Below are positions 1 through 64,000 of a DNA stretch of 64,000 nucleotides, in pieces. The notes beneath the pieces were generated by a model. That model was not told where the DNA came from, ran no database searches, and saw only the letters and a list, made by a program, of their open reading frames with translations. Position 1 is the first letter of the stretch. Every line of letters begins with the position of its first letter. Made by a program: the position numbers and the translations under genes. The DNA is from Bacteroidota bacterium (lineage in GTDB: Bacteria > Bacteroidota > Bacteroidia > Chitinophagales > Saprospiraceae): the NCBI GenBank assembly GCA_016124585.1, contig WGNL01000001.1, positions 186,001-250,000 on the forward strand, written 5' to 3'.

Positions 1-163
1 CGTTCTGTGGCCGCTCCGGGCTGCGGAATGCGTACACGTCCACGTTGTCAGCGAGCGGGTCGTCGGCGATGAGCGGCGCTTCCCGGTGGCTGGAGGCTGA
101 AGCATTCAGGCTGAAAAAGCCCAATGCCAGCATGGTGAGTAAAGATTTTATAATGCTTTTCAT
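1..163 (-). CDS. DUF4331 family secreted protein, N-terminal fragment cut by window edge
   Basis: Reading leftwards from the ATG at 161-163 gives a signal peptide (MKSIIKSLLTMLALGFFSLN, then ASA) followed by SSHREAPLIADDPLADNVDV and YAFRSPERP. This is nearly identical to the start of the mature protein encoded at 251-1966, so the two are tandem paralogs. The frame is open to base 1, so only about 54 residues are visible. DUF4331 proteins are secreted and of unknown biochemical role. The gene starts 87 bases after the stop of its paralog on the same strand, which suggests co-transcription. Confidence 0.85.
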   Translation of the reverse strand, partial: MKSIIKSLLTMLALGFFSLNASASSHREAPLIADDPLADNVDVYAFRSPERPQN

Positions 164-250
164 TTTTTCTTTTTTTGATTGGTTTGATTGATGAAATGGG
201 CTGGGACTAGCTTGGATGTTCTATATCCTAATTTCCCAATTTCCAATTTC

Positions 251-1966
251 TTAGTTTCCTGCCACTGTTCCTCTCCAAGGGGAAGCCACGTATGGGAAGC
301 TGGTCTTGAAGGTTTTATCGTTGTGGCTCACGCCTGTGGAATAGGACAAAACGTTCACCAGTTTAGTAGTCACAGGGCTGCCACCAGATACATAATCATC
401 GTACCAGAGGCCAATCGCTGCAAGTGCTACGCCGCTCACTGCCTGCAATTCGATGCGGGTCACGTCGTCTTCCAAGCGGCGACCGTTCGGGAAGCCATCC
501 ATGTTTGGAATCCATTGGAGGCTGTCGTTAGAAGCATAAGTCGGGTCAGTAAGACCAAGCACCGCTGCTTGTACAATGCCAAGTGAGTTGAAAGCTGCGT
601 CGTTCCGTTGAGTTGGCGGAGTAGCCATATTCAAGCGGAGCATATCGCCGCCGTTCGGTAGGAAGTTGTTGATAAAAGGTTTACCTGCGGCCAATGGGTT
701 GCCGTTCTTTCCGGTCGCCAGTTGATAAGGCGGGAAGTTAGGGACGCCCGTGTGGAAGATAGGCCACAAATCCACCGACCTTGGCATTCCTGGGCCAGGG
801 AGCAAGAGCGTACCAAAAACAGCATCGTCCAATGCGGTACCAGCCACGGCTGCAGAGCCTTTCAAGCCGTAAAGCCCGTCTTGGCCATTGCCGAAGTCAA
901 AGGAGCCGAGGGAGTTCCGCTGGATGCGCAATTTCGCCATTGCGGGTACAGCACCACCAAACTGGGAGTCGTCCATATAAAGCGCCAACTCAGGGTTGTA
1001 GAAGAAGCCGTCCAATTGCGTATCCGCCAATTCATCGTAAGGGGTCAGGCTGTTCCAGTAGTCCTTCATTCCGATAGGGATGACTGCTTCGTTGGTCAAA
1101 GGCATACCCAAACGGCTCACCTGCACCCAATCTCCTGCTATCGCAGGACTGTCACCGTTAGTGCTTAATGTCCGCATGGCCCTGCGGCTAGCGCTGGCCC
1201 ATACGCCAATGACGTAATCGCCATCAAGGATATTCGCTGGGGTAGGAGCAGCGGTTACTTTGCGGAGCGTCGAAATCGGCACTTGGATGGCGATGGTATG
1301 TACGTTGTATTGGCCAAGCCCATCAAGGGAAGAGCCGTTCTGCCGAGGCAAGTTACCAAGGTCAAACACACCGCCAAGGTCTACAAAGAAAGGGTCATCG
1401 GCTGGTCCGCAGAACACCTTCTCGCCTGTCGTTGCTGTCTCAATCGCATCAGCAATCAACTGGTCATAAGTGGTGTTCAAACCCACGCCGCTTTCGATGG
1501 AGCGAGGGCCTATGTTGGCGGGTGGCACGTCCCCGTCAGCCACGATGGTTGTCCAAGTGTTGCCGCCGTCCATGGAGCGTTCGCATTTGTAGCTTGTGCG
1601 AAGGTTGCGGGCACCGAGGCGGATGTTGAAGAAAGTAGTCGGGTCTTCGTTCACCCGAGTGAAAGTGAAGCGATAAGTCACTTCATCGCCTGGGTGCGTG
1701 GCGTCATTGTCGATATGTATTTCGTAACGGATGTTTTCACCAAAAGTGAAATAGTTCGGCCCCCCGAAAGGTAACTCAGCGGGGATGTAGTTGGCGATGA
1801 TGGTCACCGTGTTCGGATTATCGGGGCTTACGAAGGCGTAAACGTCCGTGTTGTCTGCCAAGGGGTCATTGGCGATGAGCGGGGCTTCCCGGTGGCTGGA
1901 GGCCAGAGCCGCCAGTCCCCAAAAGCAAAGCGCCACTGTGAGGAAGTTGGAAAAGAATTTTTTCAT
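251..1966 (-). CDS. DUF4331 domain-containing secreted protein
   Basis: A 571-residue protein with a clear signal peptide (residues 1 to about 22, ending LAALA), then the DUF4331 opening SSHREAPLIANDPLADNTDV. The rest follows the family pattern: an early beta-rich part with YEIHIDNDA and YRFTF segments, a middle part with VWASASRRAMRTL, and a C-terminal part containing LRLNMATPPT and PNGRRLEDDV. No catalytic motif is recognised, and the biochemical role of the family is unknown. No T9SS sorting domain is visible at the C-terminus, so a periplasmic location or export by another route is likely. It is the first gene of a tandem pair with the fragment at 1-163. The ATG at 1964-1966 directly precedes the signal peptide. 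Confidence 0.88.
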   Translation of the reverse strand: MKKFFSNFLTVALCFWGLAALASSHREAPLIANDPLADNTDVYAFVSPDNPNTVTIIANYIPAELPFGGPNYFTFGENIRYEIHIDNDATHPGDEVTYRFTFTRVNEDPTTFFNIRLGARNLRTSYKCERSMDGGNTWTTIVADGDVPPANIGPRSIESGVGLNTTYDQLIADAIETATTGEKVFCGPADDPFFVDLGGVFDLGNLPRQNGSSLDGLGQYNVHTIAIQVPISTLRKVTAAPTPANILDGDYVIGVWASASRRAMRTLSTNGDSPAIAGDWVQVSRLGMPLTNEAVIPIGMKDYWNSLTPYDELADTQLDGFFYNPELALYMDDSQFGGAVPAMAKLRIQRNSLGSFDFGNGQDGLYGLKGSAAVAGTALDDAVFGTLLLPGPGMPRSVDLWPIFHTGVPNFPPYQLATGKNGNPLAAGKPFINNFLPNGGDMLRLNMATPPTQRNDAAFNSLGIVQAAVLGLTDPTYASNDSLQWIPNMDGFPNGRRLEDDVTRIELQAVSGVALAAIGLWYDDYVSGGSPVTTKLVNVLSYSTGVSHNDKTFKTSFPYVASPWRGTVAGN

Positions 1967-2379
1967 AAGAAAAACTGATTTAGAAATAAATGATTGATGA
2001 GATTGCTTGACTTTGGTCGATTTCTTTTGGGCAATAAACTGGCTAGCCGATGCAGTTGCGCAGCAGCGAAAGCTTGGATTTTGGCAAAGCAGTAGCTAAA
2101 TGGGACTAGCCCGCATTTTCACTTGATTGCCGATAAAAAGTCTGAAGTTATTGCTGTACGAAGGGATAGGAGTCTAAGGAAATTCAGCGTATTTCGTTTT
2201 AGTAAAACATCTATCGCTGACCTTTCTTAATTGCTCACCACTCATCCCTTCTAAAGTATTGGCCAGGGGATTAATCTGGCAGGCAGTTTTTGGATATGTC
2301 GGCAGCCGTGCTGCCTTTTCGTTCTTGTATAATTATCTACGACAAAAGCTTTCGGGCGGATTTCAAAAAGCCGCTTTTT
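1967..2379. other. intergenic region, 413 bases, no gene seen
   Basis: This lies between the start of the DUF4331 gene and the stop of the TonB receptor, both on the minus strand. It must hold the DUF4331 promoter, but no good TAnnTTTG box was found on the minus strand. A short hairpin, GGCAGC-CGT-GCTGCC at 2301-2315, is followed by TTTT in the plus direction only, so it does not serve the receptor gene as a standard terminator. No convincing coding frame was seen. Confidence 0.6.
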
Positions 2380-4668
2380 TTAAAAGAAAATACTCAAGCC
2401 TGCTTTCAGGAAAAACGGCGACCCCGGCGTGAAGTGCAATTCTGTTACAGGCGCTGGCTCTCCTTTCAGTCGGCTGGTCGTATCGAACTGTGCGTCGTTG
2501 TATTCCGTGTTCAGCAGATTCTGCACCGAGACGGTAATTTCGTATTTCGGCTTCTTCCATCCAGCGAGTGCATCCACCACAAATTGACCGGTCGCCACGG
2601 TGCTGTTGTCTTCGTTGGCAGGTCTGTCCCCGATATGGCGATAGCGGAGGCTACCAAACAGCCCATTCTTCGCTTGCGCCGTCAATCCACCAATGGTTGT
2701 GAGGGTAGGGGCGAGGGGGATGTAGTTTTCGCCTGCTGGGTCATCCTTCGAGCGGGGTTTCGTCACGTTGAAATCAACGTCAGCGTACAAGCTGCGGAAA
2801 ATCTGCCACCTTGCACTCAGGTCAATGCCCTCCCGTTTGGTACGGCCACTCGGTTCAACTACACCTGCATCGCCTACGTAAACGAACTCCTGTTCCAAGT
2901 CCATCCGCCAAACGGATGCATTCACCAACAAGGATGGGATTGGTTTCAACAAAGTCCCAAATTCGATGCCATAGGCTTTGGGGAGAATTTCGTTTCCTTG
3001 CTGCGCAACGACAACCCTTGCGTCGTTCGAGTGAAATCCAATGCCACTGTTGGCGTACAGCCGGATGTTTTTGTTGAGGTCAAAAAACAGGTTTAGCTTC
3101 GGTGAGACCGTCCCTTTGTCCACTGTTTTTTGGTTAAAAACAGAGTCGAGGTTGTTCAGATAGCTGAAGTGGAACTGGTCGTACCGGATTCCGGCATTGA
3201 TTTTCCAGCGGGGGGCAATTTGAAGAGAGGCGTCGAGGTAGAGGCCAGCGTTGGCTTCCTGTACATCGCCGAGGGCGAGGGTGTTCAAGGTTTCCCGGCG
3301 GTTTTTGGTGTGGCTGAGTTCATCGCCGCTGATGTCGTCGAAACGGAGTTGAAGCCCGGCCTCAGTGGTCAGGCGTTTTCCGCTGATGTTCATTTCCTTG
3401 TTCCAAGTGCCGTTGTAGCCGATGATGCTGCGGTTTTCCTTTTGCCGAATCTGGTCGCCGTTGATGGTGTCTTCGAGGAAGAAGGTGAAATTTGAGTACA
3501 GCTCGAAATCATATTTCACGTAATAAATCTGGTTTTTGAAAAAGCTGTTGTTCCCCATGTTTTTCATGAAAACGAGGTTCAGGTTGGTGCGGCCCGTTTC
3601 GCCTCCTTCCGTATTGTCAATCGCTCCAAATCGGCCAATTTTTCCATCCTTGATGGCCCGTTCTGGAATCTGCCCGGAGTGGTTCCATTTGCTCCTGAAA
3701 TTTGAAAAGGAGGCGCTAATACTTTGATTTTCGCCGATAAGCCCCGTGTACTTCCCCATGATATTGAAGCGGGTAAAATCCTGCGGGCTGTCGAAGTAGC
3801 CGTTGCTGAAATAGTATTCCGAAGCCAACCAAGCGTTTTGGCCTTTGTTTTTGGCGGCCTCGCCAAGCAGGTCGAGCGTGGTGACGGCCCGCCAAGTGTC
3901 GAACTGGCCGCCTTCCAGTTTCACCATGCTCTGGTTCAGCGCATTGGCGGTGTTGAAATTGACGTGGCCAGCCGTTGCAAAATCCCCGGCGCTGGCATCG
4001 TAGTCGCCCTTGGCAAAGTCGACCCCCCGCACCGTTTCTGGGATGAGGAAATGGAGGTCGGCGTAGCCTTGGCCGTGAGCGTGGGAGACCATGTTGACGG
4101 GCATTCCATCCACCGACACCCGAATATCCGTGCCGTGGTCAATGTCGAAGCCCCGCAGGAAGATTTGCTCTGCCTTGCCGCCACCAGCGTGCTGCGCAAT
4201 GACCAAGCCTGGCACGATTCGAAGGATGTCCTGCGAAGTATTAACAGGTCGGGTCTGTATGTCCAAAGCACTGATAGTCTGCATATTGGCGTTGGCTTCT
4301 GCGGTGATGCTGACGTCCGGCAGGTTGATGTCACGAGGTGCCAAGCTGACCTTGAGGGAAGTAGTTTCGTGGTCTTTTACCTTCACCAATAAAGTGGTGT
4401 CCCCGTAGCCGATGTAGCTAATGCTGATGGAAAATTCGCCGGAAGGCAGGTCGCTAAAGCTGAACATGCCGAGTTCATCGGTGTAAGTCGCCTGTGAAGG
4501 TTCAGAATTGATGGTGACATTGGCGCCCAACAAGCCAGACTTGGTTTCCGAGTCCATCAAAATTCCTTTGATGGTGCCGTTGTGTGCAAATGAAAAATTT
4601 GCATTGAATAGTGCTAAAACGAGCACTAAAAGTTTTGTCAGCGATAAACGGGTGTTGAAGTTTTTCAT
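2380..4668 (-). CDS. TonB-dependent outer membrane receptor with N-terminal carboxypeptidase-regulatory-like domain
   Basis: A 762-residue outer membrane receptor. Residues 1 to about 28 are a signal peptide (ending NFSFA). About residues 30-108 form a carboxypeptidase-regulatory-like beta domain (GTIKGILMDSETKSGLLGANV, with GYGDTTLLV near its end), the usual N-terminal extension in Bacteroidota. A plug domain follows (about 130-240) with QDILRIVPGL, IFLRGFDIDHGTDI and SVDGMPVNMVSHAHGQGYAD. The rest is the beta barrel, ending in a terminal phenylalanine (AGLSIFF). No SusD partner is adjacent, so a metal chelate or other small ligand is as likely as a glycan; the substrate is unknown. It is divergent from the ECF sigma factor at 4908, with two inverted repeats between them, so joint regulation is possible. 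Confidence 0.9.
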   Translation of the reverse strand: MKNFNTRLSLTKLLVLVLALFNANFSFAHNGTIKGILMDSETKSGLLGANVTINSEPSQATYTDELGMFSFSDLPSGEFSISISYIGYGDTTLLVKVKDHETTSLKVSLAPRDINLPDVSITAEANANMQTISALDIQTRPVNTSQDILRIVPGLVIAQHAGGGKAEQIFLRGFDIDHGTDIRVSVDGMPVNMVSHAHGQGYADLHFLIPETVRGVDFAKGDYDASAGDFATAGHVNFNTANALNQSMVKLEGGQFDTWRAVTTLDLLGEAAKNKGQNAWLASEYYFSNGYFDSPQDFTRFNIMGKYTGLIGENQSISASFSNFRSKWNHSGQIPERAIKDGKIGRFGAIDNTEGGETGRTNLNLVFMKNMGNNSFFKNQIYYVKYDFELYSNFTFFLEDTINGDQIRQKENRSIIGYNGTWNKEMNISGKRLTTEAGLQLRFDDISGDELSHTKNRRETLNTLALGDVQEANAGLYLDASLQIAPRWKINAGIRYDQFHFSYLNNLDSVFNQKTVDKGTVSPKLNLFFDLNKNIRLYANSGIGFHSNDARVVVAQQGNEILPKAYGIEFGTLLKPIPSLLVNASVWRMDLEQEFVYVGDAGVVEPSGRTKREGIDLSARWQIFRSLYADVDFNVTKPRSKDDPAGENYIPLAPTLTTIGGLTAQAKNGLFGSLRYRHIGDRPANEDNSTVATGQFVVDALAGWKKPKYEITVSVQNLLNTEYNDAQFDTTSRLKGEPAPVTELHFTPGSPFFLKAGLSIFF

Positions 4669-4717
4669 GCCAATTTCTTAAACAATTTATCCTAGTTACG
4701 ACTTGTACTCCCGGTTC

Positions 4718-4750
4718 GGATTTTTCAAATGTCCTTTATTTGAAAAAATC
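4718..4750. repeat. inverted repeat 1 in receptor/sigma divergent region
   Basis: The arms are GGATTTTTCAAAT (4718-4730) and ATTTGAAAAAATC (4738-4750) around a 7-base centre. Twelve bases match as reverse complements if one extra A is allowed. It lies between the divergent TonB receptor and sigma factor genes, so it could be an operator or an RNA hairpin. There is no direct evidence for either. Confidence 0.45.
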
Positions 4751-4753
4751 TGA

Positions 4754-4791
4754 CAGCCGTCATTTTCCAATGACAATAATAATGACGGTTG
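4754..4791. promoter_or_regulatory. inverted repeat 2, candidate operator
   Basis: CCGTCATT (4757-4764) and AATGACGG (4781-4788) are exact reverse complements separated by 16 bases. The symmetry continues outward with one mismatch (ACAG against TTGT). It sits about 90 bases upstream of the receptor start and 120 bases upstream of the sigma factor start. The spacing suits a dimeric DNA-binding protein. The regulator is unknown. Confidence 0.4.
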
Positions 4792-4882
4792 TTGCAAATA
4801 GTTTAAAACCACCTATTTAGTTGGCTTTCATGTTTTTTTGATATGTGGCAAGACAAAATGAAGTGATTGAGCTTAACTTTTA

Positions 4883-4890
4883 TAGTTTTG
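4883..4890 (+). promoter_or_regulatory. -7 box of the ECF sigma factor gene
   Basis: TAGTTTTG matches the Bacteroidota -7 consensus TAnnTTTG and lies 17 bases before the ATG at 4908. No TTG was found at the usual distance of about 19-21 bases upstream, so this is a partial promoter match. It argues against the upstream in-frame GTG at 4845. Confidence 0.35.
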
Positions 4891-4907
4891 CCACCGATTC
4901 TATTTTT

Positions 4908-5444
4908 ATGCAAAACACGATGCAAGAACCAGAACTCATAACCGCACTGAAAGAAGGTGACAAGAGCGCCCTCGGAACAGTGTATGACCGCTACGGAGCT
5001 GCGCTCTATGGCGTTGTTCTGCGCATCGTACAATCACCGGAGGCGGCGGAGGAAGTGGTGCAGGATGTTTTTGTGAAAATATTCAGGAACATCCAGAGTT
5101 ATGATGAAAGCAAAGGTAAATTCTACACATGGGCCATCAACATCGCTAGGAACACGGCCATTGATGCGACCCGCACCAGCGAATTTAAAAATCGGCAGAA
5201 AACCGATCAATTTGATTTCATCGTATATAGCCATACACACCCGTCAACGACAACCTCGGTAGATACAATTGGCTTAAAAGAGATTGTCAACAAACTGGAT
5301 GAGAAGCACCGCAAAGTGATTGACTTGGCTTACTTCCAAGGCTACACGCAGACGGAAATCGAACAGGAGATGAACATTCCCATTGGTACTGTAAAAACCC
5401 GTTTAAGATTGGCAATAAAAGAACTTAGAAAAGCATTTGGTTGA
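4908..5444 (+). CDS. RNA polymerase ECF-type sigma-70 family factor
   Basis: A 178-residue ECF sigma factor. Region 2 (about residues 25-95) includes YDRYGAALYGVVLRI, AAEEVVQDVFVKIFRNI and FYTWAINIARNTAID. Region 4 (about 125-178) includes KVIDLAYFQGYTQTEI and the helix-turn-helix GTVKTRLRLAIKELR. The ATG at 4908 is chosen because the protein then begins MQNTMQEPELITALKEGD as in other ECF factors, and because a -7 box lies just upstream; an in-frame GTG at 4845 would add 21 unlikely residues. The anti-sigma gene follows 66 bases downstream. The target regulon is unknown, though the divergent TonB receptor is a candidate. Confidence 0.92.
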   Translation: MQNTMQEPELITALKEGDKSALGTVYDRYGAALYGVVLRIVQSPEAAEEVVQDVFVKIFRNIQSYDESKGKFYTWAINIARNTAIDATRTSEFKNRQKTDQFDFIVYSHTHPSTTTSVDTIGLKEIVNKLDEKHRKVIDLAYFQGYTQTEIEQEMNIPIGTVKTRLRLAIKELRKAFG

Positions 5445-5510
5445 CATTCAGTCGATTGCCCCCGCAGTCGTGCTGTGTGGTGTCAATCTTTTGATTCAGC
5501 TTAAAATAAA

Positions 5511-6365
5511 ATGAACCTTCAAGCATACATAACATCTGGAATTTTGGAGCTGTACGTTCACGGCTTGGCTTCCCCTGAGGAGATTCGGGAGGTGGAGGCA
5601 ATGGCCGAACAACACCCTGAAGTTCGTCAGGAGATAATCGCCATCCAACAGACCTTGGAGCGGTATTCTGATGTTCACGGTGTTCAGCCGCCAGATGGTT
5701 TGAAAGATAAAATCATGCAGCGATTGGATGCTGCACCCAAAGGGCGTTCGAGGAGCAATGGCAATAGCGAACCTCCAACCAAAACTCCAACACCAACTGC
5801 GAGTAGGGCTCCCCGCAGCACTGGAGAAACCAGCGTAGCTTCGATTGCTACTTGGGTTTTAGGTCTTGCGCTGATTGGTGCACTTGTCGCCATTTTCCTT
5901 TTCTGGCAACAAGCCGAACGAGCCAATGCGCAACTTAAAGCTGCCCAAGACCAAGTCGAGGAGCAACGGAAGGCTTGTGATGAGGAGAAGGCTAAAGCGA
6001 ACAAAGTCAACGAGCAGTTCATCGCCATACGCCACTGGGCCACCAAACCTGTGCAGATGAAAGGTACGGAACTCGGCGGCGATGCATTTGCGGTCGTTTA
6101 CTGGAACAATATCAAGAAAAAGGCCCTTTTGGATGTCGTAAATCTGCCTACCCCACCTACTGACAAGCAGTTCCAACTTTGGGCCATTGTTGATGGCAAA
6201 CCTACCGACATGGGCGTTTTTGAAGTGGCTTCCGCTGGTAGTCTTCAAGAAGTGCCCTTCATTGACAATCCGCAAGCATTCGCTGTCACCCTCGAACCCA
6301 AAGGTGGTAGCAAATCACCTACACTTGACCAGATGTACGTGGTCGGTAATGTGGCGAAGGGTTAA
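5511..6365 (+). CDS. membrane anti-sigma factor, RskA-type C-terminal domain
   Basis: A 284-residue single-pass protein. The cytoplasmic N-terminal part (about residues 1-70, with YITSGILELYVHGLASPEEI) resembles an anti-sigma domain that binds the ECF factor, but no zinc-binding HxxxCxxC motif is seen. A Thr/Pro/Ser-rich linker follows. One transmembrane helix (about 110-132) leads to a short coiled coil with a Gln/Lys-rich face (QLKAAQDQVEEQRKACDEEK). The periplasmic RskA-like beta domain (about 175-284) contains KQFQLWAIVDGKPTDMGVFE. Its position directly after the sigma gene supports a sigma/anti-sigma pair in which an envelope signal releases the sigma factor. Confidence 0.88.
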   Translation: MNLQAYITSGILELYVHGLASPEEIREVEAMAEQHPEVRQEIIAIQQTLERYSDVHGVQPPDGLKDKIMQRLDAAPKGRSRSNGNSEPPTKTPTPTASRAPRSTGETSVASIATWVLGLALIGALVAIFLFWQQAERANAQLKAAQDQVEEQRKACDEEKAKANKVNEQFIAIRHWATKPVQMKGTELGGDAFAVVYWNNIKKKALLDVVNLPTPPTDKQFQLWAIVDGKPTDMGVFEVASAGSLQEVPFIDNPQAFAVTLEPKGGSKSPTLDQMYVVGNVAKG

Positions 6366-6403
6366 GTCAGCAGTCATTGCCACACCATTCCCTTTTCCTT
6401 TTT

Positions 6404-6411
6404 TACTTTTG
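6404..6411 (+). promoter_or_regulatory. -7 box upstream of rpe
   Basis: TACTTTTG is an exact TAnnTTTG match ending 11 bases before the rpe ATG. A TTG at 6377-6379 is 24 bases upstream, somewhat farther than usual. If used, the transcript would have a leader of only a few bases. Confidence 0.4.
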
Positions 6412-6422
6412 CGGTCAAAAAG

Positions 6423-7094
6423 ATGAACCACCTCGTTGCCCCTTCTGTATTGGCCGCCAACTACCGCAATCTTCAAGCTGATTTTGACATGGTAAACCGC
6501 AGCGAAGCTGACTGGTTTCATGTGGACATCATGGATGGACGATTCGTTCCGAACATCTCCTTTGGCATGTTCATCGTTGAGTTTATGAAGAAAATGGCGG
6601 AGAAGCCATTGGACGTCCACCTCATGATTTTGGAGCCGGAAAAATACATTGACGACTTCCGAAAAGCAGGCGCCGATATGATAACCGTACATTACGAAGC
6701 TTGCCCGCACCTTCATCGAACTATCCAACAAATCAAAGAATCAGGCGCAAAGGCCAGCGTGGCACTCAATCCGCACACGCCAGTCAGCTTTTTGAGCGAG
6801 GTAATTGAAGACCTCGATATGGTGCTGCTCATGTCCGTGAACCCTGGCTTTGGTGGTCAAAAATTTATCTACAACACCATCCCGAAAATCAAGCAGCTGC
6901 GTGAAATGTGCATCGTGAGAAATACGAATACGCTCATCGAGATTGACGGTGGGGTAGGCTTGCAGAATGCCGAGGAAATCCTACGTGCAGGCGCTAATGT
7001 GCTGGTTGCAGGGAGTAGCGTTTTCGCTTCGCAAAACCCGACGGAGACTATTGCGAAGCTGAAGGTAATTGGGAGAGGGGAAGTTTGGGTTTAA
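6423..7094 (+). CDS. rpe: ribulose-phosphate 3-epimerase
   Basis: A 223-residue TIM-barrel enzyme of normal family length. It interconverts D-ribulose 5-phosphate and D-xylulose 5-phosphate in the cytoplasmic pentose phosphate pathway. Diagnostic segments are VAPSVLAANYRNL at the start, WFHVDIMDGRFVPNISFG (metal-binding His and catalytic Asp), PLDVHLMILEPEKYI, the second Asp in TLIEIDGGVGLQNA, and the phosphate-binding region ANVLVAGSSVFAS near the end. The start is fixed by homology. It lies 57 bases after the anti-sigma gene but has its own -7 box at 6404-6411, so independent transcription is likely. Confidence 0.97.
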   Translation: MNHLVAPSVLAANYRNLQADFDMVNRSEADWFHVDIMDGRFVPNISFGMFIVEFMKKMAEKPLDVHLMILEPEKYIDDFRKAGADMITVHYEACPHLHRTIQQIKESGAKASVALNPHTPVSFLSEVIEDLDMVLLMSVNPGFGGQKFIYNTIPKIKQLREMCIVRNTNTLIEIDGGVGLQNAEEILRAGANVLVAGSSVFASQNPTETIAKLKVIGRGEVWV

Positions 7095-7103
7095 GTCTTG
7101 AAA

Positions 7104-7126
7104 AACGTTACTGAAAAACTAACGTT
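7104..7126 (+). repeat. small inverted repeat after rpe
   Basis: AACGTTA (7104-7110) and TAACGTT (7120-7126) can form a 7-base-pair stem just after the rpe stop codon. CCTTTTC follows, which is too weak a T-run to call a terminator with confidence. Confidence 0.3.
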
Positions 7127-7170
7127 AGTCCTTTTCTGAACGGTCTTCGTTTTTATCAAAAATACCTTTG

Positions 7171-9393
7171 ATGAGGCTCAGTTTTGCCTTCTTAGTTTGC
7201 CTGTTTTTTTCTTTTTCGGCCTTCGGCCAAAAGGGCAAACCTGCTGTGCCGCCGGTTGCTACACCACCCACTCGCCCTGTACCATCTACTCAACCTGTCG
7301 ATACTTCAGGTTCTGATTTCATCAATATTCTTTTTTCTGATGAATTTAACTACAACCTTGTTGGGGTGGATACGGTGAAACGTCTCATTGGCAATGTGGA
7401 GCTTAACCAGGATGATGTCTATCTTTTTTGTGATAGTGCTACCATTTTGAACAGTCAACGGGTGCTGGCACAAGGCAATTTTATCCTTCAACACGGCGAT
7501 TCTACGACTATTTTTTCCGACTCGGCGCTGTATCGGGCAGATACCAAAATCGCTGACCTCTATGTGAACGTCTCACTGCTTCGGGGGCAACAGAAGCTAT
7601 TTACCGAGCATTTGACTTATGATGCAAACACAAAGATTGCCACTTACCTGACTGGTGCAACCCTGACGGATGATTCTACTTTTCTGACAAGCGTCAAAGG
7701 TTACTACCATGCCGACAACGACGATGTTTTTTTTCGGGAAAAAGTAGTGGTTGAAAGTCCTGATTTCTCGCTCAGAACGGATACTTTGAAGTTCAACGCC
7801 CGCTCAAAAGTGGTCACATTCGTGGCTCCAACGCTCATTCTTCAAGACACTGCCCGCATTTACACTGAAAGCGGCAACTATGATATTCCAAACAAAAAAG
7901 GCATTTTCAACAAGAATCCGCAGTACCAGAAAAATGACCAAAAAGCGTGGTCGAGGCGTATGGAGTACGATGGGTTCAAGGAGGAAATAATCTTGGCGGG
8001 CGATGCGCATTTTCAGGACAGCACGACGAATGCCACCGCTGACCGAATTGTTTACAATGAAAAAACCGGGGTTACTATCCTTCAAGGGCATGCATTTGTA
8101 AAGGACGACAAACGGGTAATTACAGGTGACACAGTTACCTATGATTCAAAGAAAGGTACTTACGCAACCCGTGGGCGGTCGCATATCGTGGACGGTGGGC
8201 AAATCCTCGATGCCAATCAAGTGGACTACGACAAGGAACGGGAAGTAGGGATTGCCAGAGGAAACGTCATCTTGCAGGACACCACGGAGAAGCTTACGCT
8301 CGTTGCGGAATTTGCGGAGCACAGCAAACAAAAAAACTATTTCAAGGCGAGTGGCGGGAAATACGGTAGGCCGCTTTTGATTCGCCAAATTGACGGCGAT
8401 TCCGTTTTCATCAGTGCCGATACGTTGCTATCGTTTGAGCCAATCGATACTTTGACTTCAGTAAAATCAGATAGCCTTGCACTGATGAATTCAGATTCAA
8501 TTTCGGTAAAAAATGAAGTGCCAAGCGTTTCGCAAAAAGCTGATAAACAGCCGGTTAAAAAACTTGGGAAGAAAACGGAGCCTGCTGTGCCTCAAAAACT
8601 ATTTGAGGTTCCTGTCCAAACCGATTCATTGGCGAATGATAGCCTCCAGGCTAAATTGCCACTACCGGATAGCTTAGGCACAGACAGCATGAAAACAGAT
8701 ACCGCTGACAGCCCAGCTAAGCAAGAAGAGCGAAGAATTATTTTGGCGTACCACGATGTTCGAATTTTCAAAAGCAATCTCCAGGCGCTCTGTGATTCGC
8801 TTTCGTATTCCTCACTGGACTCCATGTTCCGCCTGTTCAGGGCGCCCATCATCTGGTCGGATACCTCGCAGTTTACTGCCGATACGGTGAGAATACAATT
8901 GGCCAACGATAATATTGACAAGATTTTCCTTCGGCAAAACAGCTTCATCGTGAATACGCCGGACGAGTTTTTTTTCAACCAAATCAAGGGGAAAAACAGC
9001 ATCGCCATGTTTGAGTCCGACACGACTGGGAAAAACGAACTGAGGCGGGTACGGGTGGAAGGGAATGCCGAGTCGGTGTACTATGCCCTCGACGACGACA
9101 AGGCGTATATCGGCGTGAACAAAACCATTTGTAGTGAGATGTTGATTTACTTCGGAAACAATGAAGTGGAGGGTATCAAGTTTTACACCCAACCAAAAGC
9201 CACCCTTTTTCCCATGAAAAAAGCTGACCATGAAGGCTTGAAAATGCAGGGATTTAGCTGGCAAATTGAGCGAAGACCGAATTCGGTGGAGGATTTGTTA
9301 GTACCAAAAAAATTGACTCCAATCCCAGTTATACCTATAGAAACTACACCAGTTGAGCCGGAGTCACCTGAACCATCTGTGGAGGAAAAATAG
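7171..9393 (+). CDS. OstA-like (LPS-transport-related) envelope protein
   Basis: A 740-residue exported protein. The signal peptide is MRLSFAFLVCLFFSFSAFGQ. The first half is a long OstA/LptA-type beta-jellyroll array in which short strands alternate with phrases such as GNVELNQDDVYLFCDSA, AQGNFILQHGDSTTIFSDSA, FREKVVVESPDFSL and ARGNVILQDTTEKL. OstA-fold proteins handle lipopolysaccharide in the periplasm. A low-complexity Ser/Asp/Lys/Pro-rich insert lies at about residues 425-520, after which the OstA-like pattern resumes. The C-terminus is Pro/Glu-rich. The ATG at 7171 is preferred over the TTG immediately before it. The gene converges on the metal-binding gene with 4 bases between stops. 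A precise role as an LptA or LptD equivalent is inference. Confidence 0.8.
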   Translation: MRLSFAFLVCLFFSFSAFGQKGKPAVPPVATPPTRPVPSTQPVDTSGSDFINILFSDEFNYNLVGVDTVKRLIGNVELNQDDVYLFCDSATILNSQRVLAQGNFILQHGDSTTIFSDSALYRADTKIADLYVNVSLLRGQQKLFTEHLTYDANTKIATYLTGATLTDDSTFLTSVKGYYHADNDDVFFREKVVVESPDFSLRTDTLKFNARSKVVTFVAPTLILQDTARIYTESGNYDIPNKKGIFNKNPQYQKNDQKAWSRRMEYDGFKEEIILAGDAHFQDSTTNATADRIVYNEKTGVTILQGHAFVKDDKRVITGDTVTYDSKKGTYATRGRSHIVDGGQILDANQVDYDKEREVGIARGNVILQDTTEKLTLVAEFAEHSKQKNYFKASGGKYGRPLLIRQIDGDSVFISADTLLSFEPIDTLTSVKSDSLALMNSDSISVKNEVPSVSQKADKQPVKKLGKKTEPAVPQKLFEVPVQTDSLANDSLQAKLPLPDSLGTDSMKTDTADSPAKQEERRIILAYHDVRIFKSNLQALCDSLSYSSLDSMFRLFRAPIIWSDTSQFTADTVRIQLANDNIDKIFLRQNSFIVNTPDEFFFNQIKGKNSIAMFESDTTGKNELRRVRVEGNAESVYYALDDDKAYIGVNKTICSEMLIYFGNNEVEGIKFYTQPKATLFPMKKADHEGLKMQGFSWQIERRPNSVEDLLVPKKLTPIPVIPIETTPVEPESPEPSVEEK

Positions 9394-9397
9394 CTAC

Positions 9398-9739
9398 CTA
9401 TTTCTTATCAGGCCGGGCATATTGGCAGCAGGAATGCAAATTGGCATATACGGCATCATCCGCTTTCTCCAAATCAGTGTCATGCCCCACTGCGGCGACA
9501 TTTTTATGAAGTTGAATCAATGAAACGACACTTGGGTTAAACTTCACGGTAGCCATTTCTGTCTCTTTGTCCCAATATGCATATTTCACACCCTTCACCA
9601 TCAAAGCCTTTTCAATTCGCTCCTTGCACATACCGCAGTTGCCATAAACCTTGAACTTTTCAGTGATATTTCCAGTGTCAGGCTTGAATGAAAATGAGAA
9701 AGCGGCTATGGTGAGGATTGAAAAAAATAAAGTTTTCAT
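9398..9739 (-). CDS. exported heavy-metal-associated (HMA) domain protein
   Basis: A 113-residue protein with a signal peptide (residues 1 to about 19) and one ferredoxin-like HMA domain. The metal-binding motif GNCGMC occupies residues 33-38 (form CxxC) and is followed by KERIEKALMVKGVKYAYWD and an ATVKFNP strand. Such domains bind Cu(I) or similar soft metals. A second cysteine pair near the end (HSCCQYAR) recurs in exported HMA proteins of this phylum. It is probably a periplasmic metal chaperone or sensor. No copper ATPase is nearby, so the partner is unknown. Confidence 0.85.
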   Translation of the reverse strand: MKTLFFSILTIAAFSFSFKPDTGNITEKFKVYGNCGMCKERIEKALMVKGVKYAYWDKETEMATVKFNPSVVSLIQLHKNVAAVGHDTDLEKADDAVYANLHSCCQYARPDKK

Positions 9740-9820
9740 ATGTTGAAATTTAGTTCAATTATAAGGCTTTGGATGACAAATAGTTTGCCCGAATCAGTTA
9801 AGAACTAGTGAAAATATTCT

Positions 9821-11266
9821 TTAAAACACCCAAAGTACAATTGTTTCAGCAAAAAGTGTGATAACAAGGATGGACAAAATATCCAACCAAAAACCTGATT
9901 TCACCATGTCAGCTACTTTCAAATGTCCACTTCCAAACACGATGGCATTTGGAGGGGTGGCCATTGGCAACATGAAGCCGCAACTTGCCGCCAACGTCAT
10001 AGGGATGGCTAATAATATCGGTTCTATGCCTACTGCTTGCGCAATCCCACTCACAACTGGTAAAAACACAACGACCAAAGCCACGTTTGACATTGCTTCC
10101 GAGAGGAGGACAGTCGCTGCGGTCAGGGCTAAAACGAACAGTACTCGATTGATTTGGCTTCCATGAAAAGCAGAACCGATAATGTCAATTAGCCCAGTTT
10201 TATATAATGCATCGGCAAGGGCAAGTCCACCTCCGAACAAGAGCAAAATTCCCCAAGGTAGCCTTGAAGTGCTATCCCAATCTAGCAAAAAAACGCCGTT
10301 TTTAAAATCAACAGGAATAAGAAAAAGTGCAATTGCTGCCGCAATGGCAATCATTTCGTCACCAAGGTGAAGGCCAGGAATGGCTTTGGAAAGAAAACCA
10401 CTTGAAACCCAAAAAAAGACGGTAACCATGAATAGCCAGAAGACTTTTTTTTCTGCTGAACTGGGTTTGCCAAGGGCTTTGAGTTCTCCCTCTATAAGTT
10501 CTTTTGCTCCCTCGAATTTGCCCAATCGGTTGGGGAAAATGATTTTTACATTAATAAAATACGTCAAACCAACAAGTAAAACCATCAAGGGTACACCGAC
10601 CAGCATCCAATCAAAAAAATTGATTTCGTACCCATTTTTTGCCATGTATCCTTTGAAAACAACATTAGGAGGTGTGCCGATAAGAGTAGCCATTCCGCCC
10701 AAACTTGCCGCATAAGCGATACCGAGCATAATTGTTTTGGAAAAATTAGCTAGTCCTTTTGCTTGTTCAGTGTTGGGGTTTGCCATGCGGGTTTCTGTGA
10801 GCAAGCCAATTACAGAAAGTGCAATTGGTAACATCATGATGGTAGTAGCGGTGTTACTAATCCACATGCTCATAACAGCAGTGGCAACCATAAAACCCAG
10901 TACAATTCCATTGGCGTTTGTGCCGGTCATGCTGACAATGGTAAGTGCAATTCGCCGATGCAGGTTCCATTTTTCCATGGCCAATGCCAGCATGAAACCA
11001 CCAAGGAATAGAAAAACAATCGGGTCGCCATAAAACGGAGCTACTTCTTTTGGGGAACTGACCCCCAATAATGGTAAAATTACCAATGGTACCAATGAGG
11101 TTGCAGGAAGTGGCAATGCCTCTGTTACCCACCATCCGAGCATCATAAATGCCATTGCCAGTACCTGCCATGCATCAGTCTTTAAACCAAACTGAGGCGA
11201 CATGAGTAGCATAACCACGAAAAGAATTGGGGAAAGAAACAGGCCTACTTTTTTTGAAAAGTCCAT
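9821..11266 (-). CDS. DASS (SLC13) family anion:sodium symporter
   Basis: A 481-residue inner membrane transporter with about 11-12 hydrophobic segments. The family signature SNT occurs in MSMWISNTATTIMMLPIA, and the second symmetrical motif in GFMLPMATPPNAIVFGSG. Family members import di- or tricarboxylates or sulfate with sodium. The substrate cannot be read from sequence. The ATG at 11264-11266 (MDFSKKVGLFLSP) is preferred because the alternative start 45 bases upstream falls inside the terminator hairpin of the preceding gene. Confidence 0.92.
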   Translation of the reverse strand: MDFSKKVGLFLSPILFVVMLLMSPQFGLKTDAWQVLAMAFMMLGWWVTEALPLPATSLVPLVILPLLGVSSPKEVAPFYGDPIVFLFLGGFMLALAMEKWNLHRRIALTIVSMTGTNANGIVLGFMVATAVMSMWISNTATTIMMLPIALSVIGLLTETRMANPNTEQAKGLANFSKTIMLGIAYAASLGGMATLIGTPPNVVFKGYMAKNGYEINFFDWMLVGVPLMVLLVGLTYFINVKIIFPNRLGKFEGAKELIEGELKALGKPSSAEKKVFWLFMVTVFFWVSSGFLSKAIPGLHLGDEMIAIAAAIALFLIPVDFKNGVFLLDWDSTSRLPWGILLLFGGGLALADALYKTGLIDIIGSAFHGSQINRVLFVLALTAATVLLSEAMSNVALVVVFLPVVSGIAQAVGIEPILLAIPMTLAASCGFMLPMATPPNAIVFGSGHLKVADMVKSGFWLDILSILVITLFAETIVLWVF

Positions 11267-11298
11267 GTATTTGAGCTCAAGTATTTCCACAAAGAAAA

Positions 11299-11336
11299 AA
11301 ACTTTCCGCAAGCAGCTTGCGGAAAGTTTTTTAAAT
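11299..11336 (-). terminator. intrinsic terminator of the haloperoxidase-like gene
   Basis: ACTTTCCGCAAG and CTTGCGGAAAGT are perfect arms around a CAG loop, flanked by A and T runs, so the hairpin could work in both directions. It lies about 30 bases beyond the stop of the minus-strand gene at 11362 and upstream of the DASS transporter, separating the two transcripts. Confidence 0.85.
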
Positions 11337-11361
11337 ACTCAGCATTGGGTTTTGGAAGCTC

Positions 11362-12708
11362 CTATGATTTAGTCATTTTCAAGTTTGCCACGATGAACTG
11401 CCCCACTTTCTTACCTTGGTCTACACCAACAGTACAGGCTGGCATATAATGGATGCCGCCATAATTTCTGCTCAAAGCTGCCTCGTTGGATGCTTCGTAA
11501 AATGATTTAAAATTTCGAGGTGGCATGCCAAAAGCAACTTCAACTGAATCTGTGTATGCGAGGTTGTCTCCAAGAACACTTGTCAAAGCAGTAGAAGCTG
11601 CTGCTGAAATCACACTGTGCCCGCTAGTGTATTCAGGAAATGGCGGGGTTTGCAAAAGAGGCGTCCAGTCTGGGTCAACAAACGTGTTAATGACCGTTTC
11701 AGGGCGGACAACTTCGCTTCTGTACTTCTCATCCCAGCATGAAATAAAGGCATCTAACAGTGAAATGGAGCACATGGCATAGGCTTGAGCTGATTTCATG
11801 ATGTCAGCCTTGGCGGCCCTGCATCCAATTTTAGTAATTCCCACCCAGTGGCCACCTGGCGTAATTTTCTTGGTAGCAAACATCACGTGACCTTTGTGGT
11901 GTGAAACGTATGGGTTGCAATCCCAGAATTGCGCAACGGCTACACGCTCTTTTTTTTCTTCTTCTGGCACATCCAGTACTTTATAGACCTGAATTGCCTC
12001 TTTGTAAAATTCGCTATTCTTGTCAGTCATGTTGTACGGGGCTGGTGCTACAGGAATAAACTGCGTAGACGAATCAATGACCAACGGCCGGATCTTGCTC
12101 CAATGCGGTTCGATAGCATCCATGTAATCCGGAGGCGTCGGTTTCCACCGCTTTGGCTCGTCGTTAATGGTATATTTTGGGAAAGTGCGGGTTTGCTTGT
12201 AATTGTCCTTGTCAGCCCAAGCCAATATGTGCTGTGCCACTGCTTCACCATAAGCCATTGAGCGTTCGTAAACATCTTCAGGCATGTTGATTTTTTTATA
12301 ATCCATCAACATTTTTGCCTCGTACTCGTCCATTTTTTCTTCAGAAAAAATAAGCTTTTTGCCAACCACAATCATGGCCTTATTGCCAGCGAGAGAATAG
12401 CAATATTCCTTGCCAGCTTCCGGTTGGGGAACTGGCTCTAAACCTGTGATTTGCCCAGCCAAAGTTTGATAATTTGGGTTGAAAGGAACCATGGCTTCGT
12501 AAGCAGCAATGCTGGAATATGCATAAATGCGGCTTGCGACTGGTGGTGAAAATATATCATGGACAATCACGTCCGTGATGGCTTGCATGGAACTGTGCAG
12601 GAATTCAGGGTTTTCAGTTTCTTTCTTCCAATTTGGATTTGAAGATTTGCAACCAATCAGAAATATGCCCAGAAAGAGCAACACAACGAACATCGGATTT
12701 TTCATCAT
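11362..12708 (-). CDS. vanadium-dependent haloperoxidase / PAP2-type phosphatase-like lipoprotein
   Basis: A 448-residue lipoprotein. The hydrophobic N-terminus ends in LIGC with the lipidated cysteine at residue 20. The vanadate/phosphate-binding triad of the PAP2/haloperoxidase superfamily is complete: KYRSEVVRP (KxxxxxxRP), SGH at about residues 362-364, and SRNYGGIHYMPACTVGVD (SRxxxxxHxxxxxxxxD form) at about 413-430. Proteins of this type are vanadium haloperoxidases or related acid phosphatases, and sequence alone does not separate the two activities. It is anchored in the envelope. The gene begins with two ATGs in a row and has its own terminator. Confidence 0.85.
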   Translation of the reverse strand: MMKNPMFVVLLFLGIFLIGCKSSNPNWKKETENPEFLHSSMQAITDVIVHDIFSPPVASRIYAYSSIAAYEAMVPFNPNYQTLAGQITGLEPVPQPEAGKEYCYSLAGNKAMIVVGKKLIFSEEKMDEYEAKMLMDYKKINMPEDVYERSMAYGEAVAQHILAWADKDNYKQTRTFPKYTINDEPKRWKPTPPDYMDAIEPHWSKIRPLVIDSSTQFIPVAPAPYNMTDKNSEFYKEAIQVYKVLDVPEEEKKERVAVAQFWDCNPYVSHHKGHVMFATKKITPGGHWVGITKIGCRAAKADIMKSAQAYAMCSISLLDAFISCWDEKYRSEVVRPETVINTFVDPDWTPLLQTPPFPEYTSGHSVISAAASTALTSVLGDNLAYTDSVEVAFGMPPRNFKSFYEASNEAALSRNYGGIHYMPACTVGVDQGKKVGQFIVANLKMTKS

Positions 12709-12865
12709 AAATTAATTAAGTTCAAATGACTAGGTAGAATATGAAGGCCTCGCAGTCAATAGGTAGGTTTAAATTTTGTTTTCTGAATACAAAAATAGTA
12801 AAATCTCTACGGGTAAATGTGTTGAGCTGTTTCATTTTGTGATTAGAATGTACTTAAAAAAGGAA

Positions 12866-12894
12866 GCGGGCCACTCCAGGATGGGGTGGCCCGC
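12866..12894 (-). terminator. intrinsic terminator of the SprB-repeat gene
   Basis: Arms at 12866-12877 and 12883-12894 pair over 12 positions (GCGGGCCAC with GTGGCCCGC at the outside) around an AGGAT loop. On the minus strand a T-rich run follows (TTCCTTTTTT). The hairpin is 27 bases past the stop of the gene at 12921. Confidence 0.85.
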
Positions 12895-12920
12895 ATAATT
12901 ATTAGCGAAAAAACTAGTCT

Positions 12921-15900
12921 CTAATCTTTCACGAACTTGATAATCTCCCGCACGCCATTGTTGTAGCGCAAACGGAGCATATAAGTGCCGCTTTGTAAAT
13001 GGCCCAAGCTTACAGATTTAGACAATGCATTGGCGTCGATAGTCATCGATTCTACAAGTTTGCCTTGTAGATTAAGCACATCCACCGTAATGTCTGTTTG
13101 TAGATTGCCTTTTGACTCAATGGACAACTTGTCGCTGACAGGGTTCGGGTAGGCCATGAAGTTTTGTTTTGCTTCAAAACGTTGAACAAGCTCTTGGCCT
13201 GAATACTTCACATGTTGGCCACCTGAAAGGATTTCTACTCTGTAGAAGGCGTTCCCTTTTTTAGGGTAATAATCAGCGAATGAGTATTCGTGCATTCCGG
13301 CTTCTTGTGACTGTGGAAGTGTGCCGATGTTAGTGAAATGGGTGCCATCACTAGAGCGTTGCACGGCATATTCATAATCACCAGGCACTTGAATTGACTC
13401 CCACTCAACCATTACGGCGTTCTGCATATTGTTTACATTAATAACGATTGCATTGCCACACAGGATTGGGCTGTTTGAAATAGCCACACCTAACTGGTCA
13501 GTAGAAGTACAACCATTGGCAGTTACTGTCAAAGTGATATAAACTACACCCGCTTGGTTCCAAGTGACCAATGGATTTTGGCTGGTAGAAGTGGAAGGAG
13601 TAGCCCAAGGGCCAAAATTCCAACTGTATGTAGCGCCCGGCCCATTGCTAGTTGCAGAATATTGGACTTGGTCACCTACGCATGCGAAATCAGAACCATC
13701 GATTTCTGCCACTGCTTCATCGCCTATCGTAATGGTAACAATATTGGATTCTTTCCAATCGCTGCAATTGGTGGCTTTAGCGCAGCGGACAAAATAGGTG
13801 GTTTCATAAATAAGACCCGGGTCATAGCTCGCACCCATTCCACCAGATGCCACTGACAACCAAGTGTTTGGGTTGTAAGGGCCAGGCACGTTGGTGTACA
13901 TCCACATGTATTGAACTGGGCTACCAGCTCCAGTGGCTGGCGTTACAGAGTTGATGGGGGCAGCGTCATTGCCAGGACCGCATAAAGTCTGGTCGCAGCA
14001 AATCGTGCCTGGGTCAATAACATTCAAGCAGGCATCGTAAACACCGGCATCAACGGTTACTTTGCAATTGCCAGCAGCTAAAACGATATTGCCAGTATTG
14101 CCAGCTGCATCTGCATCACTGTCGGTGAAATCATCCGTGCAGGCATTGGCTGGTGAGAAGGCAAATCCGCTTGGCAGTTCAAAATGAACTTGGTAGGTGC
14201 CAGCTTGCAAATTGTCGAAAAGGTAACTCCCATTCAAAGCTGTGGTAGTTGTCAAGTTAACTGGAGCACCACCAGTTGTAGTGCCAGTGAGGGTAACGAC
14301 TACACCAGCTTGACCAAACTCACCTGGATCTTGACAGCCGTTACGGTTCATGTCCATCCAAACTCGGTCACCAATACAGCTAGGTTCTTCCAAAACTACA
14401 GTGCCTGTCCCTGTGCAGCCATCAGTTGAAGTGACCGTCACCGTATAAGTACCTGGGCCAAGGTTTGACAAACTTGAAGTGGTAGCACCAGTATTCCAAG
14501 CATAAGTATAAGGCGCAGTGCCACCACTGACGCTGGTAGAAACTGCTCCATCATCAGCATTTACTGCACTGATTGAGTGCGTAACGTTCACTGTAACATT
14601 CAGTCCAGCTGTGCTGTTTGTTACGGTTGTCATTCCCATGGTAACACAACCGTTTGCATCCGTAGCTGTGACCATGTATGCTCCTGAGTTCAAACCTGTG
14701 ATAGTAGTACCAGTGCCGCCATTGCTCCAAGCATAAGTGTAAGGGGCGGTACCGCCAGTAGCGATAGCCGTGGCAGACCCAAGTGTATTGCATTGGCCAT
14801 TTATGCTAGTAACTGTAAGCGTGACTTGCGTTGGCTGGCTAACAAAAGCACTTGTAAATGCTGTACAGCCTGAACCTTGATCTGTAACAGTTACAAAATA
14901 TGTTCCGGCAGAAAGGTTATTAATTGTTTGGCTGGTTCCTCCATTGCTCCATTGGTAAGTTACTGTTCCAGTGGCACCAGCAGCAGTGGCAGTAGCGCTG
15001 CCATTCGTTCCATTGAAACATGAAACTGCGCTACCAGTAGCATTCACGGTCAAGTTGGAAGAGCCAGAAACCGTTACTTGATCAACAGCAGTACAGCCAT
15101 TGGCATCAGTTGCAGTCACCGTATAAGTGCCTGCCGTCAAGTTGTTGATGACGGAAGTGGTAGCACCGTTGCTCCAAAGGAAACTATAAGGTGGAGTTCC
15201 TGTACCGGGAGTAACCATGGCTGTTGCAGTTCCATTTGCTGCACAACCACTGCTTACACCTGTGATGTGTAAATCCATGGCAGGTGTTCCGCCAACGGTT
15301 ACTTGGGCTGTAGCTCCGCAACCTTGCGAATCAGTTACCACTACAGTATAATTGCCAGGGGCAAGGTTGGAAATGGAAGCAGTAGTAGCGCCATTGCTCC
15401 AAGCATATGTGTATGGAGCGACACCACCTGAAGCGGTAACTGTTGCGGTGCCTGTTGGCAAACCACAAGCAGATGCAGGTGTTGCGGTAGCATCCAAATT
15501 GATGCTGGCCTGAGGAATCAGTACAAAACCTTCAGTTTGGTTGCATCCCAAAAAGTCGGTTACCGTAACCGAATAACTTCCTGGAAGCAACCCGTTAACG
15601 GTATTTCCAACAGCACCATTGCTCCAGTGAAACATGTACGGAGGAGTGCCACCTGTAGGGGCTACTGTGGCAGAACCAGTTGGGCTACCACCGCCGCAGC
15701 CTGGGTTCACAACGGTCAAATTCACATTAATTTGAACTGGATTACCAATGGTGCCGCTACCAGTGATTGTGCAGCCATTGGCATCCGTCACCGTCACGTC
15801 GTAGGTCCCGGGGCCAAGGTTAGCATTGACGGAGCCAGTAGCGCCATTGCTCCAATTGTAGGTGTAGGGTGGGGTTCCGCCCGTCACCACCGCTTCCACA

Positions 15901-16490
15901 CTGGCGTCGCAGTAGTTGAAACAAGCGAGGCCCTGAACTACAACGTCGATGCTCATTGCGCCTGAAATTGCAGCACAATTAACGGCTTGACAGCCGCTGT
16001 TGTCTGTCACAGTTACGCAATGCAAGCCATTTGATAGTCCAGATACACTAGCTGTTGTAGCGCCAGTGTCCCAAAGATAGCTGTAGCCTCCGTTGCCGCC
16101 AGCAGCAGTCGCAGTCGCATTACCACCTCCAGCGCAAGGGTTGCCAACTGAAATGCTCACAGTCACAGCACTTGGTTCGGTTAAATTAAATGAATCATTG
16201 GCTTGGTCGCCGTTGGCATCCGTCACCGTTACGGCGTAGGTGCCAGCAGGCAAGCTTTGGAGCACATTGCTGTTTGCACCGTTGTTCCAAATGAATGTGT
16301 AAGGTGCTGTTCCTCCAGTTACATTGGCAGTGACTTCACCGTTTGTGTAACCATTACAAGTGGGGTTAGTACCTGTTATGGACACGCTGACTTGGGCGCC
16401 TACGTAGACGGGCAATACCATTGCCATCACCAACATTAAATTGTGGGTTTTACCCAAGAGAAGAGTTCTCAGGTGTTGAATTGGATTCAT
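12921..16490 (-). CDS. SprB-repeat surface protein with SdrD-like, PKD-like and T9SS sorting domains
   Basis: A 1189-residue secreted protein. After a signal peptide (residues 1 to about 32, ending VYVGA) there are nine SprB-type repeats of about 74 residues (about 33-700). Each has a core of the form GGTxPYTYxWSNGA followed by GTYxVTVTDxxGC. An SdrD B-like domain follows (IGDRVWMDMNRNGCQDPGE), then an Ig/PKD-like region (ATYSWNFGPWATPSTST), and a type A T9SS C-terminal domain (MAYPNPVSDKLSIES, ending GVREIIKFVKD). SprB is the mobile gliding adhesin of Flavobacterium; this smaller repeat protein is probably a cell-surface or released adhesin, but gliding function is not shown. The gene has its own terminator and a 465-base upstream region. 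Confidence 0.9.
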   Translation of the reverse strand: MNPIQHLRTLLLGKTHNLMLVMAMVLPVYVGAQVSVSITGTNPTCNGYTNGEVTANVTGGTAPYTFIWNNGANSNVLQSLPAGTYAVTVTDANGDQANDSFNLTEPSAVTVSISVGNPCAGGGNATATAAGGNGGYSYLWDTGATTASVSGLSNGLHCVTVTDNSGCQAVNCAAISGAMSIDVVVQGLACFNYCDASVEAVVTGGTPPYTYNWSNGATGSVNANLGPGTYDVTVTDANGCTITGSGTIGNPVQINVNLTVVNPGCGGGSPTGSATVAPTGGTPPYMFHWSNGAVGNTVNGLLPGSYSVTVTDFLGCNQTEGFVLIPQASINLDATATPASACGLPTGTATVTASGGVAPYTYAWSNGATTASISNLAPGNYTVVVTDSQGCGATAQVTVGGTPAMDLHITGVSSGCAANGTATAMVTPGTGTPPYSFLWSNGATTSVINNLTAGTYTVTATDANGCTAVDQVTVSGSSNLTVNATGSAVSCFNGTNGSATATAAGATGTVTYQWSNGGTSQTINNLSAGTYFVTVTDQGSGCTAFTSAFVSQPTQVTLTVTSINGQCNTLGSATAIATGGTAPYTYAWSNGGTGTTITGLNSGAYMVTATDANGCVTMGMTTVTNSTAGLNVTVNVTHSISAVNADDGAVSTSVSGGTAPYTYAWNTGATTSSLSNLGPGTYTVTVTSTDGCTGTGTVVLEEPSCIGDRVWMDMNRNGCQDPGEFGQAGVVVTLTGTTTGGAPVNLTTTTALNGSYLFDNLQAGTYQVHFELPSGFAFSPANACTDDFTDSDADAAGNTGNIVLAAGNCKVTVDAGVYDACLNVIDPGTICCDQTLCGPGNDAAPINSVTPATGAGSPVQYMWMYTNVPGPYNPNTWLSVASGGMGASYDPGLIYETTYFVRCAKATNCSDWKESNIVTITIGDEAVAEIDGSDFACVGDQVQYSATSNGPGATYSWNFGPWATPSTSTSQNPLVTWNQAGVVYITLTVTANGCTSTDQLGVAISNSPILCGNAIVINVNNMQNAVMVEWESIQVPGDYEYAVQRSSDGTHFTNIGTLPQSQEAGMHEYSFADYYPKKGNAFYRVEILSGGQHVKYSGQELVQRFEAKQNFMAYPNPVSDKLSIESKGNLQTDITVDVLNLQGKLVESMTIDANALSKSVSLGHLQSGTYMLRLRYNNGVREIIKFVKD

Positions 16491-16955
16491 AATCGACTAG
16501 TTTTGGTAATAATTATAAAATGTTAACCGAGTGTCATCTCGGACGTAAATTCTTTCCCAGTAATTATTCAATTGGAATGAGCCAGTATAAGCCTTAAATG
16601 TGTTGATACGTGAATTGTCAAAAATTTCTTAAACAGTCCGAAAGCCTTTTGTTTATGGCTCAATTATCAAATGGGTAGATGTAAGGCGGGCAGATATTTT
16701 TTACCTAAGCTATGTTTGATTTCGTAGTGTTTGCCCTAAATCGGTATTGGCAAGTTAATTCGGGGGCCAAGATACAGATGTTTCATGAATTTTCACCCAG
16801 ACTGCTTTTTTAAAATTTGAGCAGGTGATAAAATCGACATCTTGCGTTGCAACGTGCCAGTCCCTGTTTTGTTTACGGTGATTTGTTTGTTGCTGTTACA
16901 AAAAAGAGGCATGAAACGAGCGTTTCATGCCTCTTTTACAAAGGACAATAGTAGA
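16491..16955. other. intergenic region upstream of the SprB-repeat gene
   Basis: This 465-base AT-rich stretch lies between two minus-strand giant genes. Its left part is the leader of the SprB-repeat gene and can form a small hairpin (CCGAG at 16527-16531 with CTCGG at 16538-16542). Its right end holds the terminator of the HYR-like gene. No coding frame and no clear TAnnTTTG promoter were seen. Confidence 0.6.
16902..16937 (-). terminator. intrinsic terminator of the HYR-like giant gene
   Basis: A perfect 17-base-pair stem: AAAAGAGGCATGAAACG at 16902-16918 pairs with 16921-16937 around an AG loop. On the minus strand it runs into six Ts. It lies 19 bases past the stop codon at 16956 and separates this gene from the SprB-repeat gene. 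Confidence 0.92.
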
Positions 16956-19900
16956 TTATTCAGTCAAAAGCATCATGCGGGTGGCTGTTTCAGAGCCAGA
17001 TGCTAAACGATAGTAAAGTATTCCCGTTCCAAAACCAAGTTCATCCCGGCTAAGCCTAAATTCGTTGTAGCCTTTTGAGCAGGCTGCCTCCAGCAATTTC
17101 ACAACCTTGCCAGTAGCATCCGTTATGGTAAGTTGTGCCTTGCCTGCTGCTGGCAGCATGAACCCAATTACGGTTTCCTTGCTGAATGGATTTGGTCTGT
17201 TTTGAAACAATTCAAAATCGCTAATTGACTCGTTTTCAACGAGTTGCAAACGTATATTGTGCAATTCTCCCTGTCGGTCGTAAGCTTCGGTTTTCGTAAA
17301 CTTGTCACTCAGCCAAAGTGCCTCATCTGGTCGCAAATTAGTTTTAGCCCTAAAAATGAGCGTAAAGTCTGCAAGTTCTGGGTTCCTTTCGCCGTGCTCG
17401 TTCCAACTAGCCGTGATTGCGCCTTCCGCCAATTTCCCGAAGCCAAAATTTGAAGCCGTTGCTTCCCCCTCACCAACTTCCACGAACTCCAATTTGTCCG
17501 TGTCGAAGCCCATTGTGAACTGGTAGCCAAGTACTTCAAAGTCCATTGCCCGGAAACTTAGGCTACAAGTTTGCCCTGCTTCCAAATACGGGTCTTTGGT
17601 CGTAAAAATGAGGGTTTCGGCACTTCGTTCTTCGCTTTCTTCACCATTGAAATTGTAGGAAGCGTTCACGTCACCAATTTTTACCGCCACAAAATCTGCA
17701 TCAAGTACCTCGGCAGGTAAGTCGTTGATATTGATGATTTCTGGAAAATCCTCAAACCAAGGGTTGGATGGAACAGGGAAAACGTAATGCTTGTCCACAA
17801 ACCGCCAGGAAGTGTTGCTCGGGAAGTCGGTATTGATGTGCAAAATCAGTTTGCGAAGTTCCACCAAATCAAAAGTTGAAATGGTTTTGGAATTGTTCAC
17901 GTCTGCAGCAATCATCTTGTAGGGTGAATCCAACAGTTCGATATTGAGGATGTGCTGGCTCATTTTCACAATATCGTATGTAGAGACACCTTCCAAAGGA
18001 TTATCATCCTTGTTGGGCACGAGGGTTACATCCGTGCCAACCGGTACTGTCGGGAAATAAAAACTTCCAGTTGCACCAGTCATGACCTGCCCATTTGAAC
18101 CGTTAAACCCAACATTTACGCCACTTACTGGAACATTGTTTTCGTTGAAAATTTGCCCACCCAGATGAACCACTAAAGTATCATCGTCGCAGCTGTTATT
18201 GTTGTCCTGAATGGTCACGGTTGTTTCACAAAAATCTTGGTTACCCGCCTCATCTGTGAACCAAACCTGAACAGTGTCGTCGCCCACATCTTCGCACATA
18301 AAAATCATGACCGTGTCATTGATGTTTGGAGAAAATGAGACGTGGAGAATATTTGAACAATTGTCGGTGCTGCCAGCATCCAGTTGGTTTGCATTGACGG
18401 GTACCATCGGTGGTGAAACAGGCATTAGTTCGGTCACCAATGGGGCACAGTAGATATTCGGTGCTTTGCAATCTTTGACTTCAAAAGTGTCCCGGCAAAT
18501 GGCAGTGTTGTTGCAGCCGTCGTTCGCCGTGAAAGTCGTGATGAAAGTACCTGGTCCTGTTGTGAAAGGCCCAAACCCACTACCAAGTCCAGGTGTATTG
18601 GCCGTGATAGTGACTTGGCTGCTACAATCCATCACTGTCGGCTGAGGAATCGTAAATGTAGCTGCGCAAATCGAAGTGTCCTGAATGCAAACATCTGGGA
18701 CGGTGCAGCTCACAAACACCGGTGCTACATTATCGATCACCATGATAGTCTGCTGGTAAGTGATGAAGCCATCCCAAGGGTCTGTATCAGGGTCTGTGTC
18801 GGGGTTGAACTGCTGATTGGCTTGGTTGGCGTTAGGTTGCTGCGTGGCAGTCCAACTATCCCTAAAAGTTCGGTTGTCACAATCGCCATCTCCATCCAAA
18901 TCACATTGCGGGAACGGAAGGCCAAGTTGACTTTCTGGAACTTCTACCACTTCCTGGTCTGCTACCGCTCCTTGAGTGCACCAGTTGATGACAGTCCAAG
19001 TTCGGATGAACTTGTAGCAGGCACCCGGTACGGTTTCAAAAAGGCCATCCAAATGCGATACTGCAATCATTTCACAGGTTTCGTAAAAAACGGTTGGTTC
19101 CCCAAAATTCGGCAAGGATTGGCCGCAGTTCACGGTGATATCGGCAGGGAAATTCACTACAAAATCAGAGACATGGTCAACAAAAACCCTTTGGGTACAG
19201 ACATCTGATTCTTGGCCCTGTGCATCGGTTGCCTTCCATTTACGAGTGATGGTTCCTTCTTTGCATTGTGTGAAATTATCGGAATATGTCCGGGTTACCA
19301 CCATGCTCGTGCAGTTGTCCGCAAAAACAGGCTGGCCGAACTGAGCATCCAATAACTGGCTTTTTGCTGTTTGATTATTGCCAAGTGCTGCCAGCTGGGT
19401 TTCGTAATTGTCAGCGTAAAAGTCACAAGTAATCCGCTGGTTCGGTGGACACGAAACCAAAACCGGAGGCTGCTTATCATTCACGTTCACCTGAACCATG
19501 CAGTCATTGAAGTTTCCGAAACAATCGAATGCCCGGAACACCACCATAATTGGACTGTTTGCTACATCCTCGCAGCAAAACACCACTGAAGGACCGAATA
19601 CAGTATCGTCATGGCCATCGTTGCAGGAGTCAGTCATGCGGCGTACCTCAAAATGGTGCAAGCAACAATTATCAGTGCTGCCAGTATTGAAAACGCTGGC
19701 CAATACTGTGGCTGTTGGGTTTTGCCCTGAAGGCAAATCCACCTCAGTGAAGCTGATGCACACTGCCGTAGGTGTTATGTCGTCTAAAACTGTCACTGGA
19801 ACTGTAATGGACGTTGAGTTGCCGCAGGCATCTGTTGCAATATAAGTTACTGGGTGCGTACCAATTCCCAATCCAGGCGCAGGGATGGTGCCTCCATTTT

Positions 19901-22900
19901 TACCATCCACGCCGTTGATATAAATAGCCTCACCAACGGTGGTAATAATTTGCACGGTTACAGCATTGCAATTGTCAGAAATGGTTGGCGGCAACAACAA
20001 GCCGGTTGATTTGCAGGGCTGTGGGTGCATCGCTGGGACATTGATGCTTACATTGAATGGCGCTCTAGTGATAGTCGGCGCTACTTTGTCCATCACTTTT
20101 ATCACTTGTACATTGTCCTCTCCTCCAACCCCAGTCGTGATGATTGCGCCAGTACACCAATCGATTACTGTCCAAGTTCTGATGATTTTGAAACTTGTTC
20201 CACATATTCCAATGGTCTGGTCTGAATGCAGCACATTGTATTTGCAAATGGTGCTTACGCTCACGTTTACTATGCCTGAACCAGTATTGGCAAGCGTTGT
20301 ATCTGGTAAAGTTGGGCTCACATCTATTCCCAATTCAATTGGGTCAACATCGACTATGCTAGGGTGCAGTTTGGTCGCATTAACAATTGAAGGATATGCA
20401 TTATACTGCGTACAACCCCAAGTAATGTCACCAGGGAAATCTACCGGAGGGCGGGTAACATTGATATTTTGGATGCAATTCACAGCAGTCATGTTCCCAT
20501 GATTGTCGGTGGCTTTGTAGGTTCGGCGGATGGTGTAGATGCCATCGTCACAAATATCATTGTCAATGACTTGATTGCCCACCAAGGTGACAACTGGATT
20601 TGGGTCACAATTATCGGTTGCTATTGGAGGGGGGATATTCGCAAGGTTTTCAGAGCAAAAGACGGTAACTGGCGCACTTGGACAATTGAAAACTGGTGCC
20701 AATTTGTCTTCCAAATAAATCTGGCCCCAACAGGAATTTTTGTAAACCTTGTCCTGAACCTTTACGGTCAAATATTGCCCGATGTAACTGCCACTGATTT
20801 CATGGATATTCGGTGTATTTGGGTTCAAATCTGCGACTGGCCCACCCCAAGCGTCAGTAACCATCAGTATTTCATAATAGCTGCCCAATGGGTAATTGTT
20901 GGCATTTATGCAACTAGGAATTTCTCCTTCCAACACCATGCCTGGTGTAAGCCAGATTTCGCAGTTTTGATTCAGGGAAACTTGGAGCAAGTCATTGCAG
21001 GAAATGCTGCTGTTCAATTGGCTCCAACAGTTGGTGAGAAGGGTAGGGTCGTTGCTACCGCCAGTGTCTCCTACCCAACCTGGGTTAGTCGAGTTTGGAA
21101 TATAACCCACGTCTGAAAGGTCATTAGCGGAAATAAAAGTACTACAAGTGCCTACACCAGAAGCGGAAATTTGTGCCTGATTTTTTGGAATTGCCGGGGC
21201 GCCAGGTGCATCAGGATTTACTTCAAAACGGAATTGAATGACAAATACTTGTCCGGGTTGAAGTACGCCATCTCCATTTAGAAGATTGCCAAGGCCAGCA
21301 TAGCCAATGTTTATAGTTGGATTTACATCGGCAGTCGTTAAAGTTCCGTGTGCACCCACTGCTACTACTTGCGGTGCCTGTGTGATGCCGACGAATCCTG
21401 TGCCAAGGTTGGTTGCAGCGCTTAAATTGTCAACTAGGTTAAAATTGCCGAGTGCGACATTTCCTGTGTTTTCAACGATGAGTTCGGTGATTACATCAAA
21501 ATTGCCCGCTACACCACTTGTCGAACATTCAATACCAGCGAAGTTTTTAGCGATGCGAATGTCGGCTGGAATCGATTGTACGGTGAAAGTCTGGCTACAT
21601 GTTGTGAAAAGCGGTGCACAAGTACTTTGGTAGATGAAAGTAACTGTTGTGCTTCCACCACAAGCACTTGGCGGGCCAAAATTATTATTTGTTAATTGCC
21701 CATTACAACCACCACTGGCACTAGCGCTTGCAAGCCAAGCGGTAAATATCGAATCAACTTCAGCTTGCGACATACCTGGGGGCAATGAAATTGGCGCTGG
21801 ACAATTCAAGACAACAGGTGCAGGTGCGGTTACGGAGAAGGAGGCTTGGCAGGTAACATCAGGTTCACAACTGCTCGTGACCGTAAAAGTGACCACATTA
21901 TTTCCGCCACAAGCATCAGGGCTAGGGCCAGAATTATTGGATAGTTGTGCGTTGCAACCTCCTGAAGAAGTCACCGAGTTTAGCCAATTGGCATATTTTG
22001 TATCAATGTCTGATTGTGATTGACATGCGGCCTCTACGACATCCATTGGGCAACTCAGCACGACTGGCGCAGGGGTATTCACAGTAAAATTCCTAGAGCA
22101 CGTTTGTGTTGCTTGGCAGGTATTCGTCACGGTAAATGTAACAGTCGTAGTTCCACCACAAGCTGCTGGTGCGCCCGTGTTGTCATCTGTCAAAATTGCA
22201 TTACAACCTCCGCTGACAGTAGCCATCGCCAACCATGCGGCAAAAGCTGCATCAATATCAGCTTGGGATTGGCATGCTGCCAAGACAGTATCCACTGGGC
22301 AAACAAAAACCAAGATTGGTGCTGCAGTCACTGTAAAAGTAGCTTGGCAGGTAGCAGGTGCTTCACAATCGCTTATCACAGTGAAAATTACCGTGGTGCT
22401 GCCGCCACAAGCAAGTGGAGCGCCTGTATTGTCATCCATCAAAACACTGTTGCAACCTCCGCTGAAGCTTACAGTTGCCAACCAGTTTGCGAAGGCCAAG
22501 TCAATGTCAGCTTGAGTTTGGCATGCTGCTACTGTGGTATCGTTCGGGCATGTCAAAACTATAACAGGCGCTGGAGAAACGGAGAATGTTGACTGGCAGG
22601 TAACTGGCACTTCGCAACCGCTTGTTGCGGTAAAGGTTACTGTTGTACTCCCACTGCAAGCCAATGGAGCACCCGTATTGTCATTGCTCAAAACCGTATT
22701 GCAGCCTCCATTGGCCGAAGACAAAGCTAGCCATGCTGAAAATATTGAGTCCACATCGGCTTGTGTTTGACATGCATCTAAGTTTAAATCATTTGGGCAA
22801 TTCAAAACTACTGCTGGTGCTGCAGTCACAGAAAATGTTGCCATACAATTTACAGCTGTTTCACAACCGTTGTTCACCGTAAACGTAACGGTCGTGCTGC

Positions 22901-25154
22901 CACCACATGCTGGTGGTGCGCCTGTGTTGTTGTCAGACAAGGCTCCATTGCAACCGCCATTTGTGCTTGCTGTTGCCAACCAATTTGCGAATGCCAAGTC
23001 AATGTCAGCTTGCGACTGGCAGGCGGCTACCGTCAAGTCGGTGGGGCAGGTCAAAATCACCGGAGGTGCATCAGTCACCGTGAAAGTTGCTTGGCAGTTT
23101 ATCGGTGCTTCGCAACTGCTGTTTGCGGTAAATGTAACGGTCGTGCTGCCTCCACATGCAGGCGGTGCGCCTGTGTTGTCGTCCATCAAACTGCTGTTGC
23201 ATCCATCGCTGAAACTTGCTGTTGCCAACCAATTTGCGAAGGCCAAGTCAATGTCAGCTTGCGTCTGGCAGGCGGCTACCGTCAAGTCGGTGGGACAGGT
23301 CAAAATCACCGGAGGTGCATCAGTCACCGTGAAAGTTGCCTGGCAGCTTGTTGGTGCTTCGCAACTGCTGTTTGCGGTAAATGTAACGGTCGTGCTGCCT
23401 CCACATGCAGGCGGTGCACCTGTGTTGTCGTCCATCAAACTGCTGTTGCACCCACCGCTGAAACTTGCTGTTGCCAACCAATTTGCGAATGCCAAGTCAA
23501 TGTCAGCTTGCGACTGGCAGGCAGCTACCGTCAAATCGGTGGGGCAGGTCAAAACGACTGCTGGTGCTGGCGTGATGCTAAATGTTGCAGTGCAAGATGT
23601 CATGTTGTTGCAAACATCTGTAGCCGTAAAGTACACCACAACACTACCACCACAAATATCAGGAGGCATTTCTAGGCTAAGGTCAGTGACAGTTGGCGTG
23701 CCACAGTCATCGGTAGCAGAAAAACCCGCTAACCAGTTTGCAAAAGCCATATCAACTGCATCTTGTGTCATACAACTGCCGAGATTCATGTCCATTGGGC
23801 ATGTCACAACGGGAGGGGTATTGTCGTCAACTGAAACATCCAGCATGCAAAAATTCATGCAAGGGCCGTCAGACACGGTCAGGGAAAGGCTAAACCCACC
23901 GCCACAAGTGCCGGCTGCATTTACCATTACTGATTGCCCATCTGTCGGTCCGACAATTGTGCCGTTCCCTGATATATCCCACTGATAAGAACTCATGCCA
24001 ACTGGACCTGAATAAATGATATTCGTGGCTGCAGGACATACCTCACTCGCACCTGAAATCAGGCAGTTTGGTGGTGGCAGGCAACAATTTGGTGCTACTC
24101 CTGAAACAAAAGCAGTACAATCATTGGGGTTGGATGGATCGACGCAGGACCCATTGGGGGCAATTGCGATTGAGATATTATAAGGTGTTCCGTTCGGATA
24201 GGTTAATGAAATGACTCCAGTCGTTGGGCCACCCGAACCGATATTCGTTAAACAAACTCCTGCTGAGGGTGAATTTAAAGCGTTAGGGTCAGTACCGACA
24301 TAATTTCCATTTATCCCTGAAATCGGTACGTTTACCGTATAGGTGCCATCTGGGTTGCAGGTAGTGACGACTGGCTCGGTATTTAGGACACATAATGGTG
24401 CTCCATCACCACAACCAAAACGTGCTTTAAAATTATTGATGTCCAGGTCATTATCACCCAGCTGATCCCAGATGATGAGGTACCAGTTTGATGCTTCTGG
24501 AAAATTTGTGATAGGCAAGGAATTCCAGCTATTGGAAGACTCTACACCACAAACATAGAATTCAAGGTTTCCACAATCACCACTTTGGTAGTGCGGTGCT
24601 GGGCCAGTTCCTGTAGTTGAAGTTACTGATCTGTACAATGCCCATCCAATGTCGTCCGATGCATCATTGTCATTGAATTGAATGTCAAATGAGCCTGCAT
24701 TAGGTCTTACATCAAAATTAAAGTAAATAATAGGTGCACCTGGGGTAGGATTTACAGGTGACGGTATTGGATTGCCAGTGCTAGGATCTATGCAATTTCC
24801 AACGTTAATTAAAAACGCATCTGGGTTGTAAACACAGTTGTACTCAGTCATAATATTTGATTGAGTCTCAGCTGAATTCCCACATTTTACGATACCTTTT
24901 GGTACATAATTATTTGGTGGGTTTTCATTTACAGTTCCATTTGGGTTCCAAGCAGCACCTTGTGTCCACCGTTGCGAACATTCGCAGGGGGTATCATTTT
25001 GGGCAAAAAGTTTAGGTGCTGGACCCGACAGAATAACAAGGAAAAGCAAACCTAATCTGAGAAGAAGAGGACTGTGCAGCGCTTGATCGGCAATATTTTG
25101 GGTCAAGGTGGATATTGATATCCAGCTGCTTTTGTGAATAGAGGAATTTTTCAT
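16956..25154 (-). CDS. giant T9SS surface protein with HYR-like tandem repeats, dockerin/cohesin-like domains
   Basis: A 2732-residue protein. The N-terminal signal segment reaches about residue 51 (PAPKLFAQ). Residues about 52-440 are a Cys-rich region. About 445-1198 hold nine tandem repeats of roughly 83 residues with the pattern LTCPxDLTVAACQxQADID, then FANWLA, GGCN, NTGAPxACGGSTTVTFT and CQATFTV. A DUF11-like domain follows (IAKNFAGIEC, ENTGNVALGNFNLVDNL), then more Cys-rich HYR-like domains. About 2340-2500 is a dockerin-like part (VSTYDIVKMSQHIL, AADVNNSKTISTFDLVELRK). A cohesin-like domain (about 2520-2640) precedes a type A T9SS sorting domain (FQNRPNPFSKETVIGF, ending RMMLLTE). It is probably an exported adhesin or matrix protein with many disulfides. 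Ligands are unknown. Confidence 0.9.
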   Translation of the reverse strand: MKNSSIHKSSWISISTLTQNIADQALHSPLLLRLGLLFLVILSGPAPKLFAQNDTPCECSQRWTQGAAWNPNGTVNENPPNNYVPKGIVKCGNSAETQSNIMTEYNCVYNPDAFLINVGNCIDPSTGNPIPSPVNPTPGAPIIYFNFDVRPNAGSFDIQFNDNDASDDIGWALYRSVTSTTGTGPAPHYQSGDCGNLEFYVCGVESSNSWNSLPITNFPEASNWYLIIWDQLGDNDLDINNFKARFGCGDGAPLCVLNTEPVVTTCNPDGTYTVNVPISGINGNYVGTDPNALNSPSAGVCLTNIGSGGPTTGVISLTYPNGTPYNISIAIAPNGSCVDPSNPNDCTAFVSGVAPNCCLPPPNCLISGASEVCPAATNIIYSGPVGMSSYQWDISGNGTIVGPTDGQSVMVNAAGTCGGGFSLSLTVSDGPCMNFCMLDVSVDDNTPPVVTCPMDMNLGSCMTQDAVDMAFANWLAGFSATDDCGTPTVTDLSLEMPPDICGGSVVVYFTATDVCNNMTSCTATFSITPAPAVVLTCPTDLTVAACQSQADIDLAFANWLATASFSGGCNSSLMDDNTGAPPACGGSTTVTFTANSSCEAPTSCQATFTVTDAPPVILTCPTDLTVAACQTQADIDLAFANWLATASFSDGCNSSLMDDNTGAPPACGGSTTVTFTANSSCEAPINCQATFTVTDAPPVILTCPTDLTVAACQSQADIDLAFANWLATASTNGGCNGALSDNNTGAPPACGGSTTVTFTVNNGCETAVNCMATFSVTAAPAVVLNCPNDLNLDACQTQADVDSIFSAWLALSSANGGCNTVLSNDNTGAPLACSGSTTVTFTATSGCEVPVTCQSTFSVSPAPVIVLTCPNDTTVAACQTQADIDLAFANWLATVSFSGGCNSVLMDDNTGAPLACGGSTTVIFTVISDCEAPATCQATFTVTAAPILVFVCPVDTVLAACQSQADIDAAFAAWLAMATVSGGCNAILTDDNTGAPAACGGTTTVTFTVTNTCQATQTCSRNFTVNTPAPVVLSCPMDVVEAACQSQSDIDTKYANWLNSVTSSGGCNAQLSNNSGPSPDACGGNNVVTFTVTSSCEPDVTCQASFSVTAPAPVVLNCPAPISLPPGMSQAEVDSIFTAWLASASASGGCNGQLTNNNFGPPSACGGSTTVTFIYQSTCAPLFTTCSQTFTVQSIPADIRIAKNFAGIECSTSGVAGNFDVITELIVENTGNVALGNFNLVDNLSAATNLGTGFVGITQAPQVVAVGAHGTLTTADVNPTINIGYAGLGNLLNGDGVLQPGQVFVIQFRFEVNPDAPGAPAIPKNQAQISASGVGTCSTFISANDLSDVGYIPNSTNPGWVGDTGGSNDPTLLTNCWSQLNSSISCNDLLQVSLNQNCEIWLTPGMVLEGEIPSCINANNYPLGSYYEILMVTDAWGGPVADLNPNTPNIHEISGSYIGQYLTVKVQDKVYKNSCWGQIYLEDKLAPVFNCPSAPVTVFCSENLANIPPPIATDNCDPNPVVTLVGNQVIDNDICDDGIYTIRRTYKATDNHGNMTAVNCIQNINVTRPPVDFPGDITWGCTQYNAYPSIVNATKLHPSIVDVDPIELGIDVSPTLPDTTLANTGSGIVNVSVSTICKYNVLHSDQTIGICGTSFKIIRTWTVIDWCTGAIITTGVGGEDNVQVIKVMDKVAPTITRAPFNVSINVPAMHPQPCKSTGLLLPPTISDNCNAVTVQIITTVGEAIYINGVDGKNGGTIPAPGLGIGTHPVTYIATDACGNSTSITVPVTVLDDITPTAVCISFTEVDLPSGQNPTATVLASVFNTGSTDNCCLHHFEVRRMTDSCNDGHDDTVFGPSVVFCCEDVANSPIMVVFRAFDCFGNFNDCMVQVNVNDKQPPVLVSCPPNQRITCDFYADNYETQLAALGNNQTAKSQLLDAQFGQPVFADNCTSMVVTRTYSDNFTQCKEGTITRKWKATDAQGQESDVCTQRVFVDHVSDFVVNFPADITVNCGQSLPNFGEPTVFYETCEMIAVSHLDGLFETVPGACYKFIRTWTVINWCTQGAVADQEVVEVPESQLGLPFPQCDLDGDGDCDNRTFRDSWTATQQPNANQANQQFNPDTDPDTDPWDGFITYQQTIMVIDNVAPVFVSCTVPDVCIQDTSICAATFTIPQPTVMDCSSQVTITANTPGLGSGFGPFTTGPGTFITTFTANDGCNNTAICRDTFEVKDCKAPNIYCAPLVTELMPVSPPMVPVNANQLDAGSTDNCSNILHVSFSPNINDTVMIFMCEDVGDDTVQVWFTDEAGNQDFCETTVTIQDNNNSCDDDTLVVHLGGQIFNENNVPVSGVNVGFNGSNGQVMTGATGSFYFPTVPVGTDVTLVPNKDDNPLEGVSTYDIVKMSQHILNIELLDSPYKMIAADVNNSKTISTFDLVELRKLILHINTDFPSNTSWRFVDKHYVFPVPSNPWFEDFPEIININDLPAEVLDADFVAVKIGDVNASYNFNGEESEERSAETLIFTTKDPYLEAGQTCSLSFRAMDFEVLGYQFTMGFDTDKLEFVEVGEGEATASNFGFGKLAEGAITASWNEHGERNPELADFTLIFRAKTNLRPDEALWLSDKFTKTEAYDRQGELHNIRLQLVENESISDFELFQNRPNPFSKETVIGFMLPAAGKAQLTITDATGKVVKLLEAACSKGYNEFRLSRDELGFGTGILYYRLASGSETATRMMLLTE
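21560..23820 (-). repeat. nine tandem repeats of about 249 bp inside the giant gene
   Basis: Each unit encodes about 83 residues. The best conserved copies are spaced exactly 249 bases apart, as shown by GCTGTTGCCAACCAATTTGC at 22969, 23218 and 23467. Adjacent units around 22970-23590 are almost identical, which points to recent duplication or gene conversion. The outer units have diverged more. Confidence 0.88.
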
Positions 25155-25387
25155 CGATCTGGATTATAATAACAGTTAATAAATCGCCCTAGCTGTAGCT
25201 GGTCATGCCAGCGCAGTTACTTAAATCGGGAATTGGGCTGCGGCTAATTTGACAGTAGTCTTTGGTGTGTAGCTTCTAGTTGACTATCGTCGGAAGTATG
25301 TTCAATTAAATTAATATCTAATATGATGCCAAATTTATTTTATCAAATAATAATTTGTAATTAATTGAAAATCAAATATTTGAAATA

Positions 25388-25425
25388 AAAAAAGCCGCAA
25401 GGCGAATTCGCTTTGCGGCTTTTTT
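25388..25425 (-). terminator. intrinsic terminator of the thioredoxin-fold gene
   Basis: AAAAAAGCCGCAA (25388-25400) pairs with TTGCGGCTTTTTT (25413-25425), with further partial pairing inside (GGCG and CGCT around AATT). It lies 18 bases after the stop at 25444. A and T runs on both sides could allow termination in both directions. Confidence 0.9.
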
Positions 25426-25443
25426 AGATGATGAAGAATTATT

Positions 25444-26904
25444 CTACCCTCCTGCTTTATCTTTTTTCGCTTGCAAAATGTGGTCAATAACCTCTGGTAA
25501 TTGGTCAGCACCTAAGCGCTTGGACAAAATCGTTTTGTCAGCATCTAGGACATAAATCTGGGGAGTAGTTTTAATATCATAAACTGCCTTGTAACGGCTA
25601 CGATGGTAAGGGTCTACTGTGTTGAAAAACACGTTCATGTCCCGCTCCTCAATGGCCGACCAGCATTTGTCAACTTCTTTAAGGCTTAAATTTCCCTCAT
25701 CGTCACGTGTGGCCAACGAAGTGCAGATGGAAAAAACTGCCACGCCTTTGTCTTTGTAATCTTTGGCAAATTTTACCATCTCAGGCATTGCTTTTTTGCA
25801 GTGCCCGCAATCTGGATCCCAAAAGAAGAGCACTGTGAGTGGGGATTTGAAATCATGCAACCAGATTTTGTCGCCCTTCTGGGTCTGCATTTCAATATTG
25901 GGCGCAACTTTCCCAATCAACAAAGGATCAAGTCGGTCTGCATTCTCAATTATCTTTTTCAATTGGTCCTCATCCGTCCAAGGGGCAAGGCCTGTTTTAT
26001 AATATTTTTGAGCAATGTGAACATACACTGCATCCATTCCAACAATATTGGCTTTCGCATATTCATTCAGAAAATGGATAAGATAGAACTTGAAATTTTC
26101 CTCGGCAGGCTGCATTTTCTTGAGCACCTTATCCACAGAGATGATGATGGAATCAGGATGCTGTACGGTCATTTTTTCCACGTAGTGGTTGACTTTTGGA
26201 AACAAAAATGGTGTTCTGACCATTTTAGGGTCTGAAAGGTCAAGGTTGTCAAACCAATGCTCCCGCATCCAATAAAATGCTTTAAGGTCTCTTTCTTTTT
26301 CTTCACCTTCAAATTTTGGCGGATCAAGCGGCATATTTGCTTTGATCACCCTCGCTGTCATCGATTTTGGATACTTGGCCACTAAGTCTTTTTGATAGCC
26401 CATCACCTCTTCATCCAGAACTTTTATTTTTTCTTCAAGTTTTGCTTTTTTCTTTTCGTCGCCTTTAGCCTCTTCCAGTTGCTTTCTTAAGTCATCTGCT
26501 TTTGGGCGCCGGTCGCTTATGAATTTTAGATAATCGTAAAATCGCTTGTTATCTTCAGACCCAGTTACTTTAATACTGCCTGCAAGGTCAGATAGCTTGG
26601 TTTCTACCGAAAACCATTGGTTGTCATCATCCACCAACAACTGAACAAATTGGTTGTCAGGAGGCAAAACGATGAGGTACATTCCTGCTGCAAGTTTTTC
26701 GTTGCCTTCAAAGTAAAATTTACCGTCAGCCTCCACATAAGCTGTGTCTTTAAGATATTGCTTATCACCAAAATAGTAGCCGAGATAAGCTTCTTTTTGA
26801 TCGAAACCATCAATTTTTACCTTGATTTGATAACCTACTTTTTGGGAAAATACGATTGCCGGAACGGCCAATAGAAGAGTTACTAAAGTGAGGAATTGCT
26901 TCAT
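25444..26904 (-). CDS. TlpA-like thiol-disulfide protein with N-terminal DUF4369-like domain
   Basis: A 486-residue exported protein. The signal peptide ends near residue 20 (PAIVFSQ). A beta-rich DUF4369-like domain (about 22-115, QIKVKIDGFDQKEAYLGYYF) leads to a charged helical middle (about 120-310, resembling DUF5106). A thioredoxin/AhpC fold forms the last 150 residues, with active site DCGHC at about 366-370 and cis-proline context KTTPQIYVLD. It should reduce or isomerise disulfides in the periplasm. It lies immediately upstream of the Cys-rich giant protein gene in the direction of transcription, but a terminator separates them, so a folding partnership is only a guess. Confidence 0.9.
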   Translation of the reverse strand: MKQFLTLVTLLLAVPAIVFSQKVGYQIKVKIDGFDQKEAYLGYYFGDKQYLKDTAYVEADGKFYFEGNEKLAAGMYLIVLPPDNQFVQLLVDDDNQWFSVETKLSDLAGSIKVTGSEDNKRFYDYLKFISDRRPKADDLRKQLEEAKGDEKKKAKLEEKIKVLDEEVMGYQKDLVAKYPKSMTARVIKANMPLDPPKFEGEEKERDLKAFYWMREHWFDNLDLSDPKMVRTPFLFPKVNHYVEKMTVQHPDSIIISVDKVLKKMQPAEENFKFYLIHFLNEYAKANIVGMDAVYVHIAQKYYKTGLAPWTDEDQLKKIIENADRLDPLLIGKVAPNIEMQTQKGDKIWLHDFKSPLTVLFFWDPDCGHCKKAMPEMVKFAKDYKDKGVAVFSICTSLATRDDEGNLSLKEVDKCWSAIEERDMNVFFNTVDPYHRSRYKAVYDIKTTPQIYVLDADKTILSKRLGADQLPEVIDHILQAKKDKAGG

Positions 26905-26982
26905 GTTTATAAAATTTGATGCGGAGGTTTTAAGAGTATCAGCATTGCAAATTTACATAGTAGCAGTATTTGCGCCAAAAAA

Positions 26983-27017
26983 ACGCAAACCCCGCAAGCT
27001 TGTTGCGGGGTTTGCGT
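26983..27017 (-). terminator. intrinsic terminator of lepB
   Basis: A perfect 15-base-pair stem, ACGCAAACCCCGCAA (26983-26997) with 27003-27017, around a GCTTG loop. On the minus strand it is followed by seven Ts. It lies 45 bases past the signal peptidase stop codon. Confidence 0.92.
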
Positions 27018-27061
27018 ACTGGAATCCTAATGAAATGTTATTGTAAAGGCAAAAATGATTG

Positions 27062-28663
27062 TTACATCTTGTTGGCCCCAGTAAAAATCCTGTTCCAATT
27101 AATGCCATTGCGTATGCTGCCATTTTTGGTTGAAAACCAGATGAACAATGGCTTGCCAACAATATGGTTTTCTGGAACAAAGCCCCAAACCCTACTGTCT
27201 TCTGAATTGTGACGATTGTCGCCCATCATCCAGTAATAGTTCATTTTGAAAGTGTAACTCGTGGCTTCTTGGCCATTAATGAAGAATTTTCCATCTTTTT
27301 TCTCCAGCTTATTGCCTTCGTAATTGGAGATGATACGCTCATAAAAGGCAATACTTTCTGGATTGATTGCTACAGTAGCCCCTTTTTTTGGAATATAAAT
27401 TGGGCCATAATTATCGTTGGTCCAGGCTCCATAATGGACTGGGTCATGTGGGAAATAATCATGCTTTCCCAGTTTTTCAAATGGATAGAAATCAATCTTT
27501 ATGGCTGGATCCATCGCTTTGATTTTTTCTACTTGTTCTTTATCAAGCCAATAAATCCCCTGGTCCATGTATGATTCTTGGGTATTCACGCCCATTTCAT
27601 CCAGCTTCTCTTTATTCAGAGGGCCAGAAGGTGACTCGACCACATATAAAAACTGCATGTGAGTCGGGTTTTGCGCAGCGGTACCATTTATATACACTTG
27701 CCTGTCAACTATTTTCAGACTATCTCCCGGCAATCCAATACAACGTTTGATGTAGTGGTCTCTTTTGTCGATAGGTCTCACCACCAAATCAGCGTTCCCC
27801 GTTTTAATTTGCATGAAACGTTGCTGCTGCTGAGGGTCTCCGCTTGCACCCCTTCGATAGTCATTGATGCTCCAAGTGCGCTCTGGAAAAACATAGACAC
27901 TATCCCCCTCTGGGTAATTGAATACCACTGGGTCGTATCGTTTTACTTCGCTGATGGCAGGCAAACGGTAAAATGGCAGGTTGGGCTTCGAAATGTAGCT
28001 TTCACAATCGAAAAAGGGGAGCCGGTTGTGCAGCAAGGGAAACATGAGCACTGTCTTAGGTGTGCGGATGCCATAATGTGCCTTGCTTACAAACAGAAAG
28101 TCCCCCACTTTTAGTGAACCTTCCATAGAAGAGGTAGGAATTACGTAGGCTTCAATGAGAAACATACGGATAAACGAAGCAGCAAACACGGCAAAAACAA
28201 TGGCTTCTGTCCATTCCCGGGCTGGTGATTTGGCATAAGGGTTTTTTGTGTTCAACTTTTGTAGCTCCCGTTTGTCACCAGCTTTTTGAGCTTCAATTAT
28301 TTTATTCTTGTACTCTCGTTCCATTGTGAAATTGGGGCCAAGGTACTTGTCGTTTTTGTCCTTGCCAATGACATAAAAAATGGCTGGGGCAAAAATCACG
28401 GCCATTGCGGAGCTACCAAAACTATATCTTCCAAAAGAGCGGACCATATCCACACAAAGCCCAACGAAAATGAAAATATTGACGATGGGGAACAATAACC
28501 AGAGCGCATGACTGGGTTTGCGACCAACAATTTTGCACATTTCGACAAAGTTGAGGCCGGGTATCAGTGCTTTTTTACCATCAACACCTGCTTTTTCAAA
28601 CAATTTCATCATTGTGATGCTAAACAGGATGTAGGTGATAATCAGGAAAATTAGAATCTCCAT
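27062..28663 (-). CDS. lepB: signal peptidase I
   Basis: A 533-residue membrane protease that removes signal peptides from exported proteins. The first 100 residues form a hydrophobic extension resembling DUF5684 (FEKAGVDGKKALIPGLNFVE plus several membrane segments). A further membrane helix (about 150-170) precedes the catalytic part. The nucleophile is Ser179 in PTSSMEGSLKVGDFLFV and the general base is Lys306 in YIKRCIGLPGDSL. The final family box is YYWMMGDNRHNSEDSRVWG. A long insert separates the Lys box from this last box (about 330-470), as is common in Bacteroidota. The start ATG at 28661-28663 (MEILIFLII) is preferred to an upstream TTG. The gene follows a DUF1573 gene on the same strand. 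Confidence 0.95.
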   Translation of the reverse strand: MEILIFLIITYILFSITMMKLFEKAGVDGKKALIPGLNFVEMCKIVGRKPSHALWLLFPIVNIFIFVGLCVDMVRSFGRYSFGSSAMAVIFAPAIFYVIGKDKNDKYLGPNFTMEREYKNKIIEAQKAGDKRELQKLNTKNPYAKSPAREWTEAIVFAVFAASFIRMFLIEAYVIPTSSMEGSLKVGDFLFVSKAHYGIRTPKTVLMFPLLHNRLPFFDCESYISKPNLPFYRLPAISEVKRYDPVVFNYPEGDSVYVFPERTWSINDYRRGASGDPQQQQRFMQIKTGNADLVVRPIDKRDHYIKRCIGLPGDSLKIVDRQVYINGTAAQNPTHMQFLYVVESPSGPLNKEKLDEMGVNTQESYMDQGIYWLDKEQVEKIKAMDPAIKIDFYPFEKLGKHDYFPHDPVHYGAWTNDNYGPIYIPKKGATVAINPESIAFYERIISNYEGNKLEKKDGKFFINGQEATSYTFKMNYYWMMGDNRHNSEDSRVWGFVPENHIVGKPLFIWFSTKNGSIRNGINWNRIFTGANKM

Positions 28664-28785
28664 AATTTTAACTAAAAGGGTAAAAAACAAAGTAAGTTAC
28701 AAGACCCGGAAGGGACTTTTTTATGGGCGGCAAAGATAAATTAAAATACAAGCTGCAAGCGGAAAGTACAGACTAATTGGTAGCC

Positions 28786-29148
28786 TCATTCGACAAAGCC
28801 TTGGAGATAGAGTTTTTCGCCTTTCTTTTGGTGGTTAAAAAACACTGTGACTTTCTTGTAGAAATACCCGGATTTCCGGGCATCAAATACCACTCTGACG
28901 TAGCCTTCTTTCCCAGGTTCCACAGGCGTTTCGGTCCACTCGGTGGCTGTACATCCACAGATGGAACGTACTGCATCAATGATTAAAGGGGCGTCTCCTG
29001 TGTTCTTGAATGTAAAATCGTGTGTGGCAGGGACATTTAAGGTTAAATCGCCAAAGTCGTGGGTGGTAAGAGTTACCCACTCGAAAGCAGGCCCAATAGC
29101 AATTTGTGTCTGGAGTAAAAGAAAACAGGATAAAAAATAGGTCAGCAT
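28786..29148 (-). CDS. DUF1573 domain-containing exported protein
   Basis: A 120-residue protein with a short signal peptide (MLTYFLSCFLLLQTQIA) and one Ig-like DUF1573 domain of the ASPM/SPD-2/hydin type. It has the family pattern HDFGDL, then ATHDFTFKNTGDAPLII, SICGCTATEW with a Cys pair, and PVEPGKEGYVRVVFDARKSG. Small DUF1573 proteins are periplasmic or surface-exposed and of unknown role. The ATG at 29146-29148 is chosen because the longer frame would begin inside the 40-base palindrome at 29181-29220. Confidence 0.88.
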   Translation of the reverse strand: MLTYFLSCFLLLQTQIAIGPAFEWVTLTTHDFGDLTLNVPATHDFTFKNTGDAPLIIDAVRSICGCTATEWTETPVEPGKEGYVRVVFDARKSGYFYKKVTVFFNHQKKGEKLYLQGFVE

Positions 29149-29180
29149 GTTCGGCAATTGACTGGCTAATTGAAAAGTAA

Positions 29181-29220
29181 GTTTCAGGATTTTTGCTTGG
29201 CCAAGCAAAAATCCTGAAAC
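29181..29220. terminator. perfect 40-bp palindrome, probable terminator of the coiled-coil gene
   Basis: The first 20 bases (GTTTCAGGATTTTTGCTTGG) are the exact reverse complement of the next 20, with no spacer. It lies 31 bases past the stop of the minus-strand gene at 29252 and before the DUF1573 gene. Only a weak T-rich tract follows on the minus strand (TTACTTTTC), so it is not a textbook intrinsic terminator. A protein-binding role is possible. Confidence 0.6.
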
Positions 29221-29251
29221 CGTAACGTTTTGATTTGAACATCAGTATTGG

Positions 29252-30238
29252 TTACTTCAGGTCAAAGCCGCCTGTGCCAGCAAGGTGGCCTTTATTATAA
29301 ACTTCAACCTTGTATTTACCCTTTCCAAAAGCACCAACATTTGGGTCCCAATTAAAGCAAATATCGGCAGCATCTTGGTTGTAGTCATATTCCTTGCTGT
29401 AGGTGTAGCGGAGTTCCTCGCCGTTTTCTTTGCTGTAAAATGTACCTGCGCCAAGTTCGTCGATTGCCATTGTTTCACCTACCGGATTTAGAATCCGAAC
29501 ATAAAAAGTTTCCACACCGGGCCTAGCTATCTTGTTTTCAGTGGTGTGAATGCAAATTTTGAGTTGGTCCACATTTTTTGCGTATTTTTTCTTCACGGTT
29601 TTGCCGCTGTTGCGCTCTTTTAATGGAGTCACTTCCACTTTGTCAATTTTTATTACAGAAGCCAAATTCACCTTTTCAGTTAGCTTGGATTTTTCCTCAT
29701 TCAATTGGCTTTTCTCTGCCACCAATGCTGATTTTTCGCCTTCCAGCATATTGGTCCGCATATTGGCACTGTCAAGGTTATCGCTTAGGTTTTTGGAACG
29801 CTCTGTGAGTTGGTCCCGCTCACCTTTCAGGCTTTCGATTTCACCTTTCATTCGGTCGATTTCAGCTACATAACTTGCCAATTGACTGCGCATATTATTC
29901 ATCTCAGCTTTTGCTCTGCTGATATCCTTGCCACTGGCCAGCAGCCCTTCTATTTTGTTTTTTTGTTGCTTCAGTTCCTCTTTTTGTTGGTCTATGATGG
30001 CGTTCAATTCTTCGTTACTGCCCCGCATTTCTTCCAAATCAGACAAGGCTTCCTGATATTGTTTTTCCAACTCAATTTTCAATTTATCGGCCTCTGCCAA
30101 TTTGGTGGTCTGCGAATCTACCAGTACATCTTGGTTGTATTTGTTGCAAAGCAGAACGCCATTTGTTACCAGCAAGGTAGCGATGATTATTCCTGCGATA
30201 ATTAGAAGTCGTTGCTGTGACGAATTGTTAGTTGCCAT
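29252..30238 (-). CDS. membrane-anchored coiled-coil protein of unknown function
   Basis: A 328-residue protein. A short N-terminus (MATNNSSQQR) precedes one transmembrane helix (about 11-29, LLIIAGIIIATLLVTNGVLL). A long heptad-rich coiled coil (about 40-190) follows, rich in Glu, Lys and Gln (IDQQKEELKQQKNKIEGLLA, DRMKGEIESLKGERDQLTE). The last 130 residues form a beta-rich globular domain with VKKKYAKNVDQLKICIHTTE and CFNWDPNVGAFGKGKYKVEV. The topology suggests a type II membrane protein with a periplasmic coiled coil. I do not assign a function. It has its own likely terminator and is divergent from the exonuclease gene. Confidence 0.82.
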   Translation of the reverse strand: MATNNSSQQRLLIIAGIIIATLLVTNGVLLCNKYNQDVLVDSQTTKLAEADKLKIELEKQYQEALSDLEEMRGSNEELNAIIDQQKEELKQQKNKIEGLLASGKDISRAKAEMNNMRSQLASYVAEIDRMKGEIESLKGERDQLTERSKNLSDNLDSANMRTNMLEGEKSALVAEKSQLNEEKSKLTEKVNLASVIKIDKVEVTPLKERNSGKTVKKKYAKNVDQLKICIHTTENKIARPGVETFYVRILNPVGETMAIDELGAGTFYSKENGEELRYTYSKEYDYNQDAADICFNWDPNVGAFGKGKYKVEVYNKGHLAGTGGFDLK

Positions 30239-30436
30239 GTCTTAGGTCTAATTTATTTAATAGTGTTTTATTGAAAAATGATTGTCAAACAATTGATAAT
30301 CAAGGTGTTAAGTTTGAAAATTGTTCGTTTGAGAAGTAATGGCTTAGGCTGGAATCACTTGTAATTTGCGTAATATTTTCGCAAAGTTAGTATATTTTGT
30401 CATGCGTTTAAGTCCTTCGGAATACCCTCAAATTGC

Positions 30437-30444
30437 TACCTTCG
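30437..30444 (+). promoter_or_regulatory. -7 box upstream of the exonuclease gene
   Basis: TACCTTCG differs from TAnnTTTG at one position and ends 20 bases before the ATG at 30465. No clear -33 TTG at the usual spacing. It supports the internal ATG over an upstream in-frame start at 30366. Confidence 0.3.
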
Positions 30445-30464
30445 CCCTGCACAAAAAACAAAAT

Positions 30465-31205
30465 ATGATTGAATCAATTGACATTGCCAACATTCTATTT
30501 TTAGACATCGAATGTGTTTCGGCCCAACCTTCCTACGATGATTTGGATGAAACGTTCCAAGAACTATGGGCAATAAAAGCAAAGCAAGTGCTCCGCAAAG
30601 AGTTAAATGGCGAAGAAGTTGAACAATCATACCAAGATAAAGCGGCGATTTATGCCGAGTTTGGTAAAATCATCTGTATTTCAGTCGGAATTGTCATCCG
30701 GGATGCCGATCAATCGTTAAAAGTCAGGTTAAAATCGTTCGCCCACATAGACGAAAAGCAACTTTTGAAGGACTTTTGCAACTTACTCAACCAGCATTAC
30801 AAGGATACCAGTAAGCATTACTTATGTGGACACAATATCAAGGAGTTTGATATCCCTTACATTTGTAGGAGGTTGGTAATCAATCAGTTGGAATTTCCGG
30901 CGCTTCTTCAAGTAACTGGTAAAAAACCTTGGGAGGTCAAGTATCTTTTGGATACCATGGAGCTTTGGAAATTCGGCGATATAAAATCTTACACATCGCT
31001 CAAATTATTGGCAGCCGTTCTCGGCTTTCCATCTCCTAAAGACGATATTGACGGAAGTGATGTTGGGAGGGTATACTGGGAAGAACAAGATGTTGACCGC
31101 ATTTCATTGTACTGTGAAAAAGATGTTCTGGCAACGGTGCAGTTGTTTTTGCGGTTTAGGAGGATGCCGATTTTATCACCAGAACAGGTACATCACGTTC
31201 GCTGA
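30465..31205 (+). CDS. DEDDy 3'-5' exonuclease related to the PolB proofreading domain
   Basis: A 246-residue RNase H-fold nuclease without a polymerase domain. The three exonuclease motifs are visible: NILFLDIECVS (Asp-x-Glu), HNIKEFDIPYICRRL (Asp), and YCEKDVLATVQLFLRF (Tyr-x3-Asp, the DEDDy form). The family is called predicted PolB-like 3'-5' exonuclease and occurs as a stand-alone protein in Bacteroidota. The likely role is DNA or RNA end processing in the cytoplasm. The ATG at 30465 is chosen because the fold starts a few residues later and a -7-like box lies just upstream. It is convergent with the phosphopantetheinyl transferase gene. Confidence 0.88.
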   Translation: MIESIDIANILFLDIECVSAQPSYDDLDETFQELWAIKAKQVLRKELNGEEVEQSYQDKAAIYAEFGKIICISVGIVIRDADQSLKVRLKSFAHIDEKQLLKDFCNLLNQHYKDTSKHYLCGHNIKEFDIPYICRRLVINQLEFPALLQVTGKKPWEVKYLLDTMELWKFGDIKSYTSLKLLAAVLGFPSPKDDIDGSDVGRVYWEEQDVDRISLYCEKDVLATVQLFLRFRRMPILSPEQVHHVR

Positions 31206-31209
31206 TAGG

Positions 31210-31845
31210 TCAGCACCATACTAAAATATAGTTTCCAAATTTTTCATAAAACACTTCAAAACCCCAAACCTCACCATCCTTTTCAATGCTGCCAGATGTG
31301 CTTCCAACTAATTGGTAATCAAAAGGTTCGATAAAAATATTGCTTCGAAAATCTAATTCACGCCGTCCATGCGCTTTGTACAAAGCCTCTTTAGCACCCC
31401 AATAGACATGGATATGTTCTAAACGTGTCTCCGGTTTCAAACTGCCCAACTCAGCCAAACCCATAAACCGCTTGGCAAGCACTTCGATTTTCGGAACTAT
31501 ATGTTGTATGTCAATACCAGCTGGGTTTTTTGCCAAAATGACAGCTACCATCTCGTGAGAGTGGCTGAAAGATAAATGAAACGGTGTGCCCCAAATATGA
31601 GGTTTTCCAAATTCATCCTTCAACACAGGAACTCGGTCCTCATAACCTAGTGAAATTAACATATCGTGAACCAAGTATCGACTTGCCAGCCATTCAAGCC
31701 GCCGCCGTCCCTTTAGTTTTGCAAGTTCTTGCTCTTCAACTAATTGCAAATCAAGCTTTTGTCTAAAAAAGTCAGGGTCTTCATCCATTTGCCAGATGCC
31801 AACGACCGTTTCATTTTCCAATGTTTTTTTTAACAATAGCCCCAT
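31210..31845 (-). CDS. 4'-phosphopantetheinyl transferase superfamily protein
   Basis: A 211-residue enzyme of the Sfp/AcpT superfamily, which transfers 4'-phosphopantetheine from CoA to a serine on acyl or peptidyl carrier proteins. The two signature boxes are present: PAGIDIQHI (magnesium-binding Asp) and the VYWGAKEALYKAHGRRELDF box (Trp-x-x-Lys-Glu-Ala). An upstream LSFSHSHEMVAVIL segment matches the His-containing first motif. It lacks a linked synthase, so the substrate carrier is unknown; it may serve fatty-acid ACP if no AcpS exists. It converges on the exonuclease gene (4 bases between stops) and is divergent from the WD40 gene. Confidence 0.9.
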   Translation of the reverse strand: MGLLLKKTLENETVVGIWQMDEDPDFFRQKLDLQLVEEQELAKLKGRRRLEWLASRYLVHDMLISLGYEDRVPVLKDEFGKPHIWGTPFHLSFSHSHEMVAVILAKNPAGIDIQHIVPKIEVLAKRFMGLAELGSLKPETRLEHIHVYWGAKEALYKAHGRRELDFRSNIFIEPFDYQLVGSTSGSIEKDGEVWGFEVFYEKFGNYILVWC

Positions 31846-31923
31846 GAATTATTAGACATTTGCAGTGCCAAGTATATTTAGTCTGCAATACCGCAAAGAA
31901 CGCAAACCCACGCCATTCCGCAA

Positions 31924-32829
31924 ATGCAAGTAAGCAAAGTAGCCCAATTGACAGGACATAACGCCAGCATTTTTGCTCTCATTGAAGGGCAGGATGAACG
32001 CCGTATTTTCACTGCAGCAGGCGATGGATGGGTGGTGGAATGGGACTTGGATACACCAGATTTGGGCAAGTTGGTGGCCAAGGTTGACCGTCAGGTTTTT
32101 TCGCTCTGTTTTTTGAGAAATGAGCAAAAAATTGTGGCAGGAAATATGGATGGAGGCGTACATTGGATAGACCTCAACGTCCCGGATTCCACCAAAAATA
32201 TTGGCCACCATCAACGTGGCGTTTTCGAAATTTTAGAAGCAAATGGCAGTGTTTTTACCGCAGGTGGTGATGGCAAGCTAAGCCGCTGGTCAATTTCCGA
32301 AATGCAATCTACTGAGAGCTACCACCTTGCAAATCAAGCACTTAGGTGTATTTTTTTTTGTGAAAAAAGGCAAGAATTAGCCGTCGGTGGCAGCGATGGT
32401 GCCATTTACATGCTTGATGTAGCATCGCTTGAACTGCGTCACAAAATCACCGCCGCACACGCCAGTTCTGTCTTCTCGATACAATACTCGCCAGATGGTA
32501 ACTCCCTGCTCAGCGGTGGTAGGGATGCTCACCTCAAGGTCTGGGATTTGGAAAATAATTTTGAGGAAATTAGCTCACAGCCAGCCCATTTATTCACAAT
32601 CAACAGTATTTCATTCAGCCCTGATAGGCAGTATTTTGCAACGGCAAGCCGTGACAAGACGGTGAAAATTTGGAATGCTTCAAATTATGAATTGATAAAA
32701 GTGTTGGAAGGCGGACGGGATGGTGGTCATTTTAACTCCGTCAACAGAGTTTTGTGGTCAAAACATCAGAATATGCTGGTGTCTTGCAGCGATGACCGGA
32801 CTTGTATTTTGTGGAAAGTAATTGCGTGA
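31924..32829 (+). CDS. WD40 repeat beta-propeller protein
   Basis: A 301-residue protein made almost entirely of WD40 repeats, probably a single seven-bladed propeller. Clear blades end in WVVEWDLD, KLSRWSI, AHLKVWDLE, TVKIWNAS and TCILWKVIA, each preceded by GH or similar and an SxD turn (AHASSVFSIQYSPDGNSLLS, FATASRDKTV). There is no signal peptide, so it is cytoplasmic. Propellers of this type are interaction scaffolds; no enzymatic domain is attached and partners are unknown. The ATG at 31924 sits 78 bases from the divergent transferase gene. Confidence 0.88.
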   Translation: MQVSKVAQLTGHNASIFALIEGQDERRIFTAAGDGWVVEWDLDTPDLGKLVAKVDRQVFSLCFLRNEQKIVAGNMDGGVHWIDLNVPDSTKNIGHHQRGVFEILEANGSVFTAGGDGKLSRWSISEMQSTESYHLANQALRCIFFCEKRQELAVGGSDGAIYMLDVASLELRHKITAAHASSVFSIQYSPDGNSLLSGGRDAHLKVWDLENNFEEISSQPAHLFTINSISFSPDRQYFATASRDKTVKIWNASNYELIKVLEGGRDGGHFNSVNRVLWSKHQNMLVSCSDDRTCILWKVIA

Positions 32830-33295
32830 CTCTTACAAAACTCAAACTATCAACTACAAAAAGCAGCAAGTCAGCAGCTGAAAGTCGAAGTAAAACCGGG
32901 TTTTAGCCAGTTGCTGCTGCTTGCTACGTTTCGAGCGTTTTTAGTTGGTTTTGTTTGCTAATATTGATGCGAATTGTAAAAGTCAAATTCCTCAAAAAAC
33001 TTCATTTCAATTTTCAAGTGTATTGTTTCAAAAAACGAGAGCGTGCCATCTCAGAGCTTTAGATGTTTTAGAAAAAATGAATTCCTGTTCACTGTTGGCA
33101 AAGAAAGGCCAAGGCATACCTTTGCGCAAATTGGTTAGCGGTTCAAACCTGAGTTTGTGCCAATTTTAACCTATGAGTACTGATTTTGGCCAAATGTTAA
33201 ATCAACTCCATTTTGTTAATTGCCTCGTTTTCAGTGTTTTACATAAATTGTTAAGATTGAAAAAGGTCAACTGTTAAACCCTCTTAACTTTTGTT
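32830..33295. other. intergenic region between the WD40 gene and meaB
   Basis: This 466-base stretch has no convincing reading frame. An imperfect long hairpin (AGCAGCAA at 32862-32869 with TTGCTGCT at 32911-32918, and an inner TAAAAC/GTTTTA pair) may end the WD40 transcript. A well-formed promoter lies at 33096-33124. That leaves an untranslated leader of about 165 bases before meaB, containing a possible AAATTGG/CCAATTT pairing. Confidence 0.6.
33096..33124 (+). promoter_or_regulatory. promoter upstream of meaB
   Basis: TTG at 33096-33098 is followed after 18 bases by TACCTTTG (33117-33124), an exact TAnnTTTG. Spacing fits Bacteroidota promoters. Transcription would start near 33131. Confidence 0.5.
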
Positions 33296-34315
33296 TTGAA
33301 TAAAAAAGCAATCATTTCGGGTAAAAATTGGTCGGCAAGTGACTATGCTGAGGGCATACTTCGAGGTGATAGGGTTGTGCTAAGTCGTGCCATAACCTTA
33401 GTTGAAAGCAGCCGGCCGGAACATCGAGAGTTAGCGCAACAGGTGCTCGAAAAATGCCTGCCACACTCCGGAAACTCTTTTCGGATAGGCATAACAGGCC
33501 CGCCAGGTGTAGGCAAGAGCAGTTTTATCGAAGCTTTCGGAAATTACATTGTTCAAGAACAAGGGTACAAACTGGCTGTTCTGGCCATCGACCCCAGCAG
33601 CCAAGTGAGCGGAGGCAGTATTTTGGGTGACAAAACCCGGATGGAAAAGCTGAGCCTTGAATCAAATGCCTTCATCCGGCCAAGCCCAGCAGGCAGTTCT
33701 CTGGGTGGGGTAGCCAATTGTACACACGAGTCAATGCTTCTTTGCGAAGCGGCTGGTTTTGAAATGATTTTCATCGAAACTGTGGGGGTAGGGCAGAGTG
33801 AAACGGCGGTGGCTGGCATGGTGGATTTTTTCATGCTACTGCTGTTACCCGGGGCTGGTGACGAGTTGCAGGGCATCAAACGTGGAATCGTGGAAATGGC
33901 TGATATTTTGGCCGTGAACAAAGCAGATGGTGACCGAATTGAGTTGGCAAAATCTGCTCGGAAAGACTATGCCCAAGCATTACATTTATTCTCTGAAAAA
34001 CCAAGTGGCTGGCTTCCAAAAGCGGTCACTTGCTCCGCAAATTCAGGTGAAGGATTGCCGGAGATTTGGAAATTAATTGCTGATTATCAAGCAATTGTGA
34101 AGCTAAATGGGTGGTTTAATGAAAATAGAAAAGCACAGTTGGCAGCTTGGTTTTCTTCGCAATTGGAGCAATCCATCCATCGGTTTTTCTTTGAAAACCC
34201 TGTTGTGAAATCAGCACTTGAAGCCCAAAAACAAGCTGTATTGGAAGGTAAAATAAGCCCAACCAATGCTGCCCACCAACTTTTAGATTTATTCTTGAAA
34301 TCCCTTCCGAAGTAA
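33296..34315 (+). CDS. meaB: methylmalonyl-CoA mutase-associated GTPase MeaB
   Basis: A 339-residue G3E-family P-loop GTPase, the chaperone that loads and protects the B12 cofactor of methylmalonyl-CoA mutase. Walker A is GPPGVGKSS (residues 68-76). Further boxes are LAVLAIDPSSQVSGGSILGD, FIRPSPAGSSLGGVA, IFIETVGVGQSE and the guanine-specificity motif VNKADGD. The C-terminal helical arm is present. The start is a TTG: no ATG occurs in frame between the upstream stop at 33275 and the residues after Walker A, and TTG gives the full family N-terminus (WSASDYAEGILRGDRVVLSR). The mutase genes are not in this window. Confidence 0.93.
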   Translation: MNKKAIISGKNWSASDYAEGILRGDRVVLSRAITLVESSRPEHRELAQQVLEKCLPHSGNSFRIGITGPPGVGKSSFIEAFGNYIVQEQGYKLAVLAIDPSSQVSGGSILGDKTRMEKLSLESNAFIRPSPAGSSLGGVANCTHESMLLCEAAGFEMIFIETVGVGQSETAVAGMVDFFMLLLLPGAGDELQGIKRGIVEMADILAVNKADGDRIELAKSARKDYAQALHLFSEKPSGWLPKAVTCSANSGEGLPEIWKLIADYQAIVKLNGWFNENRKAQLAAWFSSQLEQSIHRFFFENPVVKSALEAQKQAVLEGKISPTNAAHQLLDLFLKSLPK

Positions 34316-34446
34316 TAATTTTCATTTTCCATTCTCCGTTGTTTTCTGCCGTTTTGTCACCCATTTTCATTCCTTTCCCTGCCATTTTTCACCAAAAATT
34401 ATCAAAAAACGAACAAAAAGTCAGTCAAAACCTGCTGGCATATTGA

Positions 34447-34476
34447 TTGATTGGCGAGAGGAGCAAACCATTTTTG
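34447..34476 (+). promoter_or_regulatory. promoter of dnaK
   Basis: TTG (34447-34449), 19 bases, then CATTTTTG (34469-34476), seven of eight positions of TAnnTTTG. It would start transcription near 34483, just before an A/T-rich leader and the ATG at 34499. No CIRCE operator was seen upstream. Confidence 0.45.
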
Positions 34477-34498
34477 AACTAAAATAAAATAAATCTCA

Positions 34499-36412
34499 AT
34501 GGGAAAAATAATAGGAATTGACTTAGGAACAACGAACTCCTGTGTGGCCGTGATGGAAGGTAATGAGCCTGTTGTCATTGCCAACGACGAAGGTAGGAGG
34601 ACTACTCCGTCCATCATCGGCTTCCTCGACAACGGGGAGCGGAAGGTGGGCGACCCTGCAAAACGCCAAGCGATCACGAACCCACAACGTACGGTGGCCT
34701 CCATCAAACGTTTCATGGGAAACCGTTTCTCTGAAGTTGGAAAAGAATTGGAGCACACCACTTATAAAGTTGTGAAAGGCGACAATGATACGGTTCGGGT
34801 GGATATTGATGGCAGGCTTTACACCCCGCAAGAAATCTCTGCAATGACGCTTCAGAAAATGAAAAAAACGGCAGAAGATTTCTTGGGTTCTGAAGTAACA
34901 GAGGCTGTTATCACGGTTCCAGCTTACTTCAATGACTCTCAACGTCAAGCTACAAAAGAAGCTGGTGAAATCGCTGGCTTGAAAGTACGCCGTATCATTA
35001 ACGAACCAACGGCTGCTGCCCTGGCTTATGGCCTCGATAAGCGCCACAAAGACATGACCATTGCAGTGTACGACCTTGGTGGTGGTACTTTCGATATTTC
35101 CATTTTGGAATTGGGCGACGGTGTTTTTGAGGTAAAATCCACAAATGGAGATACCCACCTTGGAGGTGATGACTTTGACCGCAAAATCATTGACTGGTTG
35201 GCGGATGAGTTCAAAGCGCAAGAAAACATTGACCTTCGGAAAGATCCAATGGCACTTCAACGCTTGAAGGATGCCGCAGAAAAAGCTAAAATTGAGCTTT
35301 CATCTTCTTCCGAAACGGAAATCAATTTGCCATACATCACAGCGGTGGATGGGGTGCCTAAACACTTGGTTTTGAAACTTAGCCGCTCAAAATTTGAGCA
35401 GCTTTGCGATGACTTGGTTAAGCGCACCATTGAGCCATGTCGCCAAGCAATCAAAGACGCTGGTCTGACTGCCAGCGATATTGATGAAGTAATCCTAGTT
35501 GGTGGTTCAACTCGTATCCCTCGTATTCAAACGGTGGTTGAGGAGTTTTTTGGCAAGAAGCCAAACAAAGGCGTCAATCCAGATGAGGTTGTTGCCATTG
35601 GCGCAGCGATTCAGGGTGGTGTTTTGACTGGCGAAACTAAAGACGTGCTTTTGCTCGACGTCACCCCGCTTTCAATGGGTATCGAGACGATGGGCGGTGT
35701 TTACGACGTAGTAATTGAAGCCAACACGACCATTCCGACGAAAAAATCGAAAACCTACTCAACCGCAGCTGACAACCAGCCAAGCGTGGAAATTCACATC
35801 CTACAAGGCGAGCGCCCGATGGCTAAGGACAATCGTAGCGTGGGCCGGTTCATCCTTGATGGAATTCCACCGGCACCACGTGGTGTGCCTCAGGTGGAGG
35901 TCAGCTTCGACATCGACTCGAATGGTATCCTCAGTGTCAGCGCTGTTGACAAAGGGACGGGCAAACAACAAAATATCCGCATCGAAGCCAGCACTGGCTT
36001 GAGCAAAGAGGAAGTTGCTCGGATGAAAGCTGAAGCACAAGCAAACGCAGACACTGACCGGGAAACTCGGGAAAGAGTGGAAAAATTGAACCAAGCTGAC
36101 TCGCTGATTTTCCAAACAGAAAAGCAGTTGAAGGAATACAAAGAAAAGATTCCTGCAGACAAAGTGAGCGCTATTGAATCTGCTTTGAATGAATTGAAAG
36201 AGGCCCACAAAGCAGAGAACCTTGCAGGAATTGAGACGGCTTCTGCCAACCTCAATGCAGCTTGGCAAGCCGCAAGTCAGGACATGTACCAAGCTTCGCA
36301 AGAACAGCAAGCTGGTGCGGACGCTGGAAGCCATGACGCTGGACAAGACGGTGCAGGCACTGGTGCAAAAGAAGATGTTACTGACGTAGAATTTGAAGAA
36401 GTTGGTAAATAA
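34499..36412 (+). CDS. dnaK: molecular chaperone DnaK (Hsp70)
   Basis: A 637-residue Hsp70 of normal length. The ATPase domain (residues 1 to about 385) has the phosphate loop [49 protein letters not shown] and [14 protein letters not shown]. The linker is [11 protein letters not shown]. The substrate-binding domain contains [20 protein letters not shown], and a helical lid ends in the GrpE/co-chaperone tail [10 protein letters not shown]. It folds and refolds cytoplasmic proteins with DnaJ and GrpE, which are not in this window. It is monocistronic, with its own promoter and a terminator at 36438-36470. Confidence 0.98.
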
Positions 36413-36437
36413 TAGAAGAGAATTAAGCTTAGGCAAG

Positions 36438-36475
36438 GGCGGCACTCCTAGCGGAGTTGCCGCCTTTTCTTTTTA
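36438..36475 (+). terminator. intrinsic terminator of dnaK
   Basis: GGCGGCACTCC (36438-36448) pairs with GGAGTTGCCGCC (36453-36464) with one bulged base, around a TAGC loop, followed by TTTTCTTTTT. It lies 26 bases past the dnaK stop. Confidence 0.88.
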
Positions 36476-36498
36476 AGAAATATCACATCAAAATGACC

Positions 36499-37476
36499 TT
36501 AAATCTTGACGATTTCCCATCCGGCCAACTCGAAATAGTCGGTGAACATGGAAGGTAAATAAAACCTGTCTTCCACGTTTTCGATGGTAAAATACAGTTC
36601 AGGGTCAAGGATTTGATTTACGCCCGGTTTACCCAAATCAATCACTGGTCGGTTGGGTTTGCTTCCCCTGGCAATGGAACGAAGCTCCATGGGTAGCAAC
36701 TTGATTGGGTCAGCAGGGTTGTAAATGCCAACCATTCTATTTCTAGCTCCTTTGACTGCGTCCCGAGCACCTTTCAGTTTGGAAGCCTTGGTCATAAATT
36801 TCCAAAATCCCTCTGGCGAAATGATTTTTTTGTCCAGCGGGTTTGAGATGCGAAGGAATGGGTCGACGTTTGGGAAGATGAAATAAGGCGTAGCAAAGCC
36901 TCCAGCCAACTGTCGGATATTGTAATCAATGGCTGAAGTAGCCGGAGTTTCTCCCTCAAAATTGTCACGATGAGGACGTAGGTAGCAGAGTAAACGCCCA
37001 TAACTTTCCAAAAACTCGTAAGCATAAGCTTGAAAAAATAAGAAATCATCTTTTGTTTTGCCAGCGGCAATCATGTCATCTTCGATTTCTTTTTTCAGGT
37101 TCTCCTTTCCATTCACAGCGTGTCGGTAATGGTTCTCGGCAATATCGGTCCCATCCCCAATCACCGAATTCAGATGTGCCTTCAGGGCAGGGTTCAGTGA
37201 TTTAGTTTTTTTCTCCAAATCTGGACCAGTAAAAAACTCGGTCCATGCCGGGTTGTTCAGGCCCAAAAATCCACGTTTGCCAGGGAAGTCAAAGCTGATT
37301 TCGGGGGTGTCAATCCCAAGGAACCGAATACCTAAATTGGCGTCAGTGCTGACACTGACCGTATCACCGTCATGAGTGATTTGGGCGACAGAGGCCCGTG
37401 AACTGCGGCGAGTGGCAAAATTGGTTTGACCATATTTGAAACCACTGGAACTTACGCTGAAAATACCTGATGCCAT
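36499..37476 (-). CDS. staphylococcal-nuclease-like (thermonuclease family) protein
   Basis: A 325-residue protein with SNase (OB-fold) hallmarks: HDGDTVSVSTDANLGIRFLG followed by IDTPEIS (about residues 36-62) carries the Asp, first Arg, Asp and Glu of the active site. ESYGRLLCYLRP (about 163-175) matches the second catalytic Arg box (normally YGRTLAYV), and NIRQLAGGFATPYF the following helix. SNase enzymes cut DNA and RNA using calcium. Unusually, about 90 residues are inserted between the two halves, and no signal peptide is seen at the ATG, so an intracellular nuclease or a degenerate relative is possible. It converges on dnaK and is divergent from the T9SS gene at 37628. Confidence 0.75.
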   Translation of the reverse strand: MASGIFSVSSSGFKYGQTNFATRRSSRASVAQITHDGDTVSVSTDANLGIRFLGIDTPEISFDFPGKRGFLGLNNPAWTEFFTGPDLEKKTKSLNPALKAHLNSVIGDGTDIAENHYRHAVNGKENLKKEIEDDMIAAGKTKDDFLFFQAYAYEFLESYGRLLCYLRPHRDNFEGETPATSAIDYNIRQLAGGFATPYFIFPNVDPFLRISNPLDKKIISPEGFWKFMTKASKLKGARDAVKGARNRMVGIYNPADPIKLLPMELRSIARGSKPNRPVIDLGKPGVNQILDPELYFTIENVEDRFYLPSMFTDYFELAGWEIVKI

Positions 37477-37558
37477 GATGTTATTACTTGTAATGAAATT
37501 AAATAAGGTGAATTGTTAATCAAATAATTGTCTGATAAAAAACAAATATAAAAACGAA

Positions 37559-37590
37559 TTGCTGGCAAACCGATAAATTTGATACCTTAG
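37559..37590 (+). promoter_or_regulatory. promoter of the T9SS cargo gene at 37628
   Basis: TTG at 37559-37561, 21 bases, then TACCTTAG (37583-37590), one mismatch from TAnnTTTG. The start would be near 37597, about 30 bases before the ATG. Confidence 0.4.
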
Positions 37591-37627
37591 CTAGCGACAC
37601 TTATCATTAATTCACAATTTTATACAC

Positions 37628-38686
37628 ATGAAGAAAATTTTATTCGAACTATCGTTGCCGATAACATTGCTTTTCTTTTCAACCGGTTTATTTGGGCAAA
37701 ATGACACACTGTTTTTTATGGACTTTCAAATAGACCCAAGCGCTGCAATGGCAATTTATCCAGAACCTGGTGAGACAGATTCCATCTGGGTAAATTATGA
37801 CGAGGATGGCCTTTCAGCTGCTCAGAGCTATCCAAGCAACTTTTTTTATGATTTAGACTGGACATCACCTGATACAATTGCTGCTTCTGATTCTAGCTTT
37901 GTATTTGTAAGTCGTTCTTGGTTGGAAGGATTTGACACGTCTTCCAGCAATTGGCTAATCAGCCCTGCTATGCAAATCACTGATGCTTCGGCAACACTTC
38001 ATTGGAAATCATCTTCTTATCAAGGCCCCCGATACATGGATGGTTATTCAGTCAAAATCTTGGTAGGTTCTCAAGATATCACATCACCGAATACCACAAT
38101 TGAAACAGTTTTTCGGGCAGCTGAAATGACAAACATTCTTTTTGGCGATGGGTCTACCGTTGACCTAGACAGTTTTGCGTTTTCGGACGGGTACCTCCAT
38201 GCTGATGGGTACACATTGACCGATTATTTTATTCCAGCTGACACATCAATTGGGGAAGACCTCCATATTGGTAAGCTAGAGCCACACAGTGTCAGTTTGG
38301 CTGCCTACGAGGGGCAAACCATTTATGTAGCTTGGCACCACGATTCATCAGACGATAATTTGATGATGCTAGATGACTTGCTGCTCATGGGAACGACGCC
38401 TCTGTCCGGTACGACTGACCACCAGTTGGCAGATTTGCGTTTTGTCACTTACCCGAACCCAGTGGATAATTACCTGAATGTGATGTTCCGACTCACTACA
38501 CCTGCTGACGTACAACTTCAAATTTTCAGTCAAGATGGCAAAATGGTAGCGGACAAAGCTGACCGCAAGGCTGTCACTGGAGATTTTACGGACCAATTCG
38601 ATTTGCGGAACCTGCCTGTAGGGTCGTACTCGGTTGTTTTAACAGTTGATAATCAGCGTTTTACAAAAATGGTTGTAAGGAAATAA
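37628..38686 (+). CDS. T9SS-secreted protein with cleaved-adhesin / choice-of-anchor-like domain
   Basis: A 352-residue secreted protein. The signal peptide ends near residue 23 (FSTGLFGQ). Residues about 28-255 resemble the jelly-roll cleaved-adhesin/choice-of-anchor J domain (FVSRSWLEGFDTSSSNWLIS, ATLHWKSSSYQGPRYMDGYS, VKILVGSQD, TIYVAWHHDSSDDNLMMLDD). This domain is common in T9SS peptidases and adhesins, but no peptidase domain is attached here. The last 75 residues are a type A T9SS sorting domain (TYPNPVDNYLNVMF, ending RFTKMVVRK). It is probably anchored on the outer surface or released. The substrate or ligand is unknown. Confidence 0.85.
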   Translation: MKKILFELSLPITLLFFSTGLFGQNDTLFFMDFQIDPSAAMAIYPEPGETDSIWVNYDEDGLSAAQSYPSNFFYDLDWTSPDTIAASDSSFVFVSRSWLEGFDTSSSNWLISPAMQITDASATLHWKSSSYQGPRYMDGYSVKILVGSQDITSPNTTIETVFRAAEMTNILFGDGSTVDLDSFAFSDGYLHADGYTLTDYFIPADTSIGEDLHIGKLEPHSVSLAAYEGQTIYVAWHHDSSDDNLMMLDDLLLMGTTPLSGTTDHQLADLRFVTYPNPVDNYLNVMFRLTTPADVQLQIFSQDGKMVADKADRKAVTGDFTDQFDLRNLPVGSYSVVLTVDNQRFTKMVVRK

Positions 38687-38709
38687 CTATTAAATACCCA
38701 CTTTTAACG

Positions 38710-38747
38710 CCGGGAACGAAGCTGAAAATTCGTTCCCGGTTTTTTTT
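38710..38747 (+). terminator. intrinsic terminator after the T9SS cargo gene
   Basis: CCGGGAACGAA (38710-38720) and TTCGTTCCCGG (38729-38739) form a perfect 11-base-pair stem with a GCTGAAAA loop and a run of eight Ts (38740-38747). It lies 24 bases past the stop at 38686. Confidence 0.93.
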
Positions 38748-38793
38748 GAACCGTTTTTTGGCTTGGCTGTTTTCTGGTAAAATATTACAACTT

Positions 38794-39339
38794 ATGCTGC
38801 CAATTGATTTGGATGAAGAATTGTTGGTGCTGGAGGAAATGTTGACAAACGAAGGTAAAACTGTGTATTCACATACCTTTGAAAGTCCAGTGATGCTCGT
38901 TTTTCTGCGGCATTTTGGTTGTGTGTTTTGCAAAGAAGCCCTACACGATATTTCACTCAAAAGACAGAGCATTGAAGCAGGTGGCGTAAAAATCATTTTC
39001 GTGCACATGGGAAATGATGAAACTGCCACAGAATATTTTGATAGCTTCAACCTGAAAGGTGTCACTTATGTCTGTGATCCGGCGCAACAATTTTACCGTG
39101 CATTTGGCCTCCAGCGTGGCTCATTTACGCAGCTTTACGGCCTTCAGACTTGGATACGGGGCTACAAGGTCAAGCAAGAACTTGGCTATGAATTGGAAAT
39201 GGCAAAACGACTAGGTGATTCTACACAAATGCCTGGAGTTTTTGTTTTGCAAAATGGCCTTCTGAGAGATAAATTTATCCATCGAATCGCCTCTGAACGA
39301 CCTGATTATGAGCAGCTTGTGCAGTGTTGTTTGATATAA
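38794..39339 (+). CDS. peroxiredoxin-like (AhpC/TSA, SelL/PRXL2-related) redox protein
   Basis: A 181-residue thioredoxin-fold protein. The active-site region is RHFGCVFCKEAL (CxxC), followed by the fold pattern KIIFVHMGNDETATEYF, VTYVCDPAQQFYRAFGLQRG and MPGVFVLQNG. It resembles the SelL/PRXL2 group of AhpC/TSA-like proteins, which act as cytoplasmic thiol redox enzymes, though the physiological substrate is not established. The ATG at 38794 (MLPIDLDEELL) is preferred because an upstream in-frame TTG at 38746 overlaps the T-run of the preceding terminator. Confidence 0.82.
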   Translation: MLPIDLDEELLVLEEMLTNEGKTVYSHTFESPVMLVFLRHFGCVFCKEALHDISLKRQSIEAGGVKIIFVHMGNDETATEYFDSFNLKGVTYVCDPAQQFYRAFGLQRGSFTQLYGLQTWIRGYKVKQELGYELEMAKRLGDSTQMPGVFVLQNGLLRDKFIHRIASERPDYEQLVQCCLI

Positions 39340-39401
39340 TTTATGCGTTTACTCATTTTGACAAAAAACTTGAATCCTGCTCAATTTACTGTCAACTTAC
39401 C

Positions 39402-39409
39402 TACTTTTG
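39402..39409 (+). promoter_or_regulatory. -7 box upstream of aroC
   Basis: TACTTTTG is an exact TAnnTTTG match, 85 bases before the aroC ATG. No TTG lies at the usual distance upstream. Confidence 0.35.
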
Positions 39410-39494
39410 CAGCCATTTTTATGTTTGCTTGAAACAGTCAATTCCACCACTTTAACCGACTGCACAAAGCAAATTTTCAATTTCCCAAAACAAA

Positions 39495-40577
39495 ATGCCC
39501 GGCAATTCATTTGGACATACTTTCCGCATAACCACTTTTGGCGAATCGCACGGTCCTGCTATCGGGGTCGTTTTGGACGGTTGTCCGGCTGGGCTAGAAC
39601 TTGACTTAGATTTTATCCAAAAGGAACTCGACCGCCGGCGCCCAGGCCAATCGGCCATCGTTACGCAGCGGCAAGAAGCGGATAGAGTAGAGCTGCTTTC
39701 AGGTGTTTTTGAGGGTAAAACAACTGGGATGCCAGTGGCGCTGCTTATTCGAAACGAAGACGCAAAATCCAAAGATTACAGCCATATCGCTGACAAATTC
39801 CGGCCCAGTCACGCTGATTTTACCTACCAAGTCAAATATGGACATCGGGATTACAGGGGTGGTGGACGTTCCAGTGCCAGAGAGACGGCAGCCCGGGTGG
39901 CGGCAGGAGCGGTGGCAAAGCAAATTTTGGCAAAAAATGGTATTACTGTAACCGCTTGGGTAAGTAGGGTGGGGGAAATTGTCCTTGAAAAAAACTACGA
40001 AACGCTAGATTTTTCCAAAATTGAGGCAACGCCCGTTCGTTGCCCCGACCTTGAAATTGCATCGCAAATGGAAACGCTAATTCGGGAGGTGCGCAAGGCA
40101 GGTGATACAATTGGAGGGGTCGTTAGTTGTGTGGTACAAGGATGCCCGGCTGGTTTAGGAGAACCTGTTTTTGATAGGCTTCATGCTGATTTGGGGAAAG
40201 CCATGCTCTGCATCAATGCTTGTAAAGGTTTTGAAATAGGTTCCGGTTTCGATGGAGTCTCAATGAGAGGCTCCCAGCATAACGACCCATTTTTTGCTGA
40301 TGAAAAGGGCCAAATCCGCACCCGAAGCAATCACTCTGGCGGCGTCCAAGGAGGAATTTCAAATGGAATGGATATTTATTTTAAAGCTGCCTTCAAACCT
40401 GTAGCAACGATTGTTCAGGCGCAAGAATCTGTCAATGAGGCTGGGGATTCTGTAAAAGTTGAAGGCAAGGGCCGCCACGACCCTTGCGTGCTTCCCCGTG
40501 CAGTTCCAATTGTGGAGGCGATGGCTGCCTTAGTTTTGGTAGATCATTTTTTAAGAAACAAGACTGTAATTATTTGA
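39495..40577 (+). CDS. aroC: chorismate synthase
   Basis: A 360-residue FMN-dependent enzyme that converts 5-enolpyruvylshikimate 3-phosphate to chorismate, the last step of the shikimate pathway. Signatures from start to end: [51 protein letters not shown] (FMN and phosphate binding), SQHNDPF and [20 protein letters not shown], then the [20 protein letters not shown] box. Length and motif order are normal. No other shikimate genes are adjacent. The start is set by the conserved N-terminus [10 protein letters not shown]. Confidence 0.98.
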
Positions 40578-40627
40578 GAAACAACACACTACGTGCCCAC
40601 CAAACAACAAATCATTAATTACAAACC

Positions 40628-42031
40628 ATGCAAACCAGATTACTATCATTTCTAGTTTTCCTATTTTTTTCTGCGAATATTTTTGCGCAGCTAACGATAA
40701 AAGTGACGGCTATTCCAGCAAATACACCAGGTGGTGAGCCAATCCACATTGCGGGGAGTTTTCAAAACTGGGATCCTGCCGACCCCAGTTATGTGCTTTC
40801 CGACCTTGGAAATGGCCAGTTCCAAATCACCATCAATCCACCAATCGGATTGATTAACTACAAATTTTCAAGAGGAAGTTGGGCGACCGTGGAGGGGACT
40901 GCACTTGGTGGCTTTTTGTCCGATCGGCAATACGATTACACAGGTGGGGCGGTAACCATTGAAGTTCAAATAGCTGGCTGGGAGGACGTGAGCCAAGGAA
41001 GCACTGCCGCTGCAAATGTACACCTGCTCAGTGCCAATTTTTTCATGCCGCAGCTTAACCGCAGTCGGCGCATCATGATTTATTTGCCACCTGATTACGA
41101 AACGTCCCTAAAAAACTACCCTGTACTGTACATGCATGATGGGCAGAACCTGTTTGATGCTGCCACCAGCTTCAGTGGGGAGTGGGAGGTAGATGAATCA
41201 CTCAACGAACTTTTTGCGCAAGGTGACTATGGCTGTATCGTGGTCGGAATTGACAACGGTGGTGCATTGCGCATTGATGAATTAGCACCTTGGGTAAATC
41301 CTGATTACAATGAAGGTGGCGAGGGCGGAAAATACATTGATTTTATTGTAGAAACATTAAAGCCTTTCATTGACCAAAACTATCGGACATTGTCAGGTAG
41401 GCTATACACCGGGATTTTTGGAAGTTCGCTTGGCGGGTTAATTTCCCAATACGGCATCATGGAGCATCAGGATGTTTTCAGCAAGGCTGGCATTTTCTCC
41501 CCAGCTTTTTGGTTCAATGATCCTGAAATTTTTGACCACAGTGCCAATACTCCAAAAACTGGAGCTATGCGGATTTACCAGTATGCTGGCCAACAGGAGG
41601 ATAATGGTTCGGTAGTCGCCGATGTGAATCAGATGGAATCAGTTTTGTTGAACAAGGGTTTCGGCAATGGTGAACTTTTCAAGTCTATCAGCCCAAATGG
41701 TACACACAGTGAGCCATTCTGGCGTGCGGAGTTTCCGGATGCCTACAAATGGTTGTTCGCTGGACTTGATTTTTCAGCAGCAGATGAGGCTGGCAGTGAG
41801 GCCCTTCGTTTTTATCCAAACCCAGCAGACTCTTCTTTATTTATTGAAAACCTACCTGATATTGCCAAACTCAATTACCGCATTTTTTCAATTGGTGGCA
41901 AAATGATGAAAAAAGGTAAACTAGTATCAGGGCAGCCGCTTGATATAAGTAAACTGAGTGCTGGATCTTATGTGCTTCAAGTTTTTACGAAGCAAAAGCT
42001 TTTGGTAAGCGGGCAGTTTTTGGTAAACTAA
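40628..42031 (+). CDS. secreted alpha/beta-hydrolase esterase with N-terminal starch-binding-like domain and T9SS signal
   Basis: A 467-residue secreted protein. The signal peptide is residues 1-21 (ending ANIFAQ). A CBM20/CBM48-like beta domain (about 24-118) has PIHIAGSFQNWDPAD and INYKFSRGSW. An esterase D/enterochelin-esterase-type hydrolase (about 135-375) has RIMIYLPPDYE, YPVLYMHDGQNLFD and the nucleophile elbow GSSLGG at about residue 264; the catalytic His is probably in NGTHSEPFW. The last 75 residues are a type A T9SS sorting domain (FYPNPADSSLFIENL, ending SGQFLVN). It likely de-esterifies a polysaccharide or peptide-linked substrate at the cell surface. The substrate is not known. 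The HAD gene follows 9 bases later. Confidence 0.88.
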   Translation: MQTRLLSFLVFLFFSANIFAQLTIKVTAIPANTPGGEPIHIAGSFQNWDPADPSYVLSDLGNGQFQITINPPIGLINYKFSRGSWATVEGTALGGFLSDRQYDYTGGAVTIEVQIAGWEDVSQGSTAAANVHLLSANFFMPQLNRSRRIMIYLPPDYETSLKNYPVLYMHDGQNLFDAATSFSGEWEVDESLNELFAQGDYGCIVVGIDNGGALRIDELAPWVNPDYNEGGEGGKYIDFIVETLKPFIDQNYRTLSGRLYTGIFGSSLGGLISQYGIMEHQDVFSKAGIFSPAFWFNDPEIFDHSANTPKTGAMRIYQYAGQQEDNGSVVADVNQMESVLLNKGFGNGELFKSISPNGTHSEPFWRAEFPDAYKWLFAGLDFSAADEAGSEALRFYPNPADSSLFIENLPDIAKLNYRIFSIGGKMMKKGKLVSGQPLDISKLSAGSYVLQVFTKQKLLVSGQFLVN

Positions 42032-42040
42032 ACAACTGTA

Positions 42041-42742
42041 ATGGCCAAAACCCTAATTATTTTCGATATCGATGGCACATTAGTATATAGCAATAAAATT
42101 GACAGCCAGTGCTTTGCACTGGCCTACCAACGGGTTTATGGGATTGAGTTTCCAACCATCGATTGGACAAAATACCCGCATGTGACCGACACCACAATTT
42201 TTCGCACAGTAATTCGAGATCATTTCGAACGGGAAGTCACAGAATTGGAAATAGTGGAGTTCCAAAACGAATACGTTGAGATGCTGGAAGAAAAGCGAAG
42301 AGAGACGCCAGCTGACTTCCAGGAAGTGCCATTCGCCCGTCATACCATCGAACGCTTGCTGGAGGATGAAAGGTTTGTCGTTGGAATTGGCACCGGTGGT
42401 TGGCTGAGGCCAGCACAGGTTAAACTGGCGCATGTGGAAATCCCCACCCATTCAATCGTATTGGCTGGGGCGGATGGTCATGAACAGCGAGAAAGCATCA
42501 TCGGACAAGTGATGGAAACTGTCAATCAGTGGCATGAGATAGAGCGGACTGTTTACATTGGCGATGCTATCTGGGATGTTGACACTACCCGCCGGATGGG
42601 GATGAACTTTGTCGGCATTCGTAGAGCTGGTGATTTGGAGGTGCTTCGCAAAATGGGCACCAGCGTTGTTTTGCAGGATTATCGAAATTTTGAACTTTTC
42701 CTTCAAGCCGTTTTTGAGGCAAAACCTCCAACGCACATTTAA
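42041..42742 (+). CDS. HAD-superfamily hydrolase (phosphatase-like)
   Basis: A 233-residue HAD hydrolase. Motif I is LIIFDIDGTLV (nucleophile Asp and acid/base Asp), motif II the Thr in GIGTGGW, and motif IV YIGDAIWDVDTTRRMGM. An alpha-helical cap lies between motifs I and II (about 20-100). Such enzymes dephosphorylate small metabolites such as phosphoglycolate or sugar phosphates in the cytoplasm. The substrate cannot be told from sequence. It starts 9 bases after the esterase stop, so the two genes are probably co-transcribed. Confidence 0.88.
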   Translation: MAKTLIIFDIDGTLVYSNKIDSQCFALAYQRVYGIEFPTIDWTKYPHVTDTTIFRTVIRDHFEREVTELEIVEFQNEYVEMLEEKRRETPADFQEVPFARHTIERLLEDERFVVGIGTGGWLRPAQVKLAHVEIPTHSIVLAGADGHEQRESIIGQVMETVNQWHEIERTVYIGDAIWDVDTTRRMGMNFVGIRRAGDLEVLRKMGTSVVLQDYRNFELFLQAVFEAKPPTHI

Positions 42743-42843
42743 AAAAACAGCCAAATGCTGGAAACTTATTAAGTAAATCAACTGTTTTTCACCCGCTTGA
42801 TTTTTCGAACGACATATTTTTTAATAAAAATTTGTCTTCGTGC

Positions 42844-42873
42844 TTGGTTTTGCCTCAAGAGAAGCTATCTTTG
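42844..42873 (+). promoter_or_regulatory. promoter of tRNA-Lys
   Basis: TTG (42844-42846), 19 bases, then TATCTTTG (42866-42873), an exact TAnnTTTG. Transcription would begin near 42880, about 27 bases before the mature tRNA 5' end. This is one of the two best promoter matches in the window. Confidence 0.65.
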
Positions 42874-42906
42874 CCGCCGCTTTTGAAGAAAAGCACAACC
42901 AAATAA

Positions 42907-42979
42907 GATTCCGTAGCTCAGTCGGTAGAGCACTTGACTTTTAATCAAGTGGTCCTGGGTTCGAATCCCAGCGGAATCA
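42907..42979 (+). tRNA. tRNA-Lys (anticodon TTT)
   Basis: A 73-base tRNA. The acceptor stem GATTCCG (42907-42913) pairs with CGGAATC (42972-42978), with A as discriminator. The D arm is GCTCAGTCGGTAGAGC. The anticodon stem CTTGA/TCAAG encloses CTTTTAA, giving anticodon TTT. The T arm has CTGGG-TTCGAAT-CCCAG. CCA is not encoded. Confidence 0.98.
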
Positions 42980-42982
42980 CGA

Positions 42983-43014
42983 AAGCCTCGACGTTTTACG
43001 TCGGGGCTTTTTTG
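42983..43014 (+). terminator. intrinsic terminator of tRNA-Lys
   Basis: AAGCCTCGACGT (42983-42994) pairs with ACGTCGGGGCTT (42998-43009), with one T-G pair, around a TTT loop. A run of six Ts follows. It begins four bases after the tRNA. Confidence 0.92.
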
Positions 43015-43500
43015 CTTTGCTTAATTGCCCAATTGTTTTGTCAATTGCCTTCTTGAACTCCTCCTACTTTTACATTTCTCGCCAAATTGGAATTATTGCG
43101 CACAAATATTTTAAGGATCAAAGTTTTTTTTGATTTGGTACGGTATTTGGAAAATGTGTGAAGATTCCCCACGTATGCCTTCCCCTCACTATATTTTCAG
43201 GATTCTCCCCCCTTTCTGTTTTAATCGAATTGTTCCCTAAGATTTAATTGGCAAAAACTATTGAGCATGAACTTTCGCTACACTCGCCTTTGCTGCTTTA
43301 TTACCACTCCTGTTTCAAACACAGAGCTGCTCAGCTTGTCTGCATTTCATTACCAAAGTTTTTCCAATTCGAAATTTCAAGTTCCCGTATTGAATTAGTC
43401 CAGTACGGATTTCAAAACCTTGTCTTGAGGCAAAACAAAAAACAAATCCACTCCTCCCGGATTGATTCCTTCTCATTAGACATTTAACAATTTTAAAACT
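43015..43500. other. long leader/intergenic region before the calcium-repeat giant gene
   Basis: 486 bases with no supported gene. Notable are C-rich boxes AAGATTCCCC (43161-43170) and TTTTCAGGATTCTCCCCCC (from about 43194), which resemble boxes in the leader of the partner gene at 52371. No exact TAnnTTTG promoter was found; GGTATTTG near 43142 is a weak candidate. The last 30 bases before the ATG are A/T-rich, as in other leaders here. Confidence 0.55.
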
Positions 43501-46500
43501 ATGAAATCCAGCATCCTTTACCACGCTAAGCATGTCCTGATTGCTGCCCTGTTATTGATTGGGGCAACAACTACGAAAGCACAAATCGATTTCCGGATTG
43601 GTTTGGGTACCGATGGTCAGACGTACACCGTCTATGCCAAGCCAAAAGCAACCATAAGTCCTTCAACAAATACCTTGACAGGTACTGGACAGGTTACGCT
43701 GATTGTACCACATGGGTTTGTTTATACAGCACTTACAAGTTTGAAAGGAACTTGGAGTGCTTCGACTGTTATGGCCCCTGTTGAGAATCCCAATTTTGAT
43801 TACATATCAGTTGGTTTGCTCAGCGATGGCGCTTTCCCTAATAATATTCAATATATTACAGGGCAAGAAACAGCATTATTCAAACTCAAAAGGACTTCCG
43901 CATGCACAGGTGGTGTTACCTTGATTGAAAACGATGACCCATTTTATGCTCCAAACTCAGTTGGGTCCAATCCGGGTAATGATATTGGCGTGATAGATAT
44001 TGGGAAGCCAGGGTTTCCTTTCTATATATGGGTGGCCAACTATGGCTCAGCTCCCGGCTGCACGGATTCTGATGCAGACGGCCTTTACAATTTTATCGAA
44101 GATAAAAATGGTAATGGAGTAGTGGACCCAGGTGAAACCAATCCCAACAATCCAGATACTGATGGCGACGGGTTGTCGGATGGCACTGAAGATGCTAACC
44201 ATAATGGTGTAATTGATGCTGGTGAATCAGATCCAACCAATAAATGTAGTCCTAATGCTACTTTCCCTATTTGTGATTTTGATGGTGACGGCATCATCAA
44301 CTCAGAAGATACGGATGATGACAACGATGGCGTTGCCGATGCACAAGACGTGCAAGATTACAATCCTGATAGCGATAGTGATGGGGATGGAATCAGTGAT
44401 GATGATGAAACTGGGAATGATGGCCATTACGACCCTGGCACTGATACAGATCCATTAAACCCTTGCGATCCAAACCAGAATGCGACGGCTTGTACTAGCA
44501 CGGATGCTGATGGTGACGGTTATTTTGCGGATGTAAATCCGAATGACCCAACCTATGACCCAGACGACAACTTACCATGCGTACCTGACCAAACGGTAAG
44601 TACCTGTGACTTTGATAGTGACAGCTTCATCAATGGTGATGATTTGGATGATGACAATGATGGTGTGCCTGACGTTTCAGACGTGGATCCTTGGAACCCA
44701 AACAGTGACAGTGACAGTGATGGTCTTTCGGACATTATTGAAACCGGTGGTGATGGTGTTTACAACGAATTAGTAGATACCAATCCATTGGATCCTGACA
44801 CTGACAACGATGGGATCAGCGACGGAACTGAGGACACTGATAAAGATGGCACCACTGATGTTGGTGTGGAAACAGATCCACTGGTGGCTGATACGGATGG
44901 TGATGGCTTGGAAGATGGTGAAGAAGATACCAACTTCAATGGACATCTTGACTTGAACGAGAGCGATCCACTAGACGATTGTGACCCAGTTGCGGTGGGC
45001 CCTTCCTGTGATTATGACATGGATGGCACCATCAATGAATTGGATCCAGACGACGATAACGATGGTGTAATGGATGGTCCGGACGTCAATGATTTTGACC
45101 CAGATAGCGATAGCGACGGTGATGGAATAGTAGATAAAACGGAGACTGCAAATGGCACCAACCCTTTGAATGCTTGCGATCCAAACCCAAGTGTTTCAGC
45201 TTGTATTCCAGATGATACAGATGGTGACCTTTTCTTTGAGAACTATCCAACTGGCCATCCAAAATTTGACCCAGATGATACGAATCCATGCGTGCCTAGC
45301 AATGCAGCATTGAAATGCGATTTTGATGGTGACGGATTGACAAACAATGTTGACCCTGATGATGACAATGATGGCGTATCGGATCTGTACGACAGCGATG
45401 ATTACAATCCGAATAACGATAGTGATGGTGATGGATTGCCAAATATTGTAGAGGTGGGGGCAAATGGAGTGTACAATCAAGGTATTGACACTAATCCATT
45501 GAACGACGATACCGACAATGATGGCCTTAAGGATGGCTGCGAGGATAAAAACCACAACGGCCAGAAAGATCCAGGTGAAACCAGTCCATTGCTTGCTGAC
45601 ACTGACGGAGACGGTATTAAGGATGGCGTTGAAGATGCTAACCATAACTGTGTGTTGAACACGGGTGAAAGCGATCCACTTGACAAATGCAGTCCAAACA
45701 ATACGCTGCCTGAGTGTGACTTTGATGGCGATGGATTGACCAATGCCGTTGACCTAGACGACGATGCAGATGGTGTTGATGATGTCAGCGATGTTAATCC
45801 ATTCGATCCTAATAGTGATAGCGATGATGATGGACTTTCTGATAACCTTGAAACTGGCGAAGACGGCGTTTACGATGTAGATGTTGATACGAATCCATTG
45901 GATGATGATACTGATGATGATGGTATCAAAGATGGGGTTGAGGATGCCAACCATAATGGCAACCGTGAGCTTACAGAAACGGATCCACTTAATCCAAATA
46001 CGGACGGCGATAGCCTTTCGGATGGTGATGAAGATATCAACCACAACGGAAGTATTGATCCGGGCGAGTCTGACCCACTTGATCCATGTTCGCCATTTTC
46101 CACAGGGGGCACTTGTGCCTTCCAGGACTTGGATAATGATGGCTATTTCTCTGAGGTGCCACAAGGGGATCCAAATTATGACCCTAATGATAATGATGCC
46201 TGCGTGCCTTCAAACCAATCGCCTACCTGCGATTTTGATGGCGATGGATTCCCGAATCAGAATGACCTTGACGATGACAACGACGGTGTATCTGACGCTC
46301 AGGATTCTGATGATTATAATGCATACAATGACAGTGACAATGATGGTTTGCCTAATATCATTGAAACTGGTGGTGACGGTGTCTACAATAATGGAATAGA
46401 TACCCATCCACTAAACCCTGACACAGACGGTGACGGAATAAAAGACGGGATAGAGGACAAAAACAAAGACGGACACTATGATCCTCTGACAGAAACGAAT

Positions 46501-49500
46501 CCACTCGTTAAAGATTCTGACGGGGATGGTATTGATGATGGCATTGAAGACAGCAATCAGAATGGTGTGGTTAACCAAGGCGAATCTGACCCTAAGGACA
46601 AATGCAGTCCTTATACCAATCTTTCACCTTGTGTAGCTGCAGATAATGATGGCGATGGTTATTTTGGTGATTACCCACCTAACCACCCAGATAGAGACCC
46701 TGACGACTTCAATGCATGTATTCCAGATCATACCAGCAATCTCTGTGATTTTGACAATGATGGTGTTGTAAATGGTCAGGATTTCGACGACGACAATGAT
46801 GGTGTTGCTGACGCAGATGACGTAAATGCCTACGATCCTAATTCGGATTCTGATGGGGATGGACTCTCCGATAATACAGAGACTGGTGGAAATGGTGTAT
46901 TTGATTTAAGTGAAGGCGATAGCGATCCACTGGATCCATGTAGCCCGAACTTGAACAACGTTGCTTGTAGCGGTACCGATGATGACCACGACGGTTACTA
47001 TGCTAACTTTACTTCCGATGACCCACAGTATGACCCGGATGACGCTGACCCTTGTGTGCCTAATTGCTCACTTGGTTTGTGCGACTTCGATGGCGACGGT
47101 AGCATCAATAGCATCGACAATGACGATGACAACGATGGTGTGAAGGATATTAACGAAGGACCTGACCCTGGTGTTAATTGCGATCCCAACAATGATACTG
47201 ATGGTGATGGAATTCCGAACAATGTCGAGACACATGGCGATGGTCAATACAATGCTGGTGTGGATACAAACCCACTTAGCAAGGACTCTGACAATGATGG
47301 TGTCGAAGATGGCAAGGAGGATTTGAACCACAACGGAATTCAAGATCCAGGTGAAACCAACCCTCTAAGTGCCGATTCTGATGGCGATGGCCTGACAGAT
47401 GGTGCAGAGGATCTGAACAAAAACGGCATTCTCGATCCGGGTGAAAGTGATCCATTGGATAAATGCGACCCAATCGCTACTGGAGGTGACTGTGATTTTG
47501 ACGGAGATGGTCTGGCAAACAATGTTGACCCTGACGATGACAACGATGGTGTGCTTGATCCAGCGGATGAGGATGACTTTAATGTCAACAGTGATTCAGA
47601 CCATGATGGGTTGGCGGATGGAGCAGAGACTACACTTGGCTCTGACCCATTGAATCCTTGTAGCCCAAGCCCAACTGCGCCAAACTGCCATCCAATTGAC
47701 AATGATGGTGATGGTTTTGCAGCAAATTATCCGTCAACAGCGCCGAATTATGACCCAGATGATACAAAGCCTTGTATCCCAAGTCCTGCGGCAAACTCTT
47801 GTGACTTCGATCAGGATGGTAGCATAAATGGTATCGATAACGATGACGACAACGATGGTGTCTCTGATTTAGACGATATTGACCCGTACGATCCGAACAG
47901 CGATACCGACTCCGATGGAATTGCTGACAACGTGGAAACTCAGGGTGACCATCAATACAATGTTGGTACCGACAGTAACCCATTGAATGCTGATACCGAT
48001 GGTGACGGACTGCCAGATGGTACGGAAGATGCCAACCACAATGGTAAAAAGGATGCCACTGAAACCAGTGCTGTACTTGCGGATACTGACTCAGATGGCT
48101 TAAGTGATTTCACAGAGGTGAATGATGGAACCGATCCTCTTGACCAATGTGACCCGAATGCCACACTTGCAAGTTGTGATTTCGACGGCGACAACCTTGC
48201 AAATGATGTTGACCAGGACGATGACAATGATGGCGTTGCTGACAATGATGATGTCGATCCTTTTGACCCACAAAGCGACAGCGACAACGATGGAATCGTT
48301 GATATTGACGAAACCACAGCTGGAAGCGATCCACTTAATGCTTGCGATCCAAGCACAACAGCTTCGGCTTGTCAACCAACTGATGAGGATGGGGACGGAT
48401 TTTTCAAAAACTACCCAGCGAACGACCCATTATTCGATCCGAACGACACCAACCCATGTGTTCCTAGCGTGGCAGCTGGTACCTGTGATTTTGACAATGA
48501 CGGCCTGATTAACTCTGTCGATTTGGATGACGATAAAGATGGTGTAGCGGATGTTGATGATATTGATGATTATAATCCAAACAGTGACTCCGATGGTGAT
48601 GGTATCTCAGATACCAAAGAAACCAAAGGTGACGGCGCTTATAATGCTGGTATCGACTCAAATCCATTGGATAAAGATACCGATGATGACGGCATTGAAG
48701 ATGGTGTCGAAGATAAGAACCATGATGGTTATGTCAATGCTGGTGAGACCAGCCCTATAGATGACGATTCTGATAACGACGACTTTAAGGACGGCGTGGA
48801 GGATGCTAATCACAATGGTATCTTAGATCCAGGCGAAAGTGATCCGCTTGACGCTTGTGACCCTAATAATACTTTGGCTTTCTGCGATTTCGATGGGGAT
48901 GGCCAATTGAATAACCTTGACTCTGATGACGATAATGATTGCTTGGATGATACAGTGGATGCTGACCCATTCGATCCAAACAGTGATACAGACCAAGATG
49001 GCATTTCTGACGCAGATGAGTGCCTAGCTGGTTCGGATGCGCTCAATCCTTGTGACCCAGCTCCAGTTGGTCCACTTTGCCAAGGCCAAGTTGACGTGGA
49101 TGGTGACGGTTACTATGCTGATGTGACTTCTGATAATCCAGCATATGACCCAGATGACGCAAACCCTTGTGTGCCAAAAGTTTCGGTCGGTGTCTGCGAC
49201 TTTGACAACGATGGTCTGATAAACAGCGTTGACCCGGATGACGATAACGATTGTGTGAACGACGCTCAAGATGTTGACGACTACAACACACAAAGCGATA
49301 GTGACAACGATGGTTACGCTGATGCTGAAGAATGCCAAAATGGAACAGATCCACTCGACCATTGCGACCCTACACCTTCTGCCCCAGATTGTATCGTTTC
49401 GGGTGATACGGATGGAGATGGTTACGATGGTACACTAAGCTCTACCGATCCGCTTTACGACCCAGACGAAACAAATCCTTGTGTGCCAAGCAATATGTCA

Positions 49501-51825
49501 GGTGCTTGCGATTTCGACCAGGATGGTGAAGTAAACAGCGTGGATGCTGACGACGATGGTGACTGTGTCGATGACATATCAGACGTAGACCCATACAATG
49601 CGCAAAGCGATTCAGATGGTGATGGCGATTCAGATGCTACAGAGTGCCAAAACGGTACTGATCCTCTCAACGCCTGCGACCCACATAACGGAACAGTTGA
49701 CTGTGATTGTGACAATGATGGCATCGCCAACGGGGATGACCCTGACGATGATAACGATGGGGTACTTGATGCAGATGATGCAGAAGATTGCAATCCAAAC
49801 AACGATACTGACCATGATGGCATCTCAAATATTGATGAGACTACAGCTGGTACAGATCCAATGGATGCCTGTGACCCAGACCCGAACTCAGTTGCCTGTC
49901 AGAATCCTGACAATGATGGTGATGGCTTCGATCCAAATTTGAGTGTAAATGATCCACTGTACGATCCAGACGACGACAATCCTTGTGTTCCTAATCCAGC
50001 TTTTGGAGGTTGTGATTTCGATGGTGACGGAATGGTTAACAGTGAAGACCCAGACGACGACAACGATTGCGTCAACGATGCTGATGATGTTGATGACTAC
50101 AACACAGCAAGTGATAGTGACTTTGATGGAATCGCTGATGGCGATGAGTGCCTGAATGGTACCAACCCGCTAGACAAATGTGACCCTAACAGCACTTTCG
50201 GTAGTTGCGACTTCGACGGAGATGGTTTGGCAAACAACCAAGACCCAGACGACGACAACGACTGCGTGAACGACGCTGATGATGTGGACGATTTCAACCC
50301 ACAAAGTGATTCTGATTTGGATGGAATTAGTGATGCTGATGAATGTCAAGCTGGCACTGACCCAACAAGTCCATGTGACCCAGATCCGAACAGCTTAGCA
50401 TGTACTGGCGAGGATGTAGACGGTGATGGCTACATCGCTAATGCACCAACGGACAGTCCACTTTTCGACCCCGATGATAATGACCCTTGTGTTCCTGACC
50501 ATGAAGTTGGCGTGTGTGATTTCGATGGTGACGGTATCGTGAATATGGATGATGCTGATGATGATAACGACGGCGTAAATGACAACGATGACGTTGATGC
50601 ATTCAATCCTGATAGCGATAGTGACGGTGATGGAATCACCGACAATGTGGAAACAGGTGGTGACGGAATTTATGATGTTGACATCGACTCAAATCCACTT
50701 GACACTGACACTGATGATGATGGGTTGCTGGACGGTACTGAAGATGCTAACCACAATGGAGTCGTTGACTTACATGAAACTGACCCAGTCAGTGCCGATA
50801 CGGATGGTGATAGTCTAGCGGACGGTGTAGAGGATGCAAACCATAACGGTCATCTAGATGCAGGTGAGTCAGACCCAACTAATCCAGACGATGATAACGA
50901 TGGAATCCTGACAATTGATGAAGACACCAACGGCAATGGTGACCTGTACGATGACGATAACGATTTCGATGGAACACCAGATTTCCTTGACCCAGATCCA
51001 TTTGCTTTTGTCAAAATGAAAGCGTTCTTGCAAGGTTCTTTGGTTACAGCGACAGGTCTGATGAAGGATGAATTACGCACAACCTTAGATGCTGATGGCA
51101 AGCCACTGTTGCCACTAACAGAGCCATATACTGATTTGGCTATGCCGAACGGAACCAAACCATTCGTTCACCTTGGCAGTGGCGGTGAGACAATTCAGCC
51201 AAGCATATTGGCGGTCACAGGTCCTGATGCGATTGTGGACTGGGTATTCCTTGAGCTACGTAGCAAATTGAACCCAGCCAGTAGGGTGTTGACTCGTGCA
51301 GCGCTGATTCAAAGGGATGGAGATGTTGTGGACCTTGACGGGGTAAGTCCGGTACTGTTCAAAGCTAAAACGGAAGACTACTACGTTGTAATTCGCCATC
51401 GAAATCACTTGGGTGCAATGACGTTGAACCCAATACCAGTGACACGGAACAAAGCTGAAGCACAATTAATTGACTTCACTAGTCCTAATACCCAAACATA
51501 TGGCACGAATGCCCAGAAAATAATGGGCAGCTACCGGGCACTTTGGGCTGGTAACGCCAATATGGACGGCAGGGTAGTTTACCAAGGAAGTGGTTCTGAC
51601 AGAGACCACATCTTCTTCGATGTGTTCCTTGACCCAGATAATACGAACAGTAGCTTCAACTTTATTGGTCACGGCTACAAGACAAGCGATACGGATATGA
51701 ACGGCAAGTATATCTTCCAAGGTTCTGGCAATGACGTTGATAATATGATATTCTTCAACGTGCTTCAACACCCAGGAAATACTTCCTTCGCTATCAACTT
51801 CATTATTTACCAGCAGCTTCCTTAA
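43501..51825 (+). CDS. giant acidic surface protein with 19 thrombospondin-type-3-like calcium-binding blocks
   Basis: A 2774-residue secreted protein. The signal peptide is residues 1 to about 28 (ending TTKAQ). Residues about 29-185 form a domain shared with the protein at 52371 (TGTGQVTLIVP, NFDYISVGLL, GQETALFKL, PNSVGS). About 190-2495 is an Asp/Asn/Gly-rich array of 19 blocks, each opening with CDFDGDGxxN or a variant and continuing DDDNDGVxD, SDSDGDGxxD, and often NPLxxDTDxDGxxDGxED and ESDPLDxC. These are thrombospondin type 3 calcium sites, with paired Cys. The C-terminal 270 residues are a distinct globular region (FLQGSLVTATGLMKDELRTT) ending in two repeats of about 50 residues with DMNGKYIFQGSGNDVDNMIF. 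No type A T9SS domain is visible. It is likely a rigid, calcium-stabilised surface filament. Function unknown. Confidence 0.88.
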   Translation: MKSSILYHAKHVLIAALLLIGATTTKAQIDFRIGLGTDGQTYTVYAKPKATISPSTNTLTGTGQVTLIVPHGFVYTALTSLKGTWSASTVMAPVENPNFDYISVGLLSDGAFPNNIQYITGQETALFKLKRTSACTGGVTLIENDDPFYAPNSVGSNPGNDIGVIDIGKPGFPFYIWVANYGSAPGCTDSDADGLYNFIEDKNGNGVVDPGETNPNNPDTDGDGLSDGTEDANHNGVIDAGESDPTNKCSPNATFPICDFDGDGIINSEDTDDDNDGVADAQDVQDYNPDSDSDGDGISDDDETGNDGHYDPGTDTDPLNPCDPNQNATACTSTDADGDGYFADVNPNDPTYDPDDNLPCVPDQTVSTCDFDSDSFINGDDLDDDNDGVPDVSDVDPWNPNSDSDSDGLSDIIETGGDGVYNELVDTNPLDPDTDNDGISDGTEDTDKDGTTDVGVETDPLVADTDGDGLEDGEEDTNFNGHLDLNESDPLDDCDPVAVGPSCDYDMDGTINELDPDDDNDGVMDGPDVNDFDPDSDSDGDGIVDKTETANGTNPLNACDPNPSVSACIPDDTDGDLFFENYPTGHPKFDPDDTNPCVPSNAALKCDFDGDGLTNNVDPDDDNDGVSDLYDSDDYNPNNDSDGDGLPNIVEVGANGVYNQGIDTNPLNDDTDNDGLKDGCEDKNHNGQKDPGETSPLLADTDGDGIKDGVEDANHNCVLNTGESDPLDKCSPNNTLPECDFDGDGLTNAVDLDDDADGVDDVSDVNPFDPNSDSDDDGLSDNLETGEDGVYDVDVDTNPLDDDTDDDGIKDGVEDANHNGNRELTETDPLNPNTDGDSLSDGDEDINHNGSIDPGESDPLDPCSPFSTGGTCAFQDLDNDGYFSEVPQGDPNYDPNDNDACVPSNQSPTCDFDGDGFPNQNDLDDDNDGVSDAQDSDDYNAYNDSDNDGLPNIIETGGDGVYNNGIDTHPLNPDTDGDGIKDGIEDKNKDGHYDPLTETNPLVKDSDGDGIDDGIEDSNQNGVVNQGESDPKDKCSPYTNLSPCVAADNDGDGYFGDYPPNHPDRDPDDFNACIPDHTSNLCDFDNDGVVNGQDFDDDNDGVADADDVNAYDPNSDSDGDGLSDNTETGGNGVFDLSEGDSDPLDPCSPNLNNVACSGTDDDHDGYYANFTSDDPQYDPDDADPCVPNCSLGLCDFDGDGSINSIDNDDDNDGVKDINEGPDPGVNCDPNNDTDGDGIPNNVETHGDGQYNAGVDTNPLSKDSDNDGVEDGKEDLNHNGIQDPGETNPLSADSDGDGLTDGAEDLNKNGILDPGESDPLDKCDPIATGGDCDFDGDGLANNVDPDDDNDGVLDPADEDDFNVNSDSDHDGLADGAETTLGSDPLNPCSPSPTAPNCHPIDNDGDGFAANYPSTAPNYDPDDTKPCIPSPAANSCDFDQDGSINGIDNDDDNDGVSDLDDIDPYDPNSDTDSDGIADNVETQGDHQYNVGTDSNPLNADTDGDGLPDGTEDANHNGKKDATETSAVLADTDSDGLSDFTEVNDGTDPLDQCDPNATLASCDFDGDNLANDVDQDDDNDGVADNDDVDPFDPQSDSDNDGIVDIDETTAGSDPLNACDPSTTASACQPTDEDGDGFFKNYPANDPLFDPNDTNPCVPSVAAGTCDFDNDGLINSVDLDDDKDGVADVDDIDDYNPNSDSDGDGISDTKETKGDGAYNAGIDSNPLDKDTDDDGIEDGVEDKNHDGYVNAGETSPIDDDSDNDDFKDGVEDANHNGILDPGESDPLDACDPNNTLAFCDFDGDGQLNNLDSDDDNDCLDDTVDADPFDPNSDTDQDGISDADECLAGSDALNPCDPAPVGPLCQGQVDVDGDGYYADVTSDNPAYDPDDANPCVPKVSVGVCDFDNDGLINSVDPDDDNDCVNDAQDVDDYNTQSDSDNDGYADAEECQNGTDPLDHCDPTPSAPDCIVSGDTDGDGYDGTLSSTDPLYDPDETNPCVPSNMSGACDFDQDGEVNSVDADDDGDCVDDISDVDPYNAQSDSDGDGDSDATECQNGTDPLNACDPHNGTVDCDCDNDGIANGDDPDDDNDGVLDADDAEDCNPNNDTDHDGISNIDETTAGTDPMDACDPDPNSVACQNPDNDGDGFDPNLSVNDPLYDPDDDNPCVPNPAFGGCDFDGDGMVNSEDPDDDNDCVNDADDVDDYNTASDSDFDGIADGDECLNGTNPLDKCDPNSTFGSCDFDGDGLANNQDPDDDNDCVNDADDVDDFNPQSDSDLDGISDADECQAGTDPTSPCDPDPNSLACTGEDVDGDGYIANAPTDSPLFDPDDNDPCVPDHEVGVCDFDGDGIVNMDDADDDNDGVNDNDDVDAFNPDSDSDGDGITDNVETGGDGIYDVDIDSNPLDTDTDDDGLLDGTEDANHNGVVDLHETDPVSADTDGDSLADGVEDANHNGHLDAGESDPTNPDDDNDGILTIDEDTNGNGDLYDDDNDFDGTPDFLDPDPFAFVKMKAFLQGSLVTATGLMKDELRTTLDADGKPLLPLTEPYTDLAMPNGTKPFVHLGSGGETIQPSILAVTGPDAIVDWVFLELRSKLNPASRVLTRAALIQRDGDVVDLDGVSPVLFKAKTEDYYVVIRHRNHLGAMTLNPIPVTRNKAEAQLIDFTSPNTQTYGTNAQKIMGSYRALWAGNANMDGRVVYQGSGSDRDHIFFDVFLDPDNTNSSFNFIGHGYKTSDTDMNGKYIFQGSGNDVDNMIFFNVLQHPGNTSFAINFIIYQQLP

Positions 51826-51859
51826 GCTAATGGTATGCGAACCATAAGTTCCTATTAAG

Positions 51860-51906
51860 TGCAAGGGAATTCAATATCATATAAAATTGAAATTGATTCC
51901 CTTGCA
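51860..51906 (+). terminator. probable transcription terminator hairpin after the giant gene
   Basis: TGCAAGGGAATTCAAT (51860-51875) pairs with ATTGATTCCCTTGCA (51892-51906) with one bulged base. It begins 35 bases past the stop. Only a short TTT follows, so termination strength is uncertain. Confidence 0.6.
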
Positions 51907-52370
51907 TTTAACGGTGAAAAATGGTTTAAGACAAAGTGGACGGTTTGTATTTATTGATATTGAATCAATTCATGATAAATTATGTGGTAAGGGCCTTTGA
52001 TTATTAGGGTTTTTGCAACAGCAAATCGTCTGCTTTTTTTTTGAAGTTGTTTCTAATTTTTTTAGCCAATAAGCGTTTATTTAAGCTATTGTATGTCTGT
52101 TTTTTATTGATTGCAATAATTAAATATTAGCAATAAAAAATTAAGATTTACACTTGAATAACCTTAAAAAACGGCATGGTTTTCGACTGATATAAAACGT
52201 TCAAATTAAGTTTGCTTGATTCAGAAATATGACTTAACTTTGGGCACTTATTTCAGAAGATTCCCTCCTTTACTAAAATTAAGATTCCCCTTCAAATTGG
52301 CTTTTATTCCCCCCACAAGCATAAACTAGGTTGTCAAACCATTTCTTAAAAAGACATAAAAACTGTAACA
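51907..52370. other. AT-rich intergenic region and leader of the partner gene
   Basis: From the hairpin at 51860-51906 to the ATG at 52371 there is no supported gene. The left part is strongly AT-rich. A good promoter lies at 52211-52242. The expected transcript leader, about 120 bases, contains TTTCAGAAGATTCCCTCC (from 52251) and AAGATTCCCC (52281-52290), similar to the leader of the giant gene at 43501. Confidence 0.6.
52211..52242 (+). promoter_or_regulatory. promoter of the T9SS partner gene at 52371
   Basis: TTTG (52211-52214), 20 bases, then TAACTTTG (52235-52242), an exact TAnnTTTG with an intact -33 element. Transcription would begin near 52249. Confidence 0.6.
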
Positions 52371-53204
52371 ATGAACAAAGTAAACACTCTGTGTGCAGCA
52401 GCCCTGCTGTTCCTTTCTTCAGCTTCCATCGCACAAGTAAAGTTTAAGCTTTCATTCAGCCAAGAAACTGAGCGCTATACCGTTTCAGTTGTACCAATGG
52501 AGAATTATGTAAATCCACAAAACATCACTGGTACTGGTCAAGTGACGATCAAAGTTCCGACCAACAACTTCGACCCAGTTGACATCGAAAGCAGCCTCAC
52601 TGGCATGGTTTGGGAGGCAAATGCCCGTAACAACTCGCCAGCAGAGTCACCAGATTACGACTACATTTCTTTTGGCCTCAATATCCAGGGTATCGCTTAT
52701 CCTGACTATGTACAAGGTCAAGAACTTCCACTTTTCAGCTTCCAAAATGCTTATGGTTGCAATGGCGCCATCACTTTGGTTGATAACTTTTCTGATGAAT
52801 TTATGCCACCAAACAGTCAAAATGCCAATATCGGCAACGCACTCACAATCTTGGGTGCAGGTGGTGAGGCATACGGAGGCATAGAAGGTAGCGCAGTTGT
52901 GAATTGTGACCCAAATGCTGTCCTTTCAGCCAAGGAAGAAATTGGCCTCGGTGGTTACAGCATCTTCCCTAACCCAGCTAGTGACTATGTCAATGTGAAA
53001 ATTGACTGGAAAGGTGATGCAAGCGATGCCAGCATCCTCATCGTAGATGCAACCGGCAAGCAAGTAATGACTTCACAAACAAACTTAGCTGCAGGCAAAA
53101 ACATTCAGAAAATTAAAGTTTCTGAGCTTGTTCCGGGCAGCTACTGGGTTTACCTCGCCGGCAACGACTGGAAAATTGGCCTCGACCGTTTCTCCAAGCA
53201 ATAA
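52371..53204 (+). CDS. small T9SS surface protein sharing the N-terminal domain of the calcium-repeat giant
   Basis: A 277-residue secreted protein. The signal peptide is residues 1 to about 21 (SSASIAQ). Residues about 22-185 match the N-terminal domain of the giant at 43501 in order and spacing: ERYTVSVVP, ITGTGQVTIKVP, SPDYDYISFGL, VQGQELPLFSF, GCNGAITLVDN, MPPNSQ. The last 75 residues are a type A T9SS sorting domain (FPNPASDYVNVKIDW, VPGSYWVYLAGNDWKIGLDR). It thus looks like the giant protein with the repeat array replaced by a sorting signal. It may be an anchor, cap or partner of the giant. It has its own promoter. I do not recognise the shared domain as a named family. Confidence 0.85.
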   Translation: MNKVNTLCAAALLFLSSASIAQVKFKLSFSQETERYTVSVVPMENYVNPQNITGTGQVTIKVPTNNFDPVDIESSLTGMVWEANARNNSPAESPDYDYISFGLNIQGIAYPDYVQGQELPLFSFQNAYGCNGAITLVDNFSDEFMPPNSQNANIGNALTILGAGGEAYGGIEGSAVVNCDPNAVLSAKEEIGLGGYSIFPNPASDYVNVKIDWKGDASDASILIVDATGKQVMTSQTNLAAGKNIQKIKVSELVPGSYWVYLAGNDWKIGLDRFSKQ

Positions 53205-53382
53205 GAAGAAAAAAGTTTGCCTAAGTACTATATCGCTAAAATGTTGGATGGGGTGGTTTCTCCGGCTTCAAATGGGTCTTAGTGCTTGGCTTTCTGATAA
53301 GATATTTACCCATTCAACTCAAGATAATGAGAGGGAGAACAGAGAAGACTTTTGGTTTCGACTAAGATAATCTCTGTCATTG

Positions 53383-53412
53383 AGCGGCAACTATGAGGGT
53401 TGCCGCTTTTTT
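53383..53412 (+). terminator. intrinsic terminator before the polysaccharide cluster
   Basis: AGCGGCAAC (53383-53391) pairs perfectly with GTTGCCGCT (53399-53407) around a TATGAGG loop and is followed by six Ts. It lies about 180 bases past the stop of the gene at 52371 and should end that transcript. Confidence 0.88.
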
Positions 53413-53485
53413 GCATTTTAGGTAAGTTCCTAAAAAAATTGAAATCAAAGTCACGTAAACTATTTACTTTCAGGGATATTCGATT

Positions 53486-53493
53486 TACCTTTG
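53486..53493 (+). promoter_or_regulatory. -7 box of the polysaccharide cluster
   Basis: TACCTTTG is an exact TAnnTTTG. A TTT (53463-53465) lies 20 bases upstream instead of TTG, so the -33 element is weak. It is the best promoter candidate for the genes starting at 53668. Confidence 0.45.
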
Positions 53494-53667
53494 CACGGCT
53501 ATTCACAGAAAAGGCTATAAACGAATAGACCAACCGACTAACTTCCATACTTTTTCCCTTAGGCTTGTTCAAAAGATTTGTATTTTAGCTTTAATTGAAC
53601 AACCAGTATTCTAAGCTACACATCCCCCTGGTTATTTTTTTTTGAGAAAACTTACACAACAACCACT

Positions 53668-55908
53668 ATGGACTTAGGGTATCTCATTAATATTTTGTTG
53701 AAGCGGAAATGGCTCCTGCTTTCCGTCATTTTAATTTCATCTATTTCTACTTTCATCCTCATTGGGAGATTGCCTTACGCCTACAAATCGAAGGCAGTGA
53801 TTTCAACTGGAATCATTGATTACAAAGGTGTAAGTCTGCAACTGGACAATCCTTTCATTCAGCAGTTCCAAATTGAGAGCAGTTTCAACAGCCTCATCGA
53901 AAAGATGAAGAGCCGGACCAGCATCAAGCTGCTGACCGATACATTGCTCATCCATGATTTGGAGGCAGAAAAATCGGGCGGTAAGCCATTTCGACCTGCC
54001 GATTTTGCTAAAGTGGAAATGACAGAGGCAGAGAGGAATAACGCTGTGATGAAACTCAAAGCCAGTTTCACAGATTCCCTGCTGAATACTAAGCCCAGCC
54101 CGGAGCATTTCAACAACTTACTCGCAAAAAGTTATGGCTACGATTTTGAGTCAATTTGGAAAAAACTCGATATCAAGCGTATTGGTGAGACTGACTACAT
54201 GAGCGTGGAGTTTGAATCGGAAAATCCTGAGCTTTCCTTCTTCGTAGTGGATGTTTACCTAAAGAAGTTTTTCAAATCACATGAGAAGGATCTTTCAGCC
54301 AAGGAGAACAAGCAGTTGGAATTTGCTACTAAACAGTTTAACGACCGACAGGCTGAATTAGATTCTATTACAACGCTAATTGATGATTACAAGAAGGCCA
54401 ACAATCTTGTAGATGCTAACAGTCAAAGAGAGGGGGTAGTTTCCCATATCAAGGATTTGGAATTGAAACTTGAGGAAAGCAGGCTTCAGATACCAGCGTT
54501 GCAAGCAAATATCTCATCATTGGAAAAACAGATTATGAGGCTTGGTAAGGGAATTGGGGATGAGTTCTCAAATTCCATTCTATACAATGGCAATGTCAAC
54601 GAACTAGATGCTAGGATTAAGAATCTGCAGGAAAAAAAAGTGGAGGAATTTGCCAATGGCCGCAATACAGATGCCATCGATAAAAAGATAGAGGCGCTAA
54701 GGGCTGAACAAGCTGATAATATCCAAAGAACTGTGCCCGTTAGTAAAAACCATAAGGAGAAATTGGATGACCAGAATATCCAGATGATTCAGGACAAGGT
54801 CAAAAAACAACTTGAACTTGAATTGGCACAAGCATCTTATGCCTCCTATCAAAGAGAAATTTCTAGGCTTCAAGCCAAAGCTAATACGCTGACTATCAAC
54901 GACAACGAACTAGCCTCATTAATCGAAAGTAAAGACCGGATAGACAAAGAGTACAGTGCAGCCAGAGATAAATATGAACTGGCAAAAAGCTTTACCGAAG
55001 GCTCAGAAAGTCCTTTAGAAATCATTGAAGCTGCCGAATTTCCTTTCCAAGCTGAATCAAAACACCGAGCTGTTTTTGCGGGCTTTGCAGGTATAGCAGG
55101 TGGATCCATAGCTAGCATCATTTTATTTTTATTGGCATTTGTTGACTCCAGCTTGCAATCTCCGTCCCAGTTTCAACGAATCACTAAACTACCTTTAGTT
55201 GGCTATGTAAATAAGGTGAAAGTAAGGGACATGAATTTGAACAACTTGTTCTTGTCCTTTCAAGCTAGACCTGAACTGGAGGTTTTCAAAGAGAATATTC
55301 GGAAAATCCGAACGGCCATTGAAGGTTCAGGTGCAAAAGTTATACTTTTTGCCAGCCCGAAACCGCAGGAAGGCAAATCGTTCTTGGTTGTCATGTTGGC
55401 TTATGCGCTAAGTTTGAATGATAAGCGGATTTTAATAATTGACACCAATTTCAAGAACAACACCCTGTCGAGCTACAAGACTAAGTCATTTATCGAAATC
55501 ACTACTGATGGTCCTAAAAGCAGAACTGGCCAACAAATGGAAAATGGCTATGGCCAACTCTCCAGCCCTGAAACTGCGGCAGCCAACGATGCTAATTTGC
55601 AAAGCATTGACATCGTGGCCAACAAAGGTGGCAGCCAAAGTCCGGCAGAAGTATTGGCTGGCAAGAACTTCAAAAAAGTGATTGAGCAGTACAGTAAAAA
55701 ATACGATTTCATTTTCATGGAAGCTGCTGCAATGAACAAGTTTTCAGATGCAAGGGAACTACTTCCATTTGCTGACAAGGCCATCGTGGTAATGTCCGCA
55801 GAATCGCCGATTGGAAATGAAGACAAAGACACGCTTGAATTCTTACGTGGTATGAACGGCAAAATGCTGGGTGGAATACTGAACATGGTTGACTTGAAAA
55901 GCATTTAA
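53668..55908 (+). CDS. Wzc/GumC-like polysaccharide chain-length and export protein with degenerate kinase domain
   Basis: A 746-residue inner membrane protein of the polysaccharide co-polymerase family. The first transmembrane helix (about 14-33) follows MDLGYLINILLKRKW. A Wzz-like and coiled-coil periplasmic part spans about 35-460. The second helix is about 467-494 (AVFAGFAGIAGGSIASIILF). A C-terminal P-loop domain (about 530-746) has FASPKPQEGKSF (Walker A) and ILIIDTNF (Walker A'). The Walker B position reads FIFMEAAAMN, lacking the usual Asp, and there is no C-terminal tyrosine cluster, so BY-kinase activity is doubtful. It probably sets polymer length and links to an export channel that is not in this window. 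It is the first gene of the cluster. Confidence 0.88.
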   Translation: MDLGYLINILLKRKWLLLSVILISSISTFILIGRLPYAYKSKAVISTGIIDYKGVSLQLDNPFIQQFQIESSFNSLIEKMKSRTSIKLLTDTLLIHDLEAEKSGGKPFRPADFAKVEMTEAERNNAVMKLKASFTDSLLNTKPSPEHFNNLLAKSYGYDFESIWKKLDIKRIGETDYMSVEFESENPELSFFVVDVYLKKFFKSHEKDLSAKENKQLEFATKQFNDRQAELDSITTLIDDYKKANNLVDANSQREGVVSHIKDLELKLEESRLQIPALQANISSLEKQIMRLGKGIGDEFSNSILYNGNVNELDARIKNLQEKKVEEFANGRNTDAIDKKIEALRAEQADNIQRTVPVSKNHKEKLDDQNIQMIQDKVKKQLELELAQASYASYQREISRLQAKANTLTINDNELASLIESKDRIDKEYSAARDKYELAKSFTEGSESPLEIIEAAEFPFQAESKHRAVFAGFAGIAGGSIASIILFLLAFVDSSLQSPSQFQRITKLPLVGYVNKVKVRDMNLNNLFLSFQARPELEVFKENIRKIRTAIEGSGAKVILFASPKPQEGKSFLVVMLAYALSLNDKRILIIDTNFKNNTLSSYKTKSFIEITTDGPKSRTGQQMENGYGQLSSPETAAANDANLQSIDIVANKGGSQSPAEVLAGKNFKKVIEQYSKKYDFIFMEAAAMNKFSDARELLPFADKAIVVMSAESPIGNEDKDTLEFLRGMNGKMLGGILNMVDLKSI

Positions 55909-55982
55909 TAGTCATTTTGGCTGTTGAAATTTTATAGTTTTGAAATGACATAAATGACAAATTAGACTCCCATTCATAATTG

Positions 55983-57374
55983 ATGAACAACTCATATTGG
56001 TTTAAATCGGGTTTTTACACCTTGTCAGAAAAAGGAGCCTCCATGCTCTTCGGCTTCGGCGGAGCAGTGCTGCTTTACAGGGCAATTCCCAACCAAGCCG
56101 ATTTTGGAGTTTGGGTGCTATTCCTAGGTATCGTTTCCATTATTGAGGTTGGGCGTATTGGACTGTTGCAAAACGCCTTGGTGAAGTACCTGTCTGTTGA
56201 TACTAAAGGGGAAGAAGCGGGCAAAATCACGACTGCCTCAATCGTGTTGAATGGGCTGTTGACTTTGCTGATAGTACTGATTTGCCTGATTCTGTCACCG
56301 GTTGCTGCCCGAGTTTTTGACGCACCGATTTTAGCTAAATTGTTTAGCATTTACTGCCTAACTACGATTGCACTTATTCCTTTCTATCAGTGTAATTACA
56401 TCCAACAAGCCAATTTGGATTTCAGAGGGATTTTCTGGGGGAACGTTGTAAAAGGCGGTGTGCTTTTTGGCTTTATCCTGTACCAGTTTATCGAAAAAAC
56501 ACCAATCAAATTGGAAAGTCTAGCCTCCACACAAGTGGTGGCAGCTGTTTTAGCCTCTATCGTTTCTTGGATTTTCGCAAGGAATTATGCCATTTTTAGT
56601 CGCAAGATTGACTGGAATTGGGTATCGAAACTGTTTTCTTATGGCATTTTCGTGTTTGGTACAAATATCAGCACCCAGCTTTACAAAACTGTTGACAAAC
56701 TGCTGCTTGGCTCACTGGGCGGCACAGCCGTAGTAGCCATATACGATGCAGCCATTCGCATTACTAACTTAACGGATGTGCCTACTGCTAGCATGGCTTC
56801 CATGCTCTTCCCGCAAAGTTCACGAAGGGTAAATGAAGGAAACACTGCAATAAAGCAGCTTTACGAAAAAGCGGTAGGTGCTATCTTGGCATTTATGGTG
56901 CCTTGTATTTTAGGGGTAATGCTATTGGCTAATTGGTTAATATACTTAACAGCAGGAAGTGCCTATTCTGAGGCAGCAAATTTGCTGCGAGTTACCATCT
57001 TGTTTGGGCTATTTTTACCATACGCCGTTCAGTTTGGTACGGTACTGGATTCGATTGGCAAGCCTATTGTAAATTTTTTTTACACCCTTTTCAGCCTGCT
57101 TTTAACAGCGTTGCTGAATTGGTTGCTGATACCGAAAATGGGTGCAATGGGTGCAGCTGTCGGAACCTTGACAGCTTATGCCATTACTTTTGTATTCATG
57201 CAGGTTTATTTGCATAAAATATTGAATACCAATCCTTTGAATCCATTTGTTCACATGGTTGAATTTTATGGCAGGTGTTGGAATTATGCGAAGCAAAAGC
57301 TCCGCAATGTTGAACCCAACAATGCCACCAAGGAAATCTTGGAACACGAAATGGAAAAAATTGGGCAAAATTAG
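55983..57374 (+). CDS. polysaccharide flippase (Wzx / MOP superfamily)
   Basis: A 463-residue protein with about 12-14 hydrophobic segments and the pattern of oligosaccharide flippases: an N-terminal MNNSYWFKSGFYTLSEKGAS, LFGFGGAVLLYRAIPNQADF, FGTNISTQLYKTVDKLLLGS, and repeated PLGV-like membrane blocks. It should flip lipid-linked repeat units across the inner membrane for polymerisation. The C-terminal tail (about 425-463) is charged and cytoplasmic. The ATG at 55983 is used; the TTG immediately before it is less likely. It lies 74 bases after the Wzc-like gene. Confidence 0.9.
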   Translation: MNNSYWFKSGFYTLSEKGASMLFGFGGAVLLYRAIPNQADFGVWVLFLGIVSIIEVGRIGLLQNALVKYLSVDTKGEEAGKITTASIVLNGLLTLLIVLICLILSPVAARVFDAPILAKLFSIYCLTTIALIPFYQCNYIQQANLDFRGIFWGNVVKGGVLFGFILYQFIEKTPIKLESLASTQVVAAVLASIVSWIFARNYAIFSRKIDWNWVSKLFSYGIFVFGTNISTQLYKTVDKLLLGSLGGTAVVAIYDAAIRITNLTDVPTASMASMLFPQSSRRVNEGNTAIKQLYEKAVGAILAFMVPCILGVMLLANWLIYLTAGSAYSEAANLLRVTILFGLFLPYAVQFGTVLDSIGKPIVNFFYTLFSLLLTALLNWLLIPKMGAMGAAVGTLTAYAITFVFMQVYLHKILNTNPLNPFVHMVEFYGRCWNYAKQKLRNVEPNNATKEILEHEMEKIGQN

Positions 57375-57441
57375 ATGCTATCATAAAATCAAGGTGGAAG
57401 CAAAATTTGCCACCAAAAAATAAGAAAGCTACTGACAAATT

Positions 57442-58218
57442 ATGATGACTCAAGCAATGTACGAAGAAGGTTTGGCCTATGCTGAATCGAATTTTTTGGA
57501 CGAAAATGCACCGCATTTGCACGTTGATAAACGGCTAATTCGGGAGAAATTCAACATGGACGGAAAAAAAGTGCTTGACTTCGGTTGTGGCATGGGAGGC
57601 ATGAGTTTGTGGTATGCCACTAACTTCAAATGTGAAGTGCACGGTATTGACATTGACCGCCACCACATCAAAATAGCAAATGACCTGAAGGCGAAGCACG
57701 ACACGAAAAATGTGACTTTCGAGGTGCGAAATGTGCTTGACCAGCCATTGGAAGGTAAATACGACTTCATTGTTTTGAACGATGTTGCTGAACATATCCA
57801 GTTGCCCATTTTGAAAGCCATCTTTTCGGCTTTGAGCAAAAACTTGGCACCTGGTGGTGGCATTTATGTTTCCTATCCCCCTTGGCGCAGTCCTTATGCG
57901 TCGCATGTGCAGCATGTGGTGGGAATTCCTTGGTGCCAATTCATGCCAGAGGGGGTATTGTTGAATAGAATCGAAAAAAATAACCGACCTATCGTTGGTG
58001 AGGAAGAAAGCGATTTGTTGCAAGCATACAAAGGGCTCAACCACCTCACGCATGACAAATTGATTGGTACTTTGAATGGATCTGGACTGCGTCCTGTTTA
58101 TCGGAAAAGCCACAGCTTTTTCAACAAATTTGGGCCGTTGAAGAATACTAGCTTGCGCATTTTCCCTTTTGACTTCTTAATTACCAAGGAATTTTTGCTG
58201 TTGAAAAAAACAGAATAG
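57442..58218 (+). CDS. class I SAM-dependent methyltransferase
   Basis: A 258-residue cytoplasmic enzyme. SAM motif I is VLDFGCGMGGMSLWYA (about residues 44-60), with the acidic ribose-binding residue in VHGIDID. Motif II/III positions are KYDFIVLNDVAEHI and GGIYVSYPPWRSP. The C-terminal third (HSFFNKFGPLKNTSLRIFPF) is typical of small-molecule methyltransferases in glycan clusters. It probably methylates a sugar or the non-reducing end of a glycan in this polysaccharide pathway, by context. Two in-frame ATGs begin the gene; either is possible. Confidence 0.85.
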   Translation: MMTQAMYEEGLAYAESNFLDENAPHLHVDKRLIREKFNMDGKKVLDFGCGMGGMSLWYATNFKCEVHGIDIDRHHIKIANDLKAKHDTKNVTFEVRNVLDQPLEGKYDFIVLNDVAEHIQLPILKAIFSALSKNLAPGGGIYVSYPPWRSPYASHVQHVVGIPWCQFMPEGVLLNRIEKNNRPIVGEEESDLLQAYKGLNHLTHDKLIGTLNGSGLRPVYRKSHSFFNKFGPLKNTSLRIFPFDFLITKEFLLLKKTE

Positions 58219-58274
58219 GAGATAGCTGTTTACTTAAATTGCATTCATCCCACCTCCCGAAAAAACAAAAAACT

Positions 58275-59501
58275 ATGCACTCAGACCTTGATATCATCTA
58301 TTTTACCCTATTCCCTTGGGATAATGCCTACTCGTCGGTATCGCTGTCGTTTACACGAGAATTTGCGAAGCACAATCGGGTCTTTTATATCAACCATCCT
58401 TACAGTTTAAAGGATTTTGTCAAAGGTTGGAAACAGCCAATGGTGCAGGCCCGCAAAAAGGACATGCTGCTGAACCGGATGCGGTATGAAACCATTCCTG
58501 ACTTGCCACAGGTAATAGCTGTGCAGCCACCGCTCACCATGCCGATTAACTGGATGAGTCCTGGAAAGAACTATGACCGCTGTGCAGAATACAATAACCG
58601 CATTATCGTCAATACAATCAAGCAAGTAATTGAGGATTACGACATCAAAAACTTTGTTTACCTCAATTGTTTTAACCCTTATTACGCAGGGGCACTGCCC
58701 AAAGAACTTGGAGCTAAACTGAGCATGTACCAGTGTATTGATGACATGACGGAAGAAGCCTACACTGCCAAACATGGCGCTAGGGTAGAGGAAGAAGCAC
58801 TTCGTGATTCAGATATTGCCTTCGTGACCTCTAGGAATCTGCATCGCCTGAAAAAACACCTCAACCCTAACACCTATGTGCTACACAATGCAGTGGATAT
58901 TTCAATATTTGAAACAGTACACCAAGGGCCATTGCCTAGGCCAAAAGAACTGGAGGGAGTTAAAGGTAAAATAATTGGATTTACCGGTAACATCAACGAA
59001 TACAGACTTGACTACCCGCTTTTCAAACAAATTGCGGAGCAGAACTCTGATAAAACACTTGTGCTGGTGGGGCCTTTAAATTCTGATTGTTACAAGGATT
59101 ATGGATTAGACACCATGCCCAATGTCATCTTGACAGGTGGTAAAAATATCCGGGAGTTGCCAGCCTTCCTGCAGCATTTTGATGTGACAATCATTCCGTT
59201 CCTAAAAAACAAGCTAACGGCTAGTATTTATCCATTGAAAATCAATGAGTATCTTGCAGCTGGAAAGCCAGTCGTTGCTACTAATTTTTCAGAAGATATT
59301 CGTAGTTTTGCAGACGTTGTTTACATAGCGGACAATGAGGAAACTTTCTTGCAAGCCATCAATCAAGCACTTGTTGAAGATTCCGCCGAATTGGTTGAAC
59401 AGCGAGTATTGACTGCTAAGCAAAACACCTGGACAGAAAGGGTGAAGCAATTTTGGGAAATCGTGGACAAACATCTTGTTGGTAATGAAAAAGTTTATTG
59501 A
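58275..59501 (+). CDS. glycosyltransferase, GT-B fold (family 1/4-like)
   Basis: A 408-residue cytoplasmic glycosyltransferase. The N-terminal half begins MHSDLDIIYFTLFPWDN and has FVTSRNLHRLKKHLNPNTYV (about 190-210). The C-terminal nucleotide-sugar-binding half has GKIIGFTGNINEYRLDYPL, LVGPLNSDCY, VTIIPFLKNKLTASIYPLK and INEYLAAGKPVVATNF, the GT4-type EX-loop-E region. It should add a sugar to the lipid-linked repeat unit. Donor and acceptor are unknown. The ATG at 58275 is preferred to the upstream one at 58239 because the fold begins directly after it. It lies 56 bases after the methyltransferase gene. Confidence 0.88.
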   Translation: MHSDLDIIYFTLFPWDNAYSSVSLSFTREFAKHNRVFYINHPYSLKDFVKGWKQPMVQARKKDMLLNRMRYETIPDLPQVIAVQPPLTMPINWMSPGKNYDRCAEYNNRIIVNTIKQVIEDYDIKNFVYLNCFNPYYAGALPKELGAKLSMYQCIDDMTEEAYTAKHGARVEEEALRDSDIAFVTSRNLHRLKKHLNPNTYVLHNAVDISIFETVHQGPLPRPKELEGVKGKIIGFTGNINEYRLDYPLFKQIAEQNSDKTLVLVGPLNSDCYKDYGLDTMPNVILTGGKNIRELPAFLQHFDVTIIPFLKNKLTASIYPLKINEYLAAGKPVVATNFSEDIRSFADVVYIADNEETFLQAINQALVEDSAELVEQRVLTAKQNTWTERVKQFWEIVDKHLVGNEKVY

Positions 59502-59618
59502 ATATAGATTAAAGAGTTTAAAAAGATGTTTGCAATAGTCTGATTTTCAATTATTTAAAAAATAATTGTGCTTTACTAATTTAGACAAGTATTGATTCCA
59601 TAGCATTAAAACAACATT

Positions 59619-60506
59619 ATGACCCAGACACTCAATTCATTCACTGAAAATTTTTTGGTGCCAGATACCAAAGACTTTTTGAATGAAAAATTCCAAGACC
59701 TGCAAGCCGTTGCTGCTGAGTATAAGGCTCAATATGCCAACGGGGACCCATTTCCGAATATACATTTTGAGGAGTTTTTTAATCCGGAAATGTTAGACGC
59801 ATTACTTGAAGAATTTCCGAACCTCGAAAGCAAAGACGATATCAAGTTTCAGACACCGAACGAAATTAAACTTGCCTCACGCGGCGAGCGTCGATTCGGG
59901 CCAGTGGCAAAGGCTTTTACGCATTTCCTTAATTCTGAGCCATTCTTGATGTTCTTGCAGGAGTTGACAAGCATTCAGGAAACTTTGACACCAGACCCAT
60001 ACTTTGAAGGAGGTGGCTTCCACCAAACAAAGCCGGGTGGTTTTTTGAAGATACATGCCGATTTCAACAAACACCGCCAAACAGGCCTTGACCGCCGTTT
60101 GAACGTGCTTGTTTATCTGAACAAAGATTGGAAAGACGAATATGGTGGCCATTTTGAACTCTGGAACCGGGACATGACCCGTTGCGTGAACAAGATTCCA
60201 CCTAGGTTCAATACCATGGCCATGTTTACCACCACCGACTTTTCATACCACGGCTTGCCTAACCCCTTGACTTGTCCGCCTGACCGCAGCCGTAAGTCCT
60301 TGGCACTGTATTACTACACCAACGGGCGCCCAGCAAGTGAGGTGAATGAGGGCTTGGAAGACCATACAACCTTGTTTCGGGAACGGAAAGGAATCACGGT
60401 TGATTCAGAGATGCGTAAATTCAATGCACTTCAATCTACCAAAGAATTTGCAAAAGATCTGATTCCTCCTATCTTTGTGAAGCTCGGCAAAAAAATCGTG
60501 AAGTAA
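59619..60506 (+). CDS. 2-oxoglutarate/Fe(II)-dependent oxygenase-like protein
   Basis: A 295-residue protein with a double-stranded beta-helix core (about 110-240). The iron triad is visible: His and Asp in FLKIHADFNKH (about residues 145-147) and the distal His in DFSYHGLPNP (about 211). The 2-oxoglutarate-binding Arg is probably in DRSRKSLALYYYT. VLVYLNKDWKDEYGGHFELW fits the prolyl-4-hydroxylase-like subfamily. Such enzymes hydroxylate proteins or small molecules, and in polysaccharide clusters may modify sugars or lipid carriers. There is no signal peptide. The 117-base gap before it suggests an internal start site is possible. Confidence 0.85.
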   Translation: MTQTLNSFTENFLVPDTKDFLNEKFQDLQAVAAEYKAQYANGDPFPNIHFEEFFNPEMLDALLEEFPNLESKDDIKFQTPNEIKLASRGERRFGPVAKAFTHFLNSEPFLMFLQELTSIQETLTPDPYFEGGGFHQTKPGGFLKIHADFNKHRQTGLDRRLNVLVYLNKDWKDEYGGHFELWNRDMTRCVNKIPPRFNTMAMFTTTDFSYHGLPNPLTCPPDRSRKSLALYYYTNGRPASEVNEGLEDHTTLFRERKGITVDSEMRKFNALQSTKEFAKDLIPPIFVKLGKKIVK

Positions 60507-60520
60507 GTAATCGATAATTC

Positions 60521-60658
60521 ATGGAAAACAACTCAAAACCAGCGAATCAGGAACATGAAATCATCCTCTCCAAAAAGGAGAAAATGATGGAAATTGCTGC
60601 TACAGCAATGTGTGCAATCCTGCTGATTGCCAGTTTTATGAAAGTTATTTTCTTTTGA
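60521..60658 (+). CDS. small single-pass membrane protein, 45 residues
   Basis: The frame from ATG 60521 to TGA 60658 encodes a charged, Asn-rich N-terminus (MENNSKPANQEHEIILSKKE) and one hydrophobic helix (about 24-45, AATAMCAILLIASFMKVIFF). It starts 14 bases after the oxygenase stop, in the cluster orientation, so translation is plausible. No family is recognised. It could be a small membrane subunit or regulator. Coding status rests on position, codon pattern and the clean hydrophobic segment. Confidence 0.55.
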   Translation: MENNSKPANQEHEIILSKKEKMMEIAATAMCAILLIASFMKVIFF

Positions 60659-60673
60659 ATTCAAAAAATATTT

Positions 60674-60738
60674 GAATGGGTTAGGAATCGGGAGCTTGGC
60701 AAAGCCTGTAAGGGTGGAACCAGTTCCCATTCTTTTTT
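60674..60738 (+). ncRNA. possible structured RNA / attenuator-like segment
   Basis: GAATGGG (60674-60680) and CCCATTC (60726-60732) are exact reverse complements enclosing smaller hairpins (GCTTGGCAAAGC; GGAAC-CA-GTTCC). TTTTTT follows directly. It lies between the small membrane gene and the polymerase gene. It could be a terminator with internal structure or an attenuator. Confidence 0.35.
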
Positions 60739-60808
60739 CCCATTTTCCCGCAGTTCCGCTTGGCATATTCCCAACACATCGGCTATAGAACGACCCCCAT
60801 TTTGTCTC

Positions 60809-60832
60809 AAAACGCTCACTTTCAGCGTTTTT
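60809..60832 (+). terminator. terminator-like hairpin before the polymerase gene
   Basis: AAAACGCT (60809-60816) pairs with AGCGTTTT (60824-60831) around CACTTTC, with a T-run at its end. The stem is only 8 pairs, 37 bases before the ATG at 60869. It may partly separate wzy-like expression from the upstream genes. Confidence 0.5.
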
Positions 60833-60868
60833 ATACTTTTTTGAACTCCCCCTTTGTACTATGAGAAA

Positions 60869-62350
60869 ATGAATTACGCCATTTCGATATTTTCAGATAT
60901 CAAAGGTTGGCTGGTACGTCAGGTGATGTATCAAAAGCTGAACAACCCGCTTGGGTATGTTCTTTTATTGCTTTTTGCGGTAGGACTATCTTTTGTGTTA
61001 TCCTTGTTGCCTTTGAAATTTGCTGTTTTGTTTGTGGTAGGAATTTTAGCGATACCAGTTGTGGTCGGTGTATTTCTGGATTTGAACTTTGGCATTATTG
61101 TCATGCTATTCGCTGGATTTCTACTTGGGTTAGTATCAAAATATACTGATGCTCCAATTGGTACTGCCCTTGATGGAATGCTAGTTCTTATGCTAGTTGG
61201 GATGCTGGCTCGGCTTATCAAGGAACGTAATTTCAGCTTCGCAAAAAATCCAATTAGCATATTCATTTTTGCTTGGATTTACTATAATCTCCTCGAAGTT
61301 TTAAACCCTTGGGCGGAGTCCAGATTAGCCTGGGTTTACACGGTGCGTACCGTTGCATTGTTACTCGCCTTGTTTTTCATAGCCTGCTATGCTTTTAACT
61401 CCTACCGCCGCATCGTCAACACTTTGAAGGTCATTCTTTTTTTGGGTTTCATTTCCGCTTTGTATTCCTTGAAACAAGAATGGATAGGCTTTAGCCAAGC
61501 AGAAATTACCTGGCTGAACGCCGATGAAGAGCGCTTCATGCTCATTTTCCAATGGGACAGGATGCGGGTGTTTTCATTTTTTTCTGACCCAACCACTTTT
61601 GGTATTTTGATGGGTTACATGAGTTTTCTTTGCCTGATTTTGGCCACAGGCACTTTTAAGATTTGGCGTAAAATCATCTTGTTAGTGGCAGCAGTTTGCA
61701 TGCTGCTAGGAATGGCCTATGCAGGTTCTCGCACGCCATTTGTGATGTTGCCAGCTGGTGTGCTGATGTACTTGGTACTTACCATGAAAAAACAGACCAT
61801 TATTGCCACGGTACTGTTTTTCATTTTGGGTGCTGGTTTTGTCATGAAATCCACCAGCAATGCAGTTGTCTGGCGCATCCAATCTGCCTTCAAAGGGAAA
61901 AGCAGCGACACTATTGATGTTCGTATGAAAAACCAGGCAAGGGTTCAACCCTACATTCATTCTCACCCGGTGGGTGCTGGCCTAGGTAGTACGGGGTATT
62001 GGGGCAAACGCTTCACGCCAGACAGCTGGCTCGCCAGTTTTGCACATGACAGTCTGTATGTGCGCTTAGCTGTGGAGACGGGCTGGGTTGGCCTTATCAT
62101 ATACATGGGGCTGTTGTTTACCGCCATGCGGACCAGCATTCGTTATTATTTTAGGGTGAAGGACCCGACCATCAAAACACTTTATCTCGGTCTTACCGTC
62201 ACCGTTTTTTTGTTGGCATTGGCTAGTTACCCGCAAGAGGCCATTACATTGCTGCCTACCTCCGTGGTGTTTTATCTGATGCTGGCCATGATTGCCAGGT
62301 TAAAGGACTTTGACCCAAATTTTGCGAAAGACAAGAAGCTTGAAAAATAA
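60869..62350 (+). CDS. O-antigen ligase / Wzy polymerase family membrane protein
   Basis: A 493-residue protein with about 11-12 hydrophobic segments and one larger periplasmic loop late in the sequence (about 330-400), as in the Wzy_C/O-antigen ligase family. Conserved points include AYAGSRTPFVML and SHPVGAGLGSTGYWGKRF, then HDSLYVRLAVETGW. It either polymerises flipped repeat units or ligates glycan to an acceptor; in this cluster polymerase is more likely. The ATG at 60869 (MNYAISIF) is chosen over a TTG at 60854. It converges on the amidase gene with 24 bases between. Confidence 0.88.
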   Translation: MNYAISIFSDIKGWLVRQVMYQKLNNPLGYVLLLLFAVGLSFVLSLLPLKFAVLFVVGILAIPVVVGVFLDLNFGIIVMLFAGFLLGLVSKYTDAPIGTALDGMLVLMLVGMLARLIKERNFSFAKNPISIFIFAWIYYNLLEVLNPWAESRLAWVYTVRTVALLLALFFIACYAFNSYRRIVNTLKVILFLGFISALYSLKQEWIGFSQAEITWLNADEERFMLIFQWDRMRVFSFFSDPTTFGILMGYMSFLCLILATGTFKIWRKIILLVAAVCMLLGMAYAGSRTPFVMLPAGVLMYLVLTMKKQTIIATVLFFILGAGFVMKSTSNAVVWRIQSAFKGKSSDTIDVRMKNQARVQPYIHSHPVGAGLGSTGYWGKRFTPDSWLASFAHDSLYVRLAVETGWVGLIIYMGLLFTAMRTSIRYYFRVKDPTIKTLYLGLTVTVFLLALASYPQEAITLLPTSVVFYLMLAMIARLKDFDPNFAKDKKLEK

Positions 62351-62374
62351 GGTATTTGCTTACAAATCAAATAC

Positions 62375-63583
62375 CTACCACTTCATCCCGTCATACAACC
62401 AATCCGCAATAAGCTGCCTGTTGGCTGCGATGAAAAGCCTTTTTTGATCGGTAGGGTGTTTGATATTGCCCAATTCAATGTAAGCGGCAGGCACCTTGGT
62501 CTCTCTCAGCATATGAAGGTCACGGGCAGTGACGGTTCCCTTATATCCTCTTTTCTTATTCACTTTTTTGTAGTTTTCCTCCATGCTCTTGTGCATTTGC
62601 GTAGCCAAAGCCTTGCCTTCTTTATCATCAGGATGGTAGTAAAAAAATAGGTCAGTTTGTTGCCCCTTTCCCCTGGAATCCACATGAATGACAACCAGTT
62701 TTTGATGCACCACTCCTTGTTTCAAGTGTTTCTCGTACAAGTTATTAATAACATCCGAGCGCTGAAACAAGCGGGGTTTTTGTCCTCTAAAAATAGACTC
62801 ATTGCCCCAAACCACTTCATCATTGTCGCAAACTAAATACTGTCCATCACGGATGCCGTCGTTGCGGTCACGGGTAATCATATATGCGGTTGCACCATGC
62901 TCAATTAACTTTCGCACCACTCGCAAAGCCACATCATAGGCGTATTCATCTTCGCAAACGGTATGGCCAGCAACGGTGGCCATTGCCCCTGGGTCTGGGC
63001 CACCATGTCCGCTTTCAATATAATACACCCGACCAGCCAAGGAATTGTCTAGCAATGGCACATGCTCGTATTTTTTGCCAAAAATGGGGAAACGACGATT
63101 GCCAGATGGCTCAATTGCGAGGTTTACTTCGCCATTTGAGGCAGTATCGTCAAGTGCAGCTTGTTTGACATCTGTGTCTGGGCAATTCAAAATATGGTAG
63201 GGCACCCAAAGCGACTTATCGATTTTAAAGGATTTTTGACGATAGCCATCCTTCAACATGTTTTCGTTGTAGGTTTCTATGCTTTTAGCAGTCTGCCAAT
63301 CCTTAATCCCAACAGACGAGCGGATTGTTTTGCCATCAAAATCATAAATCATGATTGGGAGTTGGTATTCAATCCCAACTTTCAAAAGCGAGCCGTTTTT
63401 CAGGTCGTTCAGCGCATAAAACTTGGAAACATTACAGGAATTGCGGTCAAGGCCGTAGCGGCGCAAAAGGGAGTATATGCCATCTCCAGGCAAGGCTTTT
63501 GTCTTATAATATTTAGGGTTGGCAGGTGGCCGGTGCGCACCAATCAGTAACATTAGGAAAAATAGGGTCAACAACCGGGACAT
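62375..63583 (-). CDS. N-acetylmuramoyl-L-alanine amidase (Amidase_3 family)
   Basis: A 402-residue exported zinc enzyme that cleaves the lactyl-peptide bond of peptidoglycan. From the ATG at 63581-63583 a signal peptide (MSRLLTLFFLMLLIGA) is followed by a LysM-like region (about 20-75, LPGDGIYSLLRRYGL). The Amidase_3 domain (about 165-402) has the zinc ligands His in IESGHGGPDPGA, Glu in CEDEYAYDVALRV and His in VVIHVDSRG, and the catalytic Glu in PAAYIELGNI. Two ATGs lie upstream (63610 and 63661) but would put charged residues before the signal segment. It probably acts in cell division or cell-wall turnover. Confidence 0.9.
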   Translation of the reverse strand: MSRLLTLFFLMLLIGAHRPPANPKYYKTKALPGDGIYSLLRRYGLDRNSCNVSKFYALNDLKNGSLLKVGIEYQLPIMIYDFDGKTIRSSVGIKDWQTAKSIETYNENMLKDGYRQKSFKIDKSLWVPYHILNCPDTDVKQAALDDTASNGEVNLAIEPSGNRRFPIFGKKYEHVPLLDNSLAGRVYYIESGHGGPDPGAMATVAGHTVCEDEYAYDVALRVVRKLIEHGATAYMITRDRNDGIRDGQYLVCDNDEVVWGNESIFRGQKPRLFQRSDVINNLYEKHLKQGVVHQKLVVIHVDSRGKGQQTDLFFYYHPDDKEGKALATQMHKSMEENYKKVNKKRGYKGTVTARDLHMLRETKVPAAYIELGNIKHPTDQKRLFIAANRQLIADWLYDGMKW

Positions 63584-63717
63584 AATTTTTCGGATTTTCA
63601 AGTTTCGCATTTCGAAGGTAAAATTATTCAAAACACCTTGTAAACGCCAAATCAAAGCCAAGTTGTGTCCGGATTAGTGGCCTGTTGAGAGCAGATAGTG
63701 TTGCCTCAGCCCATTGC

Positions 63718-64000
63718 CTATTTTTTAACAACAAGTTTTTTCACCGCAAAATTTTCCCCAATTTTCAAACGACAATAATAAATCCCGCTAGAAAGCTCAT
63801 CCAGCGGGAGCCCAACGGTATGCTTACCAGGCAGTTGTGTTTCCCATAAAATGGTTTTGAATAGGCGACCCGTATTGTCCAACAATTCGACTAGAACCAA
63901 CCCCTTATCAGGCAAATTATATCGAACGGATGATCTGTTGGAGGCTGGATTTGGGAAAAGTTCAAAATCGATTTTAGTACCCAAAGCCTCTTTACTGGCG
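63718..64000 (-). CDS. C-terminal fragment of a T9SS cargo protein
   Basis: The frame is open from the right edge to a stop at 63718. The visible 93 residues are mostly a type A T9SS sorting domain: FELFPNPASNRSSVRYNLPD, DNTGRLFKTILWE, ELSSGIYYCRLKIG and the ending FAVKKLVVKK. The body of the protein lies outside the window, so its function is unknown. It is transcribed towards the amidase, with about 130 bases between. Confidence 0.85.
   Translation of the reverse strand, partial: ASKEALGTKIDFELFPNPASNRSSVRYNLPDKGLVLVELLDNTGRLFKTILWETQLPGKHTVGLPLDELSSGIYYCRLKIGENFAVKKLVVKK

Follow-up and report, generated by a model that had tools for sequence, protein, structure and literature searches.

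A giant calcium-repeat protein and its small type IX-tailed neighbor in Saprospiraceae: two unannotated domains that may form a surface docking pair

The window, that is, the whole stretch of 64,000 nucleotides analyzed here, encodes a giant protein and, downstream on the same strand, a small one (Table 1). Both open reading frames lie where the preliminary description had placed them, and two of its assignments are borne out by family models. The giant was said to contain a long calcium-binding array. Besides the D-x-[DN]-x-D-G motifs found by pattern search, Pfam recognizes 16 TSP3_bac stretches (50.6 bits against a cut-off of 25), which identifies the protein as a carrier of TSP3_bac repeats. 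The small protein was said to end in a type A sorting signal of the type IX secretion system (T9SS). Its C-terminus scores above the cut-offs of both Por_Secre_tail (Pfam, 48.2 bits versus 27) and TIGR04183 (NCBIfam, 27.8 versus 23) and thereby qualifies as type A T9SS cargo. Scans with Pfam and NCBIfam found no T9SS tail in the giant.

The proposal that the two proteins share an N-terminal domain holds as well. A BLASTP alignment of the pair, a single comparison, shows 59 of 170 positions identical and 92 of 170 positive (E 1e-25), and the motifs noted in common are aligned: TGTGQVT, the V-P pair, DYIS-GL, GQE-LF, the C-G--TL--N stretch and PNS. The region had been recognized as no named family, and indeed no Pfam or NCBIfam family covers it; we call it the N-domain. 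The giant ends in a second unannotated domain, the C-domain, for which Pfam families and PDB sequences give no significant match. Its first part (about positions 1–188) accounts for most of the Bacteroidota matches listed, while its second part is a tandem D-x-[DN]-x-[DN]-G...QGxxND-type unit. The AlphaFold models of both domains are confident. That of the C-domain ends in loop–helix units, with helices predicted at 200–209 and 245–254 behind Asp/Asn-rich loops which contain an insertion.

Table 1. Features of the gene pair (window coordinates)
Feature	Position	Strand	Description
Giant surface protein ORF	43501..51825	+	2774 aa; N-domain, calcium-repeat array, C-domain; without recognized T9SS tail
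Giant N-domain, residues 26-172	43576..44016	+	all-beta by prediction; model pLDDT 94.5
TSP3/DxDxDG calcium-repeat array, limits approximate	44062..50997	+	81 motifs by pattern
C-domain, 274 aa, unannotated	51001..51822	+	14 matches in own genome; model pLDDT 93.9
C-domain, second part	51535..51822	+	two D-x-[DN]-x-[DN]-G...QGxxND-type loops, predicted helix after each; dockerin-like layout
Intergenic spacer, giant to small gene	51826..52370		545 bp
Small protein ORF	52371..53204	+	277 aa; N-domain, then a type A T9SS tail; putative receptor anchoring the C-domain at the surface
Small-protein N-domain, residues 20-168	52428..52874	+	homology to giant N-domain
T9SS type A sorting domain, residues 198-265 of small protein	52962..53165	+	Pfam match

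The N-domain is far from confined to this pair. Profile searches count 21 copies in 13 ORFs of the 6.63-Mb genome to which the window belongs, and a domain private to the giant and its neighbor is therefore ruled out. These proteins end in Por_Secre_tail, in CHU_C or in no recognized tail; some contain Ig-like, SprB or PKD modules, and in some the N-domain stands in tandem. The preliminary description had held that a filler domain spread over many unrelated cargo proteins would undo its proposal, and the copy number and mixed tails go part of the way towards such a picture. Mixed architectures and tandem copies are also what binding modules display. The N-domain might accordingly be a CBM3-like carbohydrate-binding module present on many surface proteins, and the pair an adhesin operon encoding proteins that attach to one common polysaccharide rather than to one another. 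In Foldseek, the N-domain best matches a chitinase chain of C. perfringens (E 6e-4, TM 0.42), followed by CBM3b, both ahead of cohesins. Furthermore, the ORFs 3′ of the pair, with translations read by eye, resemble what we take to be polysaccharide-export genes. We nevertheless consider this explanation unlikely, as it accounts neither for the presence of the C-domain in all N-domain genomes of three sets nor for the recurrent order of a C-domain gene and then an N-domain gene, both described below.

The range of the N-domain is taxonomically narrow. Profile A2, built from the N-domains of the window's genome and known to miss at least one diverged copy (in genome G015), detects it in all 14 genomes of the genus (the window's own included), in one of 11 from other genera of the family and in none of 15 from other families. 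With the broader profile A4 (102 rows), it is found in 3 of the 395 genomes of a Bacteroidota sample. The N-domain scan yielded 65 loci, which are labeled Saprospiraceae, Saprospirales, unplaced Bacteroidetes/Bacteroidota MAGs, two Thiothrix genomes and one Spirosomataceae MAG; a separate set of 12 genomes was searched as such for the N-domain alone. The MAG labeled Spirosomataceae (L119) contains two divergent N-domain ORFs, and no C-domain was found in the 14 kb examined there.

Within the genus, a C-domain gene is followed by a small N-domain gene on the same strand in 13 of the 14 genomes, 12 being counted from the sequenced regions examined and one (G007) from coordinates only. In four genomes (G002, G004, G011, G012) the contig end truncates the upstream C-domain gene and leaves its N-terminus outside the sequence. 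The sole genome without the pair (G005) is 80% complete. The small-gene N-domains of the genus group, 12 of them distinct, form one clade with a support of 1.0. Since the genes flanking the pair in the window recur alongside it in several genomes, its conservation is partly a matter of ordinary gene order. At five other Saprospiraceae loci (L073, L084, L086, L087, L114), two giants with an N-domain and a C-domain precede the small gene. In the regions examined, none of the window's flanking genes was found around the pair at these five loci, at L123 or at L210; L211 shows a weak partial match to one flanking gene, and the sequence of L209 is too short to judge.

The same order appears in more distant Bacteroidota. 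An N-domain gene lies directly behind a C-domain gene in G276 (9 bp), G017 (29 bp), L123 (145 bp), G385 (twice, 67 and 51 bp) and G015. In G276, a complete C-domain gene of 347 aa without an N-domain precedes an N-domain protein with a Por_Secre_tail, and these are the only N- and C-domain copies detected in that genome. In G015, three C-domain genes precede an N-domain gene (E 1e-7 with profile A4, in the regions examined). Complete C-domain genes without a detected N-domain stand before the N-domain gene in G276, at two of the three positions in G015 and at L176 of G385; at G017, L123, L175 and the first G015 gene the C-domain gene is cut at its start and its N-terminus lies outside the sequence. 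The N-domain partner ends in Por_Secre_tail in G276, G015, G017, L123, L073 and L086, and in CHU_C in one G385 protein. At another locus (L050, 2–3404 and 5494–10722), four short C-domain ORFs stand in tandem, and behind them the same strand encodes a 1742-aa protein that contains two N-domains, Ig_7 domains and CHU_C.

A comparable arrangement exists outside the phylum, in what we call the Thiothrix family, a working label for the family of genome G040, which holds the T. caldifontis locus. In 25 genomes of this family, a small N-domain gene encodes about 192–217 aa. A C-domain gene lies within 3 kb upstream of it in 19 of the 25 and an N-domain-containing gene within 600 bp downstream in 22. 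The usual run consists of a giant with a C-domain, the small N-domain protein, a protein composed of N-domain, TSP3 repeats and C-domain, sometimes one with two N-domains and a C-domain, and then an N-domain protein with IPTL-CTERM. An IPTL-type tail is present on an N-domain protein in 20 of the 25 genomes by motif, and all four proteins scored pass the IPTL-CTERM cut-off of NCBIfam; no anchor was seen on the small N-domain protein of this family. All 98 N-domains from the Thiothrix-family regions examined fall in one clade (support 0.979) in a tree of 242, and the 46 C-domains from these regions form one clade among 88. At four loci (L185, L191, L194, L199), a complete C-domain gene without a detected N-domain is followed by an N-domain gene. 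At L189, L195 and L197, some of the cluster's N-domain or C-domain genes are split into adjoining ORFs, as a result of either decay or an error in assembly. Each of the two phyla thus has proteins with the N-domain alone (receptor only), with the C-domain alone (ligand only) and with both, and the anchors differ.

These loci bear on the most direct reading of the shared domain, namely that N-domain binds N-domain and that the small protein acts, by this contact, as a seed or cap for the giant. The presence of the domain in both proteins and the retention of the pair in most of the genus agree with this reading. However, the N-domain of the giant is closer to other copies in its own genome (45% and 44% identity to two of them) than to that of its neighbor (37%). 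Moreover, the C-domain genes which precede an N-domain gene and are themselves free of a detected N-domain, in Bacteroidota and in the Thiothrix family alike, imply that shared N-domains cannot be the general link. Binding of N-domain to N-domain is therefore very unlikely in our view, and the C-terminal C-domain of the giant is the likely partner of the N-domain.

The distribution of the two domains across genomes was compared in three sets. Among 40 relatives, the N-domain is present in 15 and the C-domain in all 15, with C-domain matches in 5 more; counted at genus level, the co-occurrence is not significant (p 0.06). Of the 63 Thiothrix-family genomes, 25 contain the N-domain and 27 the C-domain with an overlap of 25, so that the C-domain occurs in 2 of the other 38 (Fisher p 1.4e-15, phylogeny ignored). 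In the Bacteroidota sample, 50 of the 395 genomes show some C-domain match and 4 a match to the last model position, and all three N-domain genomes are among these 4. Again with phylogeny ignored, p is 0.002 for any C-domain match and 3.9e-7 for the full-length criterion, which was chosen after the matches had been seen (3.9e-5 with the window's genome excluded). At most nine N-domain or six C-domain candidates per genome were scored in the phylum scans, so absence there is weaker evidence. The sample used for adjacency is non-random because several genomes were chosen for having both domains.

In the window's genome, 3 of 9 C-domain clusters lie within 10 kb of an N-domain gene, versus 0.27 expected under uniform placement and with the giant's own N-domain omitted (p 0.002; p 0.03 without contig C36, where one protein contains both domains). 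This proximity is no independent support, since only the C24 cluster remains once the studied pair and C36 are set aside. Exceptions to the pairing are also found. In the sequence examined, no N-domain gene follows L048, which encodes a 2236-aa protein of the same genome with an N-domain and a C-domain, nor seven loci like it (L089, L093, L095, L096, L104, L107, L127), nor the C-domain at L121, L124 and L198. Full-length C-domain matches are present in G299, G481 and G488 without a detected N-domain. Conversely, no C-domain gene was detected within 10 kb of the N-domain genes on C5, C11, C39, C40, C41 and C45:66 kb of the window's genome.

The C-domain could also have a function unrelated to its neighbor. 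Its tail might be an unrecognized outer-membrane secretion signal, and the small protein an unrelated T9SS cargo encoded in the same operon. The giant and the L048 protein both lack a recognized T9SS tail, and the matches in G018, among those listed of 64, span only about positions 4–188 of the C-domain, as if its last part were exchangeable. Yet the match runs through the C-domain tail in 27 of the 63 Thiothrix-family genomes, a lineage not known to have a T9SS, and a secretion signal would leave the co-occurrence with the N-domain unexplained. We regard this possibility as quite unlikely.

We return to the pairing of N-domain and C-domain. In our judgment, it is an even call whether they make up a docking system on the cell surface, one half each, that functions in the manner of cohesin and X-dockerin. 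Type IX secretion would export and anchor the small protein, whose N-domain would be displayed as a receptor. The giant would form a rod, which calcium-loaded TSP3 repeats would make stiff. Its C-domain, composed of a beta part and a tandem calcium-loop part, would dock on the N-domain of the small protein and so fix the giant to the outer surface. Physical binding of the two domains, its dependence on calcium, the location of the assembly on the surface and the adhesive or structural role of the rods are inferred. More speculatively, the giant, which has no T9SS tail of its own, may cross the outer membrane riding with the small protein. The two-part surface system of the preliminary description is favored by the conservation of the pair and by a similar pairing with a different anchor in another phylum, but the shared domain is probably not what joins the two proteins. 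Among the roles suggested for the small protein (cap, anchor or seed), that of an anchor fits best, and the genomic evidence points to its N-domain acting with the C-domain of the giant.

Cellulosomes combine an anchored receptor, a ligand module and proteins with both. Type II cohesin and X-dockerin (PDB 4u3s, 4wi0, 2b59, 4fl4) resemble the layout proposed for our pair: an anchored receptor module, a ligand in which two predicted calcium-loop/helix units stand behind a beta module, and some proteins with both modules. The predicted folds of the N-domain and the C-domain also show weak similarity to the respective partners. Of the 50 Foldseek matches listed for the N-domain, nine are type II cohesin chains, with weak scores (best cohesin E 0.045, TM at most 0.34). 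For the C-domain, no match reaches E ≤ 0.001. Ole e 1-type allergen chains rank first and second (E 0.015 and 0.073), and many other matches are transthyretin-like. Ranks three and four are 4u3s_B and 4wi0_B, also weak (E 0.13; TM 0.28 by query, 0.44–0.45 by target); 2b59_B and three 4fl4 chains are found lower. The entries 4u3s and 4wi0 are titled Coh-XDoc complexes and, judging from titles and chain lengths, chain A is presumably the cohesin and chain B the X-dockerin. The A chains of both entries are among the N-domain matches listed.

In contrast to these likenesses of layout, no sequence relation is detectable. Pfam scans at E ≤ 1 find neither cohesin (PF00963) in 102 N-domains nor dockerin (PF00404) in 29 C-domains, and PDB sequence searches with the two domains return neither family at E ≤ 10. 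In hhalign, the N-domain reaches a probability of 0.2% against 20 of the 25 Pfam cohesins of the window's genome, and the C-domain tail 0.7% against all 14 of its Pfam dockerins. By these searches, the N-domain is not recognizable as a cohesin from its sequence, nor the C-domain tail as a dockerin. Given this and the weak fold scores, we claim that the pair works like cohesin and X-dockerin, not that it is one. Further differences concern the C-domain loops, which are longer than those of the genome's dockerins (QGxxND insertion), and the cargo and anchors, which are calcium-repeat giants and T9SS or IPTL-CTERM tails, unlike those of cellulosomes. The same genome contains an apparent non-cellulosomal cohesin–dockerin set (L135–L173; 25 cohesin and 14 dockerin Pfam matches at E ≤ 0.01, the two kinds frequently lying together in one large protein). 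Its members are likewise large, and in them a stretch of dockerin lies close to one of cohesin, but by hhalign they form a separate set.

Giant secreted proteins are numerous in Bacteroidota, and the means by which those lacking a recognized sorting tail stay on the surface is unclear. If the docking model is true, a small T9SS-tailed receptor and a dockable giant would explain surface retention for one class of giants, and the same scheme in gammaproteobacteria would show it to be portable between export systems. Two unannotated domain families are gained which can be tested directly, and they may provide a natural receptor–ligand pair besides cohesin/dockerin for protein display. A wider version of the model is rather doubtful. 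Here, the N-domain of one giant would dock the C-domain of the next into head-to-tail fibers, with the calcium-stiffened arrays as rods and a T9SS- or IPTL-CTERM-tailed N-domain protein as the base. The same modular fiber, with differing anchors and from a docking pair not recognized before, would then be built by Bacteroidota and by the Thiothrix family of sulfur bacteria. In the titles and abstract openings covered, no description of the N-domain/C-domain pair was found.

Other TSP3-rich surface proteins are represented by MtsC and MtsD of Myxococcus (NF047638, NF047639) and by CglD (NF033765); no literature on these proteins was found. MtsC has a MYXO-CTERM tail according to its NCBIfam name. 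The MtsC/MtsD models give partial matches to Thiothrix-family proteins, below the equivalog cut-off, and CglD matches the giant in nine stretches with 334 bits, below its cut-off of 400. Lastly, two more large proteins are encoded on the minus strand of the window. In a second giant ORF (16956–25154, 2732 aa), no Pfam family is found at E ≤ 0.001, and a weak Dockerin_1 match lies at 17841–17987 (minus strand; E 0.009, below the cut-off). The ORF at 12921–16490 encodes a 1189-aa protein with eight SprB-repeat stretches, an SdrD_B-like domain and a Por_Secre_tail.
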